Below, in pieces: positions 1 to 33,097 of a stretch of DNA of 33,097 nucleotides. A model generated the notes under the pieces. The model was not told where the DNA came from. It did not search any database and saw only the letters and a program-made list of their open reading frames with translations. The stretch spans positions 1 to 33,097 of the forward strand of contig CAMOUV010000003.1 in assembly GCA_946626695.1 (NCBI GenBank), in the 5' to 3' direction. Each line of letters begins with the position of its first letter. Positions within the stretch are counted from its first letter, which is position 1. The stretch is from an uncultured Blautia sp. (GTDB taxonomy: Bacteria > Bacillota > Clostridia > Lachnospirales > Lachnospiraceae). The position numbers were made by a program, and so were the translations under genes.

Positions 1-27
1 AAAAAGAGGCTGCCGTAATAAAGCTGC

Positions 28-62
28 GGGGACAGGTTCCTTGAGTCAAGGAACCTGTCCCC
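28..62. repeat. Perfect REP-like palindrome
   Basis: Two 17-base arms, GGGGACAGGTTCCTTGA and its exact reverse complement, are separated by one base. It lies 12 bases beyond the stop codon of the PPK2 gene. A T-run on the minus strand appears only about 20 bases further on, so it is not a textbook intrinsic terminator, although it could still stop or stabilise the transcript. The sequence resembles the dispersed GGGGAC...GTCCCC palindromes common in Clostridia, some of which are mobilised by REP-associated (RAYT) transposases. That link is from memory, and no transposase is in the window. Confidence 0.75.
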
Positions 63-74
63 GTTACTTACTGT

Positions 75-1547
75 TTATTCTTTGCAGGCTTTTTTCAGAG
101 CGTCGATCACGATCTTAAGCGCTTTGATGCGGGCATATTTCTTGTCGTTGGATTCCAGCACATGCCAGGGTGCGAAGGTGGTGCTGGTCTTCTGGATCAT
201 CTCATCAATGGCGCCTTCGTAGAGGTCCCATTTCTCGCGGTTGCGCCAGTCTTCGTCGGTGATCTTCCACTGCTTTTCAGGCGTATTCTGGCGTTCGGTG
301 AAACGGGCCAGCTGGGTTTCTTTATCGATCTGCACCCAGAATTTGATGATCACGGCACCCCAGTCGCTCAGCTCTTTCTCGAATTCATTCATTTCGTTGT
401 AGGCTCTCTGCCAGTCATTCTCGCTGCAGAAGCCTTCCAGACGTTCCACCATGACTCTCCCGTACCAGGTACGGTCAAAAATGGCGATGTGACCTGTCTT
501 GGGCAGGCGGTTCCAGAAACGCCACAGATAGTGACGGGCTTTTTCGTGCGGCTCGGGGCTGGCGATCGGATTCACCACATAGCCCCGGGGATCCAGCGCG
601 CCGGTGATCCGCTTGATGTTTCCGCCCTTGCCGGCGGCGTCCCAGCCTTCGTAGGCGATGATGACCGGGATCTTTTTGCGGTAGATCTTGTAGTGCAGCT
701 CACGCAGCTCATCCTGCAGCTCATCCAGCTGTTTTTTGTAATCCTCCTCGGAGATTTCTTTGTTCAGAGGAATGTCGGCCAGCTTGGGCATTTTTTTCAG
801 GGGCAGGGTATTCTGAAGGATCGGCACGGCGAGAGACTGGTTCATCAGCGCGGTGGCAATCCCCTGGTTCAGGAACCGCAGGACCTGCAGCTCGGCCCAT
901 TTCTTGTCGCTGGCATCGATGATATACCAGGGTGCCTGGGAACGGTTGGTGTCGGACAGGTACCGGTCGTACACATCCAGGGTCTTGTCATAGTGCTTGT
1001 TCTGCCACAGATCGGCATCGCTCACTCTCCAGGCGGTGTCGACGTTATCCAGCAGCTTTTCGATCCGTTTTTTCTGTTCCTTCTTGCCGATGTGCATGAA
1101 GAATTTCATGACCAGATAGCCGTTGTCGGTCAGCTGACGCTCTGTGGTATTAACACTTGCTATGCGTTCCCGGTAGACTTTTTCCGGCAGATCCTCATGG
1201 ATGACGGCGTTGGTGATCTCCTCCATCCAGAACGAGTCAAAGAACTGGAATTTGCCGGCTTCCGGGATCTGGGTAAAGTATCTGTGAAGGAAGGGATAGC
1301 GTTTTTCTTCCTCGGTTCTGGCAGCCATGGTGGTTACCTGGAAAAAGCGGGGGTCGATATTTTTGATGATCTTGCTGATCACGCTGCCTTTTCCGGCCGC
1401 TCCCCAGCCTTCAAAGATCACCATGACAGGCAGTTTTTTTTCTTTGATCTTCATCTGATAGCCTGCGAGAGCTTCGCGGGCTTGTTTTAGTTCATCACTC
1501 AGAGCATCCGCATCCGGCGGAGTCTGGCTCGCAAATTCTTTTAACAT
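75..1547 (-). CDS. pap: Two-domain PPK2 family polyphosphate:AMP phosphotransferase
   Basis: A 490-residue cytosolic enzyme expected to transfer phosphate from polyphosphate to AMP, giving ADP. Two PPK2 domains are in tandem. The N-terminal one has Walker A GWGAAGKGS (about 47-55), but its Walker B region reads FFDSFWMEE (102-110) instead of the usual FDRSWYGR, so it looks catalytically degenerate. The C-terminal one has GWDAAGKGG (301-309), FDRTWYGRV (357-365) and a lid rich in Arg/Lys near 418-440. The length matches two-domain class II PPK2 proteins, in which the C-terminal half does the chemistry. The ORF track starts 22 codons earlier; I chose the ATG at 1547 because AGGAGGGA sits just upstream and a consensus promoter lies at 1581-1609. 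It appears monocistronic. The exact acceptor (AMP, or ADP/GDP) is inferred from architecture. Confidence 0.9.
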   Translation of the reverse strand: MLKEFASQTPPDADALSDELKQAREALAGYQMKIKEKKLPVMVIFEGWGAAGKGSVISKIIKNIDPRFFQVTTMAARTEEEKRYPFLHRYFTQIPEAGKFQFFDSFWMEEITNAVIHEDLPEKVYRERIASVNTTERQLTDNGYLVMKFFMHIGKKEQKKRIEKLLDNVDTAWRVSDADLWQNKHYDKTLDVYDRYLSDTNRSQAPWYIIDASDKKWAELQVLRFLNQGIATALMNQSLAVPILQNTLPLKKMPKLADIPLNKEISEEDYKKQLDELQDELRELHYKIYRKKIPVIIAYEGWDAAGKGGNIKRITGALDPRGYVVNPIASPEPHEKARHYLWRFWNRLPKTGHIAIFDRTWYGRVMVERLEGFCSENDWQRAYNEMNEFEKELSDWGAVIIKFWVQIDKETQLARFTERQNTPEKQWKITDEDWRNREKWDLYEGAIDEMIQKTSTTFAPWHVLESNDKKYARIKALKIVIDALKKACKE

Positions 1548-1580
1548 AATAGTCCCTCCTTCTTTCGAAAACTTAAGCAG

Positions 1581-1609
1581 ATTATACCATTGAAGGCGGA
1601 ATGTTTCAA
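1581..1609 (-). promoter_or_regulatory. Sigma-A type promoter for the PPK2 gene
   Basis: On the minus strand there is a TTGAAA -35 (1604-1609), a 17-base spacer, and a perfect TATAAT -10 (1581-1586) preceded by TGG, an extended -10. The start codon is about 34 bases downstream of the -10. No operator-like repeat is visible, which suggests housekeeping expression. Confidence 0.75.
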
Positions 1610-1668
1610 TCAATTATGGGCAAAATTTGATAATTCTTTCCAAAAAAAGACAGATACAGACAATAATC

Positions 1669-2544
1669 TCACTCCGTCTCGCGGTTTTTCTGGCGGAGCA
1701 GGTTCTGCGGGGACATACCGTATTCTTTCACGAATGCCCTGTAAAACACGGAATAGTCGGAAAAGCCGTATTCCTTGAAAACCTCGGAAGGCTTCTTTCC
1801 GTTCACAAGCGCGTCCCGGCTCATGGTCAGTCTTTTTTTGATGATATACTGGTGCAGCGAGATGCCCATCTGATCTTTGAAAAGATGGGCTATATGGTAT
1901 TTGCTGACAAAAAAAAGATCCGCCAGCGTATCCAGGCGAAGATCCTCGTTGATATGTTCTTCAATGTAGCGGATCAGGTTCCGGTCGAGATTCTTTTCGT
2001 TTTTTCCGTACTTCTCGGGATGCAGACTTTCGTAGACTGTCCGGTTGAGGAACAACAGCAGGTCATTGACGCCCAACGCGACGGCCATCCGTCTTCCGAA
2101 ACGGTCGGAGTAGATTTCTTCGATGACGTGGAAGATCTTACGCTGTACGGTGTTGAAGGTCACTTCATTGAAATGCCAGACGCAGCCGCTGCTGTCCGCT
2201 TTTTCTGTAAGGAAAAGAAATTCATCCGAATGCACGCTCAGCTTGGAAAGGAAGTTTTTTGTGATCCAGAATACGACCCTGCGGTACGGAACGGCAGGGT
2301 CATGGACCTGCACATAGTGCTGCATTCCGGGAGGGATGATTACCATGTCCCCGCTTTTCATCCGGCGGGAAGAATCGGAATAAAACATGGTCACTTCCCC
2401 TTCCAGGAAAAAATAGAATTCATAGTAGGTGTGGGAATGAGGCTCTACATTGCGAAAATTGCAGTCTTTATAGTAGTAGATCTCGAAATCCCTGGAAATC
2501 ATATACTGACGGTTCAGGAAGACGGAAGAAAGGTTTCTTATCAT
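1669..2544 (-). CDS. AraC family transcriptional regulator (cupin sensor)
   Basis: A 291-residue regulator. The N-terminal half is a cupin-like ligand pocket (HSHTYYEFYFFLEGE, then SGDMVIIPPGMQHY). The last 100 residues form the double helix-turn-helix of AraC/XylS proteins (LDTLADLFFVSKYHIAHLFK, then PSEVFKEYGFSDYSVFYRAF). The ATG at 2544 was preferred over the track start at 2574 because AGGAG lies 6 bases upstream. It is divergent from the beta-glucuronidase gene at 2725, and the shared 180-base gap holds a perfect inverted repeat beside its promoter. It is therefore the likely regulator of the glucuronidase and solute-binding protein unit. The inducer is not predictable from sequence. Confidence 0.88.
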   Translation of the reverse strand: MIRNLSSVFLNRQYMISRDFEIYYYKDCNFRNVEPHSHTYYEFYFFLEGEVTMFYSDSSRRMKSGDMVIIPPGMQHYVQVHDPAVPYRRVVFWITKNFLSKLSVHSDEFLFLTEKADSSGCVWHFNEVTFNTVQRKIFHVIEEIYSDRFGRRMAVALGVNDLLLFLNRTVYESLHPEKYGKNEKNLDRNLIRYIEEHINEDLRLDTLADLFFVSKYHIAHLFKDQMGISLHQYIIKKRLTMSRDALVNGKKPSEVFKEYGFSDYSVFYRAFVKEYGMSPQNLLRQKNRETE

Positions 2545-2584
2545 ACTATTCTCCTTTGCAGGCAGCATTTGCACAGGTACTTAA

Positions 2585-2613
2585 ATATTAACACAATACA
2601 ACAAGTTTTGCAA
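2585..2613 (-). promoter_or_regulatory. Promoter of the first araC-type gene
   Basis: On the minus strand a TTGCAA -35 (2608-2613) is followed by 17 bases and TAATAT (2585-2590), preceded by TGT as an extended -10. The -35 abuts the inverted repeat at 2614-2633, a position where a bound regulator could affect both this promoter and the divergent uidA promoter. Confidence 0.6.
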
Positions 2614-2633
2614 TGTCCGGCACAAGCCGGACA
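2614..2633. promoter_or_regulatory. Inverted repeat, candidate operator between araC and uidA
   Basis: TGTCCGGC and its exact reverse complement are separated by ACAA. It is immediately upstream of the minus-strand -35 and about 90 bases before the uidA start codon. No convincing plus-strand promoter was found here, consistent with (but not proof of) activator-dependent uidA expression. It could instead be a leader hairpin if uidA transcription starts further upstream. Confidence 0.5.
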
Positions 2634-2724
2634 ATAGGCCGGAGACAGAAAAAATGATAAGCTGAGGTTACAGAACAGAAGCAGAACAACAGCCGAAACA
2701 AAAAGGAGTGAAAGGGGGAATCAT

Positions 2725-4563
2725 ATGCTGTATCCGATCATGTCGGAGTCGAGGAGTGTGATGGATCTTTCCGGAATCTGGGATTTCCGGCTGGATCATG
2801 GAGAGGGCTTTTCGGAAAAATGGTATGAGAAACCGCTTCCGGAAGCTTTGAAGATGCCGGTTCCGGCATCCTACAATGATCTGAAGGAAGATGTGGATTT
2901 CCGGGATCACCGAGGGTATGCGTTTTACCAGAAGAGATTTTCGTTCCCGAAAGCCTTGTTTGATGGTCAACGCATTGTTCTTCGCTGTGAGGCGGTTACA
3001 CATTTTGCCAGAGTCTACCTGAACGGGAAGGAGATCGGGAGCCACCTGGGAGGATTTCTCCCCTTTGAACTGGAGATCGGAGAGGAGCTGCAGGAGGAGA
3101 ATCTGCTTACCATCGCCGTGGATAACCGGATCGATTATCACACCCTTCCGGTGGGAAACCTGGAGGATGTCTGGGGCTCCAGAGGAACGAACAAGCTTCA
3201 GAAAATCCGGAATTATCCGAATTTCGATTTTTTCAATTACTGCGGGATCACCAGACCGGTCAGGCTTCTGATCATGCCGGAAACCTTCATCGATGATATC
3301 ACCCTGGTGCCGGAGGTGGAAGTGACAGAGGACGGGAAGGGAAATGCCGTTCTTCACTATACCGTCGAAACCTGTGGTCAGCCCGGTCCCGAACAGCCCT
3401 CCTGTCAGGTGGAGATCCTGGACAGAGAAGGAAACCGCGTCGGGTTTTCGGAAGGAAAAACCGGGGAGATCCATCTGGAAAACGCAGTGCTCTGGCAGCC
3501 GATGAAGCCGTATCTGTATCGCGTGAAGGTACGGTTCGGAAAGGATGTTTATGAACTTCCTTATGGGATCCGGACCGTAGAAATCCGGGGCACACAGTTC
3601 CTGATCAATGGCAAGGCCTTTTATTTCAAGGGCTATGGGAAGCATGAAGACACCTTTCCTCATGGGCGGGGAGAGAATATCCCGATGTATGTGAAGGATT
3701 TTTCGCTGATGAAATGGCAGGGGGCCAACAGCTTCCGCTGCAGCCATTACCCCTACAGTGAAGAGGTGATGCGGCTGGCGGATCAGGAAGGCCTGGTGGT
3801 TATCGATGAGACACCGGCCGTGGGACTGAATCTGGCCTTCGGCGGCGGAGCCAATTTCGAAGGAAAGAAGAAGGGGACCTTTGATCCGGAGTATGGTCTT
3901 CAGACCTTCCCGCATCATCAGGAGGTCATCCGGGATCTGATCGCGCGGGACAAAAACTATGCCTGCGTGGTGATGTGGAATATCGCCAATGAGCCGGACG
4001 GCTGCGGCGAAGGAGCTTATGAATATTTTGAACCGTTGTTTGCGCTTGCCCACAGCCAGGATCCCCAGAAGAGACCGGTGTGCATTGCCAGCGCCCAGAT
4101 GGCGGGCGGCCCGGATACAGACGTTTCGGCCAGACTGTCCGACGTGATCTGCCTGAACCGGTATTACGGCTGGTATGAGGGCGGTCCGGATCTTGAGGAG
4201 CCTGCACAGTGGCTTCGGAAAGAACTGAAGGAATGGGAAAAGCTGGGGAAACCGCTGATGATCACCGAATACGGTGCGGATACGGTCGCCGGGCTTCATG
4301 ATACGGCACCGGTAATGTTCACGGAAGAGTATCAGCTGGAATATTACCGGATGAATAACCAGGTACTGGATGAATTTTCCTTTGTGGTCGGGGAGCACGC
4401 CTGGAATTTTGCGGATTTTGCCACAGGCCAGGGGGTGAGCCGGGTACAGGGCAACAAAAAAGGACTCTTTACCAGAGACCGGAGGCCGAAGCTTGCCGCG
4501 CATTATTTCAAAGAGCGTTGGCACAGCATTCCGGACTATGATTATAAAAAAAGAAACCAATAA
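2725..4563 (+). CDS. uidA: Beta-glucuronidase, glycoside hydrolase family 2
   Basis: A 612-residue cytoplasmic GH2 enzyme that removes terminal glucuronic acid from beta-glucuronides. Order: sugar-binding jelly roll (1 to about 180), Ig-like domain (to about 280), catalytic TIM barrel. The acid/base is Glu423 in MWNIANEPD and the nucleophile Glu515 in ITEYGADT; their 92-residue spacing closely matches E. coli UidA. Asn577 and Lys579 in GNKKG form the N-x-K motif that recognises the glucuronate carboxylate. The segment after VGLNLAFGG is about as long as E. coli loop 1, suggesting a Loop-1 type enzyme able to take small drug or polyphenol glucuronides. There is no signal peptide. The start has GGGGGA upstream. 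The solute-binding protein gene follows 31 bases later, and an AraC gene is divergent. A galactosidase is less likely given the close match around both catalytic residues and N-x-K. Confidence 0.93.
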   Translation: MLYPIMSESRSVMDLSGIWDFRLDHGEGFSEKWYEKPLPEALKMPVPASYNDLKEDVDFRDHRGYAFYQKRFSFPKALFDGQRIVLRCEAVTHFARVYLNGKEIGSHLGGFLPFELEIGEELQEENLLTIAVDNRIDYHTLPVGNLEDVWGSRGTNKLQKIRNYPNFDFFNYCGITRPVRLLIMPETFIDDITLVPEVEVTEDGKGNAVLHYTVETCGQPGPEQPSCQVEILDREGNRVGFSEGKTGEIHLENAVLWQPMKPYLYRVKVRFGKDVYELPYGIRTVEIRGTQFLINGKAFYFKGYGKHEDTFPHGRGENIPMYVKDFSLMKWQGANSFRCSHYPYSEEVMRLADQEGLVVIDETPAVGLNLAFGGGANFEGKKKGTFDPEYGLQTFPHHQEVIRDLIARDKNYACVVMWNIANEPDGCGEGAYEYFEPLFALAHSQDPQKRPVCIASAQMAGGPDTDVSARLSDVICLNRYYGWYEGGPDLEEPAQWLRKELKEWEKLGKPLMITEYGADTVAGLHDTAPVMFTEEYQLEYYRMNNQVLDEFSFVVGEHAWNFADFATGQGVSRVQGNKKGLFTRDRRPKLAAHYFKERWHSIPDYDYKKRNQ

Positions 4564-4594
4564 AGAAAACCAATCAGAAAAGGAGAATCGGAAA

Positions 4595-6073
4595 ATGAAA
4601 AAAAGAATCGCAAGTGTTCTGGCAGCAATGCTGGCGGTATCCGCTCTGACCCCTGCAGCAACGGTATCTGCAGAGGAGGATACCTGGAAGATGGTCATGG
4701 AGGTCGTCAACTATGGCTTTGATGACCCGGATCTTCTGATGGTACAGGACGCAGTGAACGAGATCACCGTCCCGAAGATCGGCGTAGAGGTGGAATTCCT
4801 GACCGTCCCGATCATGGATCAGGCGACCAAGCAGGGCCTTCTGGTTGCCGCCGGGCAGCAGATCGACCTGGTGGTGGCCGGACTTCTGACCACTCCCTCC
4901 AATCTTGTATCCGCCGGCCTTCTTCAGCCGATCACGGAATATGTGGAAGGCTCGGAAGTACTTTCCAGTCTGGGCGAAGGGATCCTGGAGGCCTGCAGGG
5001 TCAAGGGAGAGATCTATGCTTACCCCGGCTCGATCGCCAGCGGAAACAGAGTTTCCTTCTTCTATGACAAAGACCTTGCGGAGGAATACAATCTCGAGAT
5101 GCCTGAGATGATCACTTCGGCCGAGGACTGGGAGGCTCTGTTTGAGGCGGTGAAGGAAAGCGGCATGCCGCAGTACGGAATTTCTCTCGGCGACGGCGTG
5201 GCCTGCGAATATGAATGGGCACCCTTTGATTCCCTTGGAGATGACGCCCTTCTTTCCTATGGCGTAGTCATGGATCCGAAAGAGGGCACCACGGTGGAAA
5301 ACTATTATGCCACCGAAGAATATATGCAGAAATGCAAGATGCACAGGGACTGGTTTGAAAAAGGATACTGCGTACCGGATTCCATCAGCAACGGATATAC
5401 CACCACGGACTCCATGAGCCAGGGTCTGATGCTCGGTTTTGTTTCCAACTCAAACCCGGGAAACAGCACCGCTTACAAGTCCAAGACCACCGGCAAAAAC
5501 CTCGGAGAGGTTCCGATGACCGATATTATCACCAAGACAAGCAACGTGCTGAATTTCTGCTGGGGCGTTTCCTCCTCCTGTGAGAGACCGGAGAAGGTCG
5601 TGGACTTCCTGGAGCTGATGTACTCCGATACCGAGCTTGCCAATCTGCTCAACTACGGAATCGAAGGCGTCCATTATACGACCACAGAGGGCAGCAAGAT
5701 CATCGGCTATCCGGAAGGCGTCGATGGCAGCAGCTGCGGGTACGGCTCCTTTGTAGGCACCTATGGAAATGTGAAAGAGATCTATCAGAGACCTCCGTTC
5801 ACCGATGAAGATATTGAAGGCTTCTCCGATTTCATTTATCCGAACGCAGAGACCTCCAAATTCCTGGGTTATTCCTTTGATCCGGAGAAAGTAAATACTG
5901 CTCTGACCGCTGTTTCCGCCGTGATCGGACAGTATGCTCCGGCTCTGGAATGCGGCATTGTGGATCCGGAGGAAAAAATTCCGGAATTCCTGGATGCCCT
6001 GGAAGCAGCCGGCATGAACGAAATCATCACGGAAAACCAGGCACAGCTGGATGCGTGGCTGGCTTCCAGATAA
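4595..6073 (+). CDS. Extracellular solute-binding protein, DUF3502 type, without lipobox
   Basis: A 492-residue substrate-binding protein of the ABC carbohydrate or glyco-oligomer class. The N-terminus is a signal peptide (KKR, hydrophobic stretch, likely cleavage after TVSA near residue 26). There is no Cys at the cleavage region, so unlike most Firmicute binding proteins it does not look lipid-anchored. The C-terminal 150 residues match the DUF3502 pattern (SKFLGYSFDPEKV, then GIVDPEEKIPEFLDALEAAGMNEII). The start was chosen at 4595, where AGGAG lies 9 bases upstream; the track start at 4493 lies inside uidA. It is probably co-transcribed with uidA and closed by the terminator at 6088. No permease or ATPase gene follows, so it must share a remote transporter, act as a secreted binding protein or sensor partner, or be an orphan. 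Confidence 0.85.
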   Translation: MKKRIASVLAAMLAVSALTPAATVSAEEDTWKMVMEVVNYGFDDPDLLMVQDAVNEITVPKIGVEVEFLTVPIMDQATKQGLLVAAGQQIDLVVAGLLTTPSNLVSAGLLQPITEYVEGSEVLSSLGEGILEACRVKGEIYAYPGSIASGNRVSFFYDKDLAEEYNLEMPEMITSAEDWEALFEAVKESGMPQYGISLGDGVACEYEWAPFDSLGDDALLSYGVVMDPKEGTTVENYYATEEYMQKCKMHRDWFEKGYCVPDSISNGYTTTDSMSQGLMLGFVSNSNPGNSTAYKSKTTGKNLGEVPMTDIITKTSNVLNFCWGVSSSCERPEKVVDFLELMYSDTELANLLNYGIEGVHYTTTEGSKIIGYPEGVDGSSCGYGSFVGTYGNVKEIYQRPPFTDEDIEGFSDFIYPNAETSKFLGYSFDPEKVNTALTAVSAVIGQYAPALECGIVDPEEKIPEFLDALEAAGMNEIITENQAQLDAWLASR

Positions 6074-6087
6074 GACATATAACAGGA

Positions 6088-6128
6088 CGACCCTGCCATG
6101 TGACTCACTTCATGGCAGGGTCGTTTTT
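6088..6128 (+). terminator. Strong intrinsic terminator after the solute-binding protein gene
   Basis: A 13-base-pair perfect stem (CGACCCTGCCATG with its complement), a 10-base loop, and TTTTT immediately after. It ends the uidA unit. Confidence 0.92.
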
Positions 6129-6164
6129 ATATGGCATCTGTGGAGGTTACACTCTAAGATACTG

Positions 6165-6193
6165 TGGATAACTGCGGTGGTCTATGGTAAGAT
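6165..6193 (+). promoter_or_regulatory. Possible promoter of the ene-reductase gene
   Basis: TGGATA (6165-6170), a 17-base spacer and TAAGAT (6188-6193) preceded by TGG form an extended -10 type promoter of moderate quality in the 170-base gap. Nothing else recognisable lies between 6129 and 6299 except the AAGGAG at 6288-6293 for the next gene. Confidence 0.4.
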
Positions 6194-6299
6194 ATGGGTA
6201 TCATTACGGATTTTACATGCATCATGGCAGAGTCATAAGAATCTGCCTTGATGTAGAGGAGGATTGTTTCCCGGTTTACTTTCTTGAAAGGAGCGTTTT

Positions 6300-8246
6300 A
6301 TGGAAAGAAAATACCCCCATCTCAGCAGTCCGATCACGATCGGAAGAACAACTTTTCGTAACCGCATGTTTTCCGCGCCCATGGGAGGAACGGATATTGC
6401 CAACGACGGCTGTATCGGTCCGAAATCCACGGCATTCTATGAACTCAGAGCCCGGGGAGGCGCTGCTGCGGTCACCGTGAGCGAACTGATGGTGCATCCT
6501 GCCACCGATGCGTCCCATGCCTATCATCTGGATGAAAGCATCCTGAATTCGTTGTCCGCGGCGACCTACACGGCGGATGCGATCCGCCGTCATGGAGCCA
6601 TCCCTTCGCTGGAGCTGTCCCATTCCGGAATGTATGCCGGAACCTACATGACGGACAAAAACAGACAGAAATCCCTGCATCAGTGGGGCCCCTCCGATAC
6701 GGTCCGCCCAGACGGAGTGGAGGTACGGGCTCTGACGAAAGAGATGATCGATGAGATTGTCCGTTCCTACGGCCATGTTGCCGGACTGGCAAAACGGGCC
6801 GGTTTTGAGATGCTGATGATCCATGGCGGCCATGGCTGGCTGATCAACCAGTTCCTTTCCCCGATGTTCAATCACCGGACGGACGAGTACGGCGGAAGTC
6901 TGGAGAACCGCTGCCGGTTTGCGGTCGAAGTGCTGCAGGCGGTCCGTGAAGCCGTAGGTCCGTTTTTCCCCATTGAGTTCCGCATGAGCGGTGAAGAGCT
7001 GGTTCCGGAGGGATATACACTGCAGGACGGCGTGGAGATCGCAAAACAGGTGGAGCCCTATGTGGACATCATACATGTTTCTGCAGGAACCTACCAGAGA
7101 ACCTTCGGCCGGACCCATCCCTCCATGTTTGTGGAGCATGGCGTAAATGTGTATATGGCGGCAGAGATCAAAAAGCATGTGAAAAAGCCGGTTGCCACCA
7201 TCGGAGGCCTGAATGACCCGGCTCAGATGGAGGAGATCATCGCCTCCGGCAAGGCGGACATTGTCTATATGGCAAGGGCTCTTCTGGCGGATCCGTATCT
7301 GCCCAGAAAGGTTGTGGAGAACCGGGATGAGGAGATCGTCCGGTGTCTCCGGTGCTTTACCTGCATGGCGGAGCGTGCCGCCACGTCCACAAGGCGGTGT
7401 ACCGTCAATCCGCTGATCGGACGGGAGATGGACGGAGTGGAGGTCGTGCCGGCCAGGGAGAAGAAAAAGGTCCTGGTGGCCGGAGCCGGACCGGGAGGGC
7501 TGTATGCAGCCTATACGGCGGCGCTCCGCGGTCATGAGGTGATCCTGTGCGAAAAAGAGTCCGAGGGCGGCGGCATTCTGAAGAGTGAACAGGCGCTTCC
7601 TTTCAAACACGAGATGTATGAGCTGTCCGGAACCTTTCTTCGCCTGGCAGAAAAGGCAGGCGTGGAGATCCGGCTTAACACCGAAGTGACGTCGGAATAT
7701 GTGGAGAAAGAAGCTCCCTATGCATTGATCATTGCCTCCGGCAGCCGTCCGCTGGTTCCGCCGATTCCGGGGCTTGACGGGGAAAATGTTGTGATCGTGA
7801 ACAACTACTACCGTGAAAAGGAAAAGGTGACGGATGATGTGGTAGTCTTCGGAGGCGGCCTTGCCGGATGCGAGTGTGCGATCCATCTGGGAATGGAAGG
7901 AAAGAAGGTCCATCTGGTGGAAATGCGCGATCAGCTGGCTCCGGATGCCAATGTGCGTCATCGTCCGCTGCTGCTGGCGGAAATCGAAAAATATGCGACA
8001 GTCCATACGGGGTACCGGGGACTGGAGGTGACAAAAGAAGGGATCATCTGCGAGGATCCCTCCGGAAATAAGGTTACTGTACCGGGAGCCACGGTGATCT
8101 GTGCCCTGGGCCAGCGTGCCGCCACGGATACAGTGGAGAAACTGATGGATACCGCGCCTTATGTGCGGGTGATCGGAGATGCCTCCCGGGTTTCCACCAT
8201 CACCAATGCAGTATACTGGGGATATCATGCGGCGCTGGATATCTGA
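6300..8246 (+). CDS. Fe-S/FMN/FAD ene-reductase, 2,4-dienoyl-CoA reductase/BaiCD-like
   Basis: A 648-residue multidomain NAD(P)H-dependent reductase of C=C bonds. The first 340 residues form an Old Yellow Enzyme barrel (APMGG near the FMN site; HGGHGWLINQFLSP with His175 and His178; SGEELVPEGYT). Four Cys (349, 352, 355, 367) ending in CTVNP form the Fe-S site, with spacing x2-x2-x11 where E. coli FadH has x2-x3-x11. An FAD-binding Rossmann motif (VLVAGAGPGGLYAA, about 391) and an NAD-binding motif (VVVFGGGLAGCECA, about 513) follow. AAGGAG is 6 bases upstream of the ATG. It is isolated between terminators, next to glycoside genes. The family includes enzymes acting on fatty acyl-CoA, bile acid, isoflavone and tetrapyrrole substrates; a plant aglycone or bile acid is plausible here, but the substrate cannot be read from sequence. 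Confidence 0.88.
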   Translation: MERKYPHLSSPITIGRTTFRNRMFSAPMGGTDIANDGCIGPKSTAFYELRARGGAAAVTVSELMVHPATDASHAYHLDESILNSLSAATYTADAIRRHGAIPSLELSHSGMYAGTYMTDKNRQKSLHQWGPSDTVRPDGVEVRALTKEMIDEIVRSYGHVAGLAKRAGFEMLMIHGGHGWLINQFLSPMFNHRTDEYGGSLENRCRFAVEVLQAVREAVGPFFPIEFRMSGEELVPEGYTLQDGVEIAKQVEPYVDIIHVSAGTYQRTFGRTHPSMFVEHGVNVYMAAEIKKHVKKPVATIGGLNDPAQMEEIIASGKADIVYMARALLADPYLPRKVVENRDEEIVRCLRCFTCMAERAATSTRRCTVNPLIGREMDGVEVVPAREKKKVLVAGAGPGGLYAAYTAALRGHEVILCEKESEGGGILKSEQALPFKHEMYELSGTFLRLAEKAGVEIRLNTEVTSEYVEKEAPYALIIASGSRPLVPPIPGLDGENVVIVNNYYREKEKVTDDVVVFGGGLAGCECAIHLGMEGKKVHLVEMRDQLAPDANVRHRPLLLAEIEKYATVHTGYRGLEVTKEGIICEDPSGNKVTVPGATVICALGQRAATDTVEKLMDTAPYVRVIGDASRVSTITNAVYWGYHAALDI

Positions 8247-8318
8247 AAACAGTGCGCAGCCTTTTGCATGTCTGCTTCCGGATGGCAGCAACGGCAACGG
8301 AAAACTGGAACAAAAAAG

Positions 8319-8504
8319 ATGAAGGCGTCAGGTATGGGCGATGGGTTCAGCTTCCTTGACATGCTGCTGATTCTGATCTTTGGATCTGTGGATATTTCTT
8401 ATATTGTGATGGAAGCACTGACGATGGCCGGTTTCTGGAAAATGCATGACAACGAGATCGAGGCCACGATCACGTTGGAATTTATTGACAAGGATAAGAG
8501 ATGA
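8319..8504 (+). CDS. Possible small membrane protein or gene remnant
   Basis: An ORF of 61 codons from the ATG at 8319 (78 from 8268). The middle is hydrophobic and could span the membrane once (FLDMLLILIFGSVDISYIVM), and the tail is charged (DNEIEATITLEFIDKDKR). Neither start has a clear ribosome binding site. It ends just before the convergent terminator at 8521. I do not recognise it. Its amino acid composition looks protein-like, so it may be a true small protein or the tail of a lost gene. Confidence 0.35.
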   Translation: MKASGMGDGFSFLDMLLILIFGSVDISYIVMEALTMAGFWKMHDNEIEATITLEFIDKDKR

Positions 8505-8520
8505 ATCTCGCAGAAGAGAA

Positions 8521-8560
8521 AAGGTGAGGGATCATACAGCATCCCTCACCTTATTTTTTT
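8521..8560. terminator. Bidirectional terminator between convergent genes
   Basis: The stem AAGGTGAGGGAT and its exact complement encloses CATACAGC. On the plus side TTATTTTTTT follows the core; on the minus side AAAAG before the stem gives a U-rich tail. It serves both the 6300-8504 side and the AraC gene ending at 8560. Confidence 0.88.
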
Positions 8561-9786
8561 CAGACGACTCGTTTTCTGTATTGGGCAGGCGTGCAGCCGG
8601 TGACATTCCGGAAGCATTGGATGAAATAGTTCGGGGTATTGAAAGCAAGCTGCTCAGCAATTTCAGCGACAGACAGAGTCGTGGAATTCAGCAGGACTTT
8701 GGCCCGGTTGATCCTTGCATTCCGGATATATTGCGTGATCGACTGCCCGGTTTCGTTCTTGAATTTTTCCGTCAGATAGTATTCTGTATAGCCTACCAGT
8801 CCGGCCAGATCTGCCGCACGGATCTTTCGCTCCAGACTCAGCTCGATATAATCGCAGCATTTCTGAATGGCATGAGAGTAATTGGGATTGGAACGGATAT
8901 GGTGGACCCGGTAGATATAATCATGATACATCGTATGGGAAAGCGCGGACAGTTCTCCGGAATCCCTGCAGTTTTCCGCTGCCTGAATGTAGGAGTCCCC
9001 AAGAGGATAGGCGATTTCCGGGGAAAGTCCGCCCTCCATGGCTGCCCGGCTGACCAGGGTGGTAAATACGATAAGGCTGGTTTTCATCTGCCTGAGCGGA
9101 TCCTGTCCTTGAACAGGAACGCCGGGACTGCTTTCCATGCTGGTTTTCAATGCGCTTTGATAGTTGATGTTTCCGGTGCGGACCATCTCCAGGAGAGCCT
9201 GCTCTGCCTGATAGACATGCAGACGGTTTCTTTCCCCGGCAGCGGGGTGAGGGAACGGTTCCTGCCTTGCCTGCGAAAAGATTTCCAGGCCAAGCTGCTG
9301 AGAGGTGAGTGTATTGTGCACCATCAGAATATATCTCGTAAAAACGGAGAAAGACATGACGGGCAGTTCCGGAAGGCATTTTGACAAGGCAGGGATCCAG
9401 TCCGTGTGATCGAAATCATGCAGCTCTGCATACAAGGCACGACGCAGCTGGCTTTTGTCCGGCCGGAGATAAAAAACAGGACCGATGATAAAAAGGAGAT
9501 CATCGTTTCTTTCGGTTTCAAGAGAGAAAGCCCATTGCATTCCGATGGAGGATCCGATGATCTTCGGATGGTTGCAATCCTTCTTCTGAATGTATTCCAA
9601 AGTCATTTTCATGCCGCCAAGGGCTCTGAAGGCCTGATCCAGCATGTCCCGGACGGACCGGGGACAGGAGGAGGCAATATAAGCCCCATCCCGGCTGTAA
9701 CACCAGATATACAGCTTTTCGTCAGCAGGCAGAATGGACTGCAGGAGGAGCAGATTCTGTTCTGCGCGGGTGATTCCAGGATACAA
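8560..9786 (-). CDS. AraC family regulator with a long N-terminal sensor, TTG start
   Basis: A 408-residue regulator. The last 100 residues carry the double HTH (RAADLAGLVGYTEYYLTEKFKNETGQSITQYI, then LSVAEIAEQLAFNTPNYFIQCFRNVTGCTPAQYRKR). The N-terminal 300 residues are not a cupin and resemble the PAS/PocR-like sensors of clostridial 400-residue AraC proteins, though I cannot assign the domain firmly. I place the start at a TTG (9784-9786) rather than the ATG at 9813: AGGAGG lies exactly 7 bases upstream of the TTG, and the promoter at 9826-9854 would start RNA only about 6 bases before the ATG, leaving no room for a ribosome binding site. It is divergent from the GPH-led glycoside operon, which it probably controls. 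Confidence 0.88.
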   Translation of the reverse strand: MYPGITRAEQNLLLLQSILPADEKLYIWCYSRDGAYIASSCPRSVRDMLDQAFRALGGMKMTLEYIQKKDCNHPKIIGSSIGMQWAFSLETERNDDLLFIIGPVFYLRPDKSQLRRALYAELHDFDHTDWIPALSKCLPELPVMSFSVFTRYILMVHNTLTSQQLGLEIFSQARQEPFPHPAAGERNRLHVYQAEQALLEMVRTGNINYQSALKTSMESSPGVPVQGQDPLRQMKTSLIVFTTLVSRAAMEGGLSPEIAYPLGDSYIQAAENCRDSGELSALSHTMYHDYIYRVHHIRSNPNYSHAIQKCCDYIELSLERKIRAADLAGLVGYTEYYLTEKFKNETGQSITQYIRNARINRAKVLLNSTTLSVAEIAEQLAFNTPNYFIQCFRNVTGCTPAQYRKRVV

Positions 9787-9825
9787 AAAAACACCTCCTG
9801 TCGTGTTTGGCATTGTTCTCTTGAT

Positions 9826-9854
9826 ATTTTATCATTTTCTGAGACGGGGAGCAA
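9826..9854 (-). promoter_or_regulatory. Promoter of the second araC-type gene
   Basis: On the minus strand: TTGCTC (9849-9854), 17 bases, TAAAAT (9826-9831) preceded by TGA, an extended -10. The predicted RNA start near 9819 supports the TTG start codon. Confidence 0.6.
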
Positions 9855-9942
9855 GCGGCTTTACGCTATTTTACAAGGAATCATAATAAATATGGCTGTT
9901 GGGAATATCCTTAATTTTTGTAATTTTTCCGGCTTGATCTGC

Positions 9943-9972
9943 TTTACCTGACAAAGAGCGGCTTTCTATAAT
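9943..9972 (+). promoter_or_regulatory. Promoter of the GPH-led glycoside operon
   Basis: A perfect TATAAT -10 (9967-9972) lies 18 bases after a weak -35, TTTACC (9943-9948). Upstream is an AT-rich stretch with TAATTTTT twice (9912 and 9921, 9 bases apart), which could be an UP element or regulator half-sites. A weak -35 with a perfect -10 is typical of an activator-dependent promoter. Confidence 0.6.
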
Positions 9973-9991
9973 GGACGTAGTAAAAAACACC

Positions 9992-10010
9992 GATCCTGCA
10001 TGCAGGGATC
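9992..10010 (+). promoter_or_regulatory. Near-palindrome in the operon leader, candidate operator
   Basis: CTGCATGCAG is a perfect 10-base palindrome inside GATCC...GGGATC, nearly symmetrical apart from one extra base. It sits between the predicted transcription start (about 9979) and the AAAGGAG ribosome binding site, where a repressor would block transcription or a hairpin would mask translation. Confidence 0.45.
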
Positions 10011-10027
10011 ACAGAAAGGAGTCTGTT

Positions 10028-11545
10028 ATGGGAAAGGAAACAACCGCAATACATCCAAATGATGATGTACATTACCGCAAAGCAAAATTATGGCAGATCA
10101 TACTGGTTGCATTCAACGCATTTAACGGTATGGCTGTCTATTTCCTGATCGGACTGGCCAGCTATTCCGCCAGCATCGGTTACGGCATCGCCACCGTGGC
10201 CGTAGGCGGACTGCTCACATTCACCCGGATCTTCGATGCCGTCACGGATCCGCTTCTGGCCTTTGTCTATGACCGGTTCAATACGCCCTTCGGAAAAGTC
10301 CGGCCCCTCATGTTCCTTGGATGGCTGATCCAGAGCGTGGGCTTGCTGTGTATGTTCAATTTCTTTTCCAGCAAGGGAAACGGCGTGGTCACGTTCATTG
10401 CATTTTATCTGGTTTATGTGATCGGCTATACCATCGTGAACATGACGGCGCAGACGCTGCCGGCCCTGATGACCAATGATCCGAAGCAGCGTCCCACGGT
10501 CGGCGTATGGCAGACCGTGCTGAATTATCTGACTCCGATGGCTCTGAATATCGTGGTCTACACCCGCCTGATGCCAGCCTATGGAGGCAGCTTTAATCAG
10601 GAATTCCTGGATATCGTCACCTGGCTGTGTGTAACGATTTCTTTTATCGGCGTGGTACTGGTCTGCATTGGTATTTCGGAGTATGATAAGCCGGAGAATT
10701 TCAAGGGCATCGGAAAAACAGAGCGTCTGAAGCTGCGGGACATGGTGGATGTGTTCAAGAGCAACCGTCCTCTGCAGAGCTATATTCTGTCGGCGGCATC
10801 TGATAAAATCGCCCAGCAGGCTTCCTCCGCATCCATCGTGAGCACGATGCTGAACGGGATCCTGATCGGTGATATGGGACTGGCCACGACACTGAGCATG
10901 ATCGGCATGCTTCCTTCCATCTTGTTTGCTGCCTACGGAGCCCGTTATGCCGGAAAGCATGGCCATAAGGAATCCATCGTGACCTGGACACGCAACTGTA
11001 TCTTTGCCAATCTGGTGATCATTGCTTTCTTTCTGATTACAAGACACACAGTCGGAACGACGACCATTGCCCATATGGGCGTGACCATGATTCTGTTTGT
11101 CGGCCTGACCTTTGTCAGCAACGGCTTTGCCATGTGCGTGACGACGGCCAATACCGGTTTTATGGCGGATATCATCGATTATGAGCTGGATCGGAGCGGT
11201 AAATACATTCCGGCTGTCATCAGCGGAACCTACAGTCTGGTGGATAAGATCGTTTCATCCTTTTCGGCCGCCATTGCCACCGGCTGTGTGGCTCTGATCG
11301 GTTACACGGCGACCATGCCGCAGCCCGATGATCCGGCTACACCGGGCGTTTTCTGGATGACCATGTTCCTGCGGTACGGTCTGGCGATCCTGGGCTGGAT
11401 CTGTACGCTGGCTGCGATGCGCAGATGCGGCCTGTCGAAGGATGAGATGGTTCATGTGCAGAAGCGTATCGAGGATAAAAAGGCAGCCTCTCAGCAGGCT
11501 TTATTTAACGAAGAACTTCACAAGGGAGATGCGGATCATGCGTAA
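10028..11545 (+). CDS. GPH-family (glycoside-pentoside-hexuronide) MFS sugar symporter
   Basis: A 505-residue integral membrane transporter with about 12 hydrophobic segments. It carries the N-terminal GPH/MFS signature region (YGIATVAVGGLLTFTRIFDAVTDPLLAFVYDRF, followed by TPFGKVRPLMFLG) and a late DYELDRSGKYIPAVISGTYSLVDKI segment typical of GPH carriers, which import glycosides with a cation. The start at 10028 has AAAGGAG 6 bases upstream; the track start at 9971 lies inside the -10 region. It is the first gene of a tightly packed operon with five enzymes and overlaps the GH2 gene by 8 bases. As the only full transporter in the operon, it likely brings the intact glycoside to the cytoplasmic glycosidases. 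The substrate is unknown. Confidence 0.9.
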   Translation: MGKETTAIHPNDDVHYRKAKLWQIILVAFNAFNGMAVYFLIGLASYSASIGYGIATVAVGGLLTFTRIFDAVTDPLLAFVYDRFNTPFGKVRPLMFLGWLIQSVGLLCMFNFFSSKGNGVVTFIAFYLVYVIGYTIVNMTAQTLPALMTNDPKQRPTVGVWQTVLNYLTPMALNIVVYTRLMPAYGGSFNQEFLDIVTWLCVTISFIGVVLVCIGISEYDKPENFKGIGKTERLKLRDMVDVFKSNRPLQSYILSAASDKIAQQASSASIVSTMLNGILIGDMGLATTLSMIGMLPSILFAAYGARYAGKHGHKESIVTWTRNCIFANLVIIAFFLITRHTVGTTTIAHMGVTMILFVGLTFVSNGFAMCVTTANTGFMADIIDYELDRSGKYIPAVISGTYSLVDKIVSSFSAAIATGCVALIGYTATMPQPDDPATPGVFWMTMFLRYGLAILGWICTLAAMRRCGLSKDEMVHVQKRIEDKKAASQQALFNEELHKGDADHA

Positions 11546-13739
11546 AATACAGGTGTTGAAAAAGGGGTGGCGGTTCCTGAAAAACGCCTCCTCGGCAGAA
11601 AATGCGGCCGCGGCAGCAGATCAGGGAGTACCCGTTTCCCTACCGCATACCTGGAATGCGGAGGATGGGCAGGACGGAGGAAATGATTATCATCGCGGTC
11701 AGTGCTGGTATGTACGGGAACTGAGCGAAGAAGAGCTGGCTGGAGAGTGTGTCTTTCTGGAGATCAACGGAGCGGCGATGACCGCGGAGGTGTATCTGAA
11801 CGGGAGAAGGCTTGCCCGTCATGAAGGCGGCTATTCGGCCTTCCGCGTGGATCTGAGCGAGGTACGGGAAGAGAAGAATGTGCTGGTGCTTTCTGTCAGC
11901 AACGAGAGCAATGACCGGGTCTATCCGCAGAAAGCAGATTTTACCTTCTACGGTGGACTGTATCGGGAGGTGCGGCTGATCACCGTCCCGAAGGAGCATT
12001 TTGAAATGCTGCAGGATGGGACACCGGGCATCAAGGTGACGCCGAGAGTCGATCTTGCAAATCGTTCGGCGGTCGTGACGGTGGAAACCTGGCAGAACGC
12101 GGAAAACGTGGAAATCACGGTGAACGGACAGAGCAAGGCTGTCTCCTCCACAGACGGACACGCACAGGCTGAATTCTGTCTGAAAGATGTCCATCTGTGG
12201 GACGGTCTGGAAGATCCGTATCTGTATATTGCTTCGGCAAAGCTGCCGGGCGGCGATGAGATCAGCACCCGTTTTGGATGCCGGGTGTTCCGATGTGATC
12301 CGGAGAAGGGCTTCTTTCTCAATGGCCGCAGCTATCCGCTGCGGGGTGTCAGCCGGCATCAGGATCGGAAAGGGGCAGGAAATGCTCTTTGCCTTGAGGA
12401 TCACAAGGCGGATATGGAGATCATCAAGGAGCTGGGAGCCAACACTCTGCGGCTGGCTCACTATCAGCACGCACAGGAATTCTATGATCTGTGTGATGAG
12501 AACGGAATCGTTGTCTGGGCGGAAATCCCGTACATCACCATGCATATGAAAAACGGAAGAGACAATACCCTGTGTCAGATGCGGGAGCTGATCACACAGT
12601 GTTATAATCATCCTTGTATCGCTGTGTGGGGCCTTTCGAATGAGATCACGGCAGCCAGTGCCGTGGACGAAGATCTTCTTGAGAACCACCGGCTGCTGAA
12701 TGAACTGTGCCATCGCCTGGATCCGACAAGGCTGACCACCATGGCCAACGTGTTTATGCTTGAGACAGACAGCCCGATTCTGGAAATTCCGGATATCAAC
12801 AGTTACAATCTGTATTTCGGCTGGTATCTGGGCGAACTGGAACAGACGGATGAATTTTTTGATGAATACCATGCACGATATCCGGAACGTGTGATCGGGT
12901 TCTCGGAGTACGGCGCGGATGCAAATCCCTGCTTTCACTCTTCGTCTCCCGAAAAAGGTGATTATACAGAAGAATACCAGGCTTTGTATCATGAGCATAT
13001 GCTGCGGATGATCGAGGAGCGGCCCTATCTCTGGGCAACGCATGTGTGGAATCTTTTTGATTTCGCTGCCGACGGCAGAGACGAAGGGGGAAAGCACGGC
13101 GAGAACCAGAAAGGGCTGGTGAGCTTTGACCGGACTCTCAGAAAGGATGCTTTTTATCTGTACAAGGCAGCCTGGAATAAAAAGGAAGCCTTTGTCCACC
13201 TCTGCGGCAAGCGGTATATCAACCGTGCGGAAGCGGAAACGGAGATCAAGGTATACAGCAACCAGCCTTCTGTCACCCTGTATGTGGATGATGTCGAGCT
13301 TGCGGTTCAGACCGGCAGGACAGTTTTCACCTTCCGGATCCCGCTTCCGGGCGAGCATCTGATCCGGGTGGAAGCCGGGACGGCGTCGGACACCATGTGC
13401 ATCCGGAGGGTCAGCGAGCCGGATGATTCCTATGTGTTCAATAAGGCGGCCGCTTCTGTGATGAACTGGTTTGACGCGGAGGAAACAGATCCCTCCTGCT
13501 TCTCTATTCAGGATACGCTGGGTGACCTGAAGGCACATCCCGAAGCAGGCAGAGTCATTGAGCAGATGATGGCACAGGGCGCCGCATCCAGAGGAGAGGT
13601 GGCGGAATCCGTCAAGGATAATCCGGCTCTGCAGAGGATGATGAGCCGGATGACGCTGATCAGCCTTCTGAAGCAGGCCGGCGCGGATGAACAGAGCATG
13701 AAACAGATGAATCGTATTTTACAGGGGATCCGGAAATGA
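11538..13739 (+). CDS. Glycoside hydrolase family 2 (beta-galactosidase-like)
   Basis: A 733-residue GH2 enzyme. A jelly-roll sugar-binding domain comes first (VSLPHTWNAEDGQDGGNDYHRGQCWYVR), then an Ig-like domain, then the TIM barrel with acid/base Glu369 (VWGLSNEIT) and nucleophile Glu457 (GFSEYGAD). GENQKGLVSFDR contains an N-x-K motif, but this is also common in beta-galactosidases that read NDKGLV, so specificity stays open between galactoside and glucuronide. After the barrel come an Ig-like domain and a Gln/Met-rich helical tail of about 75 residues. There is no signal peptide. The ATG at 11538 overlaps the permease stop by 8 bases and has GGGAG upstream; the track start at 11442 lies deep in the permease gene. 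It overlaps the next gene by 4 bases (ATGA), implying translational coupling. Confidence 0.88.
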   Translation: MRKIQVLKKGWRFLKNASSAENAAAAADQGVPVSLPHTWNAEDGQDGGNDYHRGQCWYVRELSEEELAGECVFLEINGAAMTAEVYLNGRRLARHEGGYSAFRVDLSEVREEKNVLVLSVSNESNDRVYPQKADFTFYGGLYREVRLITVPKEHFEMLQDGTPGIKVTPRVDLANRSAVVTVETWQNAENVEITVNGQSKAVSSTDGHAQAEFCLKDVHLWDGLEDPYLYIASAKLPGGDEISTRFGCRVFRCDPEKGFFLNGRSYPLRGVSRHQDRKGAGNALCLEDHKADMEIIKELGANTLRLAHYQHAQEFYDLCDENGIVVWAEIPYITMHMKNGRDNTLCQMRELITQCYNHPCIAVWGLSNEITAASAVDEDLLENHRLLNELCHRLDPTRLTTMANVFMLETDSPILEIPDINSYNLYFGWYLGELEQTDEFFDEYHARYPERVIGFSEYGADANPCFHSSSPEKGDYTEEYQALYHEHMLRMIEERPYLWATHVWNLFDFAADGRDEGGKHGENQKGLVSFDRTLRKDAFYLYKAAWNKKEAFVHLCGKRYINRAEAETEIKVYSNQPSVTLYVDDVELAVQTGRTVFTFRIPLPGEHLIRVEAGTASDTMCIRRVSEPDDSYVFNKAAASVMNWFDAEETDPSCFSIQDTLGDLKAHPEAGRVIEQMMAQGAASRGEVAESVKDNPALQRMMSRMTLISLLKQAGADEQSMKQMNRILQGIRK

Positions 13740-14581
13740 CAAAAGCAGTGCAGCAGATCATGCTGGGAACGGTCACCGGGACCGAAGAGCAGGCCCGGAA
13801 AACATTGAAAAGGATAAAGGCGGCAGGATATGACGGGCTGGAACTGAACCGGTTCATGATTCATCCTTCCTCCCTGATGGTGCGGTTGATGACCCGTGCA
13901 GCCGGTATGCCAACAGGGAAGGGAGGAAACCTGGAGTGGAAGCGGCTTCTGACGGAGGCCGGGCTTTCGGTGATCAGCCTTCACACGGACCTGGGAAGTC
14001 TGGAGAGAGAGGCGGAGCAGGTCATCCGTGAAGCCGGAGAGTACGGGACGGACACGGTGGTGATCACGGGCATGTACCGTTTTGATTACGGAAATGAAAC
14101 AGAAATGCGCAGTCTGGCCGCAAGACTGAACAAGGCGGGAGAAAAACTGAACAAGGCCGGCATCTCTTTGCTGTATCACAACCATAACGTGGAGCTTCTG
14201 CTTGTCAGGCCCGGAGTACGTGCCTATGATGTGCTTCTGGATGAAACAGATCCTTCTCTGGTCTCATTTGAATTTGACAGCTATTGGTTCACGGATGGAG
14301 GAGCGGATGCAGGAGAGTGGATGCGGCGGCTTGGAAACCGCATGCATCTTTGGCATATCACGGATCGCGGATTCAGGCAGGCAGGAAAAGCCATGACGCC
14401 GATCCTGAAGGCGGACAGCATGGAGCTGGGTACAGGAAACATGAATCTGGATATACTGCGGGAGATCGCGTTGGAGAACGGAATCCGGGCAGTCGTGCTG
14501 GAAAGCCATAAAAACTGGATCGGGAAGGACCCGGTCAGGAGCCTGGAATACAGTGCAAAATGGCTGAAGGAGAGGTTTTGA
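13736..14581 (+). CDS. Sugar phosphate isomerase/epimerase-like TIM-barrel protein
   Basis: A 281-residue protein of the AP-endonuclease-2/xylose-isomerase-like TIM barrel class (IolE/IolI relatives), normally metal-dependent and acting on keto sugars or inositol derivatives. Visible pieces: DGLELNRF near the start, LLYHNHNVELL (metal Glu region), FDSYWFTDGGAD (Asp), LWHITDRG (His), then ELGTGNMNLDIL and VVLESHKN (Glu). Usual members read HxKD and ExD at the last two sites; here they are HITD and ESHK, so the pocket differs. It starts at the ATGA overlap with the GH2 gene. Inside a glycosidase operon it may process a released or oxidised sugar. It shares its superfamily with the catalytic subunit of C-glycoside deglycosidases, but the small DUF6379 partner is absent nearby. 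Confidence 0.82.
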   Translation: MTKAVQQIMLGTVTGTEEQARKTLKRIKAAGYDGLELNRFMIHPSSLMVRLMTRAAGMPTGKGGNLEWKRLLTEAGLSVISLHTDLGSLEREAEQVIREAGEYGTDTVVITGMYRFDYGNETEMRSLAARLNKAGEKLNKAGISLLYHNHNVELLLVRPGVRAYDVLLDETDPSLVSFEFDSYWFTDGGADAGEWMRRLGNRMHLWHITDRGFRQAGKAMTPILKADSMELGTGNMNLDILREIALENGIRAVVLESHKNWIGKDPVRSLEYSAKWLKERF

Positions 14582-14583
14582 GT

Positions 14584-17115
14584 ATGAAAGCAGTACATTT
14601 ACAGACAGAGCATATGGATAATCCGTTGGGACTGGGAATCCCGGCTCCGATCCTGAGCTTTCATACGGATGGCGGACGACCCGCCGCGTATCAGATCATC
14701 GCCTGTTCAGGAGATGCAGCTGTATGGGACAGCGGGCGGGTGGAGAGCGCTGATATGGTGGTGCGCTGCGGATATCAGGCAAAGCCCGGAGAAAGGATCA
14801 CCTGGCGTGTCCGGCTGTGGGATCAGGAGGGCAAAGCAGGGGAGTGGAGCGAGGCCTGGTATGAGCGGGGACTGGCGCAAGACGGCTGGAAGGCGCAATG
14901 GATCGAACCGGGAGAAGAGAAGACCGAAGGAAAGAGACAGCCTGCCAGCTGTCTGATGCGCAGATTTTTCCTGGAGAATACAGGAGATGCCCGTCTGTAT
15001 ATCACCTGTCACGGGGTCTATGAGGCCTGTGTAAACGGAATCCGGGCAGGCAGCTTTGTCCTGGCTCCCGGAACCGATGACTATCATAAACGTCTGCAGT
15101 ATCAGACCTATGATGTTACCCCGATGCTTCGAAAAGGGGAAAACGAACTGCTGGTGATGCTGGGTGACGGCTGGTTCCGGGGAAATATCGGGATAGACGG
15201 TCTGAACAACTACTATGGCACGGATCTGGCACTTTTGTGTCAGCTGGAAGTGGGCGGAAGAACGGTCCTGATCAGCGATACTTCCTGGCAGGCCAGTCAG
15301 CAGGGACCGGTTCGCGAGAATGATCTGCAGCTGGGCGAGTGTTATGATGCCCGTCTGGAGGAAATCCGGGAGTGGCACGGAGTGAAGGAGGCTTCCTTCG
15401 GCTATGAAAATCTGGTCTGCTCCGACAGCGTGCCGGTGGAGGAACAGGAACGGTTTCCCGGAAAGCGATTCTGCACACCGAATGGCGAAACGGTCATCGA
15501 TTTCGGCCAGAATCTGGCCGGTTATACCGAAATCCGTCTTCAGGCAAAAGCGGGACAGAAGATTACACTGTGGCACGGGGAAACCCTGGATGAGAACGGG
15601 AACTTTACCCAGTCCAATTTTGATCCAGGCGAACGGAACAAGAACGGCGGTGTATCGCAGAAAATCGAATATATCTGCAAAAAGGGTCTGAATATCTATA
15701 AGCCGCATTTTACTCTTTTTGGTTTCCGGTATGCCCGGGTGGTCTCGGACGCGGATCTTACAGATGCAGAATTCACCGCCGTAGCAGTCTATTCGCGGAT
15801 GCCCCGGACAGGCTTCTTTACGTGCGGCAGAGAGGATGTCAACCGGCTGTTTCTGAACAGTCTGTGGAGCATGAGATCCAATTTCTGTGATATTCCTACC
15901 GACTGCCCGACCAGGGAGCGAGCCGGCTGGACAGGGGATGCAGGTGTATTTGCACCGACCGGCGTGATGCTGACGGAGTGCTACCCGATCTTACGGAAAT
16001 GGCTGGCGGAATGCCGCCTTGCCCAGGGGGAGGACGGGCGTGTGGAAAATATTGCGCCGGTGAACAACACCGGCACAATGATCTCTCAGATGCTGCAGGG
16101 CTCCTGCGGTTGGGGAGATGCCTGTATTCTGGTGCCCTGGGCCCTGTATCAGGCGTACAGGGACAAAACGATCCTGGAAGAGAATTATGAGATGATGACC
16201 CGGTGGCTTGATTTTGTGAAAAACCGTGCCCTGGAGACCCGGCCTCAAAATGAGGGAAATCCGTGGAAGGAATATCTGGTGGATCAGGGGTTCCACTTTG
16301 GGGAATGGATGGAGCCCGATGTATCTGGTATGGAGTCCATGAAAAAAACGATGGCCTTTGGGGCTCCGGAGGTTGCCACCGCGTATTATTATCGCTCGGC
16401 CAGTCTGGTTTCCGTCATAGCCGGTCTTCTCGGCAAAGACAAGGACGCCGGAAAATATGCCGACATGGCCGAAAATGTCAGAAAGGCGTACCGATATACC
16501 TGTACCCGGAACGGAAGGATCTCATCGGACCGCCAATGTGAATATGTACGGCCCATCGCCTTCGGGCTGCTGGATCCGGAGGAGGTCCGGGAGGCTGCCG
16601 ACGCCTTGGCTGAACAGATCCGCAAGAACGGGGATCATTTGAACACGGGATTTCTTTCCACTCCGGATCTGTGCCGTGTCCTTGCGGATCATGGCCATGC
16701 AGACACGGCCTACCGTCTTCTGCTGCAGGAGGAATGCCCGGGATGGCTGTATGCCGTCAGAAAGGGAGCGACCAGCATCTGGGAAACCTGGGACGGGATC
16801 CGCGAGGATGGGACCGTTCATGATTCCCTCAACCATTATTCCTACGGAGCAGTCAGCGGGTGGCTTCTGGATGGTGTCAGCGGTATCCGGCTGTCTGCAG
16901 AAGAACTGGTTATTGCGCCAAGGCCGGACCGCAGGCTTGGATTTGCCAGGGGACTTTTTTTGTCCCCGGTTGGGGAGATCCGGAGTGAATGGCGGTACGA
17001 AGGAGAGAAGCTGCAGCTGAATATTTCGGTTCCTGTTCCGGCACGGATCTGTCTGCCGGACGGCCGGACCATACAGGTGGAAGAAGGAGAGTATCAGTAT
17101 GAAATATCTGTGTAA
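14584..17115 (+). CDS. Alpha-L-rhamnosidase, glycoside hydrolase family 78
   Basis: An 843-residue inverting glycosidase releasing terminal alpha-L-rhamnose, as found on plant flavonoid glycosides and pectin side chains. Beta-sandwich domains come first (APILSFHTDG...YQIIACSG; RLYITCHGVYEACVNG; LAPGTDDYHKRLQYQTYDVT; GDGWFRGNIG), then the (alpha/alpha)6 barrel, then a C-terminal beta domain. The probable general acid is Glu445 in DCPTRERAGWTGD (canonically RDERxGWxGD), and Glu734 in SIWETWDG fits the base position. There is no signal peptide. AAGGAG is 11 bases upstream of the ATG at 14584, which is 2 bases after the previous stop; the track start at 14560 would overlap the isomerase gene. It overlaps the GH43 gene by 17 bases. 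Confidence 0.93.
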   Translation: MKAVHLQTEHMDNPLGLGIPAPILSFHTDGGRPAAYQIIACSGDAAVWDSGRVESADMVVRCGYQAKPGERITWRVRLWDQEGKAGEWSEAWYERGLAQDGWKAQWIEPGEEKTEGKRQPASCLMRRFFLENTGDARLYITCHGVYEACVNGIRAGSFVLAPGTDDYHKRLQYQTYDVTPMLRKGENELLVMLGDGWFRGNIGIDGLNNYYGTDLALLCQLEVGGRTVLISDTSWQASQQGPVRENDLQLGECYDARLEEIREWHGVKEASFGYENLVCSDSVPVEEQERFPGKRFCTPNGETVIDFGQNLAGYTEIRLQAKAGQKITLWHGETLDENGNFTQSNFDPGERNKNGGVSQKIEYICKKGLNIYKPHFTLFGFRYARVVSDADLTDAEFTAVAVYSRMPRTGFFTCGREDVNRLFLNSLWSMRSNFCDIPTDCPTRERAGWTGDAGVFAPTGVMLTECYPILRKWLAECRLAQGEDGRVENIAPVNNTGTMISQMLQGSCGWGDACILVPWALYQAYRDKTILEENYEMMTRWLDFVKNRALETRPQNEGNPWKEYLVDQGFHFGEWMEPDVSGMESMKKTMAFGAPEVATAYYYRSASLVSVIAGLLGKDKDAGKYADMAENVRKAYRYTCTRNGRISSDRQCEYVRPIAFGLLDPEEVREAADALAEQIRKNGDHLNTGFLSTPDLCRVLADHGHADTAYRLLLQEECPGWLYAVRKGATSIWETWDGIREDGTVHDSLNHYSYGAVSGWLLDGVSGIRLSAEELVIAPRPDRRLGFARGLFLSPVGEIRSEWRYEGEKLQLNISVPVPARICLPDGRTIQVEEGEYQYEISV

Positions 17116-18910
17116 TCCTGTCAACATCAACTATCGGTATCAGTTCAACGCGGATCCCCGCAGGCATGGAGAGCTTCAGATCTGCCGGGAAGCGGCGGAT
17201 CCCTCCATGATCTGCTTTGAAGGGCGGTATTATATTTTTGCTTCCATGACACTGGGAGTCTGGGTATCGGATGATCTGGTCCGCTGGGAAAACCACCGGC
17301 TGCCCGCGGAGCTTCCCCTCTACGACTATGCACCGGACGTCCGTGTGAAGGATGGCTGGGTCTGGCTCTGTGCTTCAAGCCGGGATCGGAACTGTGCCCG
17401 TTACCGTACCCGGGATATCCTGAATGGTCCCTATGAAGAGTGTGAAGGAAGCTTTCCCTTCTGGGATCCCAATCTTTTTGTGGATGATGACGGGCGTGTG
17501 TATTTTTACTGGGGCTGTTCCAATCAGACACCGATCTGGGGGATCGAGCTGGATCCGGATACCATGCAGCCGCTGGGGGAAAGAAAAGAGCTGATCGAAG
17601 GGCATCCCAACAGAATCGGGTTTGAGAGGGTCGGGGAGGACAATTCGGTTCTTCCCGCCAGTGAAGAAGAGATAGAAGCGAGATACCAGGCTTTTATACA
17701 TAGGCAGGGGGTGCCGGAAAGCCAGCTCCCTGAGGATGTGAAACCCCTGATCCGCGGAATGCTGACCGATAAGCCTTATATCGAAGGGGCATGGATGGAC
17801 AAGCATGACGGCGTCTATTATCTGCAGTATGCCTGCCCGGGCACCCAATATAATACGTATTCGGACGGGGTTTATATCGGCAATCATCCCCTGGGGCCTT
17901 TTACGCTGGCCCCGAATAATCCGTATTCCTACAAGCCGGGTGGTTTTCTGCCAGGCGCAGGCCATGGCTCCACCATGCAGGATCTGCAGGGAAACTGGTG
18001 GCATACCTCCACCATGCGTGTCAGTGTAAACCATGATTTTGAACGCAGGGTCGGAATCTGGCCGGCCGGCTTTGACGCTGACGGAGATCTTTTCTGCAAT
18101 CAGAGGTACGGGGACTGGCCCATCAGCGTATCTGGTCTTCAGGAGGATCCATGGCGGGATCCGGCCTGGATGCTTCTGAGTGTCGGCAAGAAGGCGGAGG
18201 CCTCATCCTGCACGGAAGGTCATGAGCCCTGGAGGGCAGCAGAAGAAAATGTACAGACCTGGTGGCAGGCAGCTTCTGCGGAGAAAAACGAGTGGCTGAT
18301 GCTGGATCTGGGAAAATGCTTCGACATACACGCTGTGCAGATCAATTTTGCAGATGACCGGATCGATATATCCTGTCCCGGAGAAATCCGGCCGGGATCT
18401 CAGGCAAGATATATAGAAGAGAGAGAACTGGTGACCCGATGGAGGCTTGAGGCTTCGGCGGATGGAGAAAGCTGGTTCGTTGTGGAGGACAAAACAAAGG
18501 CTGACACGGATCTTGCCCATGATCTTGTCGTGAGGGAAGAAGGCTTTGGCGCCCGCTTCCTGCGGATCGGGAGCATGGAGGTCCCCTATGGACAAAAGCC
18601 CTGCATTTCCGGGCTCCGGGTGTTCGGACTGGGAGAGGGACAAAAACCGGCTGTGCCGGAATTCTCGGCAGAACGGGCAGGAGATCTGGACATGAGGGTC
18701 CGGATCCGGGAACAGGAAGATACACTGGGTTATACGATCCTGTTCGGATCAGATCCCCAAAAGCTGTATCACAGCTGTATGGTGTTTGCAGCCGGAGAAA
18801 AGAGGATCGGAGCGTTGATCAAAGGCAGGAAATACTGGGTCCGTGTGGATGCGTTTAATGAAAACGGCATCACGGAGGGCGCCTGTATTGTGCTGGAAAG
18901 AGAGGAATGA
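17099..18910 (+). CDS. GH43-type glycosidase with discoidin and FN3-like domains
   Basis: A 603-residue enzyme with a five-bladed propeller like beta-xylosidases and alpha-L-arabinofuranosidases. The expected catalytic triad is visible: Asp34 (AADPSMI, base), Asp123 (FWDPNLFVDDDG, pKa modulator) and Glu229 (YIEGAWM, acid). HGSTMQDLQGNWWHTS is the usual late blade motif. Residues about 355-505 form an F5/8 type C (discoidin) sugar-binding domain (NEWLMLDLGKCFDIHAVQINF; RFLRIGSMEVPYGQ), and 515-603 are FN3-like. There is no signal peptide, so it acts in the cytoplasm, unusual for a binding-module enzyme but consistent with its neighbours. AAGGAG lies 9 bases upstream of the start, inside the rhamnosidase gene. 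The linkage cut cannot be told from sequence; an arabinoside or xyloside is the family default. Confidence 0.85.
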   Translation: MKYLCNPVNINYRYQFNADPRRHGELQICREAADPSMICFEGRYYIFASMTLGVWVSDDLVRWENHRLPAELPLYDYAPDVRVKDGWVWLCASSRDRNCARYRTRDILNGPYEECEGSFPFWDPNLFVDDDGRVYFYWGCSNQTPIWGIELDPDTMQPLGERKELIEGHPNRIGFERVGEDNSVLPASEEEIEARYQAFIHRQGVPESQLPEDVKPLIRGMLTDKPYIEGAWMDKHDGVYYLQYACPGTQYNTYSDGVYIGNHPLGPFTLAPNNPYSYKPGGFLPGAGHGSTMQDLQGNWWHTSTMRVSVNHDFERRVGIWPAGFDADGDLFCNQRYGDWPISVSGLQEDPWRDPAWMLLSVGKKAEASSCTEGHEPWRAAEENVQTWWQAASAEKNEWLMLDLGKCFDIHAVQINFADDRIDISCPGEIRPGSQARYIEERELVTRWRLEASADGESWFVVEDKTKADTDLAHDLVVREEGFGARFLRIGSMEVPYGQKPCISGLRVFGLGEGQKPAVPEFSAERAGDLDMRVRIREQEDTLGYTILFGSDPQKLYHSCMVFAAGEKRIGALIKGRKYWVRVDAFNENGITEGACIVLEREE

Positions 18911-18911
18911 G

Positions 18912-20195
18912 ATGAAATTCCCGGAAGGATTTCTGATCGGTGCGGCTACGGCGGCTCATCAGGTGGAAGGAAACAACAGGAACAGCGATTACTGGGCCCA
19001 GGAGCAGATGCCGCATTCCAGTTTTGCGGAGAAAAGCGGACAGGCCTGTGATCATTATCATCGGTATGAAGAAGATATCCGGCTGATTGCGAAAGCCGGC
19101 CTGAATGCCTATCGTTTTTCGGTGGAATGGGCACGGATCGAGCCGGAGGAAGGCTGCTTTGATGAAGCAGAGACAGAGCATTATCGGAGTGTTATCCGGT
19201 GCTGCAGGGAGAACCATGTGGAACCGGTGGTAACACTGATGCATTTTACCAGTCCGGTCTGGCTGATCAGAAAGGGCGGCTGGGAAGCGGAGAGCACCAT
19301 CGGTTATTTCAGAAGATACGCCTCTTATGTGGCAGAAAAGCTGGGAAACGAAATACAGTACATCTGTACGATCAATGAGGCCAATATGGGGCTGCAGCTG
19401 GCGGCGATCGAGAGAAGGTTCCGGCTCATGGCAATGCAGGCGCAGAGCCAGGCATCCAAAGCAGAAGGGACCGTTCAGGTGGGAATGAATTTCCAGAAGA
19501 TGATGGAAAACATGAAGTATGCCGCCATGGAGAATGCGGAGTTTTTCGGTACTCCCGAGCCCCGGATCTTTGTCTCTTCCCGTACGCCGGAGGGAGATGC
19601 TCTGGTGATGCGGGCTCATCAGGCAGCGAAGGAGGCAATCAAGGCGGTTCATCCCGAAATCAAGGTTGGCATTACGCTGTCTCTTCATGATGTGCAGGCC
19701 GTGCCTGGCGGAGAAGAACGGGCGGCTGAAGCCTGGAAGGAAGAGTTCAGTCATTATCTGCCGTTTATCCGGGATGACGATTTCCTTGGAGTTCAGAACT
19801 ACACCCGGATGCAGTATGGGGCTGAGGGACAGCTTCCTTGCCCGGCCGGTGCGGAGCTGACCCAGATGGAGTACGAGTTTTATCCCGAAGCGTTGGAGCA
19901 TGTGATCCGGAAGGTTCATGCAGAGTTCAAGGGGGATCTGATTGTCACCGAAAACGGCGTCGCCACCTCCGATGACAGCCGGCGTGTTGCGTTTATTACG
20001 CGTGCGCTGCAGGGCGTACAGAGCTGCATGGCAGACGGGATTCCCGTCAAAGGGTACTGTTACTGGAGCCTGATGGACAACTTTGAGTGGCAGAAGGGAT
20101 ATGCCATGACTTTCGGACTGGTCGCCGTGGACAGAGAAACCATGGAGAGAACACCGAAGGACAGTCTTTTCCTCCTGGGAGAGATGCGGGGCTGA
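18912..20195 (+). CDS. Glycoside hydrolase family 1 beta-glucosidase, NEA variant
   Basis: A 427-residue cytoplasmic TIM-barrel retaining glycosidase. The N-terminal signature is FPEGFLIGAATAAHQVEG. The acid/base is Glu156, but the motif reads TINEA instead of the near-universal T-x-N-E-P. The nucleophile is Glu347 in VTENG. The aglycone/sugar signature SLMDNFEWQKGYAMTFGLVAVD is intact. It is a little shorter than typical GH1 (440-480). The ATG at 18912 directly follows the GH43 stop; the track start at 18843 lies inside GH43. It is the last gene of the GPH operon, ending 6 bases from the stop of the convergent AraC gene with no terminator between them. Substrate: a beta-glucoside or 6-phospho-glucoside; with a non-PTS permease upstream, the unphosphorylated form is likelier. 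Confidence 0.9.
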   Translation: MKFPEGFLIGAATAAHQVEGNNRNSDYWAQEQMPHSSFAEKSGQACDHYHRYEEDIRLIAKAGLNAYRFSVEWARIEPEEGCFDEAETEHYRSVIRCCRENHVEPVVTLMHFTSPVWLIRKGGWEAESTIGYFRRYASYVAEKLGNEIQYICTINEANMGLQLAAIERRFRLMAMQAQSQASKAEGTVQVGMNFQKMMENMKYAAMENAEFFGTPEPRIFVSSRTPEGDALVMRAHQAAKEAIKAVHPEIKVGITLSLHDVQAVPGGEERAAEAWKEEFSHYLPFIRDDDFLGVQNYTRMQYGAEGQLPCPAGAELTQMEYEFYPEALEHVIRKVHAEFKGDLIVTENGVATSDDSRRVAFITRALQGVQSCMADGIPVKGYCYWSLMDNFEWQKGYAMTFGLVAVDRETMERTPKDSLFLLGEMRG

Positions 20196-20201
20196 ACCCC
20201 T

Positions 20202-21047
20202 TCATGAAAGGCGTATGGCCGCGGCAGTCTTACGGTACTGGTTCGGTGTGGAGCCGGTGATCCGTTTGAACTGCAGGCCGAAATAGCTGGGCGATTCGTA
20301 TCCGCAGGCCCGGCCGATCTCGGCGGCATCCCGTTCCGGAAAGCGCTCCAGCATCATCCGGGCCCGGCCGATCCGCAGACGCTGCAGATACTGGATGATG
20401 GTGAGGCCGGTTTCTTTCTTGAAAACCGTACAGAGATATTCACTGTTGAGCCCCAGGCGGTCGGCCAGATCGGTGACCGAAACCGGCTCGGAAAGATGAG
20501 ATTCCAGATATTGGATGACCCGGAAGGCGTAAGAGTCTTCCGGGATTTCTTTTTGTACGGAGATATCCTTCTCTGTCTGCCAGGTGATGGAATGCGAGAA
20601 TTCCAGCAGGAACTGATAACAGGCGGCGGACCAGTCTGCCTGGCGGGAGGATTTTTGCGTCATGGTATTGAGCAGGGCGATATGACGGACGAAAAGATCC
20701 GGATCCGTCAGCGTAAAGACGCCGCTTTCCCGGATGCCCAGACATTCGAACAGAGCCGCACAGACTGGCCCCGTAAAGCCGGCGGAGGAGACGATCCATT
20801 CTTTCCCGAGACCGTGGTAACTGCAGGGCGTCTCCGGCAGCAGGACAAAACATTCCCCTTCCCTTATTTTCATGGACTCACCGGAGAGGATAAGCTCTCC
20901 GTCCCCGGACCGGGCAAGAAAACAGGAATAATGAGGGTTCCCATAGGGACGGTTTACCGGTTCCTGGCGATAGTCCTCGGCGAGATGGGAGAGCAGAAGA
21001 GGAACCTGGGTAAAATCGGAGGATTCGGTCTGAAAAAAACGGATCAT
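20202..21047 (-). CDS. AraC family transcriptional regulator
   Basis: 281 residues: an N-terminal AraC_binding/cupin-like domain (NPHYSCFLARSGDGELILSGESMKIREGECFVLLPETPCSYHG) and a C-terminal double HTH (VSVTDLADRLGLNSEYLCTVFKKETGLTIIQYL, then DAAEIGRACGYESPSYFGLQFKRITGSTPNQYRK). AAAGGA lies about 11 bases before the ATG. It diverges from the second GH1 gene (21235), and the 187-base gap carries exact direct repeats at helical spacing, so it probably activates that operon. Its 3' end faces the GPH operon, so read-through there would produce antisense RNA to this gene. Confidence 0.88.
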   Translation of the reverse strand: MIRFFQTESSDFTQVPLLLSHLAEDYRQEPVNRPYGNPHYSCFLARSGDGELILSGESMKIREGECFVLLPETPCSYHGLGKEWIVSSAGFTGPVCAALFECLGIRESGVFTLTDPDLFVRHIALLNTMTQKSSRQADWSAACYQFLLEFSHSITWQTEKDISVQKEIPEDSYAFRVIQYLESHLSEPVSVTDLADRLGLNSEYLCTVFKKETGLTIIQYLQRLRIGRARMMLERFPERDAAEIGRACGYESPSYFGLQFKRITGSTPNQYRKTAAAIRLS

Positions 21048-21079
21048 AGGGCAGGAGGTCCTTTCGGTATTATAGCATT

Positions 21080-21109
21080 ATTATAAGGATGTCAGGGTCA
21101 AAAGGTCAA
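21080..21109 (-). promoter_or_regulatory. Promoter of the third araC-type gene
   Basis: On the minus strand TTGACC (21104-21109), 18 bases, perfect TATAAT (21080-21085). A second TATAAT lies at 21069-21074. GGTCAA occurs twice in direct repeat (21096 and 21104, 8 bases apart), overlapping the -35 area; this could be an autoregulatory site. Confidence 0.55.
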
Positions 21110-21125
21110 TACAGAAAACAAAGAA

Positions 21126-21155
21126 TTGTTATATTGATATCACATACTTTATATT
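21126..21155 (+). promoter_or_regulatory. Promoter of the second GH1 operon
   Basis: TTGTTA (21126-21131), an 18-base spacer, then TATATT (21150-21155). The -10 lies within the second copy of the TTATATTG direct repeat, so regulator binding and polymerase binding would overlap. Confidence 0.5.
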
Positions 21156-21176
21156 GCTGTTATCGGCAGGTTATCG
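21129..21176 (+). promoter_or_regulatory. Direct repeats with helical spacing, candidate AraC sites
   Basis: TTATATTG occurs at 21129-21136 and 21149-21156, exactly 20 bases apart (about two helical turns). GTTATCG occurs at 21159-21165 and 21170-21176, 11 bases apart (one turn). AraC proteins typically bind direct repeats about two turns apart, and an AraC gene is divergent here. Confidence 0.5.
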
Positions 21177-21234
21177 CATAATCAGAATAGAAGAATAAAA
21201 AGATACCACCAAACGATACGAGGAGGAAATCATT

Positions 21235-22587
21235 ATGAAGATCCAGTTTCCGGACAATTTTACATGGGGTGTAGCGACAGCCGCCGCGCAGATCGAAGGA
21301 GGCGCTTTTGAGGACAACCGTGGAGCTTCCATCTGGGATGTGTTCTCCCGTCTGCCGGGAAAGATCAAGAACGGAGGAATCCCGGAGGTAGCCTGTGATT
21401 CCTATCACCGGGTTGAGCGGGATGTGGAAATGATGAAGGAGCTGGGGGTCAATTCCTACCGTTTCTCCTTCTCCTGGTCCAGGATCCTGCCGGACGGAAC
21501 GGGGCAGGTCAATGAGAAGGGCATCGCCTATTACAAAAAGCTGATCCGCCTGCTGAAGGAAAACGGAATCCGTCCCAATGCCACGATCTACCACTGGGAT
21601 CTGCCCTATGCCCTGCAGATGAAGGGCGGGTTCGGAAACCGGGAGATCATCGGCTGGTATCTGGAATATGTCAACGTCCTTCTGGACAATTTTGGAGAGG
21701 ATATTGATCTGTGGGTTACCTTTAACGAGCCTATTGCAACGTATGTTGGCTACGCCCAGGGCTTCTTTGCTCCGGGGCTTACGGATGAGAAATACGCCCG
21801 TCAGGCTCTGCATCATCTGCTGCTCTGCCATGGGGAGGCCGTGAAGCTGTTCCGGAAGAGAAACATTCCCGATGCAAAGATCGGGATCGTGGTGGATGTC
21901 TGGAAGCATTATCCCGCCCGGGAAGGCAATCCGGAGGATGAAGCTCTTGCACTGACCGGCAACGAGATCAAGGGCTATGGCATGTTCCTGCATCCGCTGT
22001 TTCTTGGCGGATATTCGGATGTGCTGATGAAATATTTCGAGGAAAACGGTCTGACTCCGGTGATGCAGGAGGGAGACTTTGAGACAATCTGCCAGCCGGT
22101 GGACTTCTATGGCCTGAATTTCTACAACGGTCTCTACGACAATGCGGACAAGCTCCGGGAAGCCGAGAAGGTCAAAAAAGAAGGCGGGAATTATCAGGAC
22201 CGTCCGGAGGACCATACGGAAGCGATCCGGGATGTGCTCCATATGCTGGTGGAGAAATACAGGATCCAGGTCCCAATCTATATTTCGGAGAACGGATTCC
22301 CCTTTGATGACGCGGATGGAAAAGAGGCGAATCTCAACGATCGTAAGCGGATCGAAGTGATCCGGAAGGTTCTGACCTGGCTGCACAAGGCCATGGAGGA
22401 TGGAATCGATGTGCGCGGCTACTATCTCTGGTCTCTGATGGACAATTTTGAATGGTCCGCGGGCTACGCCGCCAGATACGGCCTGTACTACACAGACTAC
22501 GAGACCCTGGAGCGGATCCCGAAGAAGAGCGCCGGATGGTATGCAGAGGTGACGCGGACGAACAGCGTGGAAACATGGGAAGACTGA
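21235..22587 (+). CDS. Glycoside hydrolase family 1 beta-glucosidase
   Basis: A 450-residue retaining beta-glycosidase with all GH1 hallmarks: FPDNFTWGVATAAAQIEGG at the N-terminus, acid/base Glu165 in TFNEP, nucleophile Glu352 in ISENG, and SLMDNFEWSAGYAARYGLYYTDY near the end. There is no signal peptide. AGGAGG is 8 bases upstream of the start. It heads an operon with a VOC protein, a rhamnosidase remnant and a Gfo/Idh/MocA oxidoreductase. It differs clearly from the GH1 at 18912 (shorter protein, NEA motif), so the two are not a recent duplication. It probably cleaves beta-glucosides of plant aglycones. Confidence 0.92.
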   Translation: MKIQFPDNFTWGVATAAAQIEGGAFEDNRGASIWDVFSRLPGKIKNGGIPEVACDSYHRVERDVEMMKELGVNSYRFSFSWSRILPDGTGQVNEKGIAYYKKLIRLLKENGIRPNATIYHWDLPYALQMKGGFGNREIIGWYLEYVNVLLDNFGEDIDLWVTFNEPIATYVGYAQGFFAPGLTDEKYARQALHHLLLCHGEAVKLFRKRNIPDAKIGIVVDVWKHYPAREGNPEDEALALTGNEIKGYGMFLHPLFLGGYSDVLMKYFEENGLTPVMQEGDFETICQPVDFYGLNFYNGLYDNADKLREAEKVKKEGGNYQDRPEDHTEAIRDVLHMLVEKYRIQVPIYISENGFPFDDADGKEANLNDRKRIEVIRKVLTWLHKAMEDGIDVRGYYLWSLMDNFEWSAGYAARYGLYYTDYETLERIPKKSAGWYAEVTRTNSVETWED

Positions 22588-22674
22588 GCACAGCTGTCCG
22601 GAGCGGAGTGTGAACGACATGCAAAAAGTCATGAGGAGAGTTATGGCAGTATTCTGCCTTAGGAGGAGGAAACC

Positions 22675-23211
22675 ATGATTGTACAGCCGAATGCACATGT
22701 AGGAATTGTTTGTAAGGATCTGGAGAAGAGCATTGCGTTTTATGAGAAGTTCCTTGGCCTGAAGGAGAAATTCACCTTATATTACGGGGACATGATCCCC
22801 AAGGATCCGGTCTGGCTGGCCAAGGTGCCCCAGGAGCGGATCGACTATCTGAAAACGGTCGAAAACGTGAAATGGATCGTCTATATGGAGTGGACGGAAG
22901 GCCCAAAGGGATACTTTATCGAGCTCTTCAATGAGCTGGACGCCCATATCGAGAACCTGCCCAGCAAGGAGAAATACGGCCTGAATCACATCGATATCGT
23001 CGTGGACGATATACAGGCCTTTTATCAGGAGCTGCTGGACAAGGGAGCGAAAGATTATATCTTCATTCAGCCAGGCTCCTCCATCTGCCGCAGCTATACC
23101 ATGTGGCTCCGGGATCCCGACGGAAACGAAATCGAAGTGCATCAGTATACGGATATTTCCATGCAGGTGATCGGCCGGGAGCTTCCGGAGGGAGTTACCT
23201 GGACGCCGTAA
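22675..23211 (+). CDS. VOC (glyoxalase/bleomycin resistance) family metalloprotein
   Basis: A 178-residue protein with paired beta-alpha-beta-beta-beta modules of the vicinal oxygen chelate fold. The four positions that hold a divalent metal are occupied: His8 (NAHVGIV), Glu83 (YFIELF), His105 (LNHIDIVV) and Glu154 (GNEIEVHQY). Members include glyoxalase I, methylmalonyl-CoA epimerase and ring-cleaving dioxygenases. An oxygen-using reaction is unlikely in a gut anaerobe, so isomerisation, epimerisation or a lyase step is favoured. AGGAGGAGG lies just before the start. The gap from GH1 is 87 bases and contains a 15-codon ORF ending in an ATGA overlap with this gene. Its substrate is unknown; the setting suggests a sugar or aglycone intermediate. 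Confidence 0.85.
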   Translation: MIVQPNAHVGIVCKDLEKSIAFYEKFLGLKEKFTLYYGDMIPKDPVWLAKVPQERIDYLKTVENVKWIVYMEWTEGPKGYFIELFNELDAHIENLPSKEKYGLNHIDIVVDDIQAFYQELLDKGAKDYIFIQPGSSICRSYTMWLRDPDGNEIEVHQYTDISMQVIGRELPEGVTWTP

Positions 23212-23262
23212 GCCTGGTTGATCCGGCACAAAACGGACGTTGGAACAGAAGGAGAGAAACGC

Positions 23263-23709
23263 ATGGCAAAGGTAACAGATGTATTTCCGGTCAGGAGTTC
23301 TGTTTATCAGGAGGAAAGGGCAAGGCTGAGCCTGCTTCCGGAAAGGATCCTGCAGGTTCGCGGCAAGGTGACGGGGGCAGAACAACTGCTCCTTGACAGC
23401 CCCGAGCAGGCTTATCTGGAAGGCGGAGATTTCGGGGCTTTCTGCTATGAAAAATTCCGTCACAGCCTGTGTCACGGCTGGTCAAGCGGTCCGGTGCCCT
23501 TCATTTTGCGTCATATTATGGGAATCACCATTGCGGAGCCAGGCTGCAGGACGCTGCGGATCACACCGCATCTGGGAGGCCTGAAGCGGGCATCGGCAGC
23601 CTATCCTACGCCTCTGGGCGTTGTGTCCGTACGACACAGGGTCATGGAGGATGGAAAGATCCTGACGGAATACGATGCTCCGGAGGGGATAAAAGTCATA
23701 GTGGATTAA
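23263..23709 (+). pseudogene. GH78 alpha-L-rhamnosidase remnant with internal deletion
   Basis: A 148-codon ORF with a good ribosome binding site (AAGGAG, 8 bases before the ATG). The first 60 residues (RLSLLPERILQVRGKVTGAEQLLLDSPEQAYLEGGD) resemble the extreme N-terminus of clostridial GH78-type proteins. From about residue 66 onward (HSLCHGWSSGPVPFILRHIMGITIAEPGCRTLRITPHLGGLKRAS) it matches the C-terminal beta domain of the same family. The whole catalytic (alpha/alpha)6 barrel, normally 400 or more residues, is missing, with the reading frame kept; the join is near 23440-23465. It therefore cannot be a hydrolase. It could be a dead remnant or a reused sugar-binding fold. The family call rests on pattern recognition. 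Confidence 0.65.
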
Positions 23710-23728
23710 AATAAACGGAGGGATAAGC

Positions 23729-24832
23729 ATGAGTAAGAGTACAGTCTGCGTCGGCGTTGTGGGAGCCGGTGCGATCAGTGATATTTATTTTGAGAATATG
23801 ATCCATCGTTTTGACAATCTGCGGGTGAAGACGGTCTGCGCCGGTCATCTGGAATCGGCACAGCGGAAGGCAGAGCAGTATGGGATCTGCGCAGCCACCT
23901 TGGAGGAAATGCTGGAAGATCCGGAGATCGAGCTGGTGGTGAATCTGACGCCGGCCCATGCCCACTACGGGATCATCAAGGCAGCTCTGGAGCATGGAAA
24001 GCATATATATACCGAGAAAACACTGACGGACGACCTGCAGAAATCGAAGGAACTGGTGAGCCTCGCAGAAGAGAAGGGACTGTATCTGGGCAGCGCACCG
24101 GAAACTTTTCTGGGTGGAGCTCTTCAATACGCCGCAAAGGTCATAAAAGAGGGTCTGATCGGGGAGATCAATTCCTTTTCCATCTCGGCCAACCGGAACA
24201 ATGACATGCTCCTGGATGCCTATGCCTATATGCGGCAGCCGGGCGGGGGCATTGTCTGTGACTACGGCGTGTACTATGCCACAGCGCTGGTGACGCTGCT
24301 GGGATCTGTAAAGAGAGTAGGCAGCATCGTCCGTACGCCCTATCCGACCCATGTCAATACCATGCCCGGCAATCCTCTGAACGGGCAGGTCATGGAAACG
24401 CCTAACGAGAGCGAGGTCAGCGCCGTTGTACAGATGGCGAACGGGATCACGGGAACCTTCCACATCAATGCGGATTCGATTTTCGCGGATCAGGCCTTTT
24501 TCTATATCTACGGGACAAAAGGGATCCTGATCCTGCCGGATCCGAATCAGTTTGCCGGGCCGGTGCGTTTGCTCCCGCAGCCGGAGGAGTTCTGGAAGCA
24601 TACAGACCCGGTCACACTGTGGGAGTCGGAGGAGGGTGAGGTCAATCTCCGTGGGATCGGCCCCTCCGAGATGGCAGAAACGATCCTGCATGGCACTCCC
24701 TACAGACCGACAGCCCGGCTGGCCTGCCATGTCCATGAGGTTTTGACGGCGATGTTATCCGGAGGTGAGGATGGTGCATTTATCGATGTATTTTCAGAGG
24801 CGGACCTGCCCGATGAATATGTCCGGTCATAA
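23729..24832 (+). CDS. Gfo/Idh/MocA family NAD(P)-dependent oxidoreductase
   Basis: A 367-residue sugar or cyclitol dehydrogenase-like protein. The N-terminal Rossmann fold has VGVVGAGAISD. The catalytic Lys is Lys97 in YTEKTLTDD, where most members read EKP. The C-terminal sheet has GGGIVCDYGVYY: Asp178 is kept and the usual His is Tyr182, as in the glucose-fructose oxidoreductase branch. GGAGGG precedes the start. It follows the rhamnosidase remnant by 19 bases and ends the GH1 operon; its tail overlaps the MATE remnant. Possible role: oxidation of a sugar at C3 or handling of an oxidised sugar released by the glycosidases. Relatives oxidise flavonoid C-glycosides (DgpA type), but specificity cannot be assigned. 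Confidence 0.85.
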   Translation: MSKSTVCVGVVGAGAISDIYFENMIHRFDNLRVKTVCAGHLESAQRKAEQYGICAATLEEMLEDPEIELVVNLTPAHAHYGIIKAALEHGKHIYTEKTLTDDLQKSKELVSLAEEKGLYLGSAPETFLGGALQYAAKVIKEGLIGEINSFSISANRNNDMLLDAYAYMRQPGGGIVCDYGVYYATALVTLLGSVKRVGSIVRTPYPTHVNTMPGNPLNGQVMETPNESEVSAVVQMANGITGTFHINADSIFADQAFFYIYGTKGILILPDPNQFAGPVRLLPQPEEFWKHTDPVTLWESEEGEVNLRGIGPSEMAETILHGTPYRPTARLACHVHEVLTAMLSGGEDGAFIDVFSEADLPDEYVRS

Positions 24833-25037
24833 ATCCAGCTATACGCAGGAAAAGCTCCGGAGTCTCTTCCAGCCGGTGGACATGACGACAGGTGAACCAT
24901 GGAGAAAGATTCTGTTGTTCATGGTGCCCATGCTGATCGGAAATATCGCGCAGCAGCTCTATAATACGGTCGACAGTATTGTGGTCGGCAAATATCTGGG
25001 GGACCATGCCCTTGCGGCTGTGGGAAGCGCGGGCCCT
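24771..25037 (+). pseudogene. 5' remnant of a MATE-family efflux pump gene
   Basis: The reading frame contains the opening of a clostridial MATE transporter (LFQPVDMTTGEPWRKILLFMVP, then [34 protein letters not shown]), about 55-60 residues, and then stops being MATE-like at 25037. Complete MATE proteins have about 450 residues and 12 membrane segments; only the first segment and part of the second remain. The original start is uncertain: the ATG at 24771 has GGAGG upstream but overlaps the oxidoreductase gene by 60 bases. The frame runs on with unrelated residues to a stop at 25061. Confidence 0.8.
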
Positions 25038-25509
25038 GGATCCCAAGTTCATCGTCTGTGACGAACCGGTTTCTGCCCTGGATGTTTCGATTCAGGCACA
25101 GGTTCTGAACCTTCTGCAAAAACTGCAGAAGGAAAAAGGCCTGACCTACATGTTCATCACCCATGACATGTCGGTGGTCCGTCATATTTCGGATGATATT
25201 CTGGTCATGTATCTGGGATAGATGGTGGAAAAATGCCCCTCCAAGGAGCTGTTCAAAAAGCCGATGCATCCCTATACAAGAGCCTTGCTTTCCGCCATTC
25301 CATCCGTGGAAATTCACAACCCCAACAAGCGAGAGATTCTGCAGGGCGAGCTGACCTCCCCGATCGATCCCGCTCCCGGGTGCCGGTTCGCAGCCCGCTG
25401 CAAGTATGCAACGGAGGCCTGCCGGCAGCCGCAGAAGCTGGAAGAGGTGGAGCCGAACCACTTTGTTTCCTGCTGCGGGGTCAGAGAGCTGAACGATATT
25501 TCAAAGTAA
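25027..25509 (+). pseudogene. 3' remnant of an oligopeptide ABC ATPase gene (OppF/DppF type)
   Basis: It begins abruptly at [14 protein letters not shown] (Walker B), followed by the D-loop SALD, the switch ITHD and VMYLG. A TAG at 25219-25221 then stands where relatives read Gln (YLGQMVEK), a single-base C to T change. After it the frame continues with MHPYTRALLSAIP (oligo_HPY) and PGCRFAARCKYATEAC to a natural stop. Walker A, the Q-loop and the signature motif are missing. The gene is thus broken twice: 5' truncation and a nonsense codon. No opp binding protein or permease gene is nearby. Confidence 0.88.
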
Positions 25510-25514
25510 AAGGG

Positions 25515-25546
25515 AACAGGCAGCCGGGATTCCGGCTGCCTGTTTT
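25515..25546 (+). terminator. Intrinsic terminator of the former opp operon
   Basis: AACAGGCAGCCGG and its exact complement enclose the loop GATT, and the stem ends in a short T-run (TTTT) followed by GACA. The esterase start codon is only 28 bases further. No complete promoter fits in between, although TTGACA lies at 25545-25550, so esterase transcription probably depends on read-through from upstream. Confidence 0.8.
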
Positions 25547-25574
25547 GACAACGGAGTGCTACAGGAGGAGAAAA

Positions 25575-27068
25575 ATGCCAGAGTATATTGTCGAGACAAC
25601 GAGCGGAAAGGTCCAGGGATACGAACGGGAAGGAAGGATCGAGTATCTGGGGATTCCCTATGCGGAGGCTCCCGTGGGGGAACTGCGTCTGAAACGCTCT
25701 GTCCCCGTAAAGCCCTGGAAGGGCGTGTATGACGCGAAGGAATACGGTTCCATCCCGATCCAGCTGGATCACGGCGTGGTGCAGGGGGATGAAGACTGCC
25801 TGACTGTCAATATCAAACGGCCGCTCAAAGGAGACCGGCTGCCGGTATTCGTGTGGATTTACGGCGGCGGATACAATACAGGCGGCTCTGCGGACAGCCT
25901 GTATGCGGGAGATGCTTTTGTGGAGGATGGCATCCTGTTTGCTTCCTTCAATTACCGGACCAACGTGATGGGATTTTATGATTTCACGACCTACAGCGGC
26001 TGTGAGGATCTGGACAGCAACTGCGGTCTGTCGGATCAGATCCTGGCCCTGAACTGGATCCATGATAATGTGGCGGCCTTCGGAGGTGATCCGGACCGGA
26101 TCACCATCGGCGGAGAGTCGGCCGGGGGAGCTTCTGTCGTGACGATGCTGGCCTGTCCCGGAGCACGGGGGACCTTCCAGCAGGCCATCATCGAAAGCGC
26201 ACTGCCCAACTGTGTGATGACGCATCAGAGCGCCAGAGAGAATATCGACCTGTTTCTGGAAGGGATGCACTGGACAGAGAAAGATCTGCAGAGACTTCGT
26301 ACGGATGACCCGAGGATGTTCCTCCCGGGGAATGAGTATGTAGCCGTAAAGCATCAGTATAAGAACCCGGGCATGTTTCTGCCGGGACCGATACAGGATG
26401 ACCTGCTGCCGGAGAGGCCTCTGGACGCGATCAAAAACGGGTGCGCTGCGGGGATCCGTGTGATCATCGGCACCAACCGCCATGAAGGGACCATGTTTGT
26501 CCATCCGGAGAACACAGGCTTTCCAAACAGCTGGACGATGGTCGCGGAAATGCTGGAGAAAAACGGAAATGCCGATGGCCTTGCGGGGATCGTGGATTAT
26601 TATCATCCTGCAAAAGCGGATCCGTCGGAAGCCGGAGAGGATCCCTTTATTCGTTTTGCCACGGATTATGCCTTTGAGATGCCCGCGGTGAAGCTGGCAG
26701 ATTTCCAGAAGGACCGGAATCCGGATATCTGGATGTACCGGTATGAGCTGCTGACGAAGAACGGCCTGGAGTCCGGCCTGAAAGCAGGTCATGCTTTCGA
26801 GATGCCTTCTGTTTTCGTGAAGAGGGATCATCCCTTCAGCCATCTGGTATTTGACAACGAGCCGGAGGCGCTTTTTGAGGAGATGGCAGACCAGCTGCAT
26901 GGCGACTGGGTGCACTTTATCAAGAACGGGAATCCGAACGAAAACTGGCCCCGGTTTACCGGACCGGCTTCGGAGGTGCGGATCTACGACCGGGAGACGC
27001 GGACGGAGAAAAGGGACCGGACTGCGATGATGGAAGCATGGGGAGACATGAGATTCTACGAGGACTGA
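25575..27068 (+). CDS. Carboxylesterase type B (para-nitrobenzyl esterase-like)
   Basis: A 497-residue alpha/beta hydrolase. Visible: GKVQGYEREGRIEYLGIPYAEAPVG at the start, EDCLTVNI (type B signature 2), YGGGYNTGG at the oxyanion hole (usually HGGG), nucleophile Ser182 in GGESAGGAS, acid Glu304 in NRHEGTMF and His406 in GHAFEMPSVF. There is no signal peptide, so it acts inside the cell on small esters. The ATG at 25575 was chosen because AGGAGG is 6 bases upstream; the track ORF begins 114 codons earlier inside the opp remnant. The DUF3237 gene follows after 27 bases and a terminator closes the pair. Beside glycosidases it could remove acyl or galloyl groups from decorated glycosides. That substrate is inference. 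Confidence 0.9.
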   Translation: MPEYIVETTSGKVQGYEREGRIEYLGIPYAEAPVGELRLKRSVPVKPWKGVYDAKEYGSIPIQLDHGVVQGDEDCLTVNIKRPLKGDRLPVFVWIYGGGYNTGGSADSLYAGDAFVEDGILFASFNYRTNVMGFYDFTTYSGCEDLDSNCGLSDQILALNWIHDNVAAFGGDPDRITIGGESAGGASVVTMLACPGARGTFQQAIIESALPNCVMTHQSARENIDLFLEGMHWTEKDLQRLRTDDPRMFLPGNEYVAVKHQYKNPGMFLPGPIQDDLLPERPLDAIKNGCAAGIRVIIGTNRHEGTMFVHPENTGFPNSWTMVAEMLEKNGNADGLAGIVDYYHPAKADPSEAGEDPFIRFATDYAFEMPAVKLADFQKDRNPDIWMYRYELLTKNGLESGLKAGHAFEMPSVFVKRDHPFSHLVFDNEPEALFEEMADQLHGDWVHFIKNGNPNENWPRFTGPASEVRIYDRETRTEKRDRTAMMEAWGDMRFYED

Positions 27069-27095
27069 TCGGCAATGCCCGGAAAGGAACGAACG

Positions 27096-27533
27096 ATGGC
27101 AAAAAGCGAGCCTGTTATGATTTTTAAAGTATTTGCTGATAATTCCGAGGTTTCTGATCTGCAGTGTCCCTGGGGATCGGTGACGATGATCCCCTTCCGC
27201 GCGACCGTGGAGTCGGAGCTCTTTACGGGAGAGACCCGTCCGGGTGCCGTGGATGTGCAGATCGAAAATGCCGGATACAGCCGTCACATGTGTGCGAAAT
27301 ACATGTTTGCCGGAAAGGACAGAGAAGGGAACGAGTGCAGACTCTTTGTCGAGAATGACAGCCATCTGCATCCCATCATGCGGAACGAGCCGTATTTTGA
27401 CGGCTGCCCGATGTTCCTGACGGACAGCCCTGTCCTGGGAGAGTACCTCTGTGCGCCGCATTTCCGCTCCGAGATCCAGGGAACCGACTGGGGCGTGGAG
27501 ATCCGGATCTACGATGTATTGAAAGAGTTATAA
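27096..27533 (+). CDS. DUF3237 family protein
   Basis: A 145-residue beta-rich protein matching the DUF3237 pattern: VMIFKVFAD, SVTMIPFRATVESELFTGETRPGAVDVQ, RHMCAKYMFAGKDREGNECRLFVEND, CPMFLTDSPVL and GTDWGVEIRIYDV. These small barrel-like proteins have no settled activity; they often sit beside genes for small aromatic or polyphenol-like compounds. AAAGGA lies 7 bases before the ATG at 27096; the track start at 27075 has a poorer site. It is co-transcribed with the esterase and followed at once by a bidirectional terminator. A partner role in hydrolysing or binding the same ligand is the simplest guess. Confidence 0.82.
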   Translation: MAKSEPVMIFKVFADNSEVSDLQCPWGSVTMIPFRATVESELFTGETRPGAVDVQIENAGYSRHMCAKYMFAGKDREGNECRLFVENDSHLHPIMRNEPYFDGCPMFLTDSPVLGEYLCAPHFRSEIQGTDWGVEIRIYDVLKEL

Positions 27534-27580
27534 AAAAACTGCCTGGCGGAGCATCCTGTCTCCGTGCAGGCAGTTTTTTA
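27532..27580. terminator. Bidirectional terminator
   Basis: AAAAAACTGCCTG pairs with CAGGCAGTTTTTT, with a second inner helix CGGAG/CTCCG. The T-runs on both strands let it end the DUF3237 gene from the left and the small minus-strand gene from the right. Confidence 0.9.
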
Positions 27581-27584
27581 CGTT

Positions 27585-27737
27585 TTACTGATGTCTGTCA
27601 TAAATCCGGTTGATCTCGTTGGGATCCGGGCACCGCAGTGCTTCATACACATCGCGGAAAAAAGGATCGTCGAACCAGTTCTTTACCGCCTGCAGGGCAG
27701 AGCGGAAACCAGACAGCTTATTTGTTTTTGAGGTCAT
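27585..27737 (-). CDS. Small hypothetical protein, 50 residues
   Basis: Not in the ORF track. It translates as MTSKTNKLSGFRSALQ... ending ...NEINRIYDRHQ, with an ideal AAGGAGG 6 bases before the ATG and a terminator right after its stop. It is acidic to neutral, with an amphipathic middle (AVKNWFDDPFFRDVYEAL) and one Cys. I do not recognise it. It lies downstream of a second small gene in the same direction, and both begin M-T-x-K-x-N-K-like (MTSKTNK and MTKANK). No peptide-modifying enzyme or export ABC gene is adjacent. The clear translation signals make it likely to be real. Confidence 0.65.
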   Translation of the reverse strand: MTSKTNKLSGFRSALQAVKNWFDDPFFRDVYEALRCPDPNEINRIYDRHQ

Positions 27738-27830
27738 GGAATGCCTCCTTTCTGTGGTTTCTTCAGTTTTCGGCTATTGCTGTAGATATTACGCTAATAA
27801 TGATTCTTTATATATTGATAAGGCCTTTGA

Positions 27831-28001
27831 TTAGATACGGGCGGGTTCAGAGAAATATTTGAAAAACGTATAGTAGGAGCCGTTCATCACGCAGGATGCG
27901 CTCAGAAAGTACAGCGCGTTATCCTGAAAATATTTTTTGATTTTTTCTCCCATATTCATCTTGATTTCTGTTGAATGATTGTTTTTATTTGCTTTTGTCA
28001 T
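27831..28001 (-). CDS. Small hypothetical protein, 56 residues
   Basis: The ATG at 28001 has AGGAG 8 bases upstream, preferable to the track start at 28019, which lies within that site. The protein has a polar Asn/Lys-rich start (MTKANKNNHSTEIKMNMGEKIKKYF) and an aromatic, weakly hydrophobic second half (ALYFLSASCVMNGSYYTFFKYF) with one Cys. I do not recognise it. The 93-base gap to the next small gene is AT-rich and shows no clear promoter, so the two may share a transcript. It is divergent from the AraC gene at 28151, which may control it. Codon use is more AT-rich than in the neighbouring catabolic genes. Confidence 0.6.
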   Translation of the reverse strand: MTKANKNNHSTEIKMNMGEKIKKYFQDNALYFLSASCVMNGSYYTFFKYFSEPARI

Positions 28002-28081
28002 AACAAATTCTCCTTTCATAAAAGTACTGTCAGGCCTTATGACAAGTCAAAGAATACCTCTGATCTTCGGATGATATAAGG

Positions 28082-28110
28082 TTGAAAATTGACCTGTTTT
28101 ATGGTAATAT
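28082..28110 (+). promoter_or_regulatory. Promoter of the fourth araC-type gene
   Basis: TTGAAA (28082-28087), 17 bases, TAATAT (28105-28110) preceded by TGG (extended -10). The opposite strand has TTGACT about 50 bases before the small gene start, followed 18 bases later by a poor TACTTT, a weaker candidate for the divergent promoter. Confidence 0.55.
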
Positions 28111-28118
28111 TGACATTT

Positions 28119-28132
28119 CCGGGAAAACCCGG
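28119..28132 (+). promoter_or_regulatory. Short hairpin in the araC leader
   Basis: CCGGG, AAAA, CCCGG: a 5-base-pair GC stem between the predicted transcription start (about 28117) and the AAAGGAGG ribosome binding site at 28137-28144. It could stabilise the 5' end or be a small operator. Confidence 0.4.
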
Positions 28133-28150
28133 TACAAAAGGAGGATACTT

Positions 28151-29008
28151 ATGCCGGAAGGAATACGGACGACAAACGTCCGATATGAGAAGCATTATGA
28201 AGCCCAGGAAGCCCGGATCACGGTGGACTTTGTGACGGATCACGGGCAGTATCACGCGGCGCACTGGCAGAAGGAGCTGGAGCTCATCTATCTGCTGAAC
28301 GGAAATGCGCGGATCGTTCTGGACGGGGAAACGGTCAGCCTGGTGCAGGGAGATTTCATCGTAATCGATTCGAACCATATTTTTGAACTGCAGTGCAAGG
28401 AAAACTTCATGCAGGTCCGCGTCCATGTGGATAAGGAGTTTCTTTCCATGCGGACCGGCCGGCCGGACCCACGGATATACCGGTGCATCCGGGAGGATCT
28501 GGAGAGCAGCCAGCTGGAGGCTTATCTTCGGATCTGCGATCTGTTTAAGGAGCTGGTGCCCCTCTACGTGAATGAGCCGGAAGGATACCGGCTGAAGACG
28601 GAGTCGGTGGTCCTGGAGATCCTGTATCACCTGGTCCGGCATTTTTCGTCTCCGGCACCGGCCGGAGAGACGGCGGGGCCTGTTCAGGAGCAGCAGCGCA
28701 TTCAGGAGATCCTTCATTATATTGATCAGCATTATGCGGAGCATATTTCCCTGGAGAGGATCGCCGGGGAATTCGGTCTGAGCCGGGAGTATTTCAGCCG
28801 CCTGTTTCACCAGAGTCTGGGGATCACCTTCTCCCAGCATGTGAACCGGGTCCGGATCTCTCATTTTTATCATGACCTGGTGACCGGGGACGAGGCTGTG
28901 ATGGAGCTTCTGGAGAAAAACGGCCTTACGGATTACAAGCTGTTCAGCCGGATGTTCCGCGAGATCTACGGCCATACCCCCCGCGAGATCCGGAGGATCA
29001 TCTCCTGA
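28151..29008 (+). CDS. AraC family transcriptional regulator (cupin sensor)
   Basis: 285 residues. The N-terminal cupin has HWQKELELIYLLNGNARIVLDGETVSLVQGDFIVIDSNHIFEL; the C-terminal double HTH has ISLERIAGEFGLSREYFSRLFHQSLGITFSQHV and then LLEKNGLTDYKLFSRMFREIYGHTPREIRR. AAAGGAGG sits 6 bases before the ATG at 28151; the track start at 28082 is inside the -35 box. It is divergent from the two small minus-strand genes. It is the fourth AraC protein in 27 kb. Targets could be the small genes or the esterase/DUF3237 pair. Confidence 0.88.
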   Translation: MPEGIRTTNVRYEKHYEAQEARITVDFVTDHGQYHAAHWQKELELIYLLNGNARIVLDGETVSLVQGDFIVIDSNHIFELQCKENFMQVRVHVDKEFLSMRTGRPDPRIYRCIREDLESSQLEAYLRICDLFKELVPLYVNEPEGYRLKTESVVLEILYHLVRHFSSPAPAGETAGPVQEQQRIQEILHYIDQHYAEHISLERIAGEFGLSREYFSRLFHQSLGITFSQHVNRVRISHFYHDLVTGDEAVMELLEKNGLTDYKLFSRMFREIYGHTPREIRRIIS

Positions 29009-29082
29009 AAGAAAAAAGGAAGGTGTGCCGGCATGAATGGACATTTCGTCATTATTTTACAGGCCAAATAATATAACGAAGG

Positions 29083-29112
29083 GTGACTGCAGGTAATGAT
29101 CTGTGCTATAAT
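29083..29112 (+). promoter_or_regulatory. Promoter of the hybrid kinase operon
   Basis: A perfect TATAAT (29107-29112) preceded by TGC (extended -10), with a GTGACT -35 (29083-29088) 18 bases upstream. Confidence 0.6.
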
Positions 29113-29158
29113 AAGCATGAATAACAGATGGACCGTTTCTGAATGAAGGACAGGGACT

Positions 29159-30688
29159 ATGAATTTTCATGCGTTGATAGATATCACGATTTATCTTGGC
29201 AGTGCGTTGATGGTTTATAATATTGTCCGGTATTTTCATTTTATGAGAGAAGTGCGTGCTGCCGGAGGCTGGGAGAAAAGAGCCGGGGTTTTGTACACGC
29301 CGGCGGTTCTGCTGATCCTGTTTCTGTTTGGATATCTTACTGTGGCTTTTCTTGGAGATCCGGACGGAGTGATCGCCGCCATCCTGTTTGGAGGAAGTGT
29401 TTTCGTTTTCATCATTGTGTATGTGATGCGGGTGATCACGGAACGGGTCCGGCAGAATGAACATCTGAAAACGGCTCTGGAGGATGAAAAACGGGCCAAT
29501 GAGGCCAAAACCATCTTTCTTTCCAACATGTCCCACGACATCCGGACACCGATGAATGCGATCATCGGATATACCAATCTGGCCCGCAGACCTGAAGCGG
29601 GCATGGAGGAGATGAAGGACTGTCTGGAGAAGATCGAAAGCTCCAGCCAGCATCTGCTGGCTCTCATTAACGATGTGCTGGAGATGAGCCGGATCGAGAG
29701 CGGAAAGATGGAGCTGGAGGAAGAGCCGGTGGATCTGGAGCAGGTGCTGGATGAACTCCGGACCATGTTTGCCACCCAGATGGAAGAGAAAAAGCTGGAT
29801 TATACCGTCGTCTGTGATGCGAAAGATACGTATGTATCCTGTGACAAGAACCGGCTGAACCGGGTTCTGCTGAATCTGGTCAGCAACGCGTATAAGTTTA
29901 CCCCGGAGGGCGGGGCGGTGACGGTCACTCTGCAGGAGACCGGCAAAGAAGCATCGGGCAAAGGGTCGTATGAATTCCGCGTAAAGGATACCGGTATCGG
30001 GATGGCTCCGGAATTTGCCGAGAAGGTCTTTGTGGCCTTCGAACGGGAGCGTACCTCCACGGTCAGCGGGATCCAGGGAACCGGCCTGGGCATGGCGATC
30101 ACCAAAAACATTGTGGATCTGATGGGCGGGACCGTCACGGTAGAGACCAGCCCGGGAAAGGGCACCGAATTCATTGTCCGGCTGTGTTTTTCCCTCACGG
30201 AAAAGCCGGTCCCTGTCGTAAAGATGAGGACCGAATGTCCGATGACAAAGGAAGAAAGAGAGGCGGCCGGCTTCCGGATGCTTCTGGCTGAGGACATGGA
30301 GGTCAACCGGGAAATCGCAGCCATGCTTCTTGCGCATGAAGGGATCCTGGTGGATACGGCTGAGAACGGCAAGATTGCGGTGGAAATGCTGCAGAAATCC
30401 ACTCCCGGCTACTACCGGGCAGTTCTGATGGATGTGCAGATGCCTGTGATGGACGGATATGAGGCCACACGGCAGATCCGTGCGCTTCCGGATCCGGAGC
30501 TGGCCCGTATCCCGATCATCGCGGTGACTGCCAATGCCTTTCGCGAGGATGTACAGCAGGCCCTGGACGCCGGGATGGACGGCCATATTGCAAAACCCAT
30601 CGATCCCGATGCACTGATGCAGACCTTATATTTCATCGTCTGCGGTGAACATCATACAGAAAATGATCGACTGCGGGATGCCGGATAA
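29159..30688 (+). CDS. Hybrid sensor histidine kinase with C-terminal receiver
   Basis: 509 residues. Three membrane segments (about 5-25, 44-65, 70-92) with almost no extracellular loop, then a short linker, HisKA with phospho-acceptor His126 (FLSNMSHDIRTPMNAIIGY), HATPase_c (LLNLVSNAYKF, KDTGIGMAPEF, GTGLGMAITKNIVDLMGG) and a receiver whose phospho-acceptor is Asp425 (LMDVQMPVMDGYEA) with the late Lys in HIAKPID. The near absence of an external domain suggests sensing within or at the membrane. No separate response regulator or HPt gene is nearby, so the output is unknown; the receiver may act as a phosphate sink or pass phosphate to a distant HPt. AAGGA precedes the start. The AI-2E family gene follows after 45 bases. 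Confidence 0.92.
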   Translation: MNFHALIDITIYLGSALMVYNIVRYFHFMREVRAAGGWEKRAGVLYTPAVLLILFLFGYLTVAFLGDPDGVIAAILFGGSVFVFIIVYVMRVITERVRQNEHLKTALEDEKRANEAKTIFLSNMSHDIRTPMNAIIGYTNLARRPEAGMEEMKDCLEKIESSSQHLLALINDVLEMSRIESGKMELEEEPVDLEQVLDELRTMFATQMEEKKLDYTVVCDAKDTYVSCDKNRLNRVLLNLVSNAYKFTPEGGAVTVTLQETGKEASGKGSYEFRVKDTGIGMAPEFAEKVFVAFERERTSTVSGIQGTGLGMAITKNIVDLMGGTVTVETSPGKGTEFIVRLCFSLTEKPVPVVKMRTECPMTKEEREAAGFRMLLAEDMEVNREIAAMLLAHEGILVDTAENGKIAVEMLQKSTPGYYRAVLMDVQMPVMDGYEATRQIRALPDPELARIPIIAVTANAFREDVQQALDAGMDGHIAKPIDPDALMQTLYFIVCGEHHTENDRLRDAG

Positions 30689-30733
30689 ACCGGCAGACGC
30701 ATGGAAACCGGATTATTTCCGGAGGAGGTACCA

Positions 30734-31984
30734 ATGAAACACCAGTTCTGGAAGAACAACAGCAACCGGCTTCTGTTTATTGCTGCGGCTACGGCCGTGA
30801 TCTGTCTCGTGACCATGGCCTTCTACCGGCCGGAAACCTTCGGGGGAATTATAAACACGCTGTTCACTGTCCTGACCCCCTTCGTATACGGGATCGTGAT
30901 CGCCTATCTGCTCCGTCCCCTGTCATTGCGGATCGAAGGTCTGCTTCGCCGGATCGGGAGCAGAAAGAATCGGGAGAAAACCGGCGGATGGCAGAGAACC
31001 GCAGCAGCGTTGTTATCCATCATCGTCATGTTTGTCATTCTGACGGTGATCATCCTGCTGATCCTTCCGCAGCTGGTGACCAGCATATCGAGCATCATTT
31101 CCAGTCTGCCGGGAGCGGTAAAGGACTTCCAGGCATGGCTGGACAAGCTGGCCAAGGGCGAAACCAGCGCGACGGCCGCCGGCTATATCAGCGATCTGGT
31201 AGGAACCATCAGCACAAAGCTGGAAGATTTCCTGCAGACCTCCATCCTGCCGAACCTGCAGGATGCCATCACGAATGTGACCAGCAGCTTTATCAATATC
31301 ATCGGCGTGCTGGCAAACTTCGGCCTGGGCTGTATCATCTCGATCTATTTCCTGTGCAGCTGGGAACAGTTTGTGGCCCAGTCAAAGCTGATCCTGTATT
31401 CTGTTCTCCCGAAGAATGGCGGAGACTGGATCTGGCAGGAGCTTCATTTTGCTGACCGGATGTTCAATGGCTTTATCGTGGGGAAGATCGTGGATTCCCT
31501 GATCGTGGGTATCCTGTGTTTTGTGTTTTCCGTAATCTTCCGCTTCCCCTATGCGGCCTTGATCAGTGTGGTCATCGGGGTGACCAATGTGATCCCCTTC
31601 TTCGGACCGTATCTGGGCGTCATTCCGTCTGTGCTGCTGATCCTTACGGTCAGCCCGGGACAGGCGATCGGCTTTTTGATCTTTATCATTATCCTGCAGC
31701 AGGTGGACGGCAACCTGATCGGACCGATGATCATCGGCGACAAGCTGGGAATCTCCAGCTTCTGGATCCTGTTTTCGATCCTGTTTTTCGGTTCGCTGTG
31801 GGGGCTTCCGGGCATGCTGATCGGAGCGCCGGTTATGGCGGTCCTGTATGACCTGATCACCCGGGGAGTCAATCAGGCGCTGGAAAAACGCGGACAGATG
31901 CAGATGCGGAGCGATTATATCGAAAAGTATCACGAGAATACGAACAGTAAACGGGAGAAACCGGATGCTAAGGAGCAAGGCTGA
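30734..31984 (+). CDS. AI-2E family (PerM/YdiK-like) membrane transporter
   Basis: A 416-residue polytopic membrane protein with about eight hydrophobic segments and a cytoplasmic or amphipathic stretch around 130-190 (SSIISSLPGAVKDFQAWLDKLA). Family signatures: VIGVTNVIPFFGPYLGVIPSVLL and QQVDGNLIGPMIIGDKLGISSFWILFSILFFGSLWGLPGMLIGAPVMAVL. The family name comes from E. coli TqsA, but most members are not autoinducer exporters; some are ion or small-molecule antiporters. GGAGGAGGT precedes the ATG at 30734; the track start at 30701 lies upstream of it. It sits between the hybrid kinase and a methionine sulfoxide reductase, probably in one transcript. Confidence 0.9.
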   Translation: MKHQFWKNNSNRLLFIAAATAVICLVTMAFYRPETFGGIINTLFTVLTPFVYGIVIAYLLRPLSLRIEGLLRRIGSRKNREKTGGWQRTAAALLSIIVMFVILTVIILLILPQLVTSISSIISSLPGAVKDFQAWLDKLAKGETSATAAGYISDLVGTISTKLEDFLQTSILPNLQDAITNVTSSFINIIGVLANFGLGCIISIYFLCSWEQFVAQSKLILYSVLPKNGGDWIWQELHFADRMFNGFIVGKIVDSLIVGILCFVFSVIFRFPYAALISVVIGVTNVIPFFGPYLGVIPSVLLILTVSPGQAIGFLIFIIILQQVDGNLIGPMIIGDKLGISSFWILFSILFFGSLWGLPGMLIGAPVMAVLYDLITRGVNQALEKRGQMQMRSDYIEKYHENTNSKREKPDAKEQG

Positions 31985-32012
31985 AGAAGAGACGTAAACC
32001 GGGAGGATCAGG

Positions 32013-32492
32013 ATGAGCCGGAATGTAGACTATACACTGATGACGCAGCAGCTGAAGGGATTTCTGGAGACGGATCCGGACATGCTTCCGGTTCTTTCCA
32101 ATGCGTCCGCGCTTTTGATGGAAAGCCTGCCGGAGATCAACTGGGCCGGGTTTTACCTGATGAAAAACGGCATGCTGGTACTGGGGCCCTTCCAGGGAAA
32201 ACCGGCCTGCATCCATATCAATGTGGGAAAAGGAGTCTGCGGGACGGCTGTGGCCGAAGACCGCACCCAACTGGTGGAAAATGTACACGAATTCCCCGGA
32301 CATATCGCCTGTGACAGTGCCTCCAATTCTGAGATCGTGATCCCCCTTCACTGCAGAGACAACGGGGAGATCACAGGCGTGCTGGATATCGACAGCCCGG
32401 TGTTCGGACGTTTTGACCAGGAGGATCAGGACGGGCTGGAAGCCTTTGTCCGTGTGATCGAAGAGGAGGTCTGCTGGGATGTTCGGGCATAA
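32013..32492 (+). CDS. msrC: Free methionine-R-sulfoxide reductase (GAF domain)
   Basis: A 159-residue single-GAF protein very close to E. coli fRMsr (YebR/MsrC), which reduces free L-methionine-R-sulfoxide. INWAGFYLMKNGMLVLGPFQGKPAC, GKGVCGTAVAEDRTQLVENVHEFPGHIACDSASNSEIVIPL and ITGVLDIDSPVFGRFDQED are all in place, including the Cys residues of PAC, GVCG and HIACD used in catalysis and disulfide exchange. GGGAGG is upstream of the ATG. It overlaps the next small gene by 14 bases. Role: methionine repair under oxidative stress. Confidence 0.93.
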   Translation: MSRNVDYTLMTQQLKGFLETDPDMLPVLSNASALLMESLPEINWAGFYLMKNGMLVLGPFQGKPACIHINVGKGVCGTAVAEDRTQLVENVHEFPGHIACDSASNSEIVIPLHCRDNGEITGVLDIDSPVFGRFDQEDQDGLEAFVRVIEEEVCWDVRA

Positions 32493-32694
32493 AAAGAAAA
32501 AGGAAACATTGCAATATGACCCAGGCCGCAAGACGCCGGTGATCCGCTGCAGCATCTGCAACGGCGAACAGGTGGGCGGCCTGAAGGATCTGGAAACAGG
32601 ACAGTTTGAGGAGGTCATGCTGATCCGCACCACGGACGATCTGCTTCGGTTTCAGGAGCTGACCGGCACGAAAGAGATACCGAAAGAATACTGA
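32479..32694 (+). CDS. Conserved small protein of unknown function
   Basis: A 71-residue basic/acidic mixed protein: MFGHKKKKETLQYDPGRKTPVIRCSICNGEQVGGLKDLETGQFEEVMLIRTTDDLLRF... It has a CSIC pair that could bind metal but lacks a second pair. It looks like a small clostridial protein family sometimes labelled aspartate dehydrogenase in error; the sequence contains no dehydrogenase fold. Its start overlaps msrC by 14 bases and has GAGGAGG upstream, so the two are translationally coupled. Function unknown. Confidence 0.75.
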   Translation: MFGHKKKKETLQYDPGRKTPVIRCSICNGEQVGGLKDLETGQFEEVMLIRTTDDLLRFQELTGTKEIPKEY

Positions 32695-32708
32695 TTGACA
32701 GACAGAAA

Positions 32709-32756
32709 AGCGGACAACGCACAGGCACCTTGGATGCTGCGATGGTCCGCTCTTTT
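32709..32756 (+). terminator. Probable terminator after the msrC unit
   Basis: AGCGGAC pairs with GTCCGCT across 29 bases that contain nested GCA/TGC pairings, and CTTTT follows. It is a weaker terminator than the others in the window. Confidence 0.6.
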
Positions 32757-32757
32757 C

Positions 32758-32811
32758 CGCGGGCAACGAGCCATGCACGAATGCTTGCATTCGTATATGG
32801 CGGTTGCCGCG
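32758..32811. repeat. Large imperfect hairpin
   Basis: About 22 base pairs in blocks: CGCG, GCAAC/GTTGC, GCCAT/ATGGC, CGAATG/CATTCG around the loop CTTG, with small bulges. There is no T-run, so it is not a simple terminator. It looks like a dispersed palindromic repeat or a small folded RNA. Confidence 0.7.
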
Positions 32812-32812
32812 A

Positions 32813-32897
32813 AAGTCAAATACCCCGCCCTTCAGGGCGTATAAATTAAAAGTGAAGTTTAGTCATGCCCTGTAGCTTGTTGTGGGGTATTTGACTT
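32813..32897. repeat. 14-base inverted repeat enclosing a GCCC-TTCA-GGGC hairpin
   Basis: AAGTCAAATACCCC and its exact complement GGGGTATTTGACTT flank 57 bases that contain the hairpin CGCCC-TTCA-GGGCG and an AT-rich stretch. The CCCCGCCCTTCAGGGCG part resembles the right-end hairpins of IS200/IS605 elements. No tnpA or tnpB is present. It ends 12 bases before the larC start codon, so it would also fold within a larC leader if one is made. Confidence 0.65.
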
Positions 32898-32909
32898 GGG
32901 AGGGCAGAA

Positions 32910-33097
32910 ATGAAGACACTTTATATTGACTGCAGCATGGGAATCGCCGGCGATATGTTTACCGGCGCACTTCTGGATCTCTTTCCGGAAAAAGAATCGA
33001 TCACCGCAGAACTGAACGCCCTGGGGATCCCGGGAGTGCAGTATCAGCTTTCCCGCACGCAGAAATGCGGCATCACAGGAAGCCATATGACGGTGTA
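32910..33097 (+). CDS. larC: LarC, nickel pincer cofactor biosynthesis protein (partial)
   Basis: The first 62 codons of a gene cut by the window end: MKTLYIDCSMGIAGDMFTGALLDLFP matches the N-terminus of LarC (formerly DUF111), the CTP-dependent nickel insertase that completes the pincer cofactor of lactate racemase and related LarA enzymes. GGGAGGG is just upstream of the ATG. The ORF track missed it because the frame is open at the window edge. Confidence 0.85.
   Translation, partial: MKTLYIDCSMGIAGDMFTGALLDLFPEKESITAELNALGIPGVQYQLSRTQKCGITGSHMTV

Follow-up and report, generated by a model that had tools for sequence, protein, structure and literature searches.

Gene Content and Layout of the Locus

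Six genes lie one behind the other in the window (the whole stretch of DNA that was analysed, 33,097 nucleotides), which is an entire contig (C3) of a 2.25 Mb draft genome of an uncultured Blautia sp., 94% complete and in 227 contigs. According to the ORF calls, all six are open on the plus strand; they encode a GPH-type permease, a GH2 enzyme, a PF01261 TIM-barrel protein and GH78, GH43 and GH1 glycoside hydrolases (Table 1), and these family assignments were upheld by Pfam and NCBIfam. The junctions range from -17 to +2 bases: the permease and GH2 genes overlap by 8 bases, the GH2 and PF01261 genes by 4, and the GH78 and GH43 genes by 17, while gaps of 2 bases and 1 base separate PF01261 from GH78 and GH43 from GH1, respectively. 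Thus, the compact run of six genes joined by overlaps or gaps of at most 2 bases, as described in the initial annotation, is borne out by the ORFs and their junctions. Its extent also stands, except that an AraC-family gene divergent from the permease gene had been omitted and is assigned to the unit on the basis of its conservation (see below), with a predicted regulatory role. A bidirectional terminator-like hairpin flanks this gene, and a second, convergent AraC gene downstream closes the unit. A candidate promoter precedes the permease gene; since the first ATG of the latter sits within the promoter-like -10 box, translation probably starts at the second position given in Table 1. Hydrophobic N-terminal segments are absent from all five enzymes (maximum 12-residue Kyte-Doolittle values of 0.5-1.7 versus 2.3 for an exported-type solute-binding protein encoded in the window), in agreement with the earlier statement that they are devoid of signal peptides.

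Table 1. Features of the operon and of its surroundings in the window.
Feature	Position	Strand	Evidence or remark
Second beta-glucuronidase, uidA-like	2725..4563	+	NCBIfam PRK10150, 750.8 bits (cut-off 544)
Extracellular solute-binding protein gene	about 4595..6073
OYE-type FMN/FAD oxidoreductase, 648 aa	6300..8246	+	directly upstream
Terminator-like hairpin, bidirectional	8521..8552
AraC-family regulator, 417 aa	8560..9813	-	PF12833/PF00165 at C-terminus; divergent from operon
Candidate operon promoter, TTTACC-N18-TATAAT	9943..9972	+	consensus scan 10/12; consensus match only
GPH-type sugar:cation symporter	9971..11545, probable start ATG 10028	+	PF13347, 2.3e-36
GH2 beta-glucuronidase, FMN-binding class (predicted), Rh3GUS ortholog	11538..13739	+	7kgz_A, 1072 bits over 1-732
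PF01261 TIM barrel, 3-keto-glycoside 1,2-lyase-like, predicted metal-dependent beta-eliminase	13736..14581	+	profile and Foldseek matches, conserved active site
GH78 alpha-L-rhamnosidase	14584..17115	+	five rhamnosidase domains; 3w5m, 439 bits
GH43 with C-terminal F5/8 type C domain (Ara/Xyl/Gal candidates)	17099..18910	+	PF04616, 2.8e-28
GH1 beta-glycosidase, BGL167/SGR_2426 group	18912..20195	+	4r27, 398 bits
AraC gene, downstream	20202..21047		convergent
Downstream block	21235..27533	+	not conserved with operon
ORF, 163 aa, probable gene remnant	23218..23709	+	GH78 C-terminal domain only
Gfo/Idh/MocA oxidoreductase	23729..24832		not conserved with operon

The Gene Set Is Conserved and Co-Occurs in Gut Clostridia

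A search of genome contigs with a profile of the PF01261 protein retrieved 443 encoding stretches, of which the best 80 were kept. Among these best 80 of 443, synteny was counted in the 46 loci of more than 15 kb; the PF01261 gene is present in 100% of them by construction, since the loci were chosen by it. The permease gene was found in 45 of the 46, the AraC gene in 44, GH78 in 43, the beta-glucuronidase (GUS) and GH43 genes in 40 each and GH1 in 31, the usual order being AraC divergent from permease-GUS-lyase-GH78-GH43-GH1. The check proposed with the initial annotation, a search for the same gene order in other genomes, was thus positive: the set recurs, mostly in the same order, and more distant genomes of the same family retain the set with the order shuffled. 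Among the best 80 of 443 stretches, loci from ruminant and rabbit gut Clostridia predominate, and GUS, GH43 or GH1 is missing from some, which we count against our main reading. The uidA-like GUS, the solute-binding protein, the OYE-type oxidoreductase, the second GH1, the glyoxalase-family protein, the Gfo/Idh/MocA oxidoreductase and the esterase encoded nearby were rejected as members of the unit, each occurring in at most one of the 46 long loci (best 80 of 443).

Independent searches for GH1, GH43, GUS and the permease were run on a set of 200 same-family genomes, 199 of them besides the window's own. In these 199 genomes, pairwise co-occurrence gave Fisher p-values from 2e-19 (lyase-like gene and GH1) to 9e-14 (GH43 and GUS), values somewhat inflated by kinship between genomes, although each of them carries a different genus number. 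In one genome (G139; loci L045 and L142-L144), GUS, GH1, GH43 and the lyase-like gene are all present and spread over four contigs. The lyase-like gene of this genome lies apart from the remaining operon genes. The permease gene was close by in seven of eight GUS loci reached without using the PF01261 gene. Another genome from this genus yielded no GUS at the threshold used, so the operon looks accessory there. As judged from the recurrence of the same set in dozens of genomes and from its co-occurrence across the 199 genomes, the six genes constitute a real operon-like unit and not a chance arrangement.

The GH2 Enzyme Belongs to the FMN-Class Beta-Glucuronidases

The GH2 protein matches PDB entry 7KGZ over its full length with 65% identity. 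This entry shows Rh3 GUS from Roseburia hominis with FMN bound, an enzyme in which F406 and Y430 matter to triclosan-glucuronide processing (PMC8748916). GH2 domains are present in the operon protein, and catalytic E369 and E457, N523 and K525 of the NxK motif, F406 and Y430 are invariant in 66 homologs. The catalytic residues, the NxK motif, F406, Y430 and the C-terminal domain are all shared with Rh3 GUS. We therefore assign the operon GH2 to the FMN-class beta-glucuronidases, FMN binding being predicted from orthology to Rh3GUS; a beta-galactosidase is ruled out by the same orthology and the NxK motif. The E. coli uid (gus) operon likewise pairs a beta-glucuronidase with a GPH-family transporter, but its GUS is of a different class, and it lacks the rhamnosidase, GH43, GH1 and lyase genes. 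Rh3GUS has been examined by itself with the glucuronides of triclosan and other compounds, and it cleaved triclosan glucuronide efficiently in vitro (PMC8748916), whereas its counterpart here sits in a conserved, putative plant-glycoside operon. FMN-binding GUS enzymes have also been tied to mycophenolate reactivation (PMC9377255); in the available parts of PMC9377255 and PMC8748916 no discussion of their natural substrates was found.

Permease and Accessory Hydrolases

The permease resembles the GPH, MelB and UidB models at scores under their cut-offs (for TIGR00792 gph, 106 bits against 231). The match to PF13347 is clear, and we classify the protein from these profiles as a divergent GPH-like transporter. 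In the GH78 enzyme the domain set is complete and both catalytic glutamates are invariant among homologs. Catalytic D34, D123 and E229 of the GH43 enzyme, for which only weak PDB relatives were found, are invariant in 60 homologs. Catalytic E156 and E347 of the GH1 enzyme are conserved, as are M159 and Y321 of the +1 subsite. Among solved structures, its nearest relatives are BGL167 (4r27), active on the sugars of ginsenoside Rb1, and SGR_2426, an enzyme with a preference for beta-1,2-linked glucooligosaccharides such as sophorose (PMC12369401). In our own alignment, M159 pairs with Met171 of SGR_2426 and Y321 with Trp291, so that both enzymes have a methionine and an aromatic side chain at the +1 subsite; the second position is occupied by Tyr in the operon GH1, by Trp in SGR_2426 and by Glu in BGL167.

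The PF01261 Protein Resembles 3-Keto-Glycoside Lyases

Profile comparisons matched the PF01261 protein to the 3-keto-beta-glucopyranoside 1,2-lyases AL1 and BT1 (8tcs/8tcd/8tct; 2e-20 to 9e-20) and to AtOGE (5e-15). Among the best Foldseek matches of its AlphaFold model (pLDDT 83) were 3obe, 8tcd, 8tct and 8bvk, all ranking above tagatose 3-epimerases. The Mn2+ ligands of AtOGE are His132, Asp163, His189 and Glu233, the base is His134, and a second metal position is formed by Glu39, His66 and Glu161 (PMC10628242). Their equivalents, drawn from motif spacing and profile alignment, are H148, D181, H207, E256, H150, E36, H83 and E179, and they are kept in 94-95 of 95 homologs. The PF01261 protein has in common with AL1 and BT1 (8tcd, 8tct) and AtOGE (8bvk) the fold, the YHNH motif and a metal site with ExD, His and Glu. 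It differs from them in its low identity (ca. 20%), a longer N-terminal insert, hydrolase partners and the lack of an oxidoreductase in the operon. Neither a Gfo/Idh/MocA protein nor a flavoenzyme was found as an oxidoreductase partner for the lyase in the gene set conserved across the 46 long loci (best 80 of 443); the Gfo/Idh/MocA gene of the window is outside that set. Inosose dehydratase was rejected as an assignment, the IolE model scoring 38.9 bits, far under its cut-off of 290.

The label of the initial annotation, "isomerase-like", would fit a conventional isomerase or epimerase that passes on one of the liberated sugars, e.g., in place of RhaA, and such a function agrees with the isomerases and epimerases found in this fold family and with the absence of a RhaA match from the genome. 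We nevertheless consider it rather unlikely, since the nearest relatives by both profile and fold are 3-keto-glycoside 1,2-lyases, with epimerases lower, the HxH motif at strand 5 agrees with AtOGE, and the IolE-type dehydratases are more distant relatives with weaker matches. Probably, then, the protein is a beta-eliminase for a 3-keto sugar or glycoside and not an isomerase. Of the other labels, permease, GH78, GH43 and GH1 stood, and "GH2" could be narrowed to a beta-glucuronidase.

A Proposed Pathway of Glycoside Catabolism

What is read from the sequence, namely which genes are present, how tightly they are spaced, the preserved catalytic residues, and the conservation and co-occurrence of the set, makes it fairly probable that this is a conserved AraC-regulated operon of gut Clostridia for catabolism of a small soluble plant glycoside with alpha-L-rhamnose, beta-D-glucuronate, beta-glucose or beta-galactose and a pentose. 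This estimate refers to the general pathway and does not extend to a saponin as the substrate. We infer import, the order of trimming, regulation and the part played by the lyase as follows. The GPH-type cation symporter would bring the glycoside in intact. In the cytoplasm, GH78 would strip rhamnose, GH43 a pentose (or galactose) and GH1, whose relatives cut 1,2-links, beta-linked glucose or galactose. The FMN-class GUS would take glucuronate off the aglycone or core, and the freed glucuronate would enter the route of UxaC, which is encoded in the genome. The PF01261 protein would act on a 3-keto sugar or glycoside by beta-elimination, with an oxidoreductase encoded elsewhere. Counted against this pathway are the lack of any match to the RhaA family in the 94% complete genome and the lack, in the conserved set, of an oxidoreductase that would supply the 3-keto substrate. 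Five GH78 places occur in the same genome despite the absent RhaA match.

The initial annotation had envisaged import of a rhamnosylated glycoside followed by trimming inside the cell. The cytoplasmic pathway is supported by conservation, co-occurrence, the GPH-type permease and the absence of signal peptides; the list of sugars has to be revised to include glucuronate as a core sugar. A more specific version, in which a mixed hydrolytic and eliminative route is followed, is offered as a speculation that we would not favour at present: the lyase, almost always retained together with the permease, would break one linkage of a glucuronate- and rhamnose-bearing plant glycoside that is beyond the hydrolases, with the oxidoreductase encoded elsewhere, and the FMN-class GUS would finish deglycosylation. 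If so, the FMN-binding GUS enzymes of drug metabolism would be plant-saponin enzymes.

Candidate Substrates

The predicted activities call for glucuronate (GUS) and rhamnose (GH78), together with glucose or galactose (GH1) and arabinose, xylose or galactose (GH43). Because the operon GH2 is an FMN-class GUS, glucuronate would be a core sugar, and a small soluble glycoside is favoured since the unit is devoid of secreted depolymerases. Soyasaponin I has the sugar chain Rha-Gal-GlcA. It counts against a saponin that such molecules are bulky, whereas GPH symporters usually carry small sugars. Alfalfa saponins, e.g., 3-O-GlcA, 28-O-[Xyl-Rha-Ara] medicagenic acid, bear GlcA, Rha, Ara and Xyl (PMC8172297). 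The fit of these sugars and the origin of the homologous loci, mainly from forage eaters, favour a triterpenoid saponin, which is our leading guess, albeit one with well under an even chance of being right. A literature search for a saponin operon or a GUS-rhamnosidase operon found nothing relevant.

The main rival substrate is an arabinogalactan or gum oligosaccharide (e.g., Rha-alpha-1,4-GlcA-beta-1,6-Gal with Ara side groups), trimmed in the cytoplasm by the same four hydrolases. Arabinogalactan side chains contain Rha, GlcA, Gal and Ara, one sugar per hydrolase, so that the sugar content fits nearly as well as that of a saponin; GPH symporters carry small oligosaccharides, and both arabinosidases and galactanases occur within GH43. 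However, the conserved set includes neither an extracellular depolymerase nor a beta-galactosidase of the GH35/GH42 type, and the relatives of the GH1 enzyme cleave beta-1,2-glucosides and saponin glucosides, which makes such a substrate a doubtful one in our view. Least probable is a flavonoid glycoside that contains glucuronate, rhamnose or both, or else a variety of glycosides accepted with little selectivity: flavonoid rutinosides and glucosides are frequent targets of GH78 and GH1 enzymes and an OYE-type reductase is encoded upstream, but that gene is absent from the conserved set, common rutinosides lack glucuronate and a role for GH43 is not obvious. Rutin, hesperidin and naringin, proposed with the initial annotation, are poor primary candidates for a GUS-containing operon, since all three are devoid of glucuronate.

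Intracellular glycoside-utilisation operons are already known; what the plant-glycoside operon proposed here would add is a natural context for FMN-class GUS. Known mainly for drug reactivation, these enzymes would gain a testable dietary role, and drug reactivation would be tied to plant diet. The operon would also offer a gene marker for degraders of glucuronate-containing glycosides, possibly saponins, in the gut of livestock and humans. The gut microbiome converts soyasaponins to soyasapogenols (PMC12901295); in the literature searched, no paper naming the genes responsible was found.

Neighbouring Genes and a Recurrent Protein

In the window, the uidA-like GUS gene is followed by the solute-binding protein gene. 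Close relatives of the OYE-type oxidoreductase are found near loci L105 (92%) and L073 (61%). The downstream block codes for a second GH1, a glyoxalase-family protein, the Gfo/Idh/MocA oxidoreductase, a carboxylesterase and a 152-aa protein without a family match. The small ORF in this region matches only the C-terminal domain of GH78 rhamnosidases.

Eleven loci (L091:10171-11802, L123:11011-12585, L049:10907-12481 and eight more) carry, in the vicinity of the lyase-like gene, a gene for a protein of about 525 aa, protein X. No Pfam or PDB sequence match was found for it, and no counterpart in the genome studied here. It is strand-rich and perhaps a beta-propeller; the pLDDT of its model is 58, and fold matches were not trusted. 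In several rabbit loci, protein X is present where GUS, GH43 and GH1 are absent.
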